From a virus: a DNA stretch of 64,000 nt. Under the pieces are notes generated by a model. That model saw only the letters and a list, made by a program, of their open reading frames with translations. It made no database searches and was not told the DNA's origin. Positions 1 to 64,000 of the stretch are shown here, piece after piece (within the stretch, counting starts at the first letter, position 1; every line of letters starts with the position of its first letter). The stretch covers positions 1 through 64,000 of IMG/VR virus record IMGVR_UViG_3300025112_000005. The stretch is one strand, 5' to 3'. Position numbers and translations under genes: made by a program.

Positions 1-1
1 G

Positions 2-70
2 GCGGGAGGCGGTGGATTACTCGTCGGTGCCCTTGCCGGGGTCCTGCTGGTCGTCGTCGCGCTCGACTGA
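2..70 (+). CDS. C-terminal end of a glycine-rich membrane protein (partial)
   Basis: An open frame enters from the left edge and ends with TGA at 68-70. The visible 22 residues (AGGGGLLVGALAGVLLVVV, then ALD) are a glycine-rich hydrophobic stretch long enough to cross a membrane, ending in a short charged tail. It would converge with the leftward methyltransferase gene. Too little is visible to assign a function; a small phage membrane or lysis protein is possible. It could also be a chance open frame. Confidence 0.35.
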   Translation, partial: AGGGGLLVGALAGVLLVVVALD

Positions 71-130
71 CGGAATCATCTGGCTTGTCGGTTGCATCCT
101 TCCGCGCTCCCGCCGCCGGAATCATCTGGC
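71..130. repeat. Direct repeat of 14 bp between convergent genes
   Basis: The 14-mer CGGAATCATCTGGC occurs at 71-84 and again at 117-130. The first copy directly follows the stop codon of the rightward gene; the second overlaps the stop codon of the leftward methyltransferase. Its role is unknown; duplication slippage is as likely as a binding site. Confidence 0.6.
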
Positions 131-904
131 GTGCTCGAATGTGAGTACGTCTTCCACCCTTACCCCCGTACCAGATTTGGCGTTGTAGCGTGCCCACAGA
201 GAGGGAGGCGGCGACCACCCCGTTCTCGACACGATTCTCCAGCCCGCTTCTTGCGCAGTTAGGATGGTGTCAAGATCCAACCGGAGTTCTACTCCGAGGC
301 GCGTCCAGTTCTTAGTGACCGTCGTCATTACCGTACCGCGGGAGAGTAGGTGGACGAAGATTCTTCGTAGGGCATTCCGGTAGATCAAAATTCCGTTTAC
401 ACCCGATGGATCCCCCACAAAGTTATGGATGCGGCCGTCTGCTCCATACCCGGTACGATAACCCACTGCTCTTCCACGCTTTTTGTCGTTGTGGGCCGCC
501 TGCTTGCAACGATCTGTGCGCGGGTAGTACGGCGGCGAAAATATGAGGTGCTCCCTCTCCCATGAGAGCGAGCCGGCATCGGAGAACGAGACCTCACACC
601 CCCTATCCCGCGACAGCGCCAACAAGGGATCCCGCCACCTTGGATCGATGTCGTTCAGCGCAATAGGCAGTCCCGTTTCTTCTGCGATTCTCCCTGTGCC
701 CGCCATCGGATCGCCGACGTTGTCCGTGCCGGCCAAGTCAATGAGGGCTGTGGGCAACCCAGGTGCGTATTTCGCAGGATGCTTGCTAGGCACGAGCCCG
801 CAAGCGGGACGCACAATCAGGTCGTCAAAGTGCTCTCTAAAACGAGGCGGGATTGTGGCGGTTTCGTCATAGGTCCGAAGGTGCTTTGGTACGGGGGAAG
901 CCAT
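122..904 (-). CDS. DNA methyltransferase (N4-cytosine/N6-adenine type)
   Basis: 260 aa. An AdoMet-binding motif I (DPMAGTGRIAEE, about residues 65-76) is followed by the catalytic motif IV SPPYYP (about 123-128). SPPY is typical of amino-methyltransferases of DNA, often N4-cytosine but also N6-adenine enzymes. It probably modifies phage DNA in the host cytoplasm, protecting it from restriction or marking it. No restriction partner is nearby, so it is an orphan enzyme. The ATG start has GGAGAG just upstream. It is the last gene of the leftward block. The target sequence cannot be read from the protein. Confidence 0.75.
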   Translation of the reverse strand: MASPVPKHLRTYDETATIPPRFREHFDDLIVRPACGLVPSKHPAKYAPGLPTALIDLAGTDNVGDPMAGTGRIAEETGLPIALNDIDPRWRDPLLALSRDRGCEVSFSDAGSLSWEREHLIFSPPYYPRTDRCKQAAHNDKKRGRAVGYRTGYGADGRIHNFVGDPSGVNGILIYRNALRRIFVHLLSRGTVMTTVTKNWTRLGVELRLDLDTILTAQEAGWRIVSRTGWSPPPSLWARYNAKSGTGVRVEDVLTFEHAR

Positions 905-943
905 TCTACTCTCCGTTCTGACTTCGTGTCGCTTCGTTCAGCT

Positions 944-1039
944 TCACGCGACCGTGCAGGACCGTTCGGTCGCTTCGATCCGGTCGGCCAGCGCGAGGAG
1001 CTGGGCCGCCGTTGCGCGCAGCTCTTTTGCGGTGCTCAC
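944..1039 (-). CDS. Very small helical protein, 31 aa
   Basis: A 31-codon frame starts with GTG, overlapping the upstream gene's TGA by four bases (GTGA), the junction used throughout this block. The product (MSTAKELRATAAQLLALADR, then IEA...) is almost entirely one amphipathic helix of the leucine/alanine-rich kind common in phage micro-proteins. No function is known. The translational coupling and the composition argue for a real gene despite its size. Confidence 0.55.
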   Translation of the reverse strand: MSTAKELRATAAQLLALADRIEATERSCTVA

Positions 1040-1383
1040 GTGCGTGGGTCCGTAGACGCCCGATCGAACAACTCCCGGGCGAGCCGGGCGGTCTCGGGGG
1101 CGGCGCCCGTGCGTGCGCTCACGTCGTCCAACAGCATGTCCGCGTCGGGCTGCTCCGCCTTGAGCCAGGGCGAGGGACCGTGTACAGAGCTGGCCAGCCG
1201 CACCCGCACGTCACGCAGGAACATCGGGCAGCGCCCGGGGACGGTGGCACAGCGCCGAATGTGGATCGGGAAGCCTTCGCCCAGCGTGCACCGGGGCTCC
1301 TCCTCCTCTACACCAGCCACAAACGGGCAGGTGTCGCAACTCTCGACGAGCACGTTCTCAATCTCCAGGCTCTTCTTCACCAT
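1036..1383 (-). CDS. Small cysteine-rich protein
   Basis: 115 aa. The N-terminal half has the pattern CDTCPF, about 15 residues, C-TLG, about 12 residues, C, then RCPMF. That suggests a small metal-binding fold. The same layout (C-CGDCPF ... C ... P-HCPL) occurs in the 75-aa product of 3628-3855, so the two look like distant paralogues. The C-terminal half is helical and acidic. The start overlaps the stop of the upstream gene by seven bases. Function unknown. Confidence 0.65.
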   Translation of the reverse strand: MVKKSLEIENVLVESCDTCPFVAGVEEEEPRCTLGEGFPIHIRRCATVPGRCPMFLRDVRVRLASSVHGPSPWLKAEQPDADMLLDDVSARTGAAPETARLARELFDRASTDPRT

Positions 1384-1784
1384 CTCAGCTCCCTTCGGTA
1401 CTTGCGGGCGTTCGGGATTCGGCTGTCCCGCGCGCTCATTCCCTCCGGCGAGGGCACGATGCGCAGGACCAGCCCGCGGTCGCCCCCGCTCACGCGGCGG
1501 GCTTGCACGCGCTCCACGGTCACGTCGCCGCGGGTCACGGTGATGCGCGTCGTCTCCGCGCGGTACTGGTAGCTCATGGGGACGGCGCCCCCGTCGACCA
1601 CGGCGCGCGCCTCACCCGTGCGCCCCAGGCGCCGGGCGTGCATCGCAGCCTCGCGGTAGAGCGCAATCGCGTGTGTCACGTCGTCGCGGGTGCAGAGGCG
1701 TTCGCGGTGCCCCTCCTGCACCACGACCAGCTCGTTGCAGGCGTTGTTGATCAGGGTCGTGGTCAGCCGGCGCGGCGCGCTCAT
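1377..1784 (-). CDS. Hypothetical protein, 135 aa
   Basis: I place the start at the ATG reading MSAPRRLTTTLINNACNELV; a longer frame exists upstream but there shadows the neighbouring gene. The first 60 residues look helical (contact segment VVVQEGHRERLCTRDDVTHA); the rest is basic and beta-rich. No family recognised. It ends overlapping the next gene and is part of the tightly packed leftward transcription unit. Confidence 0.6.
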   Translation of the reverse strand: MSAPRRLTTTLINNACNELVVVQEGHRERLCTRDDVTHAIALYREAAMHARRLGRTGEARAVVDGGAVPMSYQYRAETTRITVTRGDVTVERVQARRVSGGDRGLVLRIVPSPEGMSARDSRIPNARKYRRELRW

Positions 1785-1800
1785 CGGCGGGTTTGCCGGA

Positions 1801-2025
1801 TCATCGGTCCCTCCGCGGCGCGGCCATGATGTGGCCGCCCGTGTCCAGCAGGTAGTCGAGCGCGCGCACCACGCGGGTCGCCTCGGGGCGGACGCGCAGC
1901 AGCTCGCGAAGCTGGCGGAGCGTGACCTGTCCACCTTGCCCGGGGTCCCAGCCCAGCACGTGCTCCGCGCCCTCTTCAATCGCCTCAATCTCGCGGCGGG
2001 CCTCTTCGGGGGTCCAGTGGCTCAC
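1801..2025 (-). CDS. Hypothetical helical protein, 74 aa
   Basis: GTG start in a GTGA overlap with the upstream gene. The product (MSHWTPEEARREIEAIEEGA ...) is acidic and helical at the N terminus and ends with a basic tail. Residues around VTLRQLRELLRVRPEATRVV resemble a helix pair, but no helix-turn-helix can be asserted. Function unknown. Confidence 0.6.
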   Translation of the reverse strand: MSHWTPEEARREIEAIEEGAEHVLGWDPGQGGQVTLRQLRELLRVRPEATRVVRALDYLLDTGGHIMAAPRRDR

Positions 2026-2258
2026 GTCCCCTCCAGTGCCAAGGCCAGTGCTTCCTCACGGCAGGCGTGCTCCGAAAGCACGGCCACTAGGCGCTCCCCT
2101 AGATCGCGCGCTTCGTCGTCAGTCACGGATTCTCCGGTGGTTGCACCCAGAAACCCCGCCGCGACCGAAGCCAGGGCGGGGTGGGTGGGCGCGCGGCGGC
2201 GCGGGCTGCTACCGGGGCACATCAGCAGCGCAAGGGCTATTTGTAGCCTGGGGAGCAT
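2022..2258 (-). CDS. Hypothetical protein, 78 aa (start uncertain)
   Basis: The C-terminal half (VTDDEARDLGERLVAVLSEH, then ACREEALALALEG) is clearly protein-like and helical. The ATG at 2258 has AGGATGA five bases upstream but makes the gene overlap the preceding zinc-ribbon gene by about 50 bases; an ATG at 2222 would shorten the overlap to 14. I keep the longer form because of its ribosome binding site. No family recognised. Confidence 0.5.
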   Translation of the reverse strand: MLPRLQIALALLMCPGSSPRRRAPTHPALASVAAGFLGATTGESVTDDEARDLGERLVAVLSEHACREEALALALEGT

Positions 2259-2448
2259 TCATCCTGAGATTCGATCTTCCGCAGTTGACGCAGCACCACA
2301 GCCTTGCTCCAGAGGGAAACTCGACAGGCTCGAAGACGTTTCCTCTGGGGCTCTCAGCCGCAGCCCTGCCGGGCTGACAGCTGAAGCACCGGCCGCGCCG
2401 GGTTTTTTGCGACAGGAGGATGCCGCCACTCTCTACCGTTACAAGCAT
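2209..2448 (-). CDS. Small zinc-ribbon-like protein
   Basis: 79 aa with two CxxC knuckles, C21-FS-C24 and C53-VN-C56, about 28 residues apart, the layout of a one-zinc ribbon. Such proteins in phages are usually nucleic-acid or protein adaptors; no specific role can be given. It lies between other small genes and its 3' end overlaps the next gene. Confidence 0.55.
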   Translation of the reverse strand: MLVTVESGGILLSQKTRRGRCFSCQPGRAAAESPRGNVFEPVEFPSGARLWCCVNCGRSNLRMNAPQATNSPCAADVPR

Positions 2449-2466
2449 CTGTCGTTTCCTCCGTTG

Positions 2467-2673
2467 CTACCGCAGCTCCTCCGCGCCAATCGCTCGGAGC
2501 CATGCGCGGTCGAATTCCGCCCGCGCCATGCGCGTCTCTGCGCCGGTCTCGCCTTTGATGTCGTCCCGTTCCGCGTTCGCCGCGAACGCTCGGCGACCGA
2601 GCGCGACCGCCCGCGCCTTTCGCCGCGCTTTCGCCGCGTCGTTCCCGGTCGTCGTATCCGAAAGCCTACTCAT
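2467..2673 (-). CDS. Hypothetical basic protein, 68 aa
   Basis: Product MSRLSDTTTGNDAAKARRKA ... is strongly charged, alanine/arginine-rich and predicted helical, with no recognised domain. Its ATG overlaps the stop of the upstream RMF-like gene by eight bases (ATGAGTAG), which supports translation by coupling. Confidence 0.55.
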   Translation of the reverse strand: MSRLSDTTTGNDAAKARRKARAVALGRRAFAANAERDDIKGETGAETRMARAEFDRAWLRAIGAEELR

Positions 2674-2857
2674 CCCAATCCTCGGCCTGCTCCTGCTCGC
2701 GAGCCTCGAACCACCCCAGCGACCAGTCGCTGTGCTCCCAGGAATCGGCCGGGAACGGGTTGGTGACCATTAGCCGGCTCACGCGCGTGCCTCGCTGGTA
2801 GGCGCTCTTGCCTCGCTGGTAGGCGTCCGATGCGCGGCCGATGTTCGGGTACTTCAT
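2666..2857 (-). CDS. RMF-like small protein
   Basis: 63 aa. I start at the ATG reading MKYPNIGRASDAYQRGKSAY because GGAGGACAA stands directly before it. The order AYQRG ... NPFP ... W ... WSLGWFEA matches the layout of ribosome modulation factor-like phage proteins (glycine-rich helix, NP[YF] turn, then W--GW--A helix). In bacteria RMF dimerises idle ribosomes; whether this phage version binds ribosomes is unknown. AYQRG is duplicated (2789-2804 and 2810-2825 at DNA level). This is the first gene after the promoter-like element at 2925-2952. Confidence 0.55.
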   Translation of the reverse strand: MKYPNIGRASDAYQRGKSAYQRGTRVSRLMVTNPFPADSWEHSDWSLGWFEAREQEQAEDWDE

Positions 2858-2905
2858 TTGTCCTCCGTTGCTGCTTCTGGCGCCCCGTTTTGAGCGCCCA
2901 CAGAG

Positions 2906-2918
2906 GTTGTCCCACAAC
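2906..2918 (-). promoter_or_regulatory. Leader palindrome GTTGT-GGG-ACAAC
   Basis: A perfect 5-bp inverted repeat around GGG lies between the promoter-like element and the RMF-like gene. The equivalent place in the second module (13370-13380) carries CTGT-GGG-ACAG, so the pairing is kept while the bases change. It could be a repressor half-site pair or an RNA hairpin in the leader. Confidence 0.5.
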
Positions 2919-2924
2919 ACCGCG

Positions 2925-2952
2925 CCCCTATGCAACATTTTATTTGGTCAAG
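2925..2952 (-). promoter_or_regulatory. Promoter-like repeated element (leftward)
   Basis: Read leftward this is CTTGACCAAATAAAA followed by TGTTGCATAGGGG. A near-identical copy lies at 13389-13414. Both sit in intergenic gaps directly upstream of a well-started leftward gene. TTGACC is a good -35 match, but no convincing -10 lies 17 bases on, so the exact start of transcription is open. Confidence 0.55.
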
Positions 2953-2961
2953 CTGCGCGGA

Positions 2962-3000
2962 GCACCGCAAACCCCCGCCGCGCGGGTGTGTGCGCGGTGC
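2962..3000 (-). terminator. Hairpin upstream of the leftward element
   Basis: GCACCGC (2962-2968) pairs with GCGGTGC (2994-3000) around a GC-rich interior that can itself fold. It lies just after the stop of the 3019-3609 methyltransferase gene and before the promoter-like element. No T-tract follows, so termination is only presumed. Confidence 0.4.
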
Positions 3001-3018
3001 GTCAACCGGGCGCTTACG

Positions 3019-3609
3019 CTACGGGTCGACGACCTGTGAATCGCAGATCCAGCTCAGCGTCGTGAGCCGCGTCTGGAGCTTCGGGCTCTTGGTCCAGAAG
3101 AACCACGCGTAGTCGGCGGAGTCGGACCCCTTGCCGGTGAAGCTGGGGCGCTTCGCCAGCGTGACGACGGCGCGGGGCGTGTTGGCTACCCAGAACGGCA
3201 TACGCGCTTGCGAGCCCATGAACCCCAGGCGCAGGAGCGCCAGCACGCTGTCCGCTTCCTCCACCCCCTTCACGACCCACTCCAGCGCATCGCGGTATGG
3301 CGGGTTCATCAGGACGTGTTCCCCGCGCCAGCCCAGCGCCAGCCCGTCGCCTTGGTTGAGGCGCAGCGGGACCGTGCGCGACGCGGGCGCGTTCGCCGCG
3401 CGCACCAGCTCGGGGTCCAGCTCCACGCCGCGGATCTGGTTCGGCACGGGGCACGCGCGCATCAGCGCCCCGTCCCCCCCGCAGGGGTCGAGGGTCGGGT
3501 GGGGCAGTCCCGGGTGCGTTCGGTACAGCTCGCGCACGCACCACTCGGGGGTGCGGTAGAAGTCGCGCGCGTCGCGCTGGGGGTCGCTCGTCCCTCTAGT
3601 GCTGCTCAT
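3019..3609 (-). CDS. DNA N6-adenine methyltransferase, phage type
   Basis: 196 aa. Motif I LDPCGGDGAL (about residues 40-49) and catalytic NPPYRDALEW (about 102-111) are both present. The ending with SADYAWFFW is typical of the phage DNA N-6-adenine-methyltransferase family, and the length is close to that family's usual size. It transfers a methyl group from AdoMet to adenine in DNA. Strong ribosome binding site GGAGGAG nine bases before the ATG. It is the second orphan methyltransferase of the window. Last gene before the break at about 2.95 kb. Confidence 0.8.
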   Translation of the reverse strand: MSSTRGTSDPQRDARDFYRTPEWCVRELYRTHPGLPHPTLDPCGGDGALMRACPVPNQIRGVELDPELVRAANAPASRTVPLRLNQGDGLALGWRGEHVLMNPPYRDALEWVVKGVEEADSVLALLRLGFMGSQARMPFWVANTPRAVVTLAKRPSFTGKGSDSADYAWFFWTKSPKLQTRLTTLSWICDSQVVDP

Positions 3610-3627
3610 CTCGTCGTCTCCTCCGGT

Positions 3628-3855
3628 TCATCGGGCCTCCTTCTTGAGTTGCACGATCCGGGTCTCCCGCCGCAACGGGCAGTGTGGCGGCAGCTCGGGT
3701 CCCACGGGCTCGCCCAGCAGGTTGCACTCCAGCCCGCGCGCGATGGCGTTGCCGTCCAGGCGCGGAGCACCGAAGGGGCAGTCGCCGCAGCACGTCACCT
3801 CGGAGACGGCCACGGACACGCCGGGCGGGGCGGGCAGCGGGGGGCGGTCGCTCAC
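3628..3855 (-). CDS. Small cysteine-rich protein (paralogue-like)
   Basis: 75 aa with CCGDCPF near residue 22, a central C, and P-HCPLRRE near the end. The spacing resembles the product of 1036-1383. A metal-binding role is likely but unproven. GTG start in a GTGA overlap with the end of the DNA polymerase gene, so the two are probably translationally coupled. Confidence 0.6.
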   Translation of the reverse strand: MSDRPPLPAPPGVSVAVSEVTCCGDCPFGAPRLDGNAIARGLECNLLGEPVGPELPPHCPLRRETRIVQLKKEAR

Positions 3856-5672
3856 CCGGCGACCATCAGGCGCCCGTGCTCGTTGCGAATCGTCTTCGCG
3901 CCCTTCTGCCAGCGCCGCATCAAGTACGGATCCGCATCGTGCTTCACGTCGGGGGCCACCACGCTCATCTCCTGCACCATCACCTGCGCCAGCTCGTCGG
4001 CAGCCTCGGGGGCTTGCTCCTCCGGCCCCTCGGCCACCAGCTCATCGTGCACGTACACGTTGAGCCGGGTCCCGTACAGCGCGCTGGAGCGGTCGAGGAG
4101 TTGCCGGCGCGTCACCTCGTACAGCGCGCGCTTCCCGCCGTCGGCGGTGAGCCCCTGAAACAGCGTGTTGCAGCCGTCCGTGTAGCCCGTGCGCCCGCGC
4201 AAGCGGCCAGAGTAGGGCTGCACGAACGTCGTAGGACCGTTGGAGACCTTGCGCGAGACCCAGGAAAAGTACCCGCGCATGGATGGGAAGGTGTCGAGCC
4301 ACATCCGGCGCAGCTCTTTGCTCCGCTGCACGCTCAGCGAAACGCCGTAGCCTTCGGCGTAGCCTACGAACGTTTCCGCGCCCAAACCACCCGGAAAACC
4401 GAAGTTCTGGGCCTTCGCGAGCTGGCGCATTTCCTTCATCTGCGCGTCGCCTGCGTCGTATCGCGCCTTGGCAGTCTCGTAGCCCACGTTGATCACGCGG
4501 CCACCCGTGAGCACGTGCAAGTCCTGCCCAGCGTTCAGCGCGGTGCGCATCTCGTTGGGGCCGAAGATGTTGTAAAGCACCTGCGCGAGCGAGCGCAGCT
4601 CCGCGATGCTGTAGTCGGCGCCGAAGAAGACGTTTCCATCGCGCGGGACCACGCACTCACGCACGCCCGACCGGCGCGGGAGCTGCTGGGCGTTCGGCCC
4701 GCGGCAGCTCGTGCGGCCGGAGCGCACGAGCACGTTCCAGTAGGGGCAGACGGGCAGCCCCGTGCGCGCGGCTTCCAGCAGCATCGGCAGGAACGCGGCC
4801 AGCTCCTTTTCGTTCTTCGCGATGCTGGCGAGCTTCCGCAGCACGGGGTCGCCGCTGTCTTCGAGCACTTCCTCCGCCGTCTTCACCTGCCCCATCGGGA
4901 AGCGCTCGGACGGGTCGGTCATGGGCGGGTGCCCGTCGTACGCGCGGGTGATCAGCGCCTTGAGCAGCTCGGTGTCCTTGGTCCCGTTGGGTCGGTAGAT
5001 CCCCAACTTGGCCAGCTCGGCGCGGACTACCTCCACGGGCGGACGCAGCCGGGCGTCCAACGCGTGCACGCGGGGGGCGTCGACACGGAAGCCCCAGCAG
5101 CGCATGACGTGCAGCGCCCAGGCGGCCCGCATCTGGGCATCCAGGTCGGGCACCTGCCATTCCTGCTGAGCCACGAACACGTCGCGGCTGGTGAGCGCGT
5201 CCGTGACCGGATACTCCCGGGCTCGCGCGGGCCAGTTGGCGACGGGGGTCCCGATCAGCTTGCGGTAGTGGAAGCGCCACGCGTCGCCGCGCTTCTTGCC
5301 GTCGAGCTTCTGCCCCAGCCACATCTCGCTCATCACGTCGAGCCCGTGCTGGGGGCGCGTCTGCTTGCCGGCGATGTAATGGAGTTGGGAGAGCACCTGG
5401 GTGCAGCCGATGCGGCCCGCGTCGAGCGCAGTGAAGATGTGCGGGAGGATGCGGGGGTCATGCTGGACGAGCACGCCCAGATCGTAGACGACGTTTGAGC
5501 CCACCACGTAGGTGTCGGGGTCCTTGAACGCGTCGCGTATGCGGCGCCAGCCCACGTCAGGGTCGTCTATACCGGCCTGTTTGGGGTTCGCCCAGGTCAG
5601 GCACGCCATCGGGGGCGCTTGCCTCCCGGGGGCGGTCAGGGCCGTCTCAGTGTCGAATGCGAGGAGCTTCAT
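3852..5672 (-). CDS. polA-like: DNA polymerase, family A, with 3'-5' exonuclease domain
   Basis: 606 aa. The start is set at MKLLAFDTET because exonuclease motif I (D7, E9) then falls at its usual place. Exo II is GSNVVYD and exo III YPVTDALTSRD. Polymerase motif A is GADYSIAELR (D353), motif B RQLAKAQNFGFPGG, and motif C VHDE near residue 540. It replicates phage DNA with proofreading; no 5'-nuclease domain is present. Motif A reads DYSIAELR rather than the usual DYSQIELR, a mild deviation that keeps the metal-binding Asp. A longer in-frame start at 5708 is possible but overlaps the upstream gene. Confidence 0.92.
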   Translation of the reverse strand: MKLLAFDTETALTAPGRQAPPMACLTWANPKQAGIDDPDVGWRRIRDAFKDPDTYVVGSNVVYDLGVLVQHDPRILPHIFTALDAGRIGCTQVLSQLHYIAGKQTRPQHGLDVMSEMWLGQKLDGKKRGDAWRFHYRKLIGTPVANWPARAREYPVTDALTSRDVFVAQQEWQVPDLDAQMRAAWALHVMRCWGFRVDAPRVHALDARLRPPVEVVRAELAKLGIYRPNGTKDTELLKALITRAYDGHPPMTDPSERFPMGQVKTAEEVLEDSGDPVLRKLASIAKNEKELAAFLPMLLEAARTGLPVCPYWNVLVRSGRTSCRGPNAQQLPRRSGVRECVVPRDGNVFFGADYSIAELRSLAQVLYNIFGPNEMRTALNAGQDLHVLTGGRVINVGYETAKARYDAGDAQMKEMRQLAKAQNFGFPGGLGAETFVGYAEGYGVSLSVQRSKELRRMWLDTFPSMRGYFSWVSRKVSNGPTTFVQPYSGRLRGRTGYTDGCNTLFQGLTADGGKRALYEVTRRQLLDRSSALYGTRLNVYVHDELVAEGPEEQAPEAADELAQVMVQEMSVVAPDVKHDADPYLMRRWQKGAKTIRNEHGRLMVAG

Positions 5673-5694
5673 GGTCCCACGTCCCACTGCTAGT

Positions 5695-5922
5695 TCACGG
5701 GTTGTCATCAGGCCTCGCCTTGTAGGCCGCGTCCTCAGCAGCCTCCTTTGCTGCACGCACGGTGTGCGCTGTCGAGTCGCTGCGCGTTCCGTCTGCCGCG
5801 TCAGCAGACCAATCCCACGACCACTCGCCCCAGCACACCACGAGGTCGATGTCCTGGTGCCTAGCCTCAAAGCGCGTACCTCTCACTGTCTCGTATCGCG
5901 CCCACTCAATCACGTCGTTCAA
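5695..5922 (-). CDS. Hypothetical phage protein, 75 aa
   Basis: TTG start with GAGGAG seven bases upstream. Tryptophan-rich centre (VVCWGEWSWDWSADA), then an alanine-rich helix (VRAAKEAAEDAAYKA). This W-x-W strand followed by an alanine-rich helix is common in small uncharacterised phage proteins. Function unknown. It precedes the DNA polymerase and probably shares its transcript. Confidence 0.6.
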   Translation of the reverse strand: MNDVIEWARYETVRGTRFEARHQDIDLVVCWGEWSWDWSADAADGTRSDSTAHTVRAAKEAAEDAAYKARPDDNP

Positions 5923-5998
5923 AACGGCTCCTCGTCTTCTGGAAGCTGGGGACCGACGACGCGCCCGACCGGGTGTCCCGGGGTCGAGCGCGCCGACG

Positions 5999-6027
5999 GT
6001 CGAGCTATGCCGCGTCGAGCTATGCCG
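5999..6027. repeat. Tandem 15-bp repeat at the end of a gene
   Basis: GTCGAGCTATGCCG occurs at 5999-6012 and 6014-6027, period 15. The second copy contains the stop region of the gene 6020-6478. A GC-rich imperfect hairpin lies just to the left at about 5960-5990. It is one of several short tandem duplications in this block. Confidence 0.6.
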
Positions 6028-6478
6028 TCGGCGGTGGCGCGAACGTGTTCACGCGGATGGAACCGCCCGTCAGCTCACCCGTGGGCGTCTTCTGGTCCTT
6101 GTCGTAGACGACCGAGAACACCGCGCAACCCTTCGCGGGCTGGTCGTCTTCGCACATCGCCTCCACCATCGGCCCGTTGATGTCGTCGGGCGCCTCTCCG
6201 TCCGTCAAGGCGTTGGCCAATGACTTGATGTCGCGGTCGTAGTAGTGCGAGCCGCGGGTGGCCATGAAGCACACACGGGGGGCGGCACCCTCCGGCCCGC
6301 TGAGCACCGCGAAGTCGGCCGCGAAGCACGCCACCTTGGCGCGGGTCAAGAACCCACGCAGCTCCAGCACCTCCAGCATGTAGTCACCGGGGGGCTGCTG
6401 GTTCAGGAAGGGGTAGCGGTCGTGGCCGGGCAGGTCAGCGTCGCCCACGTCATCGAATTGGCCGGGAACGTATCCCAT
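6020..6478 (-). CDS. Hypothetical replication-block protein, possibly ssDNA-binding
   Basis: 152 aa starting MGYVPGQFDDVGDADLPGHD. The middle (GDYMLEVLELRGFLTRAKVA, then CFAADFAVLSG) has the beta-rich pattern of phage single-strand-binding-like proteins of the DUF669 kind. That, and its place between helicase and polymerase, is the only basis for the suggestion; similarity was judged by eye. The C terminus is not strongly acidic as in bacterial SSB. It could equally be another beta-barrel protein. Confidence 0.5.
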   Translation of the reverse strand: MGYVPGQFDDVGDADLPGHDRYPFLNQQPPGDYMLEVLELRGFLTRAKVACFAADFAVLSGPEGAAPRVCFMATRGSHYYDRDIKSLANALTDGEAPDDINGPMVEAMCEDDQPAKGCAVFSVVYDKDQKTPTGELTGGSIRVNTFAPPPTA

Positions 6479-6492
6479 TGGTCTATCTCCAG

Positions 6493-6520
6493 GTCTCTTG
6501 TTGCGTGTCTCTTGTTGCGT
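6493..6520. repeat. Exact 14-bp tandem repeat in a gene gap
   Basis: GTCTCTTGTTGCGT is repeated head-to-tail at 6493-6506 and 6507-6520, between the helicase stop and the start of the gene ending at 6478. It forms most of the leader of that gene. Function unknown. Confidence 0.65.
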
Positions 6521-6525
6521 GTACT

Positions 6526-8364
6526 TTAGTCTATGTCGGCGTAACAGAGCTTCTGGGTCGCCCCGGTCGTCTGTTCGAGCATTCGGGCATTCGTCCGCGC
6601 CCCCCGAAACGCCTCGCTCATCACGGCGCAGTGTGTGTAAACGTCGGCGGTCACCTCCTCCACATCGCGTGTCTTCCCGGGCGGGGGCGGCCGATGTGTC
6701 CGCCCCAGCAGTTGCTCCCACATCTCACCGGATGAGGGGCACTCGATGATCAGGTTACTTGACCAGTTAGTCAAGTTCAAACCGACAGTGTGCGAAAGCA
6801 CACTGAGCGCCACGGACTGGTCGCCTTCCAGGGGCGGGTCGTCGCCCGCTCGAACCACGGTGCAGCCCAGCGTTTCGAGCGCGTCGGCGACCGCGCGCGA
6901 CTCGTACCAGAGCAGCCGCCCGCGACCGCCCGCGAGCCACGCCGCGGCGTCGCGCATCAGGAAGTCGGACACCCAGACGGGGACCGTGGGGGGTGGGTCT
7001 GGTCGTCGCAGTCGTTGTTCGCGCCACTCGACCAGCGCGCGCCCCATCTCCCCCGTGCGCTCGCCGCGGGCCATGCGCCGGTCCAGCTCGTTGGTCACCA
7101 ACAACGCGGAATCGTAGTGCTCGCGGCTATTGGTGCGCAGCTCGGCGCGCAGCTGGCGGTGCCACTCGCGCCGGGCGTCCATCCACTCCAGGTCCGGCCC
7201 CTCTTCGCCCCAATCCCAGCGGTACCAGAAGCCGCTGGCGAGCTGGCGGAGGGTCCGGCTCTCGCTCAAATCGTCTTCGAACACCTCGCCATCGGGGCGC
7301 GCGCCCAGCTCCTCGACCGTGCGCATGGCCCCCAGCACCTCGGTCGGGGGGGCGGGGTCTCGCAGGCGCCGGATTTGAAGGCTCAGGTCTAGCGCCCCCT
7401 CCGCGCTCGCCACGACACCGGGGCAGCTACGCAACCGCTCGCTGAACGCGCGCCGCGCGCGCTGCTGGGCGGGGAGCAGCGCGGCGTTGGGACCCGCGAA
7501 GTCAAGCAGCGGGCGCAGTGTGCCCCAGCTCCCCGCGTTCGGGATCCCGCGGTCGTCTATCCAGTCGCACCACGCTTGCAGGTGCGACGTGCTCCGGGGC
7601 AGGGGCGAGCGGTCGCGTAGCGCGACGGCGGACAGCGTCGCCGCGTCCTTCAGGCTTCGGCTGATCAGGGTCCCGCTGGTGACGATGTAGCGCACCCCTT
7701 TGAGCGCCTTCCAGGCGCGCAGGAACCGCTTCGTCCGCGCTGCCTCGGGGCGCTTGAGCTTGTGGGCCTCGTCCAGCACCACCAGGGCGCGCTCCGGGGG
7801 CCATCCGATCCATTCCGCCAAGGCAGCGGACGCGGTGGGCTGCGACAGCTCGCTGTAGCTGCGCACGGTGATGTTGGGCGGCAGCTCCCAATGGGCGGCC
7901 ATCTCGATCACGGCGCGGCGCGTCTGGTTCACGCACCCCGCGTTAGTGAGGTAGAGCACGCGGTCCACGGGGCGGCTGTGCGGTACCTCGACGGGCCACG
8001 CGCTCGCGGGCAGGCTCAGCGCCTTGCCAGCGAGGAGCCCGATCAGGGTCTTGCCGTGGCCCACCCCGATCGGGGCCACGAGCCCGCCCGCATCGCGCAG
8101 CGCGTACAACGCGGCGGATTGGAGCGGGCGCAGCGCCATCTGCCCGTCCGGGGCCTTGAGCATGTCGGTCAGGTCGACCCCGGTGTAGTCGGTGCGGGGG
8201 AGCTGGGCGATGCGCTGCGTCTCGGGCGGCGGTGCCTTGCGTACGCGCGTCCGCGCCAGCAGCTCGTTCAAGGGCGGCCCGGGGTGATCGGGCGGCGTCT
8301 GCGCGCGGAGCTGGGTATCGCGCCGGGCGCGGAGCCGGGCGCGGAGCTGAGCGGCGGTCGTCAT
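6526..8364 (-). CDS. SF2 DEAH-box helicase
   Basis: 612 aa. The ATG is chosen because it overlaps the upstream stop as ATGA. Walker A is VAPIGVGHGKT (about residues 90-102), motif II VVLDEAHK (about 195), motif III VTSGT, and the C-terminal arginine-finger region QLLGRTHRPPPPGK (about 548). It should unwind or translocate on DNA using ATP. It lies directly upstream of the polymerase genes, so a replication or recombination role is plausible. The second RecA-like domain is more divergent than the first. A palindrome ACTTGAC-CAGTTA-GTCAAGT lies inside the gene near 6757-6776. Confidence 0.85.
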   Translation of the reverse strand: MTTAAQLRARLRARRDTQLRAQTPPDHPGPPLNELLARTRVRKAPPPETQRIAQLPRTDYTGVDLTDMLKAPDGQMALRPLQSAALYALRDAGGLVAPIGVGHGKTLIGLLAGKALSLPASAWPVEVPHSRPVDRVLYLTNAGCVNQTRRAVIEMAAHWELPPNITVRSYSELSQPTASAALAEWIGWPPERALVVLDEAHKLKRPEAARTKRFLRAWKALKGVRYIVTSGTLISRSLKDAATLSAVALRDRSPLPRSTSHLQAWCDWIDDRGIPNAGSWGTLRPLLDFAGPNAALLPAQQRARRAFSERLRSCPGVVASAEGALDLSLQIRRLRDPAPPTEVLGAMRTVEELGARPDGEVFEDDLSESRTLRQLASGFWYRWDWGEEGPDLEWMDARREWHRQLRAELRTNSREHYDSALLVTNELDRRMARGERTGEMGRALVEWREQRLRRPDPPPTVPVWVSDFLMRDAAAWLAGGRGRLLWYESRAVADALETLGCTVVRAGDDPPLEGDQSVALSVLSHTVGLNLTNWSSNLIIECPSSGEMWEQLLGRTHRPPPPGKTRDVEEVTADVYTHCAVMSEAFRGARTNARMLEQTTGATQKLCYADID

Positions 8365-8498
8365 CGGAGGATCCACCACGCCACGAGGTTGCCGCACACG
8401 AGCCCCAGCGCCATCGCGCGCCACGGGAACGTCCAGGGGCGCGGGGACGGCGTCGCGTCCCGCACGCTCTCCATGATGAGGCGTTGTTCGCTGCTCAC
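8361..8498 (-). CDS. Small membrane protein, 45 aa
   Basis: GTG start in a GTGA overlap; product MSSEQRLIMESVRDATPSPR, then PWTFPWRAMALGLVCGNLVA and WWILR. A hydrophilic N terminus is followed by one transmembrane helix at the C-terminal end, like a tail-anchored protein. Role unknown. The ATGA overlap with the helicase start couples their translation. Confidence 0.6.
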   Translation of the reverse strand: MSSEQRLIMESVRDATPSPRPWTFPWRAMALGLVCGNLVAWWILR

Positions 8499-8722
8499 GT
8501 CCCCAGGTACTCCCAGGCGCCGGAGCCGATGCCTACGCCGTACTCCCAGGCGCCGGAGCTGATACCTACGCCGCACTCGCTGGCTAGCACTGTCGCCCAC
8601 CACAGCCCTTTACGCCGCTCAAGCGGCGGGTACGGCGCGTGCTCCCCGTCAATGCGTCGGATGCGTGCGCCGTCAGGCAGCGTATTCGCTTCATCGCGTG
8701 TGAGCACGTCGCCGGGCTTCAT
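8495..8722 (-). CDS. Hypothetical protein with internal repeat, 75 aa
   Basis: MKPGDVLTRDEANTLPDGAR starts a small beta-rich protein. Its C terminus contains a duplicated 11-residue unit GVGI-SGAWEY, caused by a 33-bp tandem duplication (8507-8539 and 8540-8572; 31 of 33 bases equal). ATGA overlap with the upstream gene. Function unknown. Confidence 0.6.
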   Translation of the reverse strand: MKPGDVLTRDEANTLPDGARIRRIDGEHAPYPPLERRKGLWWATVLASECGVGISSGAWEYGVGIGSGAWEYLGT

Positions 8723-9027
8723 GTGGTCGTCTCCTCGGCGCGCTTCTCCGCCAGCTCCGCGGCCAGCTCTTTCGCCAGCGCCTTCTCGTCGCGAACTTGC
8801 ATCGAGCTGGCGGTGATTTCGGTCCACACGCGCCGGGTGCGCCCGCGCCATTCCCCGTGTGCCTTGGTGCGCACGCCCACGAGGATGATCGGGCGCTTGC
8901 GCCGGACCAGCATCCACAGCAGCCCCATGACCGCGCGCCAGCCCAGGGGGCCGAACGTGAGCGGGTGGGTCTGCGAGTGCGCTACCTCCTCGGGGCTGGG
9001 CGCGCGCTTCGCCTTCGCCGTTCCCAT
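8719..9027 (-). CDS. Hypothetical protein with central hydrophobic segment, 102 aa
   Basis: Starts MGTAKAKRAPSPEEVAHSQT. The middle (LGWRAVMGLLWMLVRRKRPI) may be a short membrane segment or a buried helix flanked by arginines. The C terminus is a charged helix (EKALAKELAAELAEKRAEE). The stop overlaps the next start as ATGA. No family recognised. Confidence 0.55.
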   Translation of the reverse strand: MGTAKAKRAPSPEEVAHSQTHPLTFGPLGWRAVMGLLWMLVRRKRPIILVGVRTKAHGEWRGRTRRVWTEITASSMQVRDEKALAKELAAELAEKRAEETTT

Positions 9028-9245
9028 CAGGGGGTCTCCAGCAGGTTCAGCAGCGCGGTCAGCGTGTCGACCCAATCGGGCTGGCCCGTGTCCAGCGCCC
9101 AGGTCCAGCTCGTCTTGCCCGTCGCGTCGGTCGTGACGACGGTAACCGTGGTGGTTTTCTCTTCGTCGGAGCTGGTGACGGCTTCGACCTTGCCGCGGGG
9201 GTTGAACGCCACGCGGGCGCCGTCGGTGGTGCGGAACCGGATCAC
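9027..9245 (-). CDS. Hypothetical beta-rich protein, 72 aa
   Basis: MIRFRTTDGARVAFNPRGKV, then threonine/valine-rich strands and a C-terminal helix (VDTLTALLNLLETP). Looks like a small domain with a meander of beta strands. TGATG junction with the next gene. No function known. Confidence 0.55.
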   Translation of the reverse strand: MIRFRTTDGARVAFNPRGKVEAVTSSDEEKTTTVTVVTTDATGKTSWTWALDTGQPDWVDTLTALLNLLETP

Positions 9246-9553
9246 GACGCCTCCTTGGCCTTGCCGCGCGCGGCGGCGTTTCGGGCGGCGATGAACGCGC
9301 GCACGGCGCAGTCCTTCGCCTCCAGCAGCTTGCGCAGCCCCGCGTTGGTCTCCTCGTAGGCGGCGGCGGGGAATGACTCCCCGTGCAGATCCACACGCAT
9401 CGCCTCGATGGCGACCCCGTACGCAAGGTGGGTGTACGGGGCGGACACCGCTTGCAGGTGCGGCATCAGGTGCGAGTGCTCGAAGAACGTCAGGACGGGG
9501 AACACGTCCGCGGCAGCAGCTCGGGCGCTGGCCCCTCCCTCGGCAGCGCTCAC
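9242..9553 (-). CDS. Helical-hairpin phage protein, possible Acb2/Tad1-like nucleotide sponge
   Basis: 103 aa. The core is HLMPHLQAVSAPYTHLAYGV, a loop, then AGLRKLLEAKDCAVRAFIA. The order H--HLQ-VS-P---LA ... LRKLLEAKD-AVRA is a widespread phage family. Its two-helix layout resembles the Acb2/Tad1 hairpin (H--vR---l-LA ... E-slA-tkLEEA--wa-aaIA), whose members sequester cyclic-nucleotide signals of CBASS and Thoeris. That link is my inference from pattern; the key nucleotide-binding residues were not checked. Coupled by ATGA-type overlaps to both neighbours. Confidence 0.6.
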   Translation of the reverse strand: MSAAEGGASARAAAADVFPVLTFFEHSHLMPHLQAVSAPYTHLAYGVAIEAMRVDLHGESFPAAAYEETNAGLRKLLEAKDCAVRAFIAARNAAARGKAKEAS

Positions 9554-11391
9554 GGTCGCACCACGACCGCGCAGAAGCGCGTCAGCACCCCCAGCGCCTC
9601 GCGCGCGCCGTCCAGGTTGGTGGACGCCAGGATCACGTCCGGCAGCTCCACGGCGCCGGTCTCCAGCGCCACACGCAGCTTGGCGGCGGCCTTCGCGTAG
9701 CCGGTGATGCTGAAGTCCTTGACCAGCCCGATGTGCGGCGCCCCCTCCTCCTCTTCGACGGCGGCGTAGAACGGCGCCATCACGTCGGACAGGTGCGTAT
9801 ACGGGATCGACTCGGTGGGGACCGTGCCGACCAGCACGAGCGTGCGCGCCCCGATCCAGCTCGCCACGGTGTGGTTCACCACGCTCGGCTTCACGACGCC
9901 CGCATGGCGCTGGGCGTCGCGGGTCGCGGGACCCCCGCTCCCGGCGTCCAGGGTGGGCTCGGACGCCGGGGCGGGGTCGCAGGACGGCGCGCTGTGCGCG
10001 GCGCCCTCGGCGGGGGGCTGGGCGGAGCCCTCCGCGTTCGGTGCGTCCCAGGGGCCTCGCTCCTCCAGCTTGACGCTGAGGGTGAGGCAGTCGGCCTTGT
10101 AGTCAGTCGCACATGCTCGGCCAGCGCCCACCTTGCCGTACGGCTCGGCCAGCTTCAACTTCGTCATCAGCCACGTGCGCGCCTCGGTCGCCTGCCCCTT
10201 GCGCAGCGTCGAGCACAGCCCCCCCGCGTGGGGGCACCCCTCGGGCAGCCGCACGGCGCGTCGGCTCGCGGGCGGGAGCGTAGCCGTCTGGTCCGCGGGC
10301 ACGCCGTCGGGTGGGTTCATGCCGTCGCGCAGCGGGTCGTGCTCGACCGCGGTCTGGTCCGTGCCGTTGACGGGCGCGGCGGTCAGTTCGCGCAGGTACG
10401 CCATGCGCCCGTCCGCCAGCTCGGCGGCGTCGTCGCCCACGAAGCTCTTGATGGTGCTCACCCCGTTGAGGAGCACCACGCGGTCGCCGATGGCGTAGGT
10501 GATGTCCGGCTCGGGCTGCGCGGGCGTCGCCTGGGACTTCGCGGCTTGCGCCTTCATCTTCTCGCGGAACGCCGCGACCGGATCGGGCGCCGCGGGCGTG
10601 GCCGGCTTCTTCTTGTTCAGCCGCGCCAGGAGGGGGTTGGGGGGCATGTCGGATCCTCTCTTCGTCTTCTTGGTAGCCCACGCAGGGGGCGGTCCTACCA
10701 CAGCGCAACGTCCACGGTGGGGGCATCCCCGGTAGTCGTCGCACGCGTCTGTGTTGTCGGGAATTATCGCGGCGTCGACCAGCAGGGCCAGCTTCGCCAT
10801 CACGTGTGTCTTCTCGCCCAGCTCGTCCATGCCGCGGTCGAGCTGGGCGGCGGTGAACGTGCACTCACGTTCCAGGGTGCGCACGGCGCCGCGCGTCCGT
10901 CCGTAGACGTGGCGGAAGCGCAGCCCCTCGGCCTTGAACCCGCGGTGCAGCACCCCGGCGCGTCCGTAACAGAGCGCCTGGGGGTCGTTCAGCAGCTCCT
11001 CCGGCGTGCGTGCGTACTTGAAGTTGGACGTGGTCTTGTAGTCCGTGATCCGGTTCAGCTCGGGCTCCACGGAGTCGACCACGCCCTTGAGCGGGACCGC
11101 CCAGCGGGGGACCAGGATCTTGAAGTCCCACTCCAGGCGGTCAGCGGGCACGCGCTCGGAGCCCACGTGCTCCAAGATGGCGAGCGCCACGGGGTCGGCG
11201 GGCGGCGTGCCGTCGCGGCGCGCGTCTTCGATCTGCTGGTGCACGCGCTTGCCGCGGAGGGTCGCGGGCGTGTCGGGCTGGCGGTGGCCCCGGATCTTCT
11301 CCCACCACCACTTGCGCGCACACCTGCCGTACGTCTTGAGCTGCGACGGACTGACGTGCTCCCACTGCTTGTTGCCGCTGTCGTCGGGCAT
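9550..11391 (-). CDS. Cas4/RecB-like PD-(D/E)XK nuclease with long C-terminal extension
   Basis: 613 aa. Residues 1-235 form a Cas4/AddB-like exonuclease: SPSQLKTYGRC (C24), H51, D106 in LKGVVDS, D117 and K119 in TDYKT. Three more cysteines C217, C223 and C229 complete the four-cysteine iron-sulphur layout. It probably processes DNA ends in recombination or replication. The next 375 residues have no recognised domain: a Lys/Pro/Ala linker, a short beta segment (ITYAIGDRVVLLNG), a Cys pair region (CPHAGGLC), and a C-terminal domain with VKDFSITGYAKAAAKLRVAL. TGATG junction upstream. Confidence 0.75.
   Translation of the reverse strand: MPDDSGNKQWEHVSPSQLKTYGRCARKWWWEKIRGHRQPDTPATLRGKRVHQQIEDARRDGTPPADPVALAILEHVGSERVPADRLEWDFKILVPRWAVPLKGVVDSVEPELNRITDYKTTSNFKYARTPEELLNDPQALCYGRAGVLHRGFKAEGLRFRHVYGRTRGAVRTLERECTFTAAQLDRGMDELGEKTHVMAKLALLVDAAIIPDNTDACDDYRGCPHRGRCAVVGPPPAWATKKTKRGSDMPPNPLLARLNKKKPATPAAPDPVAAFREKMKAQAAKSQATPAQPEPDITYAIGDRVVLLNGVSTIKSFVGDDAAELADGRMAYLRELTAAPVNGTDQTAVEHDPLRDGMNPPDGVPADQTATLPPASRRAVRLPEGCPHAGGLCSTLRKGQATEARTWLMTKLKLAEPYGKVGAGRACATDYKADCLTLSVKLEERGPWDAPNAEGSAQPPAEGAAHSAPSCDPAPASEPTLDAGSGGPATRDAQRHAGVVKPSVVNHTVASWIGARTLVLVGTVPTESIPYTHLSDVMAPFYAAVEEEEGAPHIGLVKDFSITGYAKAAAKLRVALETGAVELPDVILASTNLDGAREALGVLTRFCAVVVRP
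10647..10662 (-). promoter_or_regulatory. Internal ribosome binding site and start inside the nuclease gene
   Basis: Reading leftward, AGAGAGGATCCGACATG stands in frame inside the nuclease gene. This is a strong Shine-Dalgarno sequence with about seven bases to an ATG (codon at 10645-10647). It would give a separate 365-aa protein starting MPPNPLLARLNKKK and lacking the nuclease domain. It falls exactly at the boundary between the nuclease domain and the linker. Confidence 0.5.
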
Positions 11392-12434
11392 CAGGTGCCC
11401 ACCCAGGTCAGCACGGTCTTGCGCCCGCGCCCGTCGGCGGTGCGTCCGCTGATCTTGATCAGCCCCGCGTCGTCGGCCAGTCCCATGAGCCGCTGCGCGG
11501 ACTGGTCGGGCATCCCCAGCGCCTCCAGGTCGCTGAGCTTGAACGGCTCCCCCGACGCTGCCAGCTCCTCCACCAACCGCATCCGGTCCACCGTCCGCGA
11601 CTGGACCCGACCGGGTAGAGCTGCACGCCAGCGCTCCCCCAGCACGCCCACGTCGCGCGATGTGGGCAGCGGCATCAGGTCGTCGGGGAAGTCGATGCGG
11701 AGGAGCTGGCAGGCGGCGCGGATATCCTTGATCGCCTGCGAAGCCGATCCGCGGCACTCATCCCGCGACGCGGCGCGCTTCGCGCGGAGCACCTCCAACC
11801 CCTCCTCCGCCGTGCGGAGCTGGTGCACCAGCTTCTCGACCACGCGCGCGCCTTCGTCGATCTGGCCCTCCAGCTTGGGGTCCGTCATCAGTTCCAGCGC
11901 CAGCTCGTACGTCGACCGCGCGTCAACCAGCATGGTCTCCAGGGGGTTCTCGGGCTTCTCCGGCGCCGCTGGCTGCGCGGGCGGCTGCGTCTGCGTCTTC
12001 GTTCCACGTCGCTTGCGTCCCACCTGATCCTCCTCTTCGGGCTCCTCTGACAACTGCGGACCGCACGCGAACTTCCGCGGCGGCTCGATGTCTCGCACCG
12101 TGTACACCTGGGGCTCGCCCAGCCCCGGCAACGGTTTTGTGATCACGGTCTTCACTTCGCCCGTGTCAGGGTCGGTGATCACGATGTCCGCGTTGGGCGG
12201 CATCGCGTGCGCTTGGCTCTCGATCAGCGCTTGGTTGATCTTGCGAATGTTCTCGTATCCCAGGCGGCGGCCGTGCCCCCTGCCGGGCGTCTGCGTCCGC
12301 GCGCCGCTGGGGTGCTTCCACAACAACCCGTGCTTCGTGCGCCGGCTCGTGAACCCGAAGCGGCGCAGCATGTTCTCCGCGTCCCCAGGCGTCACGTTGG
12401 ACGACTTCTCAGGCAGTACCTTTGCGGCGCTCAC
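11391..12434 (-). CDS. HicA-like domain fused to a C-terminal winged-helix-like region
   Basis: 347 aa. Residues about 15-70 (DAENMLRRFGFTSRRTKHGL ... WKHPSG ... YENIRKINQAL) follow the HicA/dsRBD-like pattern of a helix, three strands and a helix, with a His where the toxin has its catalytic His. A charged linker (residues about 125-165) leads to helices and a C-terminal segment (FKLSDLEALGMPDQSAQRLM, then GLADDAGLIKIS) that looks like a winged helix. HicA toxins cleave mRNA and normally stand next to HicB; none is visible here. The domain may instead simply bind nucleic acid. Identification by eye. Confidence 0.5.
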   Translation of the reverse strand: MSAAKVLPEKSSNVTPGDAENMLRRFGFTSRRTKHGLLWKHPSGARTQTPGRGHGRRLGYENIRKINQALIESQAHAMPPNADIVITDPDTGEVKTVITKPLPGLGEPQVYTVRDIEPPRKFACGPQLSEEPEEEDQVGRKRRGTKTQTQPPAQPAAPEKPENPLETMLVDARSTYELALELMTDPKLEGQIDEGARVVEKLVHQLRTAEEGLEVLRAKRAASRDECRGSASQAIKDIRAACQLLRIDFPDDLMPLPTSRDVGVLGERWRAALPGRVQSRTVDRMRLVEELAASGEPFKLSDLEALGMPDQSAQRLMGLADDAGLIKISGRTADGRGRKTVLTWVGT

Positions 12435-12874
12435 GGTTCAATTCCCTCCAGCTCCTCCGTGGGGAGCGAGTCCAGGTGGTCAGGAGCCACGCCCAGCACG
12501 AGCGCCAACGCGTCGCGGTACGCCATCAGGCGCCGCGCGTGTTCCTCCAACCCGTCCATGTCCCCGGGGGTGCCGAACATCTTGAGCACGTCGTCCCACA
12601 GGTCGAACACGTCGGGCTCCAGGTTGTGCGCCTCCAACACAGACGCCAGCACGGCGTCCGCGTACGTGGGCAGCTCGGGCGTGAGCGTGTACGTGTTGGA
12701 CAGCAGCCGGCCCGTGCGGGCGTCGGCTTCCACCGTCTCCACGTACCGCTCGATTTCGAGCAGGTCGTCCGCCGCCAGCTTCAGCCCCTCGCGGTCGTAC
12801 GCGATGGCGGTCTGCCGCAGCCAGTCCGCTAGGCTGTGGAAGTCCGTCAAGGCGGTGGGAAGCGTGTGCTTCAT
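12431..12874 (-). CDS. Hypothetical acidic helical protein, 147 aa
   Basis: MKHTLPTALTDFHSLADWLR starts an acidic, mostly helical protein (segments LKLAADDLLEIERYVETVEA and YADAVLASVLEAHNL). No recognised motif. It overlaps both neighbours by four bases. A role as a partner of the downstream nucleic-acid-binding protein is possible from position only. Confidence 0.6.
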   Translation of the reverse strand: MKHTLPTALTDFHSLADWLRQTAIAYDREGLKLAADDLLEIERYVETVEADARTGRLLSNTYTLTPELPTYADAVLASVLEAHNLEPDVFDLWDDVLKMFGTPGDMDGLEEHARRLMAYRDALALVLGVAPDHLDSLPTEELEGIEP

Positions 12875-13086
12875 GGGAGAGCCAGCTCAACCCATCGCAC
12901 TGCCATCGTATCCCCGGCGACGTTTCTAACTACAACTTCGTCCGGGTTCCCCGCGGCGTAAGGGCCGACAACCTTAAGGTCCCCGCCCCACTTATCCGCC
13001 AGCTGAGGGTACCACCCAAGGATCCTTTGCCCTAGACGTACGGGCCCTAGACGTACGGTCAATCCGGTGCGGCTATCAATGGTCAT
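12871..13086 (-). CDS. Hypothetical small beta-rich protein, 71 aa
   Basis: The N terminus contains a duplicated VRLGP motif caused by an exact 15-bp tandem repeat (13029-13043 and 13044-13058). The rest (WGGDLKVVGPYAAGNPDEVV, then VRNVAGDTMAVRW) is beta-rich and could be a small SH3-like barrel. ATGA overlap downstream. Function unknown. Confidence 0.55.
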   Translation of the reverse strand: MTIDSRTGLTVRLGPVRLGQRILGWYPQLADKWGGDLKVVGPYAAGNPDEVVVRNVAGDTMAVRWVELALP

Positions 13087-13126
13087 GTTTTCCTCCGTCC
13101 GTCGGCGAGCGTGTCGCGCAGCTGCA

Positions 13127-13339
13127 TCAGCGCGCGGAGGCGACGTCGCCGCGCCGCTCCAGTTCGAGGTCGATCTCCTCTTCGTCGACGCCGTGCTTCG
13201 CCTCGATGGCGGCGTACAAGGCTCGCCGCGCCTTGTCGTAAGCCGGGAAGTCCCGGGCGCGGAGCGCCTGGGACTTGGCGGAGAACAGCCGGTGGCTGAC
13301 GGCGTCTAGGTCGGCCACGAGCAGGTCCCAGTCGGTCAT
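13127..13339 (-). CDS. Hypothetical helical protein, 70 aa, first gene of a transcription unit
   Basis: The start is set at MTDWDLLVADLDAVSHRLFS because a near-perfect ribosome binding site AAGGAGG stands seven bases before it. The protein is an acidic helical hairpin (SAKSQALRARDFPAYDKARR, then ALYAAIEAKHG). The strong site and the promoter-like element upstream suggest it is well expressed. Function unknown. Confidence 0.6.
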   Translation of the reverse strand: MTDWDLLVADLDAVSHRLFSAKSQALRARDFPAYDKARRALYAAIEAKHGVDEEEIDLELERRGDVASAR

Positions 13340-13369
13340 CTCGTCCTCCTTCGTTCGCTCAAGGGGGCA

Positions 13370-13380
13370 CTGTCCCACAG
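13370..13380 (-). promoter_or_regulatory. Leader palindrome CTGT-GGG-ACAG
   Basis: Counterpart of the palindrome at 2906-2918, lying the same distance from the shared TTGCAT of the promoter-like element. The inverted repeat is perfect although two bases differ from the other copy in a compensating way. That argues for selection on pairing or dyad symmetry. Confidence 0.5.
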
Positions 13381-13388
13381 CAGACACA

Positions 13389-13414
13389 CCCTATGCAACG
13401 TTTATTTGGTCAAG
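13389..13414 (-). promoter_or_regulatory. Promoter-like repeated element (leftward, copy 2)
   Basis: Leftward reading CTTGACCAAATAAACGTTGC followed by ATAGGG. It matches the element at 2925-2952 except for one base missing in the spacer and one change next to it. It drives, if a promoter, the gene at 13127-13339 and the genes downstream. Confidence 0.55.
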
Positions 13415-13416
13415 TT

Positions 13417-13455
13417 GTCGGGGACCGCGCCGCGTCTTGCGCTGCGGTCCCCGAC
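13417..13455 (-). terminator. Strong hairpin, possible terminator
   Basis: GTCGGGGACCGC (13417-13428) pairs perfectly over 12 bases with GCGGTCCCCGAC (13444-13455), loop 15. It separates the DUF932 gene from the next leftward unit. The same right arm exists again at 13489-13500 because of the 45-bp duplication, so two alternative hairpins can form. No T-run follows; AT-rich promoter-like sequence does. Confidence 0.6.
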
Positions 13456-13530
13456 ACTCGGCGCTTAGGCCGCTTGACGTAGCCCGCTGCGGTCCCCGAC
13501 ACTCGGCGCTTAGGCCGCTTGACGTAGCCC
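13441..13530. repeat. Exact 45-bp tandem duplication covering a gene end
   Basis: Two identical 45-base units at 13441-13485 and 13486-13530. The right unit holds the stop codon and last residues of the DUF932 gene; the left unit duplicates these and the terminator arm. With no base difference, the duplication must be recent. Confidence 0.85.
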
Positions 13531-14250
13531 TGCCTCGGCCAGCAGGAAGCGGTGCACCTTGGCGTAGCGGGCCAGCTCCATCTCCCCGTGCTTGAGCCCC
13601 TGGGTGAACGCGTTGTAGAGCGCCCAGCCGTTGCGCGTCTGGTGCGCCTCGTGGCGGGGCTCGCGCCACGCGCGCATCGCCTCGTTGGTCTGGGTCGGGG
13701 TGGTGATGCGGTGGCCCAGCGCGCGGCCCATGACCCCGTAGCCGTCGTCCAGGCTGCACGCCTTCGCGGTCAGCGCGGCCACGTCGCGGTCGAGCGCGGC
13801 GGCTTCCACGCGGCTCTTGGCCAGCGCCTTGGCGACGCGCTCGCCGAATTCCACCAGCGCGTTGCCGGTGTGGCGGCGCATGAAGGTGGCGTCTCGCCCG
13901 CTGAACATCATGTTAGAGCACACCATGACGGTCTGCCCGGTCGCGATGCCGATGCTGGTGCTCTTGTCGTAGCTGTTGCGGAAGCCCAGCGTGATCACGC
14001 GCCCCTCCACGGTGTGGATGTACCGGGCGGTTCCGAACATGCGCCGGCCATTCTTGGCCAGGATCAGGCCCACGAACTCGTCGTCCGCGGGCCTGAGCCC
14101 GGCGCAACGGGCGCGGTTGAGCACCACGTCCAGCACGTCGGTATGTGCGACGGGGGTGTAGGTCGCGGTGCGGGGCGGGGCGGGGTATTTCACCAGCTCC
14201 GCGGGGGAGACCATCCGGTCGTCGTGGTCGTGGCTCATCGGATCGCTCAT
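13510..14250 (-). CDS. DUF932-family phage protein
   Basis: 246 aa from MSDPMSHDHDDRMVSPAELV; AAGGAGACGAGAAG precedes the ATG. The pattern with RMFGTARY, then ITLGFRNSYDKSTSIGIATG and VMVCSNMMFSG ... RRHTGN, is characteristic of the DUF932 family. That family is frequent in phages and plasmids next to replication or recombination genes and has no established biochemical role. The C-terminal quarter is helical. Its 3' end lies in the 45-bp duplication. Confidence 0.75.
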   Translation of the reverse strand: MSDPMSHDHDDRMVSPAELVKYPAPPRTATYTPVAHTDVLDVVLNRARCAGLRPADDEFVGLILAKNGRRMFGTARYIHTVEGRVITLGFRNSYDKSTSIGIATGQTVMVCSNMMFSGRDATFMRRHTGNALVEFGERVAKALAKSRVEAAALDRDVAALTAKACSLDDGYGVMGRALGHRITTPTQTNEAMRAWREPRHEAHQTRNGWALYNAFTQGLKHGEMELARYAKVHRFLLAEAGLRQAA

Positions 14251-21318: not shown

Positions 21319-22124
21319 GGCGGGAAGACCGAGGCTGGCCCCCCGTCGGTGGCGTGTGGCACCGAGGCACGCAGCAACGCGAGGTGCTGGAGCACGACTG
21401 CGGCGGTGGCCGCGTGCGCTACAAGAGCCTGCACCGGACACGTTGGTGCAAGCTGGGCACGTGGTGGAAATGGGCCGAGAAAGCGGTCGTGGGCGAGGTG
21501 CCTCTGGCACCTGATGAGCCCGTGTTGCTGCGGGACTTGGGGCATGAGCACCGGGGCTTGAGCGGCATCCTTGCGCCCCCCAAACCTCCAGGCCATCCAG
21601 GCGTTGCGCGTCTGGATGGGGCGGCGTTCGACCGTTGGCGGTCCGTGGTTGGTGAGTGCCTTGTGCGTGGCGTGCCCGTTGCGGAAGTGGCGGCGGCGAC
21701 GGGGCTCACGGTGGCGCAGGTCGTCAAGGCCACCAAGGCGCTACGGAAGGCGTTCACGGCGCTGGGGCACGGCGCGCTGGCGCTGCGGCGTGAGGCGCTG
21801 TGGTGGGACGCGGTGCGGCTGGAGGCCACGCTCACGGACCACTTGCTGGCGTGCGTGCCCGGCGAGACGGACGCGCGCGAGGTCGCGGCGCTGGCGAAGG
21901 CACTGCTGGAGGCGCAGAAGCACCGGGCCACGCTCTGCGGGGCGACGGACGCGCCGACGACCCAGGTCAACGTCAACGTGGGCGTGGTCGACCCCGTGCA
22001 GATCGCCGTGCAACGGTTCGGGCTCGACCCCGATCAGCTCGGAGCGCTGGGGGACGGGCTGGCTGGCCAGCTCACAGACCGGGCGCGGGTGGTGCTGGAA
22101 GCTGATTTCGAGGAGGCGGGGTGA
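21315..22124 (+). CDS. HTH-containing protein, candidate terminase small subunit
   Basis: 269 aa, GTG in a GTGA overlap. The N-terminal 70 residues form a basic tryptophan-rich region (RVRYKSLHRTRWCKLGTWWK). The middle has an HTH-like segment (VAEVAAATGLTVAQVVKATK). The end has TTQVNVNVGVVDPVQIAVQR, a strand typical of the oligomerisation ends of small terminases. The large subunit lies 6.8 kb downstream, farther than usual, so the assignment is tentative; a transcription regulator is the alternative. Confidence 0.45.
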   Translation: MRREDRGWPPVGGVWHRGTQQREVLEHDCGGGRVRYKSLHRTRWCKLGTWWKWAEKAVVGEVPLAPDEPVLLRDLGHEHRGLSGILAPPKPPGHPGVARLDGAAFDRWRSVVGECLVRGVPVAEVAAATGLTVAQVVKATKALRKAFTALGHGALALRREALWWDAVRLEATLTDHLLACVPGETDAREVAALAKALLEAQKHRATLCGATDAPTTQVNVNVGVVDPVQIAVQRFGLDPDQLGALGDGLAGQLTDRARVVLEADFEEAG

Positions 22125-22333
22125 TGGGGGACGTAGAGGAGCGCGCGGAGTGCAACGGGTGCGGCGCGGACCTGACCTTCTGCATCTGCATCTTGGCTTC
22201 TTCCATCGCCTTGGTGTGCGACAACTGCGCCCGCTGCTGGTGCGATGAAGAAGGGTGCCGGGAGGCGTCGGGGCTGGCGGACGGGGACGTGGTGTGCTCG
22301 CCGTGCTTCGATGAGGCGATGGGGAAAGGCTGA
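22121..22333 (+). CDS. Cysteine-rich protein carrying half of a dispersed inverted repeat
   Basis: 70 aa with 11 cysteines arranged as CNGC, CIC, CDNC-RCWCDEEGC and CSPC, likely binding two zinc ions. The hydrophobic stretch LTFCICILASSIALVCD is encoded by 22176-22213, which is the reverse complement (37 of 38 bases) of a helix-coding segment in the gene at 27835-28080. So part of this gene may have arisen by inverted duplication. TGATG/GTGA junction upstream. Function unknown. Confidence 0.55.
   Translation: MMGDVEERAECNGCGADLTFCICILASSIALVCDNCARCWCDEEGCREASGLADGDVVCSPCFDEAMGKG
22176..22213. repeat. Left copy of a 38-bp dispersed inverted repeat
   Basis: Matches 28026-28063 in inverted orientation at 37 of 38 bases. 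The two copies lie 5.8 kb apart inside different genes. Chance similarity of this length is not credible. Confidence 0.85.
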
Positions 22334-22378
22334 TGTTTCGGATCAACCGATCGGCGCTGAGGGAAGGGGGCGTGAGAA

Positions 22379-22705
22379 GTGAGCACCATGTCCACGAAGC
22401 TGCGCAGTGAGCGTGCGCGTGCTGAAGGCCGCGCGCGGGAGCTGGACCGGCTGAAGTCGCTTACGGGCGTGTCACGGTGGGACCAGATACATGGGCGCGT
22501 CGCGGAGCTGTTGGCGCCCGCGGTCGAGGTACTGCCCGACGGTGCGCGGTTCACGGGGGCCGATGGCGAGGAGTGGCGTATTCGGTGGTGCGCTGAGCAC
22601 GGCGACTTGAGCTTGCGGGGTGGCATGAAGGTGAGCGCGACGCGACGCGGTGAGCCCGTGTCGTTGTCGGGGGCGTTGTATATGTGGACGCGGGTGGTGA
22701 ACTGA
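22379..22705 (+). CDS. Hypothetical protein, 108 aa
   Basis: GTG start (an ATG three codons later is possible). A basic helical N terminus (LRSERARAEGRARELDRLKS) is followed by a beta-rich domain with GARFTGADGEEWRIRWCAEH. The last codons and stop lie in the first unit of an exact 22-bp tandem repeat. No family recognised. Confidence 0.55.
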   Translation: MSTMSTKLRSERARAEGRARELDRLKSLTGVSRWDQIHGRVAELLAPAVEVLPDGARFTGADGEEWRIRWCAEHGDLSLRGGMKVSATRRGEPVSLSGALYMWTRVVN

Positions 22706-22727
22706 GTGGACGCGGGTGGTGAACTGA
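22684..22727. repeat. Exact 22-bp tandem repeat across a gene boundary
   Basis: GTGGACGCGGGTGGTGAACT followed by GA is repeated at 22684-22705 and 22706-22727. The first copy encodes the end and stop of the upstream gene. The second, one base out of frame, offers a GTG start for the next. Confidence 0.8.
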
Positions 22728-22738
22728 GCAGCAGGCGA

Positions 22739-22939
22739 ATGGCGGTGGCGCGTGGCGCGGTGCACTTGACGCGGCCCGAGGGCGGGGCGCCGTCGGGGTA
22801 TTGCGGCGCGGGCGAGGGCATGTGGACCGACGACCCGCACGAGTGCACGTGCGACGGGTGTCTCTGGTTGTGGTCGAGCAAGAACCCCCCGCAAGAGGTG
22901 GCGAGAGGGCAGCGCGAAGGTGGCGAAGAGGCGGGGTAA
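22739..22939 (+). CDS. Small zinc-site protein, 66 aa
   Basis: HLTRPEGGAPSGYCGAGEGM, then CTCDGCLWLW. This follows a pattern frequent in phages (VHL---G---CG ... v-C--CL), probably one zinc ion. The ATG at 22739 is preferred; a GTG at 22706 inside the 22-bp repeat would add eleven residues. Overlaps the next gene by 20 bases. Confidence 0.55.
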   Translation: MAVARGAVHLTRPEGGAPSGYCGAGEGMWTDDPHECTCDGCLWLWSSKNPPQEVARGQREGGEEAG

Positions 22940-23315
22940 ACGCCCCGGGCGAACGGGCTGCCCTGAGTGCCGGACGGGTGTGCTGTGCGACGACGCACGG
23001 CGGATGTTGCGCGAGCTGGTCGTAGAGGAGGCGGCGCTGGTCGAGCGGGGTCTGATGACGCCGTTTCGAGCGGGCCGGATCCCTGCGCGCCTGGAAGCGC
23101 TGGAGGGCGACGATGCTGCGCGACTTGCTGACGATCTACACGACCCCGAACCCAGCGCTGGCGTCGGATCTGGCGCTGGAGCTGGTGGCGCGGTGGGAGG
23201 ACTCGCTCGCGGGGCGGGTGCTGTGGCGCCTCTTGCACCCGGCGTTTCCGTCCGACGAACCAGACCCACGCGCCGTCGACCTGTTCGGGTGGGACCTGGG
23301 GACGATGTGCCGTGA
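22920..23315 (+). CDS. Hypothetical protein, long overlap with next gene
   Basis: 131 aa from GTG. The first 65 residues look real: basic start MAKRRGKRPGRTGCPECRTG and a helical part (VVEEAALVERGLMTPFRAGR). The last 65 are glycine/alanine/arginine-rich and lie over the Coq4-like gene in another frame, so they may be low-complexity read-through. Either a truly overlapping gene pair or a gene whose true end was lost by frameshift near 23110. Confidence 0.4.
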   Translation: MAKRRGKRPGRTGCPECRTGVLCDDARRMLRELVVEEAALVERGLMTPFRAGRIPARLEALEGDDAARLADDLHDPEPSAGVGSGAGAGGAVGGLARGAGAVAPLAPGVSVRRTRPTRRRPVRVGPGDDVP

Positions 23316-23553
23316 TCCGTGGGCACGGTACTCGATGCGGTTGCACGACGCGGCGCACGTGGCGCTGGGGTACGCACCGACGCCGGAGGGCGAGGCGGAG
23401 CTGGCCGCGTATCTGCTGGCCAATGGCGTGTTTGACCCCGCTTACCTGGGCGTTCTCCCGTACGCTGTTCAGCACGGCGTGAGCCCGCGGCGAATGCTGC
23501 GCGCGGCGCGGCGCGGTTGGCGTGAGCCTAGTGTGATCGGGCGGGTGCTGTAG
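23113..23553 (+). CDS. Coq4-like protein (HDxxHx11E motif)
   Basis: 146 aa, ATG with GGAGGGCGACG before it. Residues SMRLHDAAHVALGYAPTPEG then E contain exactly H-D-x2-H-x11-E, the metal-binding signature of Coq4, a ubiquinone-biosynthesis scaffold/decarboxylase. The surrounding helices fit that all-helical fold. Phages have no quinone pathway, so the role here is unknown and the motif may mark only a shared fold. Identified by motif only. Confidence 0.5.
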   Translation: MLRDLLTIYTTPNPALASDLALELVARWEDSLAGRVLWRLLHPAFPSDEPDPRAVDLFGWDLGTMCRDPWARYSMRLHDAAHVALGYAPTPEGEAELAAYLLANGVFDPAYLGVLPYAVQHGVSPRRMLRAARRGWREPSVIGRVL

Positions 23554-23556
23554 GAC

Positions 23557-24102
23557 TTGATCTACTTGCTGGAGTACCTGCTGGCGGGGCGCGTGGTCCG
23601 GCTGGGGAGGTTGGGCGTGTTCCGGTTCCAAGGAGGCCAGCTCCAGCGGCGTGCGCTGATTCTTAACCCGGACGCCGCGGGCGTGTGGGTCTCTGCGGAG
23701 ACGCTCCCGATGGTGGCGTTCCTTCGAGCGCTGGAGACGCGGCGCCAGCCCGGGGGCGAGCCCGAGCAGCGCAGGCGGCGGGTGATCGTGGAGACGCCGT
23801 ACAGGGGCGATGTGGCGCGGAACATGCGTTATCTGCGAGACGCGCAGCGTGATTGTATCGGGCGTGGAGAAGCCCCGTTTGCGAGCCACCGGATGTACAC
23901 CGACGCGCTGGACGACGACGACCCCGTGGAACGCGACCTGGGCGTGGCGCTGGGGTTCGAGTGGGGGCTGGTGGCCCACGCCACGGTCGCGTACACGGAC
24001 CTGGGCATCAGCACGGGCATGGGCTTGGGTATCGCGCACGCGAGGATGGCGGGGCGACCCGTGGAACTGCGTTCCTTGCCGGGCTGGGCGAGTGACGCGT
24101 AA
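23557..24102 (+). CDS. SLOG/DUF7768-like nucleotide-binding domain protein
   Basis: 181 aa, TTG start. Residues about 70-175 read VIVETPYRGDVARNMRYLRD, then an acidic loop DDDDPVERDLG, ATVAYTDLG, STGMGLGIAHA and GRPVELRSL. This order (vY-s-Pyrgd--N, peer-lg, S-GM--ei--A) is that of DUF7768/YspA-type Rossmann folds related to nucleoside deoxyribosyltransferases. Such domains bind or process nucleotides, including signalling ones. Substrate unknown. The N-terminal 60 residues are extra. Confidence 0.5.
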   Translation: MIYLLEYLLAGRVVRLGRLGVFRFQGGQLQRRALILNPDAAGVWVSAETLPMVAFLRALETRRQPGGEPEQRRRRVIVETPYRGDVARNMRYLRDAQRDCIGRGEAPFASHRMYTDALDDDDPVERDLGVALGFEWGLVAHATVAYTDLGISTGMGLGIAHARMAGRPVELRSLPGWASDA

Positions 24103-24129
24103 CCTGGGTCGAATCGGCGGAGGACCAGC

Positions 24130-27100
24130 ATGTTGACGATGGCGAGCGTGGCGCGGTTGGCGAAGGCGAAGGGCAAGGACTACCGCGAGCGCGAAGCGGC
24201 GGGCCAAACGACCCTCTTCGGCGGCGGCGCCAGTGACGCGGACAGCGGTCACAGGCCCCGACGGCGTCGTCCCCGGGGGCCGGGCGCTGAGGCGGAACGC
24301 AATCACGCACTTCGCTCGCAGCATCACCGGAAGAGGGCGGAGGATCACCAGCATCGACGCACGCCGGGGGCGCCGGGGGCGCAGGAGCACGCACAGGCGA
24401 TCATGGCGCACAACAACGCGGCGGACGCACACAACGCGGCGCGGACGGCGCACGCGGAGGGCCGACCCGGGGCAGAAGCAGCCGCGGAGCGAGCGAACGA
24501 CCGGACACGAGACGCGGAAGCCGCATCTATCAGGGCGAGGAGCAAGGAAACCCCTCGCCACACGGGGCGCCACGGTGAGGAGGGGGGCCGAGGTAGTGGC
24601 CGGATCCGCGACGCGCTGGACCCCGGCGGGCGAGCGCCTGCCCCGCGTGATCCGGTGTCTGACCACCAGATCGGACGCAGGGCCGCGCACCACGCAGACG
24701 CAGCAGCCGCACACCGCGCCGTGGCAGCAGGACGCCCGTCCGACGCGAAGCAACACCGCGCCGCGGCAGACGCGCACGAGAACGCGTCTGTGCTACATGC
24801 GGCAGGGCACGCCGACGCAGGCCGGGCGAGCGTTGAAGCGCTGGCGGCCAGCGATGCCGTTGCGGGTGGACGCGGTGCCACGAGCAGCGGCGATGATGCC
24901 CGGGACCGGCGCGAGGGGGAGGCCCGCGGGCGCGTCGCCCAGGCGAAGGCGAAGCTGGACGCGGCGAAGAAGAAGGCCGGCGACAAGCCCCCGAGCGGCT
25001 ACTACCCCGCGAAGCGCTCCAAGAAGGGCGGCTTTACGGACGGCAAGGGCAACTACTGGTACCCCGGCAAGGGCGCGAAGCCCGCGGGGGCTCACGACGG
25101 CGAGCACGGCAAGGACGCGGCGCTGGCGCACCACGACGAGCGCCGGGCGCACCACGACGAGATGGCGCTGGAGCACAAGAAGGCGGCGGCTGATCCCTAC
25201 CGGACGATGGAGAGCCGGGGGAAGCACGCGGACGCAGAGCGCAAGCACCACCACGCAGCGGTACACCACGGCGCGGCGCACGCAGACATCCGCGCGGGGC
25301 GCGTGGAGCCGAGCGACCCCAAGAGACACGACACCCTGGCGGGGACCACATCCGAGTGGGCCGACGACCACGACCGGGCGCAGTGGAACGACGAAGATGC
25401 GCACCACCACGACGAAGCGGCGCGGCACCGGGCGAAGGCGGCCGAGCTGGGCGGCCACGGGCCGGAGACCCGGGCGCATCTGAACGCGGCGGACGCGCAC
25501 GAAGAGGCGCACCGGCACGGGCGGGGCAGCATCGACACCCGAGCCCGCGACGTGTTCAGCGAGCGGGCCAACAAGGCGGGGGAGAAGGCCACGGCCGCGA
25601 GCAAGGCGGCGCGCAAGAAGGCCACGAGCAAGCCCCATACGCGTCACTCGTTCAATGAGGCGTTGAAGGGGCGAGACCGCAAGGGGCGCGCGGAGCTGTG
25701 GCACGAAGTGCTGGAGGGCGCGGGACTGACGGGGAGCGACCAGCCCAACTGGAACAGCCTCGGCAGCATCGAGACGCTACGTGCGACCCTCGCCCGGCGC
25801 GAGGGCTGGGAGGAGGGCCGCAAGAAGATGGCGGCGCTGGACGCGGAGCTGAAGAAGCGCGGGATGTTGCCCCTCACCGACGACGAGATGATGGACCGCG
25901 AAGCAGCGCGCATGGACGCGGAGGGCGTGCCCCACCCGCGTGACGCCCTGGACGCGCACACGGCGTACAAGAAGACCAAGGGTGCACTGGGTACGGATCT
26001 GGTCGAGTACCTGGAGATGAACGCATACAAGGTGCCCCCCGGGGCGCACGACCTGACGTCGTTGACGGACAAGGAACTGCGCAAGCTCAAGGGGCAGGTG
26101 TGGAACGCGCTGAACGCCCCTGGACACGGCCATGCGTCGGTTCGCACACGGCGGCAGGCGCGGAAGGCGGCGAGCGCCCTGAGCGCGGAGGCGGATCGGC
26201 GTCTCAACGAGGGACACAAGGACAAGGCGGATCGGCGCAAGACCGGCGGCTTCGGCTCCCAGGCCGAGGTAGACGCGGCGTTTGAGGGCGGCGACCCGAT
26301 GGGGCTGGACCCCAACGCGGCGGCCAGTGCGTCCATGAAGCAGAAGCCCGGCGCGGTGAAGCAGGCTGCGGCGGCGAGCGTCAGCGCGCGGACGGAGAAG
26401 GACACGCCGAAGCCGGGGAGCCACGCTGCATTGGTCGCGGCGGGGAAGGCGGCTCTGGAGCGTGCGGACCACCCGCAACACAAGGTGCCGAAGGCCCTGC
26501 TGAACCGGGGCGGGCGCCTGGGACGTGAGCGGGGCATCAAGGAGGCGGCGGAGAGCTGGTACAAGCACCCGGGCCACAGCGGGATGCCGGCGCGGCACGA
26601 GGTGATCAAGCAGGTGCAGAAGGACCGGCAGCGGTGGCACGAGGACGGCGGTGGCAAGGGGTCGAGTAAGGTCGCGGACTTGGCGCCGAGCTACCTGCAC
26701 GAGTACGCGAAGCACGCGGCGTCTCAGTACGGGGACACGCCGCAGGCGGCCCCCGACCCCCAGGAACACGGGCTGTCGGGTGGGGAGGCGGCGGATCTGG
26801 TCAGCCGCTTCACGAAGCTCATGGGCACGCCCGAGGAGCCCACGAGCTGGTCCGGCGACCACGGAGGTGCGCAGATGCCCGCTGAGCACGGGCACGGCGA
26901 GGACTTCCACAGGCGGCTGATGACCGAGGCGCGCACAAACGCGGCGTCGTCCCGTTCGGGTATCCACAACAGCGCCCACCTGCACCGCATCGTCCAGCAG
27001 GCGGACCAGCACGTGGCCGACTTCGCGGAGAGCAAGAGCAGTCACCGTAGCGGCGGTGCTGTGGCGACGTACCACCCCGACGAAGAGCAGCACTGGGGCA

Positions 27101-27225
27101 CGGCGATGGCTGCGCTCCAGAACGCGCACGGCGATACGCACCGCTTCGAGGCGAAGCGCCGCAAGACGGACAACCAGATGGTGATTCGGGCTCACCGGAA
27201 GTCGGGGAAGAGCCCAAAAGCGTAG
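24130..27225 (+). CDS. Giant His/Ala-rich polyvalent-type protein, 1031 aa
   Basis: Starts with MLTMASVARLAKAKGKDYRE, followed by a clamp-motif-like AGQTTLFGG (Q26-F30). A long histidine/alanine-rich helical region runs to about residue 490, with many DAHNAA-like heptads, probably coiled. It holds a tag GYYPAKRSKKGGFTDGKGNY then WYPG at about 288-312; the same tag opens the giant proteins at 38.2 and 46.6 kb. The second half is helical and charged with no recognised enzyme. It sits just before the lysis-like and terminase genes. Interpreted as an injected internal protein of the polyvalent class; that is inference. Confidence 0.6.
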   Translation: MLTMASVARLAKAKGKDYREREAAGQTTLFGGGASDADSGHRPRRRRPRGPGAEAERNHALRSQHHRKRAEDHQHRRTPGAPGAQEHAQAIMAHNNAADAHNAARTAHAEGRPGAEAAAERANDRTRDAEAASIRARSKETPRHTGRHGEEGGRGSGRIRDALDPGGRAPAPRDPVSDHQIGRRAAHHADAAAAHRAVAAGRPSDAKQHRAAADAHENASVLHAAGHADAGRASVEALAASDAVAGGRGATSSGDDARDRREGEARGRVAQAKAKLDAAKKKAGDKPPSGYYPAKRSKKGGFTDGKGNYWYPGKGAKPAGAHDGEHGKDAALAHHDERRAHHDEMALEHKKAAADPYRTMESRGKHADAERKHHHAAVHHGAAHADIRAGRVEPSDPKRHDTLAGTTSEWADDHDRAQWNDEDAHHHDEAARHRAKAAELGGHGPETRAHLNAADAHEEAHRHGRGSIDTRARDVFSERANKAGEKATAASKAARKKATSKPHTRHSFNEALKGRDRKGRAELWHEVLEGAGLTGSDQPNWNSLGSIETLRATLARREGWEEGRKKMAALDAELKKRGMLPLTDDEMMDREAARMDAEGVPHPRDALDAHTAYKKTKGALGTDLVEYLEMNAYKVPPGAHDLTSLTDKELRKLKGQVWNALNAPGHGHASVRTRRQARKAASALSAEADRRLNEGHKDKADRRKTGGFGSQAEVDAAFEGGDPMGLDPNAAASASMKQKPGAVKQAAAASVSARTEKDTPKPGSHAALVAAGKAALERADHPQHKVPKALLNRGGRLGRERGIKEAAESWYKHPGHSGMPARHEVIKQVQKDRQRWHEDGGGKGSSKVADLAPSYLHEYAKHAASQYGDTPQAAPDPQEHGLSGGEAADLVSRFTKLMGTPEEPTSWSGDHGGAQMPAEHGHGEDFHRRLMTEARTNAASSRSGIHNSAHLHRIVQQADQHVADFAESKSSHRSGGAVATYHPDEEQHWGTAMAALQNAHGDTHRFEAKRRKTDNQMVIRAHRKSGKSPKA

Positions 27226-27257
27226 CCCCGGCGAGCACCGGGGACCACGTCGAGACC

Positions 27258-27614
27258 GTGCAGGCGGCATTCAAGGCGCACCGGGTCAACCGTTCGCAGG
27301 CGTCGCGTCTCCTCGCGTTCTTGCACGGAGAGGCCAGCATCGGCGAGGGCGAAGGGGACGCGACTGTGCGCGCGTTGAAAAGCCGCGGGCTGATTGAGAA
27401 CACGGCATGGAGACAGGAGCCGGGGGAGTACGGCTACCAGCACGCACAGCTCACGGCCAAGGGGCGCGAGCTGGCGCGCGCGTTGGCCCACGCAGGCGTT
27501 TCGGATGCGGGCGCGGCTGAGCTGTTGAGCGCGCGAGTAGTGCAGGGACGCCCCGCACCTCCGACACGCCGCTGGCGCGAGGGGCTGGAGAAAGACAGAA
27601 AGCGGAAGCCATGA
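27258..27614 (+). CDS. Winged-helix-like hypothetical protein, 118 aa
   Basis: GTG start. RSQASRLLAFLHGEASIGEG then GDATVRALKSRGLIEN and HAQLTAKGRELARAL follows the MarR/winged-helix pattern: helix, HTH, wing, then LT-kGrelA. It could be a small DNA-binding regulator of the late genes. ATGA overlap downstream. Confidence 0.5.
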   Translation: MQAAFKAHRVNRSQASRLLAFLHGEASIGEGEGDATVRALKSRGLIENTAWRQEPGEYGYQHAQLTAKGRELARALAHAGVSDAGAAELLSARVVQGRPAPPTRRWREGLEKDRKRKP

Positions 27615-27838
27615 GCGACGACGGTGAGCACAAGACGGTCAGCATGAAACTGGCGATGTCCGTCCTGACCACGCTACTGGCGGTCATTGGCGGGCTGACC
27701 ACGGTCACGCTGGACAAGGCCACCCAGGCGGCCGAGGCCCGCGCGGAGAACGCCGTGATGACCACCCAGGTGAAGGCGTGCGGTGACGTAATGTCCCGCT
27801 CGGAGAAGCTGCTGGCGGCATTGGAGGCGAGCCGATGA
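27611..27838 (+). CDS. Small membrane protein with coiled tail (holin/spanin candidate)
   Basis: 75 aa; residues about 14-34 (LAMSVLTTLLAVIGGLTTVT) are one transmembrane helix. It is followed by a helical tail (KATQAAEARAENAVMTTQVK). Single-pass proteins of this form near phage lysis genes are often holins or inner-membrane spanins. ATGA overlaps link it to both neighbours. Confidence 0.5.
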   Translation: MSDDGEHKTVSMKLAMSVLTTLLAVIGGLTTVTLDKATQAAEARAENAVMTTQVKACGDVMSRSEKLLAALEASR

Positions 27839-28080
27839 ACACCCCGATCATTTTGGTGGCGGCGGCGGCGTTGACTGCGCTCGTGTTCCTGGCCGCCCCT
27901 GACGGCGCGGTGCCCGATGCAGGCAAAGACGCCGGCAAGGACGCAGGCGCCCCTGTGGCGGACGCGCACGCCCCAGCGCCCCCGACACCCCCCGAGGCGG
28001 TGCAGAAGGCGGCTGAGGAGCTACGCAAGGCGATGGAAGAGGCCAAGATGCAGATGCAGAAGGCCGGGCCGAAGCGCTAG
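27835..28080 (+). CDS. Small exported or anchored protein (spanin-like candidate)
   Basis: 81 aa. A hydrophobic N terminus (PIILVAAAALTALVFLA) is followed by an Asp/Gly/Lys repeat (DAGKDAGKDAG), a proline-rich linker and a C-terminal helix RKAMEEAKMQMQKAGPKR. TM, flexible linker and coiled end fit a spanin or stalk protein, but there is no lipobox cysteine. The helix is encoded by 28026-28063, the partner of the inverted repeat at 22176-22213. It converges with the leftward ORF ending at 28077. Confidence 0.5.
   Translation: MNTPIILVAAAALTALVFLAAPDGAVPDAGKDAGKDAGAPVADAHAPAPPTPPEAVQKAAEELRKAMEEAKMQMQKAGPKR
28026..28063. repeat. Right copy of the 38-bp dispersed inverted repeat
   Basis: Inverted match to 22176-22213 (37 of 38). 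In this copy the sequence encodes a natural amphipathic helix, so this is probably the original and the left one the derived copy. Confidence 0.85.
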
Positions 28081-28355
28081 ACTCCCGAGCACCCCGGGCG
28101 CAGAACGTCGACCAGGAGCAGCACCCGACGTGAGCAGGGGTGATCCGGGTCGGCGCGTGCGGCGGCTTCCACGCCGTCGAGGTACCAGCACTGGACGGGG
28201 TACCCAGCGCGCGCCATCCTACGCAGCCCCGCGGCGACTTGCCGTAAATCGAACCCTTGAGCGTTGCCCGTGCCCATGCGCAGAGCGTACCCCTCGCGTG
28301 ACCCATTCGCCGAGTGGCTGGCGATGTCTACATGCTCGTTTGACCATGTAGACAT
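28077..28355 (-). CDS. Leftward hypothetical protein inside the rightward block, 92 aa
   Basis: MSTWSNEHVDIASHSANGSR starts a frame with a sound C-terminal part (LRRMARAGYPVQCWYLDGVE, AARADPDHPCSRR and VLLLVDVLRPG). It would be the only leftward gene between 17 and 64 kb. A weak GGCGGGAA site precedes the ATG; a shorter start at 28277 gives 66 aa. The start codon lies inside a perfect 11-bp palindrome arm. No family recognised; a shadow ORF cannot be excluded. Confidence 0.4.
   Translation of the reverse strand: MSTWSNEHVDIASHSANGSREGYALRMGTGNAQGFDLRQVAAGLRRMARAGYPVQCWYLDGVEAAARADPDHPCSRRVLLLVDVLRPGCSGV
28324..28355. repeat. Perfect inverted repeat with 11-bp arms
   Basis: ATGTCTACATG, ten bases, CATGTAGACAT. 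The right part contains TTGACCATGTAG (28340-28351), found again at 28500-28511. The dyad covers the start codon of the leftward ORF, so an operator or RNA hairpin are both possible. Confidence 0.7.
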
Positions 28356-28616
28356 TTCCCGCCACCCTCGTGGGGCTGCGTGCTCGTGCGCCCCGGCGCC
28401 CGTGGTTCGATTCCACGGGCTGGCTCCTCCGCTTAGTTCGGAGCTGCCCCCGTCCCGGGGTACCGGAGGCGGGGAACGCGGGCACGCAGCGTCAACACCT
28501 TGACCATGTAGCGGCAACCGGGCAGGATCAGGCCCTGCCGGCTTTATCCGCTCGCGCGAGCCCGCGTCAATCAACGGACGCTGGTAGGGTGGGCGGCTCA
28601 ACCACCGGAGGCTTAT
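28356..28616. promoter_or_regulatory. Non-coding control region before the late genes
   Basis: About 260 bases with no convincing gene. It holds a stem-loop resembling a tRNA T-arm (28401-28417), a GC stem CCCC-GTCCC-GGGG near 28450, a rightward TTGACC-N17-CAGGAT promoter candidate (28500-28528), and directly after it a hairpin GGGCAGG-ATCAGG-CCCTGCC. It most likely controls the terminase unit. Confidence 0.5.
28500..28528 (+). promoter_or_regulatory. Late promoter candidate
   Basis: TTGACC, 17 bases, CAGGAT. The -35 and the following ATGTAGCGGCAACC match the element at 16754 (TTGACCAAGTAACGCAACC). The -10 is poor, so an activator would be needed. Confidence 0.4.
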
Positions 28617-28895
28617 ATGCCCGTCCGACACCTGAAGATCCGCAACTCCAAGCTCTACGGCACCCGCGTGTTCAACGTGGATGCCGAAGGTCGTGTGACC
28701 GCGGAGGACGGGAGCAACCCGACCCCCGTGGAGGCGGCGCGGTTCGCCACGATGGCCAATTACCACGTGACCCCCGACGACGCGGATGCGGCGGTAGAGC
28801 CGCACGCGACCAAGGCGCCCGAGCCCGAGCCCCCGAAGGCGAAGGCGAAAGACGCCCAGGCGCGTCCCCCGCGGCGGCGCAAGCGCAGCAAGTGA
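28617..28895 (+). CDS. Hypothetical protein upstream of terminase, 92 aa
   Basis: ATG with CGGAGG upstream. A beta-rich N terminus (LKIRNSKLYGTRVFNVDAEG) is followed by a short helix and a basic proline/lysine tail ending RRRKRSK. Small DNA-binding or head proteins look like this. Overlaps the terminase start by four bases (GTGA). Confidence 0.55.
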   Translation: MPVRHLKIRNSKLYGTRVFNVDAEGRVTAEDGSNPTPVEAARFATMANYHVTPDDADAAVEPHATKAPEPEPPKAKAKDAQARPPRRRKRSK

Positions 28896-30613
28896 GCATC
28901 GCGGCTCAGCTCCTCGCGACCCCCGAGGGGCGCCGAGGGCTGGCCGCGGGGTCCCCCGCTTTCTTCGACACGCTTTATTGCGGGATGCGGCAGGCGGCGC
29001 ACCGACGGCGCTGGCTGGACGTGGTCGAAGAGACGATGGTCACCGCGCGGCGGACCCGTCGGAAGGGGCGGCTGCTGCTGTTGGCCCCGCGTGACCACGG
29101 CAAGACCGAGCTGGCGATCAGCCTTGCGCTGCGGCAGGTGTGTTTGAACCGCGACGTGCGGATCTTGTGGATCAGCGAAGCGGCGGGCGTGGCAGAGAAG
29201 CGCGTGCGGCGCCTACGGTCGTTGCTTACGTCGGACAAGGTCGCGGAGGATTGGTGCAGCGCCCCGGAGGCGGGGCTGGGACCTTTCCGAGCGAACGACG
29301 AGAAATGGACAAACACCCAGCTCTACGTCACCCGCAAGCTGGCCAGCGTGGACCCCACGATCGAGGCGGTCGGCAGCGGCGGCGCAATCACGGGCGGTCA
29401 CTTTGATCTGATTCTGTGCGACGACCTGGAAGACGACCGGACGACGTACACGGAGGGCCAGCGCGAGAAGACGCGCACGTGGTGGGCGGGCACCGTGCTT
29501 CCAATGCTCAACCGCGGCGGAACGCTGGCGGTGATCGGGACGCGCAAGCACGCCGACGACCTATATGCCCGGCTGCGGAAGTCGCCATTGTGGCGCGTGA
29601 TCGAGGACCCCGCGATCCTGAAGTGGCCCGACGCGCACGAGGTTGAGACGGAGCCCGACCCGAAGACCGGGCAGGAGCTTGTCACCCGGATCCGCGTCGA
29701 GGGCGATTCTGAAGTGCTGTGGCCCGAGGAGCGCCCCATCGAGTACCTGCTGGGCGAGCGCTACGGCATGGGCTCGCTGTTCTTCGCCCGCGAGTTTCAG
29801 CACCAAGTGCAGGACGACAGCGCGGCGGCGTTCAAGTGGGAGTGGTTGGAGCTGGCGAAGAAGCGCGGGCGCGGGCTGCACCTGGGCCAGCTCCCGCCCG
29901 TGGAGGACCTTCTGCTGGTGCAGGGCTGGGACCTTGCGCTGGTGACCGACGAGGATCGAGCGCGCGCCCAGGACAGCGACTACGTGGTGGGCATCGGCTG
30001 GGGCAAGGACCCGAAGACGGGTGACCGCTACCTCGTGAGCGGGCTACGCAAGCGCGGCATGTCCCCCGGGCGCATCCGGGGCGAGGTCATGGGCGAATTC
30101 GAGGCGCTGGGCGGGCTGCGCAAGGTGCGTGCGGTTGGCGTCGAGCGGAACGCGTTCGGGGAGCTGCACTACATGGGGCTCAAGCGGACGACGGACCTAC
30201 CGATCAAGCCCCACATGACGACGGGGCCGAAGAAGGCCGACCCGTGGGAGGGCGTGCCCGCGCTGGCCACGCTCTTCGAGAACGGAAAGGTGGTGCTGCC
30301 CTACCACCCCGACGACCCCGAGGGGCGGGCGTTCGTGGACGTGCTGTGCGCGGAGCTGTGGGGGCTGGGGCGCGAGGCGCACGACGACACCGTCATGGCG
30401 CTGTGGATCGCGGAGTGCGTGCTGCGCGGCGCCGGCTTCCAATACCGCGTGGCGACGGGCGACGCGATCCACGAGATGGCGGGGACCGTGTACGACGAGC
30501 CCCCGATCAAGGCAGACGACAGGCGGTCCCAAGAGCTGTGGGACGGCATCGCGGGGATGTTCCCCGGAGCGGATTTCGGAGACGATGATGACGACGACGA
30601 AGCTGATCCGTAA
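28892..30613 (+). CDS. terL: Terminase large subunit
   Basis: 573 aa, GTG in a GTGA overlap. The ATPase has a Walker A-like loop APRDHGKT (residues 65-72) and Walker B DLILCDDLED (about 170-180). The nuclease domain has GWDLAL (about 345) and the C-terminal acidic pair AHDDTVMALW (about 495). It drives DNA into the prohead and cuts the concatemer. The very acidic C terminus ending DFGDDDDDDEADP is unusual. The P-loop lacks the first Gly of the classical motif, as in several phage terminases. Confidence 0.88.
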   Translation: MSIAAQLLATPEGRRGLAAGSPAFFDTLYCGMRQAAHRRRWLDVVEETMVTARRTRRKGRLLLLAPRDHGKTELAISLALRQVCLNRDVRILWISEAAGVAEKRVRRLRSLLTSDKVAEDWCSAPEAGLGPFRANDEKWTNTQLYVTRKLASVDPTIEAVGSGGAITGGHFDLILCDDLEDDRTTYTEGQREKTRTWWAGTVLPMLNRGGTLAVIGTRKHADDLYARLRKSPLWRVIEDPAILKWPDAHEVETEPDPKTGQELVTRIRVEGDSEVLWPEERPIEYLLGERYGMGSLFFAREFQHQVQDDSAAAFKWEWLELAKKRGRGLHLGQLPPVEDLLLVQGWDLALVTDEDRARAQDSDYVVGIGWGKDPKTGDRYLVSGLRKRGMSPGRIRGEVMGEFEALGGLRKVRAVGVERNAFGELHYMGLKRTTDLPIKPHMTTGPKKADPWEGVPALATLFENGKVVLPYHPDDPEGRAFVDVLCAELWGLGREAHDDTVMALWIAECVLRGAGFQYRVATGDAIHEMAGTVYDEPPIKADDRRSQELWDGIAGMFPGADFGDDDDDDEADP

Positions 30614-30827
30614 CCGCGGGCTGGGGCCGACTCAACGCAAGGTGTTGGAGGCGCTGCGTTCCGAGGCGGTGTCATGGACCCGCGCGGAGCTGGAAGAGAT
30701 CACGGGGTGTACGATCCCGCAAGTACGCAGCGCGCTGAACGGGCTGCTACGCCGGGAGCTGGTGGCGCGCGCTCGCGACGGCGACCACAAGACAGCCCCT
30801 TGGGTCTGGTGGGCGCTCAGCGAGTAG
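30585..30827 (+). CDS. Small winged-helix DNA-binding protein
   Basis: 80 aa. LGPTQRKVLEALRSEAVSWT, then AELEEITGCTIPQVRSALNG and LLRRELVARARDG is a classic winged helix. It overlaps the end of the terminase gene by 29 bases. It could regulate the late unit or bind packaged DNA. Confidence 0.6.
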   Translation: MMTTTKLIRNRGLGPTQRKVLEALRSEAVSWTRAELEEITGCTIPQVRSALNGLLRRELVARARDGDHKTAPWVWWALSE

Positions 30828-30836
30828 CCGTGTAGG

Positions 30837-33800
30837 ATGGGCGGCGGAATGCTGACCTATGCCGAGCTGATCAAGGCGCACGCGGCGACCTACCATGGCA
30901 AGGGGCGCCGTACGGGTGTGCCGGGGCACTACAGCTACGACTACGACGAGCCCGCGCGGCGGGGCAGTGGGCGCGGCCAGCGCAAGCGGGAGGCGCTGGA
31001 GGCGGCGGGCCAGCTCTCGTTGCTGGGTCCAATGCAGCCAAGCGCGGCGCCCCCCGCCGCCCGTGAGGAGCCGAAGCCCGAGCGCCCCCAGCTCGCGCAC
31101 GACCACCCCGCGGTGAGTGAGCCCAGCGCGCGCATCACCCGGTACGACCTGAAGCAAGCGGCTGGCGTGCGCGCCGAGCTGGCGAAGATCGCGGACGAGC
31201 TGGAGAAGCTGCCCAACGGCGCAGACTGGCGACATGGCCGAGCGCGCGAGCTGGTTCGCGAAGTGGGCCGCGCCAGCACAAACGTCTTGCGGTGGGCGAT
31301 GAAGCTGGAGCTGTGGGACAAACCCGACCACGAGGGCGGGCTGGACGCATTGATGAGCGGGCTCAACCGCAGCAGCGTGCTGGAGGGCGGCCCCCAGGCG
31401 ACCGCGCGGCGCCTTCGGCGCATTCACAGAAAGCTGGCCGCGTCGGCGAAGCGTGGGACTGAGGACGTGTCCCACGAGGAGCGGCTGGAGACGCAGCAGG
31501 TGGGCGCCGTCCAGCTACAGGTCAGCAGGCACGAGGCAACGCCGGAGATGGCCCGTTCGCTCGCTCACGATCTGCGCGAAGCGCAGGGGCGCATGAAGCG
31601 CGCGGGGTTCCACGAGGCGTACAAAGGCGGGCGGGTCACCCTCAAGAAGCACGCGCGGGAGCACGAGGCGCGATACATGCGAAACGGCCGGTCAGCGGAC
31701 ACGGTCGAGTGGAACACCAATTCGCTGGGTACGCTGGGGGAGCACGAGGAGACAGTGGCGTCCATCGTCCACGAATTCGGACACCGGCACTACTACCGCA
31801 ACCTGCCCAGCCGCGCCGTTGAAGGGTGGGACGCCGAGTCTGCGCGCATGGTCAACGTGGCGCGCGAGGACGTGGACAAGCTGGCCGACTACACGGCGCG
31901 CTTCGCCAGCGACGCGCAGCGCGACGGGGCCACTTACAGCGAGAGGCTGGGGACGGAAAGCGCGTTCTCCGAACGGGTGCGTGCCCACATCACCAATGAC
32001 CCTGACCTGGACCCGGAGACCCGCGCGCTTTACACGGCGATGGTGGGGGTCGTGGGGGAAGACCTGGAAAGCAGGCTGACGACCACCTGGGCGCACCCCG
32101 GCGACCGCCAGCACGGGCTTGACGATGTGCGGAAAGAGATGCGCGAGAAGCTGGTGGGTGCGCATGTGCCCGTTCACTGGACAACGCAGTACGGGAGCAC
32201 CAAGCCAGAGGAGGCATACGCGGAGGCGTTCAAGCTCTACGTGATGCGAGGCCCCCGAGCCCTGGGTGAGCGCACCCGAAAGTTCTTCGAGCACATTAGC
32301 AGCCTGCGCAAGGCGCAAGGCGCGTTCTCAGCACCGCTGGACACCGTGATGGAGCACCGGAAACAGCTCCGCGCGGGGCGGTTGGTAGACGCGATGGATA
32401 AGGCGCTGGGGGTTTTCCGATGCAGGCGTGGCACGCCGAGGGGCTGGCGCTGCTTTGCGGATCTGGTGAAGGCATACACTGCGTATCGCGGGAAGGGCAC
32501 GCGCCACGGCTCCCCGGGGAGCTACACCTACACCTACGACGATGAGCCCAAGGCGAAGGCGAAGAAGAAGGGGCGCCACACGGTGCTCCCCACGTGGGAC
32601 GCCCCCGAGCGCATCGACCTGACTCTGGTGGGGTGCAGCAAGTCGAAGGTGGACCACGACGACCCCGTGGCCGTGCGGGACCTGTACCGCAAAGACCTGT
32701 GGAACAAGCGGCGGGGGTTCGCGGAGGCGCGCTCGCGCCACGGCACCCCCTGGGCGGTGGTCAGCGCCGGCTTGGGCATTGTGGACCCCGACACCCAGGC
32801 GACGCGCTACGACACCCAGGTAAAGGATTTGAAGGGCGACGCGCGGAGCGAGTGGGTGCGCAACACGCGCGAGAGCCTGCGGCAGAAGCTACCCCGCGGC
32901 GGGCGCCTGGAAGTGATCGCCGGGCGTGACTACGTGGCGATGCTGCGGGAGGCGGTCGAGGGGCTGGGCATCGAGCTGGTTAACCCGCTCAAGAGCGTGG
33001 GCACAGGCGACGGGAAGCACTGGCTGGCGGCGCAGACGGATCTGCTGAACAACAAGCCCGCGCCCCGGGAGCCTGAGCAGCTGCGCCCCGCGCAGCAGCA
33101 GCTCTCCCTGTTCGGCCCCGACGACTGGCCCAAGAAGCGCGCGGCGCCCACGCTCTCCGCGTACGCCGAACTGCGCCCCCTGCGAAAGAAGCACGCGGCG
33201 GCAGAGGGTGCGTGGAAGAGGGTGCTGGGGGCAGCGGAGCGGCTGCTGGTGGCGACGGACTACGCGGAGCCCCACACGGTCGAGACGACCCGAGGGACCT
33301 ACAAGTACAAGGGGGGCACCCATCGACCCCCCCAGGCGAGCGGGGGGCGGCTGGCGCCCGAGGTGACCCACCAGTTTGCAGGCGTGCTCCCGCAGGGGCG
33401 GCTTACGCCGGAGAAGCTACATGCGGGGAGGCTGGCGGCGGCGGAGACGATGGCGCGGACGATGAGCCTGGACGAGACCCCCGCGGGTGTTCCGCGCTGG
33501 TGGAAGGCCGAGCGGAAGAGGTTCGTGGACGCTGTGGCGGAGCTGCGCGGTGCGCGTGACACGTACACGTCGATCACGCGACTGTTCCCGGGGAAGCGCT
33601 TCGAGACCCCGAAGGTAGGCCGCGCCCTGGAGAAGATGGCCCTGGAACGCCGAGGGCTGGAGCGCGAGGCGGACGAACTAGACATCCCCCTGCGGCGGTA
33701 CTTCGCCAGCGGGTCCAACAACGCGGGGGAGATTCGCGGGTTTGCTGCGCTGGGCATGAACGTGGGCGTGGCGGTGGACCAGATCAACAGCGCGTCCCTG

Positions 33801-34799
33801 GAAGCGATCCGAGAGCTGCGTGGCAACGGAACCCAGGTGTTCGTGGACTCCGGCGCGTTCGGAGAGGTCAAGTTCAACGTGCCGAACAAGAAAGGCAAGC
33901 TGCCAAAGCCGGACCTGCCCATCGGCCCGTACACGGTGCGCCCCATCACACACGAGGACTGGACCACCCGACTGGCGCTCTACGACCGCATCGTGGACGC
34001 GGCGGGTGCCCAGGCGCACGTCGTCGCGCCGGACAAGATCGCCGACCAAGCGACGACGCTGGAGCGAATGCGGAAGTACGCGCCGGAGATGCAGGCGCTC
34101 CGCGAGAAGGGCGCCAACGTGCTCGCCCCGTTGCAGGGCGGCGGCGCTCTGACGCTGGCGCAGTTTGAGGACAAGGTGACCGAGGCGCTAGGCTTTGACG
34201 ACTACGTGCGGGCGATCCCGATGAAATCGAACGCCACGAGCCCCGAGGTCTTGGAGGCGTTTCTGGAGGAGCGACGCCCGAAGCGCATCCACCTGCTGGG
34301 CCTGGGGCCGAGCAGCGACGCGTTCCCCGCGATCAGGGAGATGATCCAGCGGGTCAGCCCCCATACGTCCGTTACGCTGGACAGCGTGGCAATCACGGCG
34401 GCCGTGGGTCGCCCCAAATCAAAGAAGACTGGGGAGCTGCTGGAGCCGCGCAAGCTGTCCCGGGCGACCGATTGGGTGAGACGAGAGATGAGCCCGCAAT
34501 ACGACAGAGACGCCGATTACACGGACCTGATTGGCGCCCCGAGCGAGTGGATGCCGCTGGCCCAACAGCAGCGCGTTGCGCGCGACCTGGATGCGATGGG
34601 GCACGACGGGGCTGCGTTCTTGCGCGACCCTGACGGGTGGCTCCAAGAGGACGAGGGGGACGGTGCCCCGCCGAACTACGAGCTGCCGGAGGTGGCGCAC
34701 CTAATGGATCAGGTGTGGGGCAACTGGTGGGAGGACCGGGACGAGCACACGGCGGCCGTCAAGCGCGCGGCCGTGATGGAAGCGTGGGCGGCATCGTGA
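30837..34799 (+). CDS. Polyvalent protein: zincin, DUF6884-like and TGT/DpdA-like domains
   Basis: 1320 aa (an ATG four codons in is also possible). Tag YHGKGRRTGVPGHYSYDYD near residue 20, then QLSLL (59-63). Zincin motif HEFGH at 312-316. A second tag YRGKGTRHGSPGSYTYTYD lies near 560. A DUF6884-like domain follows (LVGCSKSKVDHDDPVAVRDL, about 595-740), then a clamp-type QLSLF at 755-759. From about 954 comes a TIM-barrel-like region with DSGAF (1004-1008), APDK, LAPLQGG and HLLGLGP, resembling TGT/DpdA enzymes that exchange guanine for a 7-deazaguanine. It may modify DNA, or attack host components after entry. Domain calls are by motif. Confidence 0.65.
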   Translation: MGGGMLTYAELIKAHAATYHGKGRRTGVPGHYSYDYDEPARRGSGRGQRKREALEAAGQLSLLGPMQPSAAPPAAREEPKPERPQLAHDHPAVSEPSARITRYDLKQAAGVRAELAKIADELEKLPNGADWRHGRARELVREVGRASTNVLRWAMKLELWDKPDHEGGLDALMSGLNRSSVLEGGPQATARRLRRIHRKLAASAKRGTEDVSHEERLETQQVGAVQLQVSRHEATPEMARSLAHDLREAQGRMKRAGFHEAYKGGRVTLKKHAREHEARYMRNGRSADTVEWNTNSLGTLGEHEETVASIVHEFGHRHYYRNLPSRAVEGWDAESARMVNVAREDVDKLADYTARFASDAQRDGATYSERLGTESAFSERVRAHITNDPDLDPETRALYTAMVGVVGEDLESRLTTTWAHPGDRQHGLDDVRKEMREKLVGAHVPVHWTTQYGSTKPEEAYAEAFKLYVMRGPRALGERTRKFFEHISSLRKAQGAFSAPLDTVMEHRKQLRAGRLVDAMDKALGVFRCRRGTPRGWRCFADLVKAYTAYRGKGTRHGSPGSYTYTYDDEPKAKAKKKGRHTVLPTWDAPERIDLTLVGCSKSKVDHDDPVAVRDLYRKDLWNKRRGFAEARSRHGTPWAVVSAGLGIVDPDTQATRYDTQVKDLKGDARSEWVRNTRESLRQKLPRGGRLEVIAGRDYVAMLREAVEGLGIELVNPLKSVGTGDGKHWLAAQTDLLNNKPAPREPEQLRPAQQQLSLFGPDDWPKKRAAPTLSAYAELRPLRKKHAAAEGAWKRVLGAAERLLVATDYAEPHTVETTRGTYKYKGGTHRPPQASGGRLAPEVTHQFAGVLPQGRLTPEKLHAGRLAAAETMARTMSLDETPAGVPRWWKAERKRFVDAVAELRGARDTYTSITRLFPGKRFETPKVGRALEKMALERRGLEREADELDIPLRRYFASGSNNAGEIRGFAALGMNVGVAVDQINSASLEAIRELRGNGTQVFVDSGAFGEVKFNVPNKKGKLPKPDLPIGPYTVRPITHEDWTTRLALYDRIVDAAGAQAHVVAPDKIADQATTLERMRKYAPEMQALREKGANVLAPLQGGGALTLAQFEDKVTEALGFDDYVRAIPMKSNATSPEVLEAFLEERRPKRIHLLGLGPSSDAFPAIREMIQRVSPHTSVTLDSVAITAAVGRPKSKKTGELLEPRKLSRATDWVRREMSPQYDRDADYTDLIGAPSEWMPLAQQQRVARDLDAMGHDGAAFLRDPDGWLQEDEGDGAPPNYELPEVAHLMDQVWGNWWEDRDEHTAAVKRAAVMEAWAAS

Positions 34800-35314
34800 A
34801 CGCCCTGGTGCCCCCGCAGGCGTGGCACGCCGAGGGGCTGGCGCTGCACGAGCGCATGAAGCTGATGCGCTATGAGCTGGCGCAGTGTGGCTGGCGCATC
34901 TGGAAGCGCCCGAAGTGGAGCACGCACGCGTTCAAGGGCACGTCTATGACGTTCCACCCGCTGCGGCTGATGGTGACCCGTGTGGGGGTCGACCTGGAAG
35001 ACGACGCCACCCCGCTCTCCGAGGCAACGCTGTTCGCGCACGAGATGGCGCACGTGCTCCAGGGCGCGGGCTCGCGCGTGCTCTGGACGCTTCGCTACCT
35101 GCTGTTCCCCGGCTTCCGGCGCGCGGTCGAAGAGGAGGCGTTCGCGCACGGGATGGCGCTCGCGCTTGCTGCGGGGCACACGGGCTGGCACTACAAGGAT
35201 CCGGCTGTGTTGCGGCCCCTGTACCTGTTGAAGCGTGACGAAAGCACCGCGGAGCGTGTACACCGTCGGGCGAGGGATCTGGTAGCATCCGGCGCAGGAG
35301 GTAGCACCCCATGA
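34796..35314 (+). CDS. Small zincin-type metallopeptidase
   Basis: 172 aa, GTG in a GTGA overlap. The HExxH motif LFAHEMAHVLQGAG (H82-E-M-A-H86) is followed by a helix and EEEAFAHGMALA about 35 residues later, which could supply the third ligand. A minimal zinc protease, the second of four HExxH proteins in this block. It may cleave host or virion proteins. Substrate unknown. Confidence 0.65.
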   Translation: MNALVPPQAWHAEGLALHERMKLMRYELAQCGWRIWKRPKWSTHAFKGTSMTFHPLRLMVTRVGVDLEDDATPLSEATLFAHEMAHVLQGAGSRVLWTLRYLLFPGFRRAVEEEAFAHGMALALAAGHTGWHYKDPAVLRPLYLLKRDESTAERVHRRARDLVASGAGGSTP

Positions 35315-35646
35315 GCACGTTCACGACCCGCAGCAAAGCTGCGGCCAACGTCGTCCCGCCCAACGCCGATGTGGTGGTGATGGGGAAGGCGGACCTGGGC
35401 TACCGCCCCGCGGACATGAACGCCTATTTTCAGATCCACGTCCGAGGACTGGACGCCGGGACGTATGATCTGGCGCTGTCGCTTGCCGACGACCTGGACA
35501 ACTTCCGCGACCACCAGACCAACGCAACCGAGAACGACTCCGTGATCGTGGACGGGCCGTTGGTCGAGGCGTTCCGGTTCACGTTCACCGGGCTGGGCGC
35601 GGGGGCGGCCCCGATCTGCTACGTGAAGGGCCAGCGGAAGGTCTAG
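35311..35646 (+). CDS. Hypothetical beta-sandwich protein, 111 aa
   Basis: MSTFTTRSKAAANVVPPNAD, then MNAYFQIHVRGLDAGTYDLA. Beta-rich with regular strands, like a small structural or decoration protein. ATGA overlap upstream; the tail-fibre genes follow. No family assigned. Confidence 0.5.
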   Translation: MSTFTTRSKAAANVVPPNADVVVMGKADLGYRPADMNAYFQIHVRGLDAGTYDLALSLADDLDNFRDHQTNATENDSVIVDGPLVEAFRFTFTGLGAGAAPICYVKGQRKV

Positions 35647-35649
35647 CGG

Positions 35650-36051
35650 GTGGCCACCCTACGCGGCGAAGTAACCGGATCCGCGAACGCCAACAACGCG
35701 GCGCGGCTGGCCACGATCTGGGGGGACGGGGTTCTTGTCTACGACACGGACGATGACCGGCTCTACGTCGGCGACGGGGAGACCGCAGGCGGTAATCCGC
35801 TCGCTGAGGGCGGGACTACGCCCATCCCCGGGCACCCGCATTTGTTTCAAGGAGATGGGGCCACGACCGTTTTCACGCTACCGTGGACCCCGTTGACGGC
35901 TTCGGCCCGTGTGTGCCGAAACGGCTTGCAGATCGAGCGAAGCCCGACGCCTGGGGATAAGGACGAATTCCTGATCGCCGGTAACAAAATCACTTTCGGG
36001 GCTCCCCCCGGTACGCTGGACCGTCTTTCGGTCTCGGCGTGGACCCGCTAG
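35650..36051 (+). CDS. Tail-fibre/tropism-determinant-like small protein
   Basis: 133 aa, GTG start. VYDTDDDRLYVGDGETAGGN in the first third is the usual short N-terminal module of phage tail fibres and Mtd-like tropism proteins. The C-terminal part (GDGATTVFTLPWTPLTASAR, then CRNGLQIE) is a fibre repeat that recurs in the next protein (RNGLRGEQ). Probably an adaptor or short fibre. Confidence 0.6.
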   Translation: MATLRGEVTGSANANNAARLATIWGDGVLVYDTDDDRLYVGDGETAGGNPLAEGGTTPIPGHPHLFQGDGATTVFTLPWTPLTASARVCRNGLQIERSPTPGDKDEFLIAGNKITFGAPPGTLDRLSVSAWTR

Positions 36052-36071
36052 AGCGAGAGGGAAAGCAGCAC

Positions 36072-38147
36072 ATGGCCATCAAGATCGCCAGCGACCAGAT
36101 TCAGGACAACGCCGTCCTGACTGCCGCGATCACCGACACCGCGGTCACCGCGGCGAAGCTCGCCAGCGGCGCCGCCGTCGCCAACGTCGGCACGGGCGGC
36201 ATCAGCTCCACGGAGCTGGGGTCCGACTCCGTGACGCAGGCCAAGATGGCCGACGACTCAGTGGGCACCGCGGAGATGATCGACGCCAACGTGACCGCCG
36301 CCAAGCTGGCGTCGGGCGCTGCCGTGTCCAACATCGGCGCGGGTGGCATCACCAGCAACGAGATGGGCTCCACGGCCAAGAACAGCGCGCTCGCGTCGAA
36401 GGCGTGGATGGAGGAGGTGGTCAGCGCCGACGAGTCGAACCCGTCCGCGTCGTCCGTCGACATCAAAACTTCGCTGAGCTTCGGCACCACCACGGGAGTG
36501 GGCGGCGCCACCATCGGCGCCACCGCGGGCATCCCGGTGCTGATCGAAGAGACGGGTGGCGCCGACTCCGGCGACTGGAACAACACGGACTCCCGCCCCG
36601 CTGCCATCGGCGGCGACGCGAAGCTCTACCGCTGCGAAGTCTTCAGCACCGCGGGTGAGGAGATCGTGGACGCGAACGAAAAGCGCGTCTGGGCGGTGAT
36701 CACGTGTGACGGCACCCGCCTGACCACCGACGCCTACACCCTGCGCTTCATGTCCGGCGAGTACGGATCCGGCAACGAGGGGGCGTACACGATGGCACAA
36801 GCGTTCTTCATCGTGTACCCCCAGGTGACCGACCTGTCGAACATGACCCTGGGCTCCAACCGCCTGGGCATCGTCTCGATCAGCAAGGAAGCCGCGGGCA
36901 TCGCCACCGGCCAGATCGGGACGGGGGAGCTGGCCCTCGACGCCGTGACCCAGGCGAAGATGGCCGACGACTCAGTGGGCACCGCGGAGATCCTGAACGC
37001 GAACGTGACCGCCGCCAAGCTGGCGTCGGGCGCGGCCGTCTCCAACATCGGCGCGGGTGGCATCACCAGCAACGAGCTGGGCACGGGCTCAGTGATCGCG
37101 GGCAAGATCGCGACGGGCGGCGTTTCGGCGGCGGCTCAGCTCGCCGCAAACGTGGTCGAGACCGCGAAGATCCTCGACGCCAACGTCACGGCGGCGAAGC
37201 TCGCCAGCGGCGCGGCCGTCTCCAACGTCGGCGCGGGCGGCATCACTAGCAACGAGCTGGCCACGGGTTCGGTGATCGCGGGCAAGATCGCGACGGGTGG
37301 CGTTTCGGCCGCGGCTCAGCTCGCCGCAAACGTGGTCGAGACCGCGAAGATCCTCGACGCCAACGTCACGGCGGCGAAGCTCGCCAGCGGCGCGGCCGTC
37401 TCCAACGTCGGCGCGGGCGGCATCACCAGCAACGAGCTGGCCGCGGGTTCGGTGACCGAGGCGAAGATGGGCAGCTTGCTGCTGTCCCAGATCCGCAACA
37501 CCGAGTCGGTTGGCCCGCTGGAGACCAAGCTCGGTGGCATTCTAGGCAGCGGCGCGGCGTCCCTCGCCGCGGAGACTGCGCTGGCCGTCTCCGAGAAGGC
37601 CGCGCCGGACATGAGCGTGGACGTGGCCGCGGGCACGTCGTTCAACGAGAACGGCGACCGCTTCGTGCTGACCACCCTCCAGAACGTCTCGGTGAGCGCG
37701 GCGCCCACGGCCGGCAACAGCCGGTACGACGTGGTGGTCATGTACGGTGACGAGCTGGTTACGATCCGTGCGGGCACCCCCGCCGCCACGGGCTCGCACA
37801 CCGAGCCGACCCTGACCACGGGCGACGTGAAGCTGGCCGTGGTCGACGTGGAGAACGGCGACACGACGATCGTGGATGCCAACATCTACGACCACCGTCG
37901 TCGTGCCAACTGCACCCGCGTGGCGGAGAAGTTCGCCCCGTCGGGCTCGGACGTGACACTGGCTTTCCGCACCCGCCGCGGCGACCCCCAGGTCTTCCGC
38001 AACGGTCTGCGCGGTGAGCAGGTCGCGGCGGCTGCGACCGATGCTGACCAGTACACCGTCGACCAGCTCCCCGAGCAGGACGCGACCATGATCACGTTCG
38101 GCGCGTCGGTCAGCGGGGACACCATCCTCGTGGACTACGAGGGCTGA
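36072..38147 (+). CDS. Repetitive tail fibre protein, 691 aa
   Basis: The protein starts MAIKIASDQIQDNAVLTAAI. Repeats of the type VTAAKLASGAAVSNIGAGGI, SNELG and AGKIATGG run through the first 480 residues, like other thread-like fibres. A globular insert (about 110-290) and a C-terminal domain (FNENGDRFVLTTLQNVSVSA ... IYDHRRRANC ... VFRNGLRG) follow. It should bind the host surface. Two neighbouring DNA units of about 180 bp (37081-37260, 37261-37440) are nearly identical. Its position between terminase and portal is unusual for a fibre. Confidence 0.75.
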   Translation: MAIKIASDQIQDNAVLTAAITDTAVTAAKLASGAAVANVGTGGISSTELGSDSVTQAKMADDSVGTAEMIDANVTAAKLASGAAVSNIGAGGITSNEMGSTAKNSALASKAWMEEVVSADESNPSASSVDIKTSLSFGTTTGVGGATIGATAGIPVLIEETGGADSGDWNNTDSRPAAIGGDAKLYRCEVFSTAGEEIVDANEKRVWAVITCDGTRLTTDAYTLRFMSGEYGSGNEGAYTMAQAFFIVYPQVTDLSNMTLGSNRLGIVSISKEAAGIATGQIGTGELALDAVTQAKMADDSVGTAEILNANVTAAKLASGAAVSNIGAGGITSNELGTGSVIAGKIATGGVSAAAQLAANVVETAKILDANVTAAKLASGAAVSNVGAGGITSNELATGSVIAGKIATGGVSAAAQLAANVVETAKILDANVTAAKLASGAAVSNVGAGGITSNELAAGSVTEAKMGSLLLSQIRNTESVGPLETKLGGILGSGAASLAAETALAVSEKAAPDMSVDVAAGTSFNENGDRFVLTTLQNVSVSAAPTAGNSRYDVVVMYGDELVTIRAGTPAATGSHTEPTLTTGDVKLAVVDVENGDTTIVDANIYDHRRRANCTRVAEKFAPSGSDVTLAFRTRRGDPQVFRNGLRGEQVAAAATDADQYTVDQLPEQDATMITFGASVSGDTILVDYEG
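37081..37440. repeat. Tandem repeat of about 180 bp in the fibre gene
   Basis: 37081-37260 and 37261-37440 align with only scattered differences and keep frame, adding 60 residues each. Such units allow fibre-length variation by recombination. Confidence 0.75.
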
Positions 38148-38168
38148 TCCGGGTCACCATCACCACGA

Positions 38169-38186
38169 CCGGGGCTCGCCCCCCGG
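38169..38186 (+). terminator. Hairpin after the fibre gene
   Basis: CCGGGG (38169-38174) and CCCCGG (38181-38186) form a short GC stem in the 60-base gap after the fibre gene. No T-run follows; attenuation at most. Confidence 0.35.
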
Positions 38187-38207
38187 CACCAGCCTGGGGT
38201 CGAGTAA

Positions 38208-41200
38208 ATGAGTGGTGGCCGTGTCTATCGCGAGCGGGAGGCGGAGGGGCAGCTCGGCTTGTTTGGCCAGATGGTCCAGCAGGCGAAGCAGAAGAAGCCC
38301 CCCGCGCCCCGACCCCCCTCCCCCAAGCCGTCGGCCCCCCGCCCCCCTGCGGGCTACCACCCTGCGCCCCGGAGCCGTAAGAGCGGCTGGACGGACGGGC
38401 ACGGGCACTACTGGTACGCGACCGGGCAGCACAACCACGCGAGCGGCGGCGAGGAGCACCCCGAAGCCGAGGAGATGGAGAACGACCGGGCGATCGACCT
38501 GCACGACGACCAGATCCACGAGGAGCTGAACAACGGGCGTAGCTCGCAGCTCCGGCGCCGGAAGCTGAACCGGGAGAAGCGCCTACGCGCGAGCGCCGAG
38601 GAGCGCAGGCAGGCGGCGGAGAAGCCGAAGATCGGGCGCGTCGAGCACCCGAAGCCCGAGGAGCCCAAGCGCGGACGCGACGAGCTGGTGGAGGATGTGG
38701 ACGTTCAGTCCTACCCACACAAGCGCGGAGCAAAGCACTATGTGCGCGGAGCGTCGCGAGATGCGGTGCTGGTGAGGCTCCGCGAGATGGGGGCTTCGGA
38801 GGGTCAAATCGAGTGGGGGCGGGAGGGCACACGGGAAGGGGCGTACCTGGGGCGGTACGTAGGAGAGTGGAACGAGCTGACGCCGAAGCCCGAGGAGCCC
38901 AAGCGCGGACGCGACGAGCTGGTGGAGACGGCCGAGGAGCCCCAGCCCGAGCCCCCCGAGGCGCCCGGTGAGCCCCCGCCCCAGGTAGAGCCGCCCGAGC
39001 CCGAGAAGGAGGGCGAGAGCGGGTGGGAGGAGTGGCGAAAGAAGCACCCGGAGCACACCGACGCGGAGCGGTTCCACCGAGCTGAAGCACAGCGCACCGG
39101 CAGCGCCACGCACGAACAGGCGGCGCACGCTCACCAGACGGCCCGCCGAATCGGGGGCTACCACAAGGCCCGCGCGTGGGACATGTCCCGGCTGGCGTTC
39201 GACGAGAAGCCGAAGCCGCTGGTGGAGGAGCCGCCCGAGCCGGAGGCGCCCAAGGCCGAAGACGCGGACCTGACGCACGCAAAGCAGCTCATGCGAGACC
39301 ACATGACGCGTGCCGAGGAGTACCGGAAGCACGACGGCGCCGAGGAGGTTGTGCGCGCGCACAGCGCGGCGGCTGTGCTCTGGTCGCGCGTCGCCATCGG
39401 GGATGCCGACCGCGGCGATGCCATCGACGCGACCGCGGCGGCAGGCAAGGCGGAGCTGGCGTACACGGCTACCCCCCCCGCGGGGCCGGTGGAACCCCCT
39501 CGCGAGGAACCACCGGCCCCGCTCCCCCCGCCCAAAGGTATGCCCTTGCCTGATCCCTATCGTATCCGCACGGCGGGGGAGTATGCCCGGCTCCCTGTTG
39601 GGAGTGTGGTGGAGAAGAAGGGGGGCGGCGTGTATGTGAAGACGCCCCAGGGGGGATGGGTGCATCAGCACCCAGACACCGGCCTGCACGACAGCGGCGG
39701 CGGTCCGGGGGGTGAAACGAAGGTGCTCGACGAAAAAGAGGGGTTGCTCTCGCTCGTATCTCACGCCCAGGTGTTGCCCGATGTGGTTCATATCCCGGTG
39801 CCGGGGAAGACGTCTGAAGACGCCCACCGGGTGGGCGCGTTCCTGTTGAGCGAGGAGGGTCGCGAGGCGCTGGCCTCTCGCGGCGTTCGTGCCTCTGGCA
39901 TGTCGCTTGGTCCCGGCAATTCAATGATCTTCGTACACCGGACCCACGAAAAGCGCCCCGCCGACCCCCCCAGCGGTGTCGACACGCACGCGGGCGCGGT
40001 CAAGGCCGCGCGCTACGCGGACGGCGCGTTGCGCATCCCGATTCCGGCGCACGAGGGGGGGGCGAAGGCGGGCGCGAAGGCGCTGGGGATGTGGCTGATG
40101 GGGGCGGAGGGGCGCGCGGCGTTGGTGGCGCAAGCCGACCAGCTCGACGTGGTGCCCAACCTGCGCAAGATCCGCATCCAGAACGGGGAGATGGCGATCC
40201 TCGCGCGCCCGCTCACGGAGGCGGAGCTGAAGCAGCGGCGCGACGCGGCCAAGAAGCGCACACGGGGGCCGACGACGGGGGGCGGCGCGGCCCGCGGCAT
40301 CGACCGGACGCGCGAGGCGGCGCTGGCCGCCCGCGGGCAGGACGGCAAGACCGTGGCCGCCCAGGTCGAGAAGGATGAGCGTGATTGGGGCGAGAAGATC
40401 GGCGGTGCGGCAAAGGACCGCTGGGACGCCGTGCACAGCCGCAACCTGGGCGCGATGGAAGAGGAGGAGGGCGCGGAGTTCGCCCACAAGCACGTGACCA
40501 AGGCGCGCGTGCTGGGCTCCCATGACCCCGAGCACGACAAGGCGCTGGGGTCGACCCCGGGCGCGAGCCTCATCAAGCGCGAGCTGTTCAAGAAGGTGGC
40601 CCCGCGGCCCGAGAACAGCCCCGGGCACCGGAGCAACTACGTCGCCGGCTGCGATTGGCTGGCGAAGATGATGGACGTGCTGCACCACGAGGACGATGTG
40701 GCGTCGTTCTTGGAGGACTGGAAGACCGTCGCGGTTGAGGGGACCGAGCGGGACGTAGACGCGAAGACGTTCGCGGATCTGCGCGAGACGCTGGGCATTG
40801 TTCTTTGGAATAGGATGCACGTCATAGACCATCACGCCGCCCCCGGTCGCTGGAGGAAGTTTAGCGCGCAGGGCCAATGGTGGGCGCTGCCTGCTACGGA
40901 GGCCCCCGGGGGCAGCTTCAAAGTGCTGCACCACGAAGGCGAATTTACGCCGCGCGAACAGGCGGAGTGGTTGGTTGCCGAGCCCAAGCGCCGGGACGAG
41001 CTGCGCGCGCTGAAGAAATCGCGCGGGTCGTGGGCGCTCCATCGTCGGACGCAGGACACGGAGCGGCTACAGCGGTACGCACGGGCGTTGGGCGGGTCGT
41101 TCAACACCCAGCTCACCAACAGCACATCGGGAAACAAGGATTCGGCGCTGTGGGTGCGGGTGAAGCAGGCACGGGCGGGTAGCACGGCTTGGGAGGATCT

Positions 41201-42383
41201 GGGCGTCGGCGTCGACAAGGAGAAGAAGAAGCGCGACAAGAAGGGCAACGCGCCCCGCAGCTCCCACAAGTGGAAGGGCAGCGTGGAGGGCGCGGAGCGC
41301 AAGGGCGGCCCGGCTGTCCCCGCAGTGATCACCGAGGAGAAGCTGGCGGCCGACTTCGGCATCAAGCGCGGCGAGTACGGGCGCAGCATCGGGAGCACGG
41401 GGGAGCTGCACCTGCGCAAGTGCTACGAGGCGTTCACGGATCTGGCGGACCTGCTGGGGCTCGACGCGCCCCAGATGGGGAACGGCGGCGAGCTGGCGAT
41501 GGCGTTCGGCGCACGCGGGCGCGGCGGAGCCCGAGCGCACTACGAGACGGTGCGGAAGGTGATCAACATCACCAAGATGGCGGCGGGGTCGTTGGCTCAC
41601 GAGTGGGGGCATTACCTGGACGACCTGATGGGGGGGGCGGGGCTGACCGAGGTGAAGGGGCGGACGCAAGCGCAGTTCGCCAGCCACGGCCCCGAGCAGT
41701 ACGCCGAGGCGCTGGACCCGAAGCTCAAAGAGGCGATGATGGCGGTGCGCGCGGCCATTTTGAGCAAGGACCCGGAGGCGTCGCGACTTCGTGACAAGGC
41801 GCTGGAAAAGGCCCGGGGGCTGCACAGAGAAGCGCGCGAAGCATTCGACCAGCTCCGTGCGCTGTCGTACGGGGAGAAGCAAGGGGAGAAGGGTAGGGCG
41901 TTAGGACTGAAGCGCGAAGAGCTTCGGGTGCAGGCGGCGGCGGCGGACAGGGTGGCGGCGCAGCTCAAGGAGAAGGCGGAGAAGCCGAGCAAGTACGCGG
42001 CGGACGCCAAGAAGCTGGGCGGCTATTGGGAGCGCCCGCACGAGATGTTCGCGCGCGCGTTCGAGTCGTTCATTGAGGATTCGCTGGTCGAGCGCGGGCG
42101 TGTGTCCGACTACCTCGTGCAAGGGACCAAGCCGCTGCGCGACCTGTGGAAGAAGACCAAGGAGAAGGAAGGCCCGTTGTGGGACCGCACCGAGGTGGAG
42201 AAGAAGCACGAGGCGCTGGAGCCGTATCCGCAAGGGGATGAGCGGACGCGGATCAACACGGCGATGCGCGAGCTGGTGGAGGCGCTGAAGGGCTCGGATC
42301 ACTTGCGCAAAGGCTTGACCAGCTACGTCTATGGAAGCATCTTCGGCCAGATGGTGGCTGACCGACTGCTGGGGGTTACGTGA
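38208..42383 (+). CDS. Polyvalent protein with LPD1-like metallopeptidase domain, 1391 aa
   Basis: N terminus: YREREAEGQLGLFGQ (clamp-type QLGLF, residues 15-19), then the tag GYHPAPRSRKSGWTDGHGHY. An acidic, proline-rich, partly repeated segment follows (RGRDELVE twice). The middle (about 550-850) is helical and unassigned. The C terminus matches LPD1 ('large polyvalent protein-associated domain 1'): AMAFGARGRGGARAHYETVR, VINITKMAAGSLAHEWGHYL. Its zinc motif is HEWGH at 1131-1135, with a helical tail near YWERPHEMFARAFE. LPD1 is established as a polyvalent-protein marker. Probably injected; its substrate is unknown. Confidence 0.7.
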   Translation: MSGGRVYREREAEGQLGLFGQMVQQAKQKKPPAPRPPSPKPSAPRPPAGYHPAPRSRKSGWTDGHGHYWYATGQHNHASGGEEHPEAEEMENDRAIDLHDDQIHEELNNGRSSQLRRRKLNREKRLRASAEERRQAAEKPKIGRVEHPKPEEPKRGRDELVEDVDVQSYPHKRGAKHYVRGASRDAVLVRLREMGASEGQIEWGREGTREGAYLGRYVGEWNELTPKPEEPKRGRDELVETAEEPQPEPPEAPGEPPPQVEPPEPEKEGESGWEEWRKKHPEHTDAERFHRAEAQRTGSATHEQAAHAHQTARRIGGYHKARAWDMSRLAFDEKPKPLVEEPPEPEAPKAEDADLTHAKQLMRDHMTRAEEYRKHDGAEEVVRAHSAAAVLWSRVAIGDADRGDAIDATAAAGKAELAYTATPPAGPVEPPREEPPAPLPPPKGMPLPDPYRIRTAGEYARLPVGSVVEKKGGGVYVKTPQGGWVHQHPDTGLHDSGGGPGGETKVLDEKEGLLSLVSHAQVLPDVVHIPVPGKTSEDAHRVGAFLLSEEGREALASRGVRASGMSLGPGNSMIFVHRTHEKRPADPPSGVDTHAGAVKAARYADGALRIPIPAHEGGAKAGAKALGMWLMGAEGRAALVAQADQLDVVPNLRKIRIQNGEMAILARPLTEAELKQRRDAAKKRTRGPTTGGGAARGIDRTREAALAARGQDGKTVAAQVEKDERDWGEKIGGAAKDRWDAVHSRNLGAMEEEEGAEFAHKHVTKARVLGSHDPEHDKALGSTPGASLIKRELFKKVAPRPENSPGHRSNYVAGCDWLAKMMDVLHHEDDVASFLEDWKTVAVEGTERDVDAKTFADLRETLGIVLWNRMHVIDHHAAPGRWRKFSAQGQWWALPATEAPGGSFKVLHHEGEFTPREQAEWLVAEPKRRDELRALKKSRGSWALHRRTQDTERLQRYARALGGSFNTQLTNSTSGNKDSALWVRVKQARAGSTAWEDLGVGVDKEKKKRDKKGNAPRSSHKWKGSVEGAERKGGPAVPAVITEEKLAADFGIKRGEYGRSIGSTGELHLRKCYEAFTDLADLLGLDAPQMGNGGELAMAFGARGRGGARAHYETVRKVINITKMAAGSLAHEWGHYLDDLMGGAGLTEVKGRTQAQFASHGPEQYAEALDPKLKEAMMAVRAAILSKDPEASRLRDKALEKARGLHREAREAFDQLRALSYGEKQGEKGRALGLKREELRVQAAAADRVAAQLKEKAEKPSKYAADAKKLGGYWERPHEMFARAFESFIEDSLVERGRVSDYLVQGTKPLRDLWKKTKEKEGPLWDRTEVEKKHEALEPYPQGDERTRINTAMRELVEALKGSDHLRKGLTSYVYGSIFGQMVADRLLGVT

Positions 42384-44119
42384 GCTGGTGGGACCGCCTA
42401 CGGGGGCGTGAGCCGGCGCCCTTGGTGGGCAGCGAGGCGTTCACGGACGCGATGGTGGCGATGGCGGTTGACGCGCTGGCAAAGGCGCAGTCGTTGGAGC
42501 CCAAGGGGAAGGCCCCCGAGCCCCAGGCGCACGATATCGACCCGTGGGACGTGTACGCCGCGGTGGGCGATGAGGGGATGCTGGGCCAGCAGCACCTTGG
42601 CACCGCGGGGCTGGACTACACCACGCTCATGTCGATGGCGCGGGTGCCCACGATCGCGGGCATCATCCAAACGCGGGTGAACCAGATCGGGGAATTCGCG
42701 TGGCCCGCGTACGAGGAGGGCTCGCTGGGCTTCCAGATGCGGCTCCGCGACCGGGAGAAGACCCCGACCAAGGCACAGCAGAAGCGCATCCACGAGCTGA
42801 CGGATTGGATGGTGAGCTGCGGCGACGAGCGTATCGGCTTCGAGCTGAACATGGAGAGTTTCCTACGGATGCTCATGCGCGACTCGCTGACCTACGATCA
42901 GGCGACGTTCGAGGTGGTGCGCACGAAGGGCAAGGACGTGGCGGGGTTCGTGCTCGTGGACGCGTCCACGGTGCGCCGTGCGATCCCGACCGAGGAGGAG
43001 CGCGACGCGGGGATCCGGCGCAAGGACGACCAGATCGCGTTTGTGCAGATCTTGGGCGACGAGGTGGTGGCCGAGTGGACGGCGCGGGACCTTGCCTTCT
43101 GCGTGCGGCGCCCGCGGTCGGCAATCGCGATCCAGGGGTACGGCTACCCCGAGCTGGAAGACCTGATCCGGGTGATCACCAGCATCCTGCACGGCGAGAC
43201 CTACAACGCGAACAACTTCACGCACGGGATGCACACGGCGGGGATTCTGGCTCTCAAGAGCAAGATGAACCCGAAGATGTTCCGAGCGTTCCGGCGCGAG
43301 TTCTATGCGCTGATGAGCGGTGCGTACAACGCCAAGAAGACGCCAATCGTACAGCTCGACCCGGACGCGAAAGAGGAGCTGCAAGCTATCAACTTGAGCC
43401 AGTCCAACCGGGATATGGAATTCAAGGAGTGGATGGCATACCTCCAGAAAGTCGCGTGCTCGATCTACCAGATCGACCCCGCCGAGCTGGGCTTCGTCCA
43501 CGGGGCGGAGAACCAGACCGGCGCGCTCTCCCAAGGCGGCCCCGAAGCGCGCATCACTGCGTCGAAAGAGAAGGGGCTGCGCCCGCTGTTGCGTGGCGCC
43601 CAGGTGTGGCTCAACCGCTGGGTCGTGTCCCAGGTAGACCCGGACTTCGAGCTGGTTTTCGTCGGGCTCGACAAGGCCCGGCAAGATGCGCAGTTCGAGG
43701 CGGACCTGAAGCGGCTCAAGGGTTTTATGACGCCCAACGAAATTCGCGCGCGCTACGACCTGAAGCCCATTCCGCCCGAAGTCGACGGCGGCGCGGCCGA
43801 CATGATTCTGGATTCGTCGTACATGAACACGGCGATGCAGCTCCGCCAGATGGCCCAGATGGACGAGGAGGGCGGCGAGGAGCCCGGGGGCGGCGGGGGC
43901 GAGGAGCAGGGCGACGAGTCACAGGGCGAGGAGCCCGGCGAAGAGACCGATGCGTCGCAGGGCTGGGACATGGACGACGACGACGTGGACCTGGACGCGC
44001 TGTTCGGTGGACCCCAAGGCGATGAGCCCGACGACGACGACGACGACGACGAGGACGAGGACGAGGACGACGACGACGACGACGAGGACAAGGTGAAGAA
44101 GGCGCTGGTGGAGGTCTAG
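42380..44119 (+). CDS. Portal protein
   Basis: 579 aa, GTG in a GTGA overlap. DYTTLMSMARVPTIAGIIQT near the N terminus, then VLVDASTVRRAIPTEEER, YGYPELEDLI and ACSIYQIDPAELGF are typical of HK97-type portal proteins, as is its position before the MuF protein. It forms the dodecameric DNA gate of the head. The last 90 residues are extremely acidic (runs of D and E up to 20 long), much like the terminase end. Acidic portal tails may contact the packaged DNA channel or the terminase. Confidence 0.85.
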   Translation: MSWWDRLRGREPAPLVGSEAFTDAMVAMAVDALAKAQSLEPKGKAPEPQAHDIDPWDVYAAVGDEGMLGQQHLGTAGLDYTTLMSMARVPTIAGIIQTRVNQIGEFAWPAYEEGSLGFQMRLRDREKTPTKAQQKRIHELTDWMVSCGDERIGFELNMESFLRMLMRDSLTYDQATFEVVRTKGKDVAGFVLVDASTVRRAIPTEEERDAGIRRKDDQIAFVQILGDEVVAEWTARDLAFCVRRPRSAIAIQGYGYPELEDLIRVITSILHGETYNANNFTHGMHTAGILALKSKMNPKMFRAFRREFYALMSGAYNAKKTPIVQLDPDAKEELQAINLSQSNRDMEFKEWMAYLQKVACSIYQIDPAELGFVHGAENQTGALSQGGPEARITASKEKGLRPLLRGAQVWLNRWVVSQVDPDFELVFVGLDKARQDAQFEADLKRLKGFMTPNEIRARYDLKPIPPEVDGGAADMILDSSYMNTAMQLRQMAQMDEEGGEEPGGGGGEEQGDESQGEEPGEETDASQGWDMDDDDVDLDALFGGPQGDEPDDDDDDDEDEDEDDDDDDEDKVKKALVEV

Positions 44120-46593
44120 TGCTCGACCGCATCCTGGGAGAGCTGGAGAACCACGAGCGGTGGGCGCGGTGGCACGAGGGCACGCGCCGGGGCGACTGGC
44201 ACCAGCGGCAGATCCAACGCATCACCGAGCGACTGGCCAAGTGCGAACGGCGCCCCGTAACCGGCGCCCCCTTCCACGACATGCTCGCCAAGGCGCGAGC
44301 GCACAAGTACATCCGGCGCGTGCCCAAGCCGGGCGGGGGCTACCGCTACTTCTACGACGTGGCGGGGGCTCGCGGGCTCGCGCACAATGATGAGCTGGTC
44401 GAGGGCGCGAAGTTCAAGCACGAGGGCGGGCACATCGAGGTTGTCGCCCAGCACGGTGACCGGGTGCAGATCCGGCACGACGAGTCGGGCGAGACCCTGA
44501 CCGTTGACCGGGAGGAGCTGCGCCAGAAGCTCCACGAGTACCACGCGGAGAGCATCGCCGAGCACAAAGAGAAGACGCGGCGCAGCCTGGAGGAGACGGG
44601 CCGCCACGGGAGCGAACGGCAGAAGGCCCGCGAGGAGAAGAGGGCCGCCCGGTACGCGTATTGGGATGCTCCCGCGGTGCGGGCGCTGCTGTACCCCAAG
44701 CCCGCGGGGCTGGAGCATGAGCCCGCGCGCTCCAAGCCCGTTCACGTCGTCCCGTACAGCCAGATTGACCGCACCTGGGAGCGTGATATCCCCGCGCTGG
44801 CGAAGGCGGGGCTGAAGACGTACGACGACCTGCACAAAGCCGGGCCGGACAAGATCGCCGCGGTGCTGGGGCGGGGGCGGCGAGACGCCGCGCAGCAGCT
44901 TTGGCGCACGGCGGACATGCGCAGCGGGTCGAGCAAGGCGCGCGCGAAGAAGCTGCACGAGACCGACCACCCCGATTGGGTGCCGGATCTGAGTCAGTAC
45001 GACGTGATTCTGGTGAACACGTCCGGGGGCAAAGACTCCCAGGCGATGATGGACCGGACGCTGGAGCTGGTCGATTCGCAGGGCATCGACCGAGCCAAGG
45101 TGGTCGCCGTACACGCCGACCTGGGGCGCGTCGAGTGGGAGGGCACCAAAGAGCTGGCCCAGGCGCAGAGCGACCACTACGGCATTCGCATGGAAGTGGT
45201 GAAGCGCCAGAAGAACGACCTGCTTCAGCACATCGAGCAGCGGTACTACCAGCTCACGAACCGGATCGCGGACACCAAGGCGCTGGGCGGGCTGGAGACC
45301 TGGGGCGACCTGTACGACATGCTCCCCGAGCCGAAGGGGAAAGGCGCCGCGGAGGAGCGGCGTTGGAAGGCGGAGAAGGCGGCACTGGCAGAGCAGATCG
45401 CCGCGCGGCTCCCCGATGCGCACACCGATTTTTGGCCGCCCGACTTCGAGGGCAACCCGAGCCTGCACCACACCGTCGACAAGCTGATCCGTGCGAAGTA
45501 CATCGTGGACAGCGCGGTGAGGAATCGGAACGCGGCTACCAAGTGGGCGGCCAAGAGCGAGAAGGCCAAGGCGAAGGACAAGCGGCCGAAGCTGGCGGGG
45601 GATTCGCTGGATTGGGGGATGCCGAACCCCTGGCCGGACAGCGGGGCGCGGTTCTGCACTAGCGAGCACAAGCGCGCCAGCATCCGAGCGCTGATCACGA
45701 ATCTGGTGACGGCGCACAAGAAGGCCAACCCCGGCACGGGCAAGCCGCGCATCCTCAACACGATGGGGTTGCGTGCGCAGGAGTCGAGCGAGCGCGCAAA
45801 TAAGCTGCTGTTCGAGCACGACAAGGACACCAGCTCCGGCGCGCGGTCGGTGGACACGTACTTGCCGATCAGTGGGTGGTCCGAAGAGGAGGTGTGGGAC
45901 CGAATCCGTGAATCGGGCGTTCCGCACCACGTCGCCTATGAGCTGGGGATGCGGCGGCTGTCGTGCGTGTTCTGCGTGTTCGCGGACGGGCACGACCTGC
46001 TGACCGCGGCGGCCAACAACCCCAACCTGTTCAAGCAATACGTGGAGCTGGAGAGGCGCTCCGGGTTCACGTACCAGCAAGGCAAGTTCGCCAAGGAAGA
46101 CGCGGCGAAGATGGCGGAGTCACACCCCGCGTACGCGTCGTTGGCGGGGAAGCCCAAGAGCTTCGCGGCGGTCGACGAGGCGCTGAAGACGTTCGCGGCG
46201 GAGAACCCCGAGGGGTTCCGCGTGATGCAGCAGATCGCCGAAAAGAAGAAGGAACAGCACGCGGTGCTGGGGCTGGTCGCCAGCGACGACCTACGGGCGC
46301 TTCTGAAGGCGCTGGGCGTCGATGACGACGACGGTACGCACACCCTGCTGTCGGCGCTGCACCACAACCTCGCGCAGCTCCGCAAGGCGGGGATGAAGGT
46401 GCACGCGGTGCAGTACGATTACCGCCCCAGCGGCGCGGTGGTGCAGCTCGACACGGAGCACGACTCGTTCTTCTGCGGCTCGCTCCCCTACCCAGAAGCC
46501 TACGCAGGAAGCACCGCAGCGGCTATCATGGCGCGGGCCGCGGGACTCGACTACGAGGAGCACGGTAGCCCCGATCAGCAGGAGGCGGTGTGA
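44119..46593 (+). CDS. PP-loop PAPS-reductase-like polyvalent protein, 824 aa
   Basis: GTG start touching the portal stop. Tag KYIRRVPKPGGGYRYFYD near residue 65, nearly identical in DNA to one in the 50.8-kb gene. A helix-hairpin-helix-like part follows (LAKAGLKTYDDLHKAGPDKI). Then comes the PP-loop LVNTSGGKDSQA (SGGKDS at 302-307), with RFCTSEHKRA and GLRAQESSERA, and the cysteines CVFCVF near 615. This is the order of phage PAPS-reductase/DndC-like enzymes, which activate a substrate with ATP or transfer sulphur. It may take part in DNA or tRNA sulphur or base modification; no partner genes (DndA/D/E) are visible. Confidence 0.7.
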   Translation: MLDRILGELENHERWARWHEGTRRGDWHQRQIQRITERLAKCERRPVTGAPFHDMLAKARAHKYIRRVPKPGGGYRYFYDVAGARGLAHNDELVEGAKFKHEGGHIEVVAQHGDRVQIRHDESGETLTVDREELRQKLHEYHAESIAEHKEKTRRSLEETGRHGSERQKAREEKRAARYAYWDAPAVRALLYPKPAGLEHEPARSKPVHVVPYSQIDRTWERDIPALAKAGLKTYDDLHKAGPDKIAAVLGRGRRDAAQQLWRTADMRSGSSKARAKKLHETDHPDWVPDLSQYDVILVNTSGGKDSQAMMDRTLELVDSQGIDRAKVVAVHADLGRVEWEGTKELAQAQSDHYGIRMEVVKRQKNDLLQHIEQRYYQLTNRIADTKALGGLETWGDLYDMLPEPKGKGAAEERRWKAEKAALAEQIAARLPDAHTDFWPPDFEGNPSLHHTVDKLIRAKYIVDSAVRNRNAATKWAAKSEKAKAKDKRPKLAGDSLDWGMPNPWPDSGARFCTSEHKRASIRALITNLVTAHKKANPGTGKPRILNTMGLRAQESSERANKLLFEHDKDTSSGARSVDTYLPISGWSEEEVWDRIRESGVPHHVAYELGMRRLSCVFCVFADGHDLLTAAANNPNLFKQYVELERRSGFTYQQGKFAKEDAAKMAESHPAYASLAGKPKSFAAVDEALKTFAAENPEGFRVMQQIAEKKKEQHAVLGLVASDDLRALLKALGVDDDDGTHTLLSALHHNLAQLRKAGMKVHAVQYDYRPSGAVVQLDTEHDSFFCGSLPYPEAYAGSTAAAIMARAAGLDYEEHGSPDQQEAV

Positions 46594-49500
46594 GCCAGCT
46601 CGGACTCTTCAGCCACGTGGTCCAACAGGCGACGGCGAAGCCGAAGCCGAAGCCGAAGCCGAAGCCCGGGGGACACCACCACCCGCCCCCCGGCTACCAC
46701 CCCGCGCCCCGGAGCCGTAAGGGCGGCTGGACGGACGGCAAAAACTACTGGTACCCCGGCGATCCGCACCCGAAGCCCCGGGCGGCGGCAGCCGAGCCCG
46801 AGCCCACTCCGACACCGCACCCGGAGCCCGTGGCGCCTACGACACCCCCGGAGCAGGCCACCGTGTTCGGGGGCGAGCACAGCAGCGTCACGCAGGAGCC
46901 CGAGGAGACACCCGCGCCGACGGAGCCGACCCCCGCGGTGGTGGTTGAGCCCGCGGCCGAGCCCGAGCACGCCAAGCCTGACGAGCTGTGGGCAGACGAA
47001 GACGACGATTTTGACGACCCCGACGGCGACGGCTTCGATCTGTGGGACCTGATGGCCGAGGAGGGCGTGGCAGCGCCCGAGGAGCACGAGGCGGAGCTAC
47101 TACACCCCGACTGGTCGGCGGAGCCGAGCGAGCGCCCCCAGGGGCAGGCGGAGCTGGTGGGCGAGGAGGAGGAGCCCGCGGAGGAGCCCGCGGAGGAGCC
47201 CGCGGAGGAGCCGGGGACCGAGCAGGAGACTGAAGCCGACGACATGGCGCGTCGGATGCAGGAGCGGTTGAAGGAACGCGCGGCGCAAGAAGGCGCGGAG
47301 CGCGAAGCCCGTGTGGCGGCGGAAGAAGCGCAGCTCGCCGAAGAGCTGCGGCTGGCGTCCTTCGCGTATGGCTACGAGGTGCCCCAGCACGCGGTGCTGC
47401 CCCGGGAGCTGGACGAGAAGGCCCGTTACCGGCTGTGGGTGAAGGACGGCGACGCGTGGACGCGTGTCGATGAGCCGGAGGGGGTGTTTCGGCACAAAGG
47501 GGGGATGTTCCGAGGCGCTTGGGTGCGTCCCGTATGGGACCGGACGCTTGAGGCGTACGAAGGGCAGTCCCCCGTCTTCATGCCCAGCGACCGCGTTCCG
47601 GCGTCGGAGGCGTTGGGCGCGCTGATCAAGATCGGGGAGCACGAGGTCAGTCCCGACCGACCGCCGAATTTCCTGGGGTTGATCCCCGAGAAGCTGGTGC
47701 GTCGGCGCCTTGTCACGGTGGAAGACGAGGACGGGAAGCCCGTACGGGACGAAGATGGCCGGTTGGTCCAGAAAGAGGGCGCGCTGGCGGGCGCGGGTGC
47801 GTCCCGGCAATACCGGGATTACTACAGCGGCAACCTCGTTTGGGCGCACGACAACATCCAGTCCCAGGATTGCACGGACACGTGGCTGATCGAGTCGGGG
47901 TTCTACGACGCGGTGCAGGGTCCGGCGACGGGGACCGACCGGCATGGCGAGCCGATCAGCCTGTCCGACCAGCAGCGCGACCGGCGGCTGGCGGTGCTGC
48001 ACAGCAACGTCCAGGGCATCGACTGGCTGAAGCTGCGGGAGCAGAAGCACGTCAAGATCTGGGAGAAGACGCAGCGCGATTTGACGGCGTGGTGGACCAA
48101 CATCACCAACGAGCAGCGCGAGCACTTCTGGACGAACTACTGCCACCGGGACAAGCAGAACACGCTGGCGAAGACTGCGGATCCGCGCCATGAGCTGGCG
48201 GAGTTCGCCGTGCCGAAGGGCATGGAGAAGATGTCGGCGCTGCGGGGTCCCTACTGGCGGGAAGACGCCACGACCTGGGCAGACGCAGAGCACACGATCC
48301 CGTGGCACGACCGGGACCCCGACAACCCCAAGCACGGCAAGCCGTGGGACTTCCACGTCTACCAGAAGAAGGCGGCCAACTTCGTCGTGGACCATGCGCC
48401 GCGTTCCATCCTCGCGATGGAGATGGGGCTGGGCAAGACCCTAACCGCGCTGGGCGCGTTCCACGAGCTGAAGCAGCGCGGCGAAATCGACCAGATGATC
48501 GTAAGCGCCCCGGTGAGCGCGATGGGGAGCTGGGAAGAGCACTTCGGGGATCTGTCCGACGCGCGGGTGGGCATCGCGAACGGATCCAAGAAGCAGAAAG
48601 AGCGGGTCGTCCAGCAGTTCGAGCGCGGCGAGCTGGACGTGTTGGTGGTGACCACGGACGCAATCGCCATCGACATGAAGAAGGCGAAGGAGCTGGACGA
48701 GGTTCCCAAGGGCGCCAACAAGGTGACCCTCAAGATGAAGGGGAGCTATCGAGGCGCGACCTGGGAGACTTCGTTTCTCCACCGACGGACGGACGGGGAG
48801 GGTTTCTCGATATTCCCTGATACGCGCAAGCTGGCGGGGTGGGATGACATGCGTATAAGCCTGGGCAATCCGCTGGGCTACCAGAAGCACGCGCATGACG
48901 AGGAGCGAAGGCGACAGAGCGGCGGTAAGAGCTACAGCAATGCTATGGCGGAGGCCCGTCGCGCGATCTTAGAGGAAGCGCCCGAAGGGGCCACTATGCA
49001 GACGTACGACGGCTACCTGCGCAAGATGGCTGACGGCACGTGGGCCGCACCGCGCGAAGATCGGGGCGGGTGGAAGGCCGGGAGGCGTACGTCTGATTCG
49101 ATCTGTGGGCGGGGGGATCTGACGGTCTGCTCTGCCCGACACTTGTCCGGCGAGGTGAAGCGCATTCAGCTGGATGCGGGGGATGTCAAGCTCGCGTACG
49201 AGAATCCCGAATCCAACAAGGCGCGTCTCCAGGCGATGATGGAGGCCAAGGGGAAGCGGACGCTGCGCGTTGCCGACGAGCTGCACAAGTTCAAGAACCC
49301 CAACAGCAACCGCGCCCGTGGCTTCTTTGACGTGTTCACCGAGCCCGAGGGGCGGGTGATCGGAATGACCGGCACGCCCAAGCCCAACGGGATGCAGGAC
49401 TTTTACACCATCATGGACCACGTGGCACCCGGCAGCCTGGGCGACACCTACGCCGATTTCTCGGAGCGGTACAGCTACCGTTACCGGGCGTTCGGGGCGG

Positions 49501-50555
49501 ACAAGGTGGCGGGGCTCCGGCCCGAGCAGTTGCCGAAGCTGTACGAGGACAGCGCGCACGTGATGTTCGTGCGGACCACCAACGACCCGGACAGCAAGAT
49601 CATCTTGCCCAAGCGCCGCGACCTGTCCCCGTCGATCCCCCTGTCCGATTTTCAGGAGAAGGTCACGACGGCCTTTGGCGAGTGGGTCGCGGTGAAGCGC
49701 GTGATCCAGATCCTCGGCAACCGGGAGAACCCCGGGCCGGAGTACGAGGCGGCCGTGGAGAAGCTGGCGGCGGCTGAGCGCGGAGACATGGGGAGCGTTG
49801 CCCAGGTGGCCGCGTCGGGGGCGCATACGGACGCGCAGGTAATGCTGATGCGTGCTCAGCAGCTTGCGATCAGCCCGTCGTTGCTGTCCCCCGCCTGGGG
49901 CGAGGCAAACCCGGGGTATGAGTCGCCGAAGACGAAGCTGGTGGCCGATTCGTTTCAAGAGCACATGAGCCAGCAGCCCAGCACGGGCGGCGTGATCTTC
50001 TGCACGTTCAACGACGGAATCGCGGAGATGCAGCGGGCGTTGGTCCGGCGCGGGTTCCGTGAAGACCAGATCGCCGTCTACAAAGGCGGCGTGACGCCCA
50101 AGAAGCGCGCGGAGATCCAGAAGAAGCTGAACAGCGGCGAGCTGAAGGTGGTGCTGGGCAACTCGGCGTCCCTACAGACCGGCGCAAACATGCAGAAACG
50201 CGCCAATTTTGTGGCGCACCTGTCGACCCCGTGGGCTCCCGACGCACTCACGCAGAGCACGGCGCGCGTGTACCGGCAGGGGCAGCAGAACGTCACCACG
50301 ATCCTGCGCCCCGTGGGGTCCGACGCGGAGGCGCTGGTGGAGCGGGTGGTCAGTCGCAAGCTAATGGAGGCGGGGCAGGCGACCGGCAAGACGATGGCGG
50401 CGGACAAGGCGGTGGCGGAGACTGTCCGCGGGGCCAAGCTGGACGCCGCATCAATCGCGAAGGTGCTGGGCATCGACCCCGCGAACTTCGGCAGCGAAGA
50501 GCTGACCGACGCGCTTCGTGAGGAGCTGGGCATGGAGCTTCCCGAGGAGGATTGA
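46590..50555 (+). CDS. SNF2-like helicase polyvalent protein, 1321 aa
   Basis: GTG in a GTGA overlap. Starts MSQLGLFSHVVQQA (clamp-type QLGLF, residues 3-7), then the tag GYHPAPRSRKGGWTDGKNYW. An acidic linker contains EEPAEEPAEEP repeats. A variant packaging-tag TTWADAEHTIPWH leads into the helicase: Walker A MEMGLGKT (612-617 region), DELH (896-899), MTGTPKP, and motif VI TARVYRQGQQ (about 1224-1233). SF2/SNF2 enzymes remodel protein-DNA complexes; if injected, it could strip host proteins or help phage DNA entry. Coding with strong bias, no break. Confidence 0.75.
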   Translation: MSQLGLFSHVVQQATAKPKPKPKPKPGGHHHPPPGYHPAPRSRKGGWTDGKNYWYPGDPHPKPRAAAAEPEPTPTPHPEPVAPTTPPEQATVFGGEHSSVTQEPEETPAPTEPTPAVVVEPAAEPEHAKPDELWADEDDDFDDPDGDGFDLWDLMAEEGVAAPEEHEAELLHPDWSAEPSERPQGQAELVGEEEEPAEEPAEEPAEEPGTEQETEADDMARRMQERLKERAAQEGAEREARVAAEEAQLAEELRLASFAYGYEVPQHAVLPRELDEKARYRLWVKDGDAWTRVDEPEGVFRHKGGMFRGAWVRPVWDRTLEAYEGQSPVFMPSDRVPASEALGALIKIGEHEVSPDRPPNFLGLIPEKLVRRRLVTVEDEDGKPVRDEDGRLVQKEGALAGAGASRQYRDYYSGNLVWAHDNIQSQDCTDTWLIESGFYDAVQGPATGTDRHGEPISLSDQQRDRRLAVLHSNVQGIDWLKLREQKHVKIWEKTQRDLTAWWTNITNEQREHFWTNYCHRDKQNTLAKTADPRHELAEFAVPKGMEKMSALRGPYWREDATTWADAEHTIPWHDRDPDNPKHGKPWDFHVYQKKAANFVVDHAPRSILAMEMGLGKTLTALGAFHELKQRGEIDQMIVSAPVSAMGSWEEHFGDLSDARVGIANGSKKQKERVVQQFERGELDVLVVTTDAIAIDMKKAKELDEVPKGANKVTLKMKGSYRGATWETSFLHRRTDGEGFSIFPDTRKLAGWDDMRISLGNPLGYQKHAHDEERRRQSGGKSYSNAMAEARRAILEEAPEGATMQTYDGYLRKMADGTWAAPREDRGGWKAGRRTSDSICGRGDLTVCSARHLSGEVKRIQLDAGDVKLAYENPESNKARLQAMMEAKGKRTLRVADELHKFKNPNSNRARGFFDVFTEPEGRVIGMTGTPKPNGMQDFYTIMDHVAPGSLGDTYADFSERYSYRYRAFGADKVAGLRPEQLPKLYEDSAHVMFVRTTNDPDSKIILPKRRDLSPSIPLSDFQEKVTTAFGEWVAVKRVIQILGNRENPGPEYEAAVEKLAAAERGDMGSVAQVAASGAHTDAQVMLMRAQQLAISPSLLSPAWGEANPGYESPKTKLVADSFQEHMSQQPSTGGVIFCTFNDGIAEMQRALVRRGFREDQIAVYKGGVTPKKRAEIQKKLNSGELKVVLGNSASLQTGANMQKRANFVAHLSTPWAPDALTQSTARVYRQGQQNVTTILRPVGSDAEALVERVVSRKLMEAGQATGKTMAADKAVAETVRGAKLDAASIAKVLGIDPANFGSEELTDALREELGMELPEED

Positions 50556-50556
50556 C

Positions 50557-50760
50557 ATGGACACAGATCTGACCCCCCAAGAGGCTACGGAGCTGCTTCG
50601 GATGCTCTGCCCCGTCGGCGGGATGAACCCCGCGGAGCCGGAGCCCGTGGAGCGCGCGCGGTTGTGCCGGCGCCTCTACGACCACATCAAGGCGGACAAC
50701 GGGCTGGTGCCCAACTGGCTCAAGCACGACGTGTCCAACATCGTCGGCCCCGCTGCGTGA
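50557..50760 (+). CDS. Small helical protein, 67 aa
   Basis: ATG with GAGGAGG six bases upstream; MDTDLTPQEATELLRMLCPV. Compact helical, with a small cysteine/proline centre. Its strong ribosome binding site between two giant genes suggests higher expression than its neighbours. No family known. Confidence 0.6.
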   Translation: MDTDLTPQEATELLRMLCPVGGMNPAEPEPVERARLCRRLYDHIKADNGLVPNWLKHDVSNIVGPAA

Positions 50761-53700
50761 GCAGCGGACCCTTCATCGGCCCCCGGGGCGGGAAGTGGGC
50801 AGACGCCCAGCACACCGTCCCGTGGCATAGCTCCGAGGGGCGCGACCGGAGGCAGACCAGCCTGCTGGGCGCGGACGACGAGGGCACCAAGCGAAAGAAG
50901 CCCCTGCAACGACTGCGTGAGGGGGAGGTGATGGCGTTCCTCCAATCGCACGGGCACCGAGCGGGGAGCCATGCGGAACCGGGCGGTCACGGAGAGAGCG
51001 GGGTCCACACGCGCCAGCACTCCCGGCAGCAGGTCGAGGTGCGGCACGTCGAGTCACACCACCGGGACCACACGGGGCGCATCCAGCTCCCGGGGGGGGA
51101 GCACGAGGCTCTGAAGAAGCACGAGGCCCGCCAGCACGCCAAGGTGGTGGAGAAGCTGAAGGCTGCGGGGTATCACGTGCGCACGGACGCCGTGGGGCGG
51201 ACGCTGGTCGGTCGGCGAGGGGGAGCGCCCGAGCACGGCCCCCAGCGTGTGCAGGCGGCGAGGCCGAAGAAGAAGCTGGAGCTGGTGGTGGACAACACGC
51301 AGCCGGGGCTGTTCAAGTCGATGGTGGTCCGAGCGCTGTGCAAGGCGCAGGGAGGCCCTTTCATCGGCCCCCGCGGCGGCAAGTGGGCGAACGCCCAGCA
51401 CACGGTCCCGTGGAAGCCCAGCGGCGGGGTGTTGCGGGTGGACGCGGCCCTTGTCCGTGAGACTGTGGACGGGTGGTTTTCTGACTTGCGAGCGATGCCG
51501 GGACAATCCCGGTCGTCCATGATCGAGTACACCCAGGCGGACGGGGCAAAGCGTCGCGCGGTGGCACAGATCGTTGTAGAGGCGAGCACGGGCGATCCGC
51601 GAGGCGTGAAGGGCATCCACCATTACCGGACCACGGGGCAGGGGGGGATGCACAAGGTCGTTGTGCACATCAGTATGCGAAAGCTGGCGGGGAAGATTGA
51701 TACAGCCAAGGAGGCGGTGCGTTCCGTTCTTGCGCACGAGCTGACACACGCGGCCGACGTAGGGCTCCAGAAACGCGCAGAGCGACGCGCACGTGCTCAT
51801 TTCTCAGGGGACAGTAAGGGCGCCGAGCGTCTGAGGGCGAGGGACCATAGCGACGGGTCGGCCAACTACTTCAACCAACCGCATGAAGTCACAGCGAAGA
51901 TGCAGCAGATTCAGCGGGAGTTGTTGGACCCGGGTGTGGGGGGCGCGCTGGTCGAGGATGCAAAAAACCACGCGGACGACCCAGACAACCCGCCGCCGAT
52001 GACGCCCGCGCAACTGCTTGAGTGGGAGAGCCCCTCCTGGGGTGAGGTGAAAGAGCACTATACCCCCGAGAACAAGAAGCGTGTGCTGCGTATGGTGGCG
52101 AAAACCCATGCAGCGCTTTTGTCGGGAGAACTGGAGCCTGTGAAGAAGGCGGGGCCGTTCTCCTACATGGTGCTGGACGCGCTGGCGAAGGCCGCGAAGG
52201 GCGAGAGGCGGCAGGGCGCGAAGTACATTCGGCGCGTGCCCAAGCCCGGGGGCGGCTACCGCTACTACTACGCGGAAAGCAGCGCGGCGCGGTCGGCGAC
52301 CGAGGGCGAGGACGTGCGGCTGGGCGACAAGCTGACCCGGGTCCACAAGGTCCATGCGCACGGTATTGAGATCGAAGACGAGAAGGGCAAGCGCACAGTC
52401 TCGCACGACGAGTGGTCCCACATGCTGCACGAGCATTACGGCTCGCGCTTCTACGAGTGGGCAGAGAAGCGCGCGCGGCAGTACGCGGGCGCGGTGCTCA
52501 AGCACGTTCCCGCGGAGCTGTTCAACGAGCTGAAGGGCGAGACCGACGCCGAGCGCATGGCGGACCTGAAAACCCGGCTGCCCGACGTGCACGCGAAGCT
52601 GGAGAAGGCGTTTTCGCGCGCGGGCGTCAGTCCCGAGGATGCGCACCGCGCTATCTCGCACGTGCTGGAGCGCAAGGGGTGGACGGGCGGCGCCCGGCAA
52701 ACGCTCCTGGGGTCGATGCTCAACCGCGAGACGGCGTGGACCGTTCGGCACTACCGGAGGCTGAGCAAGGCCGCGGAGAACTTGGCGAAGGCCGACGGCG
52801 CGGAGCTGGTCGACCAGAAGCATGTTGCGGCGGCCATCGCGTTGCCGCGCACGGCGACGGCGATGGACCGCGTGGTCAACCGCGCGACGGCGGAGATGCA
52901 CCACATTCGCGCGGTGCTGAAGCTCCAGCTAACCCCGGGGGAGAAGAAGGAGGAGCAGGGCGCGCTGGCGCTGGACACGAAGATGTCCGCTGAGGCGCTG
53001 GCAAAAGTGCGCGCGGCGCACATGATCGGCCAGCTCTCTGTGATGGCTCAAGCGTTCCCGGGGCTGGCGTCGGATCCGGCCATGCAGCAGCTTCGTGTGC
53101 TGCTGGGCAGCCTTCAGTCCGTGGCTCCGCGCACGGAGCCGACGGCGAAGGGCGCGCAGACCACGGTGTACGTCGCGGGCGAATTCGGTTCCCCCGAGCC
53201 CATGACCGCGGAGTACGCGCTGGTCGACGCGGCCGAACTGACTGCGAGCCACGACCCCGTGACGTTCGCGCAGAACGAGGCGCACGACATCGGCAACGAG
53301 CGCGCGTATCACCGCGACAAGGCCGAGCGGGCGAAGGTGATCAAGAACGCCGAAGACCTGAAGCCGGATCTGGTGATCAACACCAACCCGGACGCGACCA
53401 ACGGCGCCCCCATCGTGGACGAAAACGGGGTGGTGTTGGGGGGCAACTCGCGCACCATGTCCATGCAGCGCGTTTACCGGATGGGAGGCGCCCAGGCGGC
53501 GGACCTGAAGGGGTACCTGAAGGGACAGGCGCGACAGTTCGGGTTCAAGCCCGGCGACGTGGAGGCGATGGCCCAGCCGATCCTCGTGCGGAAGGTCCAG
53601 CCCCACGACGACGACCACAAGCGGCTTCTGGTGCGCCAGCTCAACGAGACGTTCATGCAGGCGATGGATCCGCGCACGATGGCGGTCGCGCAGGCGGCGC

Positions 53701-55166
53701 GGCTGGACGACAAGGCGCTGGAGGCGCTGGCCACCGACATGGGGCCGGACAAGACGCTGGCGGCGTTCCTGGGGGCGAAGGCATCTGACGGGTTCGTGAA
53801 CCAGCTCAAGCGCGCGGGCGTGATCAGCGCCCAGAACCAGAACGCGTACATTCGCAAAAACGGGCGGCTCAACGAGAACGGCCGGCAGCTCGTGGAGAAC
53901 GTGCTGGTGGGGAAGGTCGTCGGCGACGCGGACCTGCTGGTGGACCTGCCCCAGCCGCTTGTTGGGGCGCTCGCGCGTGCCGTGCCGTACATGGTGCAGG
54001 CGGAAGGGGCAGGGGCGGCGTACAACATCCGTAGTGAGCTGAAGCACGCGCTGGAGGCGTACACCGACATCAAGAACCGGCCTGAGTTCGGCATCCCGAA
54101 GAGCAAGAAGGAAGCAGCGGCGGTGCTGGAGTCGTGGAAGCGACTCGGCGGAGGGCTCTTTGAGGGTCACGAGGTGTTCAAGAACCCGCGCAGCATGGCG
54201 ATCCTGAACACCCTGTTCACGCAAGCCGGCCCGCGGCAGATGGCCGCCGTGTTCCGCAAGTACGCGGAGGCGGCGGGGCATCAAGAGGCGGGTGGCGGCG
54301 AGGGGCTGGGCTTCTACGAGAAGAAGACCCCCGACGACGTGTTCGGAGAAGCGTTCGGCCGGGCGGAGGACGAAGAGGCGGCGCAGGAGAAGGCCAAGGC
54401 CGCGCGTGAGAAGCACGTGGAGGAGACCAAAGCAGAGGCCAAGAAGAAGGCCAAGGCGAAGGCGGAGCGCGAGGCCCAGAAGGAAGGGCCGCGAAAACTG
54501 TCTGACCTGCCCCACGTGAGAGACGACCCGTGGGACGATGGGACGACGGTTGTTTTTCGACAAAGCCCGTTCCCCAAAGGGGACAAGCCCGCTATTTCAA
54601 GCAAGCTGATCAGCTCCGCGAAGGTCGAAAGCGTGAAGCTGGCGGACCTTCAGGGCTCACAGACCGAGATCACAGAGGTCGGGGTAGAGAAGCACGCGAA
54701 GGCCCCCGACGCGACCACACCGACAAGCGAGCTACCCGTGGTTATTCGTACAGCGGACGGGAAGCACATTATTCAGGACGGGCACCACCGGCTTGCGGCG
54801 GCTGTTTTGCGGGGAGATAAAGACGCCCGTGTGCGCGTGGCGGTCGAGCCCGGTGCCAAAGAAGCGCCCGCGCCGAAGGTTGAGCCCGAGGCGCCCGCGG
54901 TCGATCACGCGGCCAAGGCCGAGGAGCACGACATCGCGGCGGAGAACATGCCCGGCAAGTACCCCGGGCACGCGTGGACGAGCACGAAGGAAGCGGCCCA
55001 GGACGCGCACACCGCGGCGGAGAAGGCGCACCAGAAGGCGCACGCGAGCCCGACCGCGGAGAACAAAGCAGCAGCAGCGGCGGCGACCAAGAAGGCCGAG
55101 GAAGCGGACGCGGCTTCGGAGAAGGAAGAGGCGGACGCGGCAGCGTCGCAGGGCGGGTTGTTCTGA
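50757..55166 (+). CDS. Polyvalent protein: zincin and two ParB-like domains, 1469 aa
   Basis: GTG in a GTGA overlap. It opens with a tag GPFIGPRGGKWADAQHTVPW and QTSLL (33-37). The same tag returns near residue 200 (FIGPRGGKWANAQHTVPW), after QPGLF. Zincin motif HELTH at 327-331. A KYIRRVPKPGGGYRYYY tag lies near 490. A helical region precedes a DdrB/ParB-like domain with GGNSRTMSM (896-900 region) and LVRQLNETFM. A second ParB-like motif IQDGHHRLAAAVLRG follows at about 1338. The coiled Ala/Lys tail ends QGGLF. ParB-like folds in phages can be nucleases or CTP/ATP-dependent DNA binders. Function as a host-takeover protein is inferred. Confidence 0.7.
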   Translation: MSSGPFIGPRGGKWADAQHTVPWHSSEGRDRRQTSLLGADDEGTKRKKPLQRLREGEVMAFLQSHGHRAGSHAEPGGHGESGVHTRQHSRQQVEVRHVESHHRDHTGRIQLPGGEHEALKKHEARQHAKVVEKLKAAGYHVRTDAVGRTLVGRRGGAPEHGPQRVQAARPKKKLELVVDNTQPGLFKSMVVRALCKAQGGPFIGPRGGKWANAQHTVPWKPSGGVLRVDAALVRETVDGWFSDLRAMPGQSRSSMIEYTQADGAKRRAVAQIVVEASTGDPRGVKGIHHYRTTGQGGMHKVVVHISMRKLAGKIDTAKEAVRSVLAHELTHAADVGLQKRAERRARAHFSGDSKGAERLRARDHSDGSANYFNQPHEVTAKMQQIQRELLDPGVGGALVEDAKNHADDPDNPPPMTPAQLLEWESPSWGEVKEHYTPENKKRVLRMVAKTHAALLSGELEPVKKAGPFSYMVLDALAKAAKGERRQGAKYIRRVPKPGGGYRYYYAESSAARSATEGEDVRLGDKLTRVHKVHAHGIEIEDEKGKRTVSHDEWSHMLHEHYGSRFYEWAEKRARQYAGAVLKHVPAELFNELKGETDAERMADLKTRLPDVHAKLEKAFSRAGVSPEDAHRAISHVLERKGWTGGARQTLLGSMLNRETAWTVRHYRRLSKAAENLAKADGAELVDQKHVAAAIALPRTATAMDRVVNRATAEMHHIRAVLKLQLTPGEKKEEQGALALDTKMSAEALAKVRAAHMIGQLSVMAQAFPGLASDPAMQQLRVLLGSLQSVAPRTEPTAKGAQTTVYVAGEFGSPEPMTAEYALVDAAELTASHDPVTFAQNEAHDIGNERAYHRDKAERAKVIKNAEDLKPDLVINTNPDATNGAPIVDENGVVLGGNSRTMSMQRVYRMGGAQAADLKGYLKGQARQFGFKPGDVEAMAQPILVRKVQPHDDDHKRLLVRQLNETFMQAMDPRTMAVAQAARLDDKALEALATDMGPDKTLAAFLGAKASDGFVNQLKRAGVISAQNQNAYIRKNGRLNENGRQLVENVLVGKVVGDADLLVDLPQPLVGALARAVPYMVQAEGAGAAYNIRSELKHALEAYTDIKNRPEFGIPKSKKEAAAVLESWKRLGGGLFEGHEVFKNPRSMAILNTLFTQAGPRQMAAVFRKYAEAAGHQEAGGGEGLGFYEKKTPDDVFGEAFGRAEDEEAAQEKAKAAREKHVEETKAEAKKKAKAKAEREAQKEGPRKLSDLPHVRDDPWDDGTTVVFRQSPFPKGDKPAISSKLISSAKVESVKLADLQGSQTEITEVGVEKHAKAPDATTPTSELPVVIRTADGKHIIQDGHHRLAAAVLRGDKDARVRVAVEPGAKEAPAPKVEPEAPAVDHAAKAEEHDIAAENMPGKYPGHAWTSTKEAAQDAHTAAEKAHQKAHASPTAENKAAAAAATKKAEEADAASEKEEADAAASQGGLF

Positions 55167-55501
55167 TGCGGGTGGGACTGAGTGAGAGCTACCCCGGGGA
55201 GTTGGAGGAGCTGGGACCGCTGGGGGTCATGCAGAAGGCCGAGGCGGGGCTCCATGCAGCGCTGCGCGACCTGGGGCACCCCGAAGCCGCTGCTGCGCTG
55301 GCGGGGCGTCTGGATGCACTTCTCGACGCTGAGCGGGCGCTGACCGACGTGTACGAGGCGGGGGAGCTGCGAAAGGCGCTCCCACCGCGCGGGGGCGAGC
55401 TGGACGTGGTGCAGATGCTCGCCGACCGGATGGGGGGCGCGTACGACGCGATGGCCGCGCGCTTGGAGAAGCGGCTACGGGAAGCGGTCGACCGTGGCTG
55501 A
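55166..55501 (+). CDS. Hypothetical helical protein, 111 aa
   Basis: TGATG junction upstream fixes the start MRVGLSESYPGELEELGPLG. All helical (AALRDLGHPEAAAALAGRLD). Next to MuF it may be a head or connector accessory. Overlaps MuF start. Confidence 0.5.
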   Translation: MRVGLSESYPGELEELGPLGVMQKAEAGLHAALRDLGHPEAAAALAGRLDALLDAERALTDVYEAGELRKALPPRGGELDVVQMLADRMGGAYDAMAARLEKRLREAVDRG

Positions 55502-56534
55502 TGACACGTTGTCCCGCGTCGTGGCGGACCTGATCCGCGAGCATCACGAGGCGTTTCTGGTGGCGCTGCTGGGGCGGGACGCAAGCACCGTCCCCCCCGA
55601 GCGCATCGAGGAGCTGCTGGCGTCCGGCGCGCTCGACCCGCACGCCATCGGCCGCGTGCACGTGGCTGTGGGGGACGAGCACTTGAACCCCTACGAGTAC
55701 ATGCGGCTGGTCTCGCGGGCGTACGCCAAGCTGGGCGACGACGACGCGGTGGCGGCGCGGACGTGGGGTTTCTCCGATTGGGAGCCACACGTGATCCGCG
55801 AGCTGGAGAGCGCGCGGGCGGAAGACGTTCGCCCCGCCGAGGCGCGCGCGCACGTGACCGCGGCGCGTCCCGAGCCCCCCGACCTGGAAGCCGGCGCGGT
55901 TGAGCCCAAGGCGCCTGGGTGGATGACGCCCCAGGAGCGCGCCAGCCACCGTGAGGCGCTGCTCCGTGCCGGGTCGTATGCGCGTGGGCTGGGCAACGTC
56001 TACGCTGCGGACTTGAGCACGAAGGCGGAGACCTGGACGGGCGAGCAGATCGAGCAGGAAGCGAACGCACCGCAGCGCGCGCAGATGCAGCAGGTGATTC
56101 GGGAGCACGTGGCCGAGGCCATCGCGACCCACCGCGACCAGGAGAAGCTGGCCCGGGATCTGGCTGAAGCGACGGGGTTCTATTCGCACAACTGGCGGCG
56201 GATCGCGTCCACTGAGCTGCAAGGCGCCCACAACCTGGGCATGGTGGAGGCGGCGATCGACGCGCACGGCGAGGCGGGCCGCGTGGCACGCATCACCGAG
56301 TCGGGCGCGTGTGAGCACTGTCTGCGGTTGTTTCGAGACGCCGAGGGCAAGCCGCGAGTGTTCGAGGTTCGCGAACTATTGGAGAACGGGACCAACGTGG
56401 GGCGCAAGGCAGCTGCGTGGCTCCCGACGGCGTGGCCGGTGCATCCAAACTGCCGCTGTGACACGCGGATTGTACCGCCTGGGCGAACAGTCACCGCTGA
56501 TGGTAGGATCCGACGCGAGGAGACCGCGGCATGA
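55494..56534 (+). CDS. Minor head protein, phage Mu F-like
   Basis: 346 aa, GTG start. The C-terminal half has WRRIASTELQGAHNLGMVEA, then CEHCLRLFRDAEGKPRVF and VHPNCRCDTRIVPPG, the ordered Mu-F signature with its Cys/His/Asn cluster. MuF proteins sit at the portal and can be ejected with DNA. The N-terminal 150 residues are helical and specific to this phage. No toxin domain is attached here. Confidence 0.85.
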   Translation: MADDTLSRVVADLIREHHEAFLVALLGRDASTVPPERIEELLASGALDPHAIGRVHVAVGDEHLNPYEYMRLVSRAYAKLGDDDAVAARTWGFSDWEPHVIRELESARAEDVRPAEARAHVTAARPEPPDLEAGAVEPKAPGWMTPQERASHREALLRAGSYARGLGNVYAADLSTKAETWTGEQIEQEANAPQRAQMQQVIREHVAEAIATHRDQEKLARDLAEATGFYSHNWRRIASTELQGAHNLGMVEAAIDAHGEAGRVARITESGACEHCLRLFRDAEGKPRVFEVRELLENGTNVGRKAAAWLPTAWPVHPNCRCDTRIVPPGRTVTADGRIRREETAA

Positions 56535-57214
56535 GCTACGACACCCCCGACGACCTGGGCGACTTCCGCTTCTGGTCCCCCCTGCTGGTCAAGGCCGACA
56601 ACCCCAACGGCGGGTTTGGTGAGGTGGCGCTGGGGAAGATCGGCGGCGTGATCAGCTCCGACACCGTAGACTTTCAGGGCGAGACGCTGGACCAAGACGG
56701 CGTGGATTGGTCGTACTTCGAGGCTCACGGGCTCTTGAACTACAACCACACGGCGCTGATCCTGGGCGAGCCGACCGCGGTGATTCGCAAGGGCGGCCGA
56801 ACGCTGATGGAAGGCGTGCTGTACCTGCACCAGCCCAAGGCGCGCGAGGTCTACCAGACCGCCGTTGCGATGCGCAAAAGCGGTGCCCGGCGCAGCTACG
56901 GCTTCAGCGTCGAGGGCAAGGTGTTGGAGCGCGAGCAGGGGAACCCCACGAACGTCCGCCGCGCCCGGGTGATGAACGTGAGCGTGTGCGAGCACCCCGT
57001 GAATCCCGACGCGCGTATGACCTTGCGCAAGGCGCTGAGTGTGGGCTACCAGACCGCAGCAGGCATGGACGGCGGTTTCTCCCCGCTCGTGCCTCAGAGC
57101 TTGGAGGGCAGCGTGGCGCTGTCCACGTTCAAGCGGGAGCTGTTGGGTCAGTTTCCCCGCCTGACTGATGATGAATGTGACGCTGTGGCACGGCGAGTGC
57201 TTCACTTGCCTTGA
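56531..57214 (+). CDS. Prohead maturation protease (HK97-type)
   Basis: 227 aa, ATGA overlap. GGVISSDTVDFQGETLDQDG, YNHTALILGEPTAVI (His) and SGARRSYGFSVEGKV (Ser) follow the order of HK97-family serine proteases. It cleaves scaffold and capsid N terminus during maturation. Residues about 165-195 (LRKALSVGYQTAAG ... FSPLVPQSLE) repeat the N-terminal part of the major capsid protein (LRKAASVGYQTAAG ... FSPLVPQSIE). This suggests a shared cleavage or docking segment. Confidence 0.8.
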   Translation: MSYDTPDDLGDFRFWSPLLVKADNPNGGFGEVALGKIGGVISSDTVDFQGETLDQDGVDWSYFEAHGLLNYNHTALILGEPTAVIRKGGRTLMEGVLYLHQPKAREVYQTAVAMRKSGARRSYGFSVEGKVLEREQGNPTNVRRARVMNVSVCEHPVNPDARMTLRKALSVGYQTAAGMDGGFSPLVPQSLEGSVALSTFKRELLGQFPRLTDDECDAVARRVLHLP

Positions 57215-57276
57215 CCGCGGATCGCGACCCGGTGAGAATACCGACGTGGGGTGACCCCCCCGAGGAGACGACGAAG

Positions 57277-57909
57277 ATGCAGACGCGAGACCAGATCATC
57301 GCGGCGCTCCGTACCGCGGGGGCCGACGAAGAGACAATCAGCAAGGCGCTGGCCGAGCTGGAGCCGACCACCCCCGAGAACGACGCGCTGGGCAAGAGCC
57401 TGGGCGACCTGCGTGCCGCGTTCGACCGCGAGCACGCCGGACGCGACGAGGATCTGGCCAAGAGCCTGGACGAAGCCGCCGATCTGGTGGACGCCGTTAC
57501 GAAGGGCTCCGACCTGATCCTGGCCGAATTCCGCGCGCAGAACGACGCGCTGGCCAAAGGGATGGTGGCGCTCATCAACACGTCCCGCGACGAGCGCGCC
57601 GAACTGCGTTCGCTGATCGAAGAGGTCCGCGAGCTTCGGCAGGATCGCGAGGAGCAGGACGAGCGCATCGCCAAGGCGCTCTCCGTCCCCCAGGAGCCCC
57701 GTGGGCTCTCCGGGGCCACGCCCGTCCCCACGCCGTCCGAGCGCGTCCTTGGAGGCGCCCCGGAGGCGGGCGACCTGATCAACAAGGCGCTGACCGAGCT
57801 TCAGAGCGCCGACGAGCCCCGCAAGCGGGAGCTTTCGACGGCGATTTCGCGCCTTAACTCCGGCTTCGCTGCGCACGCGGTGGCCCAGGAGTTTGGGTTG
57901 AGCGCCTGA
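57277..57909 (+). CDS. Capsid scaffold-like protein
   Basis: 210 aa. I use the ATG with GAGGAGACGACGAAG before it; a TTG at 57211 in a TTGA overlap would add 22 residues. Acidic, entirely helical and coiled (AELRSLIEEVRELRQDREEQ), lying between protease and major capsid gene, as scaffold genes do. It should shape the prohead and then be digested. The C terminus is a basic helix likely to touch the capsid. Confidence 0.65.
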   Translation: MQTRDQIIAALRTAGADEETISKALAELEPTTPENDALGKSLGDLRAAFDREHAGRDEDLAKSLDEAADLVDAVTKGSDLILAEFRAQNDALAKGMVALINTSRDERAELRSLIEEVRELRQDREEQDERIAKALSVPQEPRGLSGATPVPTPSERVLGGAPEAGDLINKALTELQSADEPRKRELSTAISRLNSGFAAHAVAQEFGLSA

Positions 57910-57954
57910 CACGCGTCGGGTCGCCCCGCGCTGACTGAATAAGGAGATTCCAGA

Positions 57955-59397
57955 GTGCAGTTCCCGAATATGAACCAGGACATGCCCGTCGCGGATCTGG
58001 TCAAGCTCAACAACGCGCTGCGTAAGGCGGCGAGTGTGGGCTACCAAACCGCAGCGGGGACCACGGGCGCCGACGCAGGGACGTTCTCCCCGCTCGTGCC
58101 GCAGAGCATCGAATCAGTGCTGGCTTCGGCCACGTACACGATGCAACACCTTTCGCTGTGGCGTGACATCCCTAAGCGGGACGTGACGCAGACCCTCCAC
58201 GAGTACGCGGTGGTCAACGAACACGGCGCGGACTTGGATCCGTTCTTCGCGGAAGGTTCTGTCCCGGCGACGAACCGTTCTGAATACGAGCGGAAGAGCC
58301 TCAAGATCAAGTACCTTGCCGAGCGGCGCGAGATCACCGACGTGGCCAGCATGGTGGGCCTGATCGGGGTCAACAAGAACGCGCTGGCCGAGGAGACCGA
58401 GAAGGGCACCATCCGGCTGCTCCAGCGCACTGAGCGCGCGTTGTTCCACGCGGACAGCGACATCAACCCGCTGGCCTTCGACGGCATCTTCAAGCAGATC
58501 GAAGACGGCGCGTCACAGAACGTCACCGACATGGACGGCGCCGCGCCGACCCCCGACCTGCTGGGCGAGATGCTGGGCGAGCTGTACGCCGCACCCAACT
58601 ACGGGATCGCGGACTGCATCTACGTCGAGCCGCGCATCCACCAAGAGCTGATCCGGCAAGCGCAGGCGCACGGGCGTCACGACCAGCTCAGCATTCAGGA
58701 CAGCACCAAGCTGACCTGGGGCGCCAAGGAGCTGTGCATCATGTCCCCGTACGGGCCGGTGCCGATCCGCAACGCGCCGTTCCTGTACAACAAGTGGCCC
58801 GTCCCGATGAACGTGGACAAGCAGGCGATCCGTGTCGCGGGCATCGGCGACGTGATCCCCGACACCCCGCAACTGGACGCAGGTCCGGCATCCCCCCCAG
58901 ACGGCGCGTCGAAGTTCACCGCGGCCGACGCGGGCGACTACGAGTATTACATCGAGGCAGTCGGGGCGAAGGGCGTAAGTGCCGTCTTCTTCGCTGGCGC
59001 CGCCGCGGTGGCCGTGGTCGCAGGCGACAAGGTGACGTTCACCATCAAGGGCGACGGACTCACCAACGCCCCCGCCTACTACCGGATCTTTCGATCGGCC
59101 AAGGACGGGGGCTACAAGACCGCCCAGCTCCTCACCGAGCTGGCGTACACCGCGGGTATGGATACGGCGTTCGAGGACTACAACGCGGAGAAGCCCGGCA
59201 CGTCCAAGATCCTCGCGGTCAAGCACGATCCGGGGATCATCGAGTGGGTGAAGCTCCTCGACTTCCTGCGGCGCCCGCTGGCCGAGGTGGAGACCACCAA
59301 GCCCTTCCTCCTGATGCTGTTCGGTGCGCCCATCATCAAGGTTCCGACCAAGACCTGGGTGCTCAAGAACTGCGGCGTCAACACGGCGGGCCTGTAA
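57955..59397 (+). CDS. Major capsid protein with inserted domain
   Basis: 480 aa. GTG with AAGGAGA seven bases upstream. The N terminus shares the LRKA-SVGYQTAAG segment with the protease. The body (YEVPs-like LIGVNKNALAEETEKGTIRL, then LYAAPNYGIADCIYVEPRIH and KWPVPMNVDKQAIRVAG) fits an HK97-fold capsid protein of SU10/N4-type. Residues about 310-400 (DAGDYEYYIEAVGAKGVSAV ... YYRIFRSAKDGG) look like an inserted fibronectin-type or Ig-like domain, probably exposed on the shell. Most abundant virion protein expected. Confidence 0.85.
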   Translation: MQFPNMNQDMPVADLVKLNNALRKAASVGYQTAAGTTGADAGTFSPLVPQSIESVLASATYTMQHLSLWRDIPKRDVTQTLHEYAVVNEHGADLDPFFAEGSVPATNRSEYERKSLKIKYLAERREITDVASMVGLIGVNKNALAEETEKGTIRLLQRTERALFHADSDINPLAFDGIFKQIEDGASQNVTDMDGAAPTPDLLGEMLGELYAAPNYGIADCIYVEPRIHQELIRQAQAHGRHDQLSIQDSTKLTWGAKELCIMSPYGPVPIRNAPFLYNKWPVPMNVDKQAIRVAGIGDVIPDTPQLDAGPASPPDGASKFTAADAGDYEYYIEAVGAKGVSAVFFAGAAAVAVVAGDKVTFTIKGDGLTNAPAYYRIFRSAKDGGYKTAQLLTELAYTAGMDTAFEDYNAEKPGTSKILAVKHDPGIIEWVKLLDFLRRPLAEVETTKPFLLMLFGAPIIKVPTKTWVLKNCGVNTAGL

Positions 59398-59419
59398 GGG
59401 CTGGCAGAGGAGCTGACCG

Positions 59420-59788
59420 ATGGGACTCACCCTGAACGCGCTCGTAGAGCGCAACGAGGCGGCCAACCACAACCTAAAGGCGCTGGGCCTGGGTCGCCGG
59501 CTCCGCAACGCCGGCAAGGCCACCATCGTCGCAGCGGCGAGCGAGGTCACGGTGACCTTGCCCGTCGAAATGCTCGATGGCGACTACTACCCCCAGGCGA
59601 CCCTCGTGGACGATGCGGGCCTTGCGGCGTCGATGACCGGCAGCCCCGGTCACGTGTGCGTCGAGGTGATCGACGGCGCCAGCTTCAAGATCAAGCTGGT
59701 GAGCGTTCTAGGTGCCGCTGTGCCCGTTGCCGCCGCGCCCGCGAAGGTCGACGTGATGTGGAGCGTCTCCGGGGGCCGCGTCAAGTAA
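59420..59788 (+). CDS. Small capsid-associated protein, 122 aa
   Basis: Directly after the major capsid gene, with GAGGAG before the ATG. A short helix is followed by beta strands (ASEVTVTLPVEMLDGDYYPQ). Probably a head decoration or stabilising protein from position and type. Confidence 0.6.
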   Translation: MGLTLNALVERNEAANHNLKALGLGRRLRNAGKATIVAAASEVTVTLPVEMLDGDYYPQATLVDDAGLAASMTGSPGHVCVEVIDGASFKIKLVSVLGAAVPVAAAPAKVDVMWSVSGGRVK

Positions 59789-59830
59789 CCCCCGGGCGCG
59801 TTCTACGCGTCCACCTACCTACCCCGGGGG
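59789..59830 (+). terminator. Nested hairpin between structural genes
   Basis: CCCCCGGG (59789-59796) pairs with CCCGGGGG (59823-59830), and inside CGCG-TTCTA-CGCG can pair. It fills the gap before the connector gene and overlaps its ribosome binding region, so it could dampen transcription or translation. No T-run. Confidence 0.45.
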
Positions 59831-59836
59831 GCTCCC

Positions 59837-60814
59837 GTGCCTGAGTGCAGGGTCACAGAAATTCTGACGACCCAGCGTCTCAAGGACACCACGCTACTCG
59901 GCGTGGACCTGACGCTGGACGACGGGACCGCCTACCCCGATGCTCAATTCGCCCAGGCAATCGACCACGCCATCGCGACGGTTCAAAACGAGCTGGGGCT
60001 GACCCTCGACCAGTTCACGGTCGAGGAGGAACGGCACGACATCTACGCGCCCGACCGAGCGGCGTGGTGGCCTTTTCGGATGGACGACCGCCCCGTGCGC
60101 AAGATCACGGGGATGCGGCTTCGCTACGGGTCGTTCCCGGCTGTCGAGTTTCCGCTGAGCTGGATCCAGCTCATCGCGCCCATGTACGGGCAGCTCCACA
60201 TCATGCCCAGCGAAGAGGCGCTCGGTAGTTACATCATCCGTGCCGGCATCCCGATGATCGCCGGGGACGTGCTCCAGACCAACGACTACATCCCGGGGTA
60301 CTTCGCGTTCGACTACGAATGCGGCTTCACGTGCTTCACGGGGACGTTGTCGATCCCCGACGGGGCGACGGAGGCCACGTTCACGTTTCCGGCCGACACG
60401 CCCATGACCGACCGCTACCGTGTGGATCTGGCGCTGACGGACGCGCAGGGGGCCGCGGGGCTCCGGCTCAAGAAGCGCTCGCTGAAGGCGTTCACCGTCG
60501 AGGTGTCCACGGCCCCCGCGGGGGCGGCGGCCACCGTGACGTTCACGGCGGACAGCATCCCCGACGACATCAAGCAACTGGTCTTGATCATCGCCGCGAT
60601 GATGCCGCTGGCGGTCGCGGGTGACCTGATCGTGGGCGCCGGCATCGCGTCGATCAGTACGTCGATGGACGGGCTGTCGCAGAACATCAACACCACGGCC
60701 AGCGCTACGAACAGCGGTTACGGCGCTCGGATCTTGGAGCTGCGGAAGCAAGCCGACGCGCTGCTGCCAGCGCTGCGCGCGCGGTACCGGATGCCCAGCA
60801 CTGCGATGATCTGA
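59837..60814 (+). CDS. Head-tail connector protein, 325 aa
   Basis: GTG start. An N-terminal helical part (FAQAIDHAIATVQNELGLTL) and a C-terminal helix LRKQADALLPALRARYR after SISTSMDGLSQNINTTA are common in phage head-completion/connector proteins. The middle (IPDGATEATFTFPADTPMTD) is a beta domain, probably a local insertion. Located between capsid and tail genes. Specific fold not certain. Confidence 0.6.
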   Translation: MPECRVTEILTTQRLKDTTLLGVDLTLDDGTAYPDAQFAQAIDHAIATVQNELGLTLDQFTVEEERHDIYAPDRAAWWPFRMDDRPVRKITGMRLRYGSFPAVEFPLSWIQLIAPMYGQLHIMPSEEALGSYIIRAGIPMIAGDVLQTNDYIPGYFAFDYECGFTCFTGTLSIPDGATEATFTFPADTPMTDRYRVDLALTDAQGAAGLRLKKRSLKAFTVEVSTAPAGAAATVTFTADSIPDDIKQLVLIIAAMMPLAVAGDLIVGAGIASISTSMDGLSQNINTTASATNSGYGARILELRKQADALLPALRARYRMPSTAMI

Positions 60815-61653
60815 TGCCGGTCCTTCCCTCATTCTTCCCCGTCAAGCTGGTGCCCCGCGCCGACATGCTGGGGAAGCACTTCCGCAAGATGATCGCGCAG
60901 AAGGGGCTGCACCTGTCGTGGGAGCACGCGACGGAGTGCCCCTGCGAGCGGCGGACGGTCGACATGGGGCTGGCGCTGGACGCCGGCATGGGCGGCAACG
61001 TGGGGAGCACCCGGCAAGCTCGCGTGGACTGCCCGACGTGCGGCGGGCGGGGGTACCGCTATCACAGCACGCAGAACATCCGAGGAGTGGTTACGAGCGC
61101 GGCGCAGAACCCCGAGCGCTTCCGCTCGTATGGGGAGATGGCCCGGGGCATGATCAGCCTCACGGTCAACGCTGAGCACCGGCTGAACCTGGGCGACCGG
61201 CTGACGCTGCGCGACGACCCCGACCTACCCGAGACCGAGGCGCCCGTGCAGCTCTACCGGGAGACGCACGTGTACGGGGGCGAGGACCCCAGCAGCACGC
61301 GCTACCCCATCCACACGCGTACGCTGAAGCTCGCAGGGGGCGACGCCACGCACAACGTCATGGACCTGTACGTGACCGACGCCGCGGGCATCGCCCAGGC
61401 GGGCGGTGAGAAGACCGTGGGGGTCGACTTCACGGTGGACAACGGGCTCGTGGACTGGATCAACCCGCCCGCGGTCGGCGCGCGCTGGTCGATCAGCTAC
61501 TACGGGCGGCCCGTTTATCTGGTGACGGACCTACCACACCCGTTTCGCGATACGCTGATCAAGACGAAGCTGCCCACGGTGACGTTCGAGTCGCTTCCGA
61601 TCAACGCCATGTGCGCGCTGGAGTTTCTGGTGCCTGGGAAGGTGACCGGATGA
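60814..61653 (+). CDS. Head-tail junction protein with zinc-like cysteines
   Basis: 279 aa, TGATG junction. CPCERR near residue 45 and DCPTCGGRGYRYH near 75 form a Cx1C / CxxC pair likely binding zinc. The rest is beta-rich. Such cysteine-containing proteins follow connector genes in many myoviruses. Exact role unknown. ATGA overlap with the next gene. Confidence 0.6.
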   Translation: MPVLPSFFPVKLVPRADMLGKHFRKMIAQKGLHLSWEHATECPCERRTVDMGLALDAGMGGNVGSTRQARVDCPTCGGRGYRYHSTQNIRGVVTSAAQNPERFRSYGEMARGMISLTVNAEHRLNLGDRLTLRDDPDLPETEAPVQLYRETHVYGGEDPSSTRYPIHTRTLKLAGGDATHNVMDLYVTDAAGIAQAGGEKTVGVDFTVDNGLVDWINPPAVGARWSISYYGRPVYLVTDLPHPFRDTLIKTKLPTVTFESLPINAMCALEFLVPGKVTG

Positions 61654-62399
61654 CGTTCGAGGATCTGCTGAAGGGCGCAACGCGCGAGAAGATGCAGGCG
61701 CTTGCCCAGGTCATTGCGGCTGAGTGGGCGGCGGAGGCGCGCGGGCAGCTCCGGCGCACGGCCGGCTCCTACCTCAAGAGCATCGGCATCCGTGAGGTGA
61801 CCGCGGATCGTCTGGTGGTGGCGCTCCCCGGGCCGGGCGTGGAGGGCAAGGTGGCCACCCAGGCGCGGATCGTGGAGTTCGGCATGGGGCCGGGCGGCAT
61901 CGGTACGCAGGGATCCTACGACGTGCGGAAGTTCCTGCTGCGTGCACCAACGGACGGCAGGCGCTCCGCTCTCCGGTGGGGCAAGAACGGCCCCTATATG
62001 AACGTGCCGTTCACGCGGCGCGGCGCCACGTCAGAGACCCCGGGACCGCTCGAAATCGAGCGGCTCGGAGGGCGGCGGGCGCTGGCGGCGGCTCGGAAGC
62101 TGGGCGCACGAGTCACGGACCCCGCGACGAAGAAGCTGCTGCAAGGCGGCGGGCGGCTGGGTGCCGGCATGGCGCCGAAGATGCGCGCACACCACGTGTC
62201 CGACCCCCTGGCCGGGCTGGTGCGCGAGGCGAGTACGTACAGCGGGGGCAAGTGGCAGACGAGCGGCTACAAGGTGTGGCGCCGGGCGAGCTGGGCCAAC
62301 CGGCACCCGCTGGCGTGGCTGTCGAGCGGGGGAAAGGCCCGGCACATCGCGCGCCGCGTCCGCGGGAAGCTCCCCGACCTGATCCGCGAGGTGTTCTAG
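61650..62399 (+). CDS. Tail completion/neck protein (gp10-like)
   Basis: 249 aa. A helical N terminus (MQALAQVIAAEWAAEARGQL) and the segment LRWGKNGPYMNVPFTRRGAT with an arginine-rich end resemble HK97 gp10-like or other neck/tail-completion proteins. Position between connector and tail terminator agrees. The family assignment is tentative. Confidence 0.5.
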   Translation: MTFEDLLKGATREKMQALAQVIAAEWAAEARGQLRRTAGSYLKSIGIREVTADRLVVALPGPGVEGKVATQARIVEFGMGPGGIGTQGSYDVRKFLLRAPTDGRRSALRWGKNGPYMNVPFTRRGATSETPGPLEIERLGGRRALAAARKLGARVTDPATKKLLQGGGRLGAGMAPKMRAHHVSDPLAGLVREASTYSGGKWQTSGYKVWRRASWANRHPLAWLSSGGKARHIARRVRGKLPDLIREVF

Positions 62400-63062
62400 G
62401 TGCTGCTGGACATGCACATGGTCCACGCGGTCCTGAACGGGTGGACGGTCTACCGCGACTCGTTGGTGGCCTTCCGCGGGCTGTTCCCCACGTTGGGGGA
62501 CGCCGTGACGTTGCGCTGGCACACGCTGCTGGTCGATGAACCCCCTGCGGTTCGCTCCGCGTTCGCGCCCGGGACCCCCGAGGGGTTGCCGCTGGTGACG
62601 ATCGAGCTGACCGGGGAGAGCGTCGAGAACCGCGCGATGAGCAACCGGCTGGGGACGACCAGCACCCCCCAGCATGAGCTGGGCTTTGGCGTCCGGCAGA
62701 CGACCGAAGTCACCATCATGTCCAAGCGCGACGAGACGCTGCGCGCGCTGGCAGTGATCGTGCGCGCGGTGCTGCTCCGAGCGGTTCCTAGCTTTCAACG
62801 CTCGGACTACGAGGATCTGCGCTACGAGGGGATGGGCGAGCTGTCTCTAGACGAGATGCTGGTCGCCGAGGAACTGGGCGTGTCGGTCATTCGGCTGCGC
62901 TACTCCGCGCAGAGCAGCGTGGTTGTGCTGGATCCGCCAACCGGCGCACTCACGAGCAAGCCGTGGTTCGTCCAGCTCGATGACGTGGTAGAAGCCCCAG
63001 GAGACCCCGCACCCGCGACGGGGGCAGGCACCCCGGGCGGCGTGACCCCGGACAACGATTGA
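62400..63062 (+). CDS. Tail terminator-like protein, 220 aa
   Basis: GTG start directly after the previous stop. GLPLVTIELTGESVENRAMS, then ELGFGVRQTTEVTIMSKRDE and TLRALAVIVRAVLLRA have the mixed alpha/beta order of tail terminators, which cap the tail tube. It directly precedes the sheath gene, which is where such genes usually lie. The proline-rich C terminus is extra. Confidence 0.6.
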   Translation: MLLDMHMVHAVLNGWTVYRDSLVAFRGLFPTLGDAVTLRWHTLLVDEPPAVRSAFAPGTPEGLPLVTIELTGESVENRAMSNRLGTTSTPQHELGFGVRQTTEVTIMSKRDETLRALAVIVRAVLLRAVPSFQRSDYEDLRYEGMGELSLDEMLVAEELGVSVIRLRYSAQSSVVVLDPPTGALTSKPWFVQLDDVVEAPGDPAPATGAGTPGGVTPDND

Positions 63063-63094
63063 GGTACTCTCACCGCGTACACGGAGTGTAGCGA

Positions 63095-64000
63095 ATGCCC
63101 AGCAGCTTCAAGCTCAACGGTCGCACCATCTACCGCCCCGGTGTCTACGGCAACGTGGACGTGTCGGCGTTGGGGGGGAAGGGCACGGCCACCGGCAACG
63201 TCGCACTGGTGGCGGATCTGCCCGGCTTCAAGAAGGCCACCCCGCTGTCGTTCAATGGACAGCGCGGGTTTACAGGCTACGACCCCGCCGACGACGAGCT
63301 GGCGCTGTTGGCGTCACTCGCGTTCAACCCCGCCGCGGACGACGCGATCCCGGGCGGCGCCAACACCCTGACCATCGTGTCCGCCAACGACCCCACCCAG
63401 GCGTTCGTCAACGTGGACGACGTGGGCGCGGCCGTGGCGATGACGATCAAGAGCAAGGTGTGGGGCAAGGCCGGTAACCGGGTCAACTACGATCTGCTCA
63501 AGGCCGCGGACGTGCACACGTTCCAGTTCGTGCGCGACGGCATCAGCGAGGAGTTCGTGATGACGATCCCCAAGATGGGGACGATCATCTACGACGGCGG
63601 CGTGTTGACCACGGCCGTGGTCGAGCGCACGCCTTCACAGCTCCGGTACGAGTGGACGCGCAACCTGGGCGCGGTGCACCCCATCGCAGAGGCGACGGAT
63701 TGGGACCACGCGCCGACCGAAGGCGTCGTGACCGTGACCATCGACCAGCTTCCCGCAATGGGGATGACCCTCACGGTCACCACCACGGGGACGGACTTGG
63801 CGGGGGCCGCTCAGAACGAAGCGCTGGCGTTCACCGACGGTGATCCGCTGACAAAGACCACGACCGCCAGCTTCGGGTCCATCACCAAGGTGGCCAGCTT
63901 GCTGGACGGGGGCGCGGCGAACCCGAACGTCACCGTGGGCTGCAACAGCGGCAAGATCATCAGCAACACCGGCCGAAAGCTGTCCGGCGTGCTGACCGAG
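63095..64000 (+). CDS. Contractile tail sheath protein (N-terminal part, runs off the window)
   Basis: The frame opens at ATG 63095 and is still open at the window end (302 codons). MPSSFKLNGRTIYRPGVYGN, VDVSALGGKGTATGNVALV and DLPGFKKATPLSF are the usual beginning of tail sheath proteins. Later strands (TVTIDQLPAMGMTLTVTTTG) fit the inserted sheath domains. Sheath contraction drives the tube through the envelope; its presence makes this a myovirus-like phage. Confidence 0.75.
   Translation, partial: MPSSFKLNGRTIYRPGVYGNVDVSALGGKGTATGNVALVADLPGFKKATPLSFNGQRGFTGYDPADDELALLASLAFNPAADDAIPGGANTLTIVSANDPTQAFVNVDDVGAAVAMTIKSKVWGKAGNRVNYDLLKAADVHTFQFVRDGISEEFVMTIPKMGTIIYDGGVLTTAVVERTPSQLRYEWTRNLGAVHPIAEATDWDHAPTEGVVTVTIDQLPAMGMTLTVTTTGTDLAGAAQNEALAFTDGDPLTKTTTASFGSITKVASLLDGGAANPNVTVGCNSGKIISNTGRKLSGVLTE

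Follow-up and report, generated by a model that had tools for sequence, protein, structure and literature searches.

A DpdC-like/DpdA-like domain fusion predicted within a multidomain phage protein

The DNA studied here belongs to the 80-kb IMG/VR record of an uncultured virus (IMGVR_UViG_3300025112_000005), and the window comprises positions 1-64,000 of this record. An open reading frame (ORF) at positions 30837–34799, on the plus strand like all other features described below, encodes a multidomain protein of 1320 aa. The ORF is located between the terminase and portal genes, and its neighbors encode TerL, portal, LPD1, ddrB-ParB, and SNF2 proteins. GC content at the third codon position was 0.84–0.92 across the entire ORF with no change of frame, and three other metagenome contigs carry near-identical copies of the region. 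The steady third-position GC, the unbroken frame, and the three copies ruled out that two genes had been fused by a frame error. All motif strings quoted in the initial annotation of this DNA lie within this single ORF. With several unrelated domains in one chain, encoded in a phage between terminase and portal, the product belongs to the polyvalent proteins.

The N-terminal half contains two copies of a linker repeat, recognized by reading the sequence: copy 1 at aa 15–38 (30879–30950; HAATYHGKGRRTGVPGHYSYDYDE) and the similar copy 2 at aa 544–572 (32466–32552; AYTAYRGKGTRHGSPGSYTYTYDDEP). The N-terminal segment matched both sites with an E-value of 4.6e-6. A putative zincin-like metallopeptidase region (31380–32399) was assigned by its HExxH motif, HEFGH at aa 312 (31770–31784), and a candidate for the third ligand is the Glu in EEAYAEAF. 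This region had no Pfam match, homology searches with it returned self-matches only, and the AlphaFold2 model built from the single sequence was of poor quality (pLDDT 45). The initial annotation had placed the enzymatic domains at 32608–34650 inside a zincin-containing protein. HEFGH is indeed part of the same ORF but lies outside that interval, and the putative zincin fold was proposed from this motif. The view that a base-modifying enzyme and a metallopeptidase in one chain are unusual did not hold, since no domain occurs more often in phage polyvalent proteins than zincin-like peptidases (PMC5512222); the putative peptidase part is ordinary for phage proteins of this type. In a linker further downstream, the pentapeptide QLSLF (aa 755–759; 33099–33113) resembles a sliding-clamp-binding motif, as a short-motif match only.

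In bacteria, DpdA puts a modified base in the place of a guanine in DNA, and DpdC finishes this product. The domain at aa 596–731 (32622–33029), which contains LVGCSKSK (aa 597; 32625) and had been proposed to be DUF6884-like, was identified as DUF6884 by PF21818 (E=2.1e-23). The signature of the family, CxxxK and SAxxG, is present as C600-K604 and S643-G647, in the conserved strings CSKSK (aa 600) and SAGLG (aa 643). PADLOC models of DpdC also matched the domain (E=9e-4, with partial coverage of the models), and they matched all three DUF6884 domains that are fused to the barrel described below (best E=1.5e-5, partial). The model PDC-M57A outscored the DpdC models on the DUF6884 domain (1.3e-14). 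DpdC converts dPreQ0 to dADG. It belongs to the Pfam family DUF6884 (PMC11888242), a relation that had been overlooked in the initial annotation. As DpdC is the partner enzyme of DpdA, the fusion is more meaningful than had been supposed.

The C-terminal part, from about aa 954 to 1240 (33696–34556), is predicted to form a TGT/DpdA-like TIM barrel. The AlphaFold2 model (pLDDT 83.2) shows eight beta/alpha units, so that the fold check named in the initial annotation resulted in a TIM barrel. Foldseek searches with this model retrieved TIM barrels, among them the TGTs of mouse and Zymomonas within the top 20 PDB folds, with sugar epimerases scoring as high as TGT or higher, and also a phage queuine tRNA-ribosyltransferase. 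In profile–profile comparison by hhalign, the barrel matched phage DpdA with E=1.4e-6, Prob 90, and a score of 54.6, while 60 column-permuted controls scored at most 16.5; the profile match to tRNA TGT was weak (E=0.006, Prob 6). Relatives of the barrel matched phrog_887, "queuine tRNA-ribosyltransferase" (best 3e-7, also 1e-5); the barrel of the window itself matched neither phrog_887 nor the Pfam TGT model nor, by sequence, any PDB chain. Searches of PDB sequences gave nothing useful, whether started from the single sequence or from profiles built on 9 or 25 sequences, and the alignment of 9 sequences was too divergent for pattern scans. The relatives, the predicted fold, and the profile controls ruled out a chance motif match. 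The proposed TGT/DpdA-like barrel thus found support in fold and profile, and the comparisons support its assignment as a distant relative of phage DpdA. Because DpdA was reached by profile–profile comparison only and the window's barrel has no direct match to a family model, we classify it as DpdA-like and not as DpdA.

An alignment of 25 barrel sequences, with identities down to 22%, contained 16 invariant columns. These residues cover all expected catalytic positions and also the position of His196 of DpdA. DSGAF (aa 1004–1008; 33846–33860), which aligned to DSGAF of the DpdA of phage 9g, is invariant and harbors the predicted first catalytic Asp. The second conserved Asp is part of an invariant Pro-Asp (aa 1065–1066; 34029–34034) in VVAPDK (aa 1062; 34020), which in the alignment with DpdA corresponds to the LDxIGDP region. 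In QGGG (aa 1100–1103; 34134–34145), Q and G are invariant in all 25 sequences, and the Gln is predicted to recognize the base as in TGT. H1152 of HLLG (aa 1152–1155; 34290–34301, in the string HLLGLG) is likewise invariant and aligned to His196 in HGFG of DpdA, a residue noted as a feature of the 9g-type DpdA group (PMC6884629). The predicted nucleophile is D1182 (34380–34382), invariant and aligned to the Asp of DSSSW in DpdA; it lies in TLDSVA (aa 1180; 34374), a string that the initial annotation did not contain. Both D1004 and D1182 are in register with DpdA, and the conservation of the catalytic Asp, also named as a check, was confirmed by invariant Asp residues in the 25 relatives. The string YFASG is located at aa 955 (33699). 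The zinc motif of TGTs, CxCxxC...H, was found in 0 of the 25 relatives, and there is no Cys within aa 941–1320; CxCxxC was present in four of six TGTs compared. A canonical tRNA TGT was set aside on account of the missing zinc motif.

Homologs of the barrel with 34–50% identity and the same motifs were found on a dozen distinct viral contigs. No relative was present among 50,697 deposited phage records, so that routine annotation would miss this family, and plasmid-type queries retrieved no viral relatives. The pairing of DUF6884 and barrel recurs in two other viral lineages (L018/L028 and L024). The order of the two domains is the same in three divergent proteins, and the tree is compatible with one or more origins. 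In L024, the protein of 706 aa is a clean two-domain chain. Every DUF6884 domain in the 21 records searched is located within the ORF of the barrel itself, and 18 of the 21 records with barrel relatives have no DUF6884, which indicates that the two domains are separable. Other partners in the same chain are a Mom-like domain (L018 and L019), a PAPS-reductase-like domain (L019), a C5-cytosine methyltransferase (L031, E=6e-57; the ORF next to this gene is Mom-like), and InPase. From these partners, we argue that the target of the barrel would be DNA rather than tRNA.

DNA modification of the DpdA type is known from separate genes, often located beside genes for preQ0 synthesis. Such genes are not obligatory near DpdA, and singleton phage DpdAs exist. 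The search for preQ0 genes covered QueC and QueD, and neither was found in the 80-kb record. Among the 21 records of relatives, QueD was found in none and QueC in one; the records may be incomplete. The lack of QueC and QueD implies that the donor base comes from the host or that the base is not preQ0; preQ0 made by the phage was set aside as donor. A possible pathway partner is the PAPS-reductase-like PP-loop protein encoded at 44119–46593 (PF01507, E=1.5e-13), which is homologous to the barrel-fused PAPS domain of L019 (E=2.5e-83).

We consider it reasonably probable that the C-terminal half of the protein is a two-enzyme cassette for DNA base modification inside a polyvalent protein. By way of a covalent Asp intermediate, the DpdA-like barrel would insert a 7-deazaguanine-type base in place of guanine in DNA, and the DpdC-like domain of the same chain would then process the inserted base, by analogy with DpdC through hydrolysis of the preQ0 nitrile to the amide (dADG). 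Our default guess for the inserted base is preQ0 of the host. The polyvalent protein would probably be packaged with the virion or made for it, as proposed from the gene context and from one relative that weakly matched a minor head protein (E=0.0017), and the putative metallopeptidase domain next to the cassette may release it from the chain. The most likely purpose would be to shield the phage DNA from restriction.

We regard it as unlikely that the inserted base is not preQ0 but, for example, a base that the PP-loop protein has activated or thiolated, which would result in an undescribed DNA hypermodification with DUF6884 trimming the base. Such a pathway would agree with the PAPS-like fusion in L019, with the near-complete lack of QueC and QueD, and with PAPS_reduct in 11 of the 21 barrel records. 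However, PAPS_reduct is widespread in cells and phages, and the L018 and L024 records hold DUF6884 and barrel without it. A wider proposal, to which we also give a low probability, is that the barrel founded a separate virus- and plasmid-borne DpdA-like clade that works within polyproteins for DNA modification. In combination with DpdC-like, PAPS-like, or Mom-like domains of the same chain, it would make an undescribed DNA base that does not derive from phage-made preQ0; the enzymes may travel inside the virion and modify the genome as it enters, or QLxLF motifs may hold them at the replication clamp. It is quite improbable that the barrel modifies host tRNA or other RNA like a tRNA-guanine transglycosylase and reprograms translation during infection, with DUF6884 as a neighbor by shuffling: the TGTs among the Foldseek matches and the Gln at the base-recognition position would fit, but the zinc motif is missing in 25 of 25 sequences, DpdA is matched far better than TGT (Prob 90 versus 6), and Mom-like, C5-methyltransferase, and DpdC-like partners are DNA enzymes. 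A point against the two-enzyme cassette is that unrelated enzymes may come together when domains of polyvalent proteins are shuffled. That independent effectors were joined by chance, the barrel perhaps being a base-removing enzyme against host DNA or tRNA, is very improbable: unrelated effectors are mixed in polyvalent proteins (PMC5512222) and most barrel relatives lack DUF6884, but the order of both domains is constant in three divergent proteins and the remaining enzymatic partners are repeatedly related to DNA modification.

The barrel shares with phage DpdA, such as the DNA 7-deazaguanine transglycosylase of Enterobacteria phage 9g, the TIM barrel, DSGAF, H-x-x-G (His196), the nucleophile Asp, and the absence of the zinc motif. 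In contrast to phage DpdA, to which kinship was detected at the level of profile comparison only, it has Gln where most 9g-type DpdAs carry His, its family has an invariant N-terminal SG motif, and it is part of a polyvalent chain with no preQ0 genes found alongside. With DpdC of bacterial Dpd islands, the DUF6884 domain shares the Pfam family, CxxxK and SAxxG, and the weak PADLOC match, but here it forms part of a larger phage protein and has no gene of its own, and the DpdC models matched partly. The polyvalent proteins surveyed in phages and conjugative elements (Iyer et al. 2017, PMC5512222) have in common with this protein a large chain of several domains encoded near terminase and portal, an HExxH motif, and neighbors with LPD1, ddrB-ParB, and SNF2; neither TGT nor queuosine-type enzymes are named in the text of that survey. 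BREX-related capture (BRC) systems also have a TGT homolog, sometimes fused to GNAT, in a modular conflict system with proposed DNA modification (PMC12839542), but they are host defense systems without DpdC, whereas the protein described here comes from a phage and includes a DpdC-like domain. In our literature search, which covered few subscription papers, neither a fusion of DUF6884 with TGT nor a polyvalent protein with TGT came up.

Which enzymes produce the dADG of phage DNA has been described as unsettled (PMC8306585, PMC6884629), and the DpdC-like domain in the phage chain suggests a phage DpdC. The 706 aa protein of L024 represents a compact, testable form of the fusion. Mom-like, C5-methyltransferase, and PAPS-like domains have repeatedly been joined to the barrel, and this pattern suggests that phages have modular polyproteins in which several DNA modifications are stacked. 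The DpdC-like/DpdA-like chain would add a DNA-modifying activity to the weapons of polyvalent proteins, and the combination of both domains could help the virus to disguise its DNA from the host.

All peptides quoted in the initial annotation were found within a single ORF on the + strand, P0001 (30837-34799, 1320 aa). The third-position GC content of P0001 was 0.84-0.92 in each block of 200 codons; we therefore concluded that the reading frame does not change. P0001 harbors a HEFGH motif (31770), a DUF6884 domain (32622-33029; PF21818, E=2.1e-23) and a C-terminal DpdA-like barrel (about 33696-34556), all on the + strand. Contigs of three other metagenome samples contained near-identical copies of this region, and the source virus record, of which the window is a part, comprises 80,205 bases.

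The gene is located between TerL and the portal gene, with LPD1, SNF2 and ddrB-ParB proteins around it. Such company near TerL and portal is a mark of phage polyvalent proteins (PMC5512222). The initial annotation considered a metallopeptidase joined to a base-modifying enzyme as unusual. This view did not hold, since zincin-like peptidases are the commonest domain in a survey of polyvalent proteins, and the putative metallopeptidase is thus an ordinary part of P0001; TGT and queuosine enzymes are absent from the text of this survey (PMC5512222). Further HExxH motifs (HEMAH, HEWGH, HELTH) are present in neighboring proteins (34703-35311, 38208-42383 and 50664-55166), and the late region of the window possibly encodes several metallopeptidases. 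The protein at 36039-38147 contains many near-identical repeats (VTAAKLASGAAVSNIGAGGITSNEL...) and is probably a tail fibre or a similar structural protein.

The linkers and chain ends of the polyvalent proteins contain pentapeptides resembling sliding-clamp-binding motifs (QLSLF, QLGLF, QTTLF, QPGLF, QLALF). They occur in P0001 (33099-33113), in the ORFs 24130-27225, 38208-42383, 46590-50555 and 50664-55166, and in the compared contigs L019, L031, L026, L005 and L012. We counted 14 versus 0.9 expected from shuffles, for a pattern picked after inspection of the data, and none in portal, TerL, Mu-F-like protein and primase. Various polyvalent proteins also share a short basic, Tyr-rich linker module (e.g., GKGxRxGxPGxYxYxYD, HKYIRR...YRYFYD) that separates their domains and possibly acts as a signal for processing or packaging. 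Its copies in P0001 are at 30879-30950 and 32466-32552, and similar ones occur in 24130-27225, 44119-46593 and contigs L015, L018 and L019.

No database model names the barrel directly, and we gathered relatives from viral contigs, plasmids and bacterial genomes. In the alignment of 25 barrel relatives 16 residues were invariant: SG (aa 958-959), DSGAF (1004-1008), Y1049, PD (1065-1066), Q1100, G1103, H1152, LG (1154-1155) and D1182. The expected catalytic Asp was hence conserved, a point raised in the initial annotation, and a TIM barrel was also predicted by AlphaFold2 (pLDDT 83; input, 11 of the relatives' sequences). In the element list of this model, conserved residues follow successive strands (DSGAF strand 3, PD strand 4, Gln strand 5), with HLLG at strand 7 and the last Asp at strand 8. 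A Foldseek search of the PDB retrieved TIM barrels generally; mouse and Zymomonas TGT were within the top 20, and sugar epimerases ranked above TGT. Among viral models, a polyvalent (ART-PolyVal) phage protein was the top match (E=5e-17), followed by a phage queuine tRNA-ribosyltransferase (5e-4).

For comparison, we built alignments of phage/bacterial DpdA and of tRNA TGT. By hhalign, the barrel matched DpdA with Prob 90 (E=1.4e-6) and TGT with Prob 6 (E=0.006), while DpdA matched TGT with Prob 88 (E=3e-6). The barrel-DpdA score was 54.6 versus ≤16.5 in 60 column-permuted DpdA alignments. The barrel DSGAF falls on the DpdA DSGAF, HLLG on HGFG, i.e., His196 of DpdA (PMC6884629), and D1182 on the DSSSW Asp. 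None of the 25 barrel relatives had the zinc motif known from tRNA TGT, and relatives matched PHROG 887, "queuine tRNA-ribosyltransferase" (best 3e-7, also 1e-5). Based on these results, the likeness to TGT/DpdA noticed initially was supported: we assign the barrel to the TGT/DpdA superfamily, closer to DpdA, at a distance about equal to that between DpdA and TGT. Since no DpdA model is hit by the sequence of the window itself, we call the barrel DpdA-like and not DpdA. On a Nostoc plasmid (L058:6764-12945), an annotated dpdA and another TGT-like gene, with helicases on either side, resemble a Dpd island.

The key to reading P0001 is DUF6884, which was initially taken merely as a label. In S. 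Montevideo DpdC is required for dADG. DpdC converts dPreQ0 in DNA to dADG (PMC12839542), and a genome-mining paper placed DpdC of Dpd islands in DUF6884 (PMC11888242). Pfam relates DUF6884 to the DNA-binding protein YaaA, with motifs CxxxK and LSAxxG (PMC11701544); the window domain has CSKSK and SAGLG. The PADLOC DpdC models matched 3/3 barrel-fused DUF6884 domains (best 1.5e-5, window 9e-4), with the candidate family PDC-M57A scoring higher.

DUF6884 was found in 3/21 barrel records, always inside the barrel's own ORF. Besides P0001, DUF6884 is fused to the barrel in L024 (706 aa) and, in the order DUF6884, Mom-like (E=3e-7) and barrel, in L018/L028 (1140 aa). The tree is compatible with both a single and a multiple origin of this fusion. 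L019 (1982 aa) combines InPase, PAPS-reductase-like, barrel and Mom-like (E=2e-9) domains; a 1534-aa chain of a bacterial contig (L031:361-4962) joins InPase, C5-cytosine methyltransferase and barrel, with Mom-like in the next ORF; L015-L017 join a weak minor-head-protein match, InPase and barrel. Large phages and plasmids have stand-alone barrels. The window's PAPS-like gene (44119-46593) and the PAPS-reductase-like domain of L019 are homologs (E=2.5e-83), and PAPS_reduct occurred in 11/21 barrel records (raw count). QueD was found in 0/21 and QueC in 1/21 records; the window's own record may be incomplete. Since the fusion partners are mostly DNA-modifying enzymes, they argue for DNA as the substrate of the barrel.

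By analogy to DpdA, D1182 would attack the glycosidic bond of guanine in DNA, and a 7-deazaguanine would replace this guanine. The DUF6884 domain would then convert the side group of the inserted base, as DpdC does. The donor would most simply be host preQ0, as is probably also the case for DpdA phages without synthesis genes, such as MED16, which has dADG in its DNA (PMC8306585). Our analysis establishes the domains, the predicted fold, the conserved residues and the fusions of the barrel; from these we infer the substrate, donor and product, and also that the P0001 enzymes may be delivered and may have an anti-restriction role.
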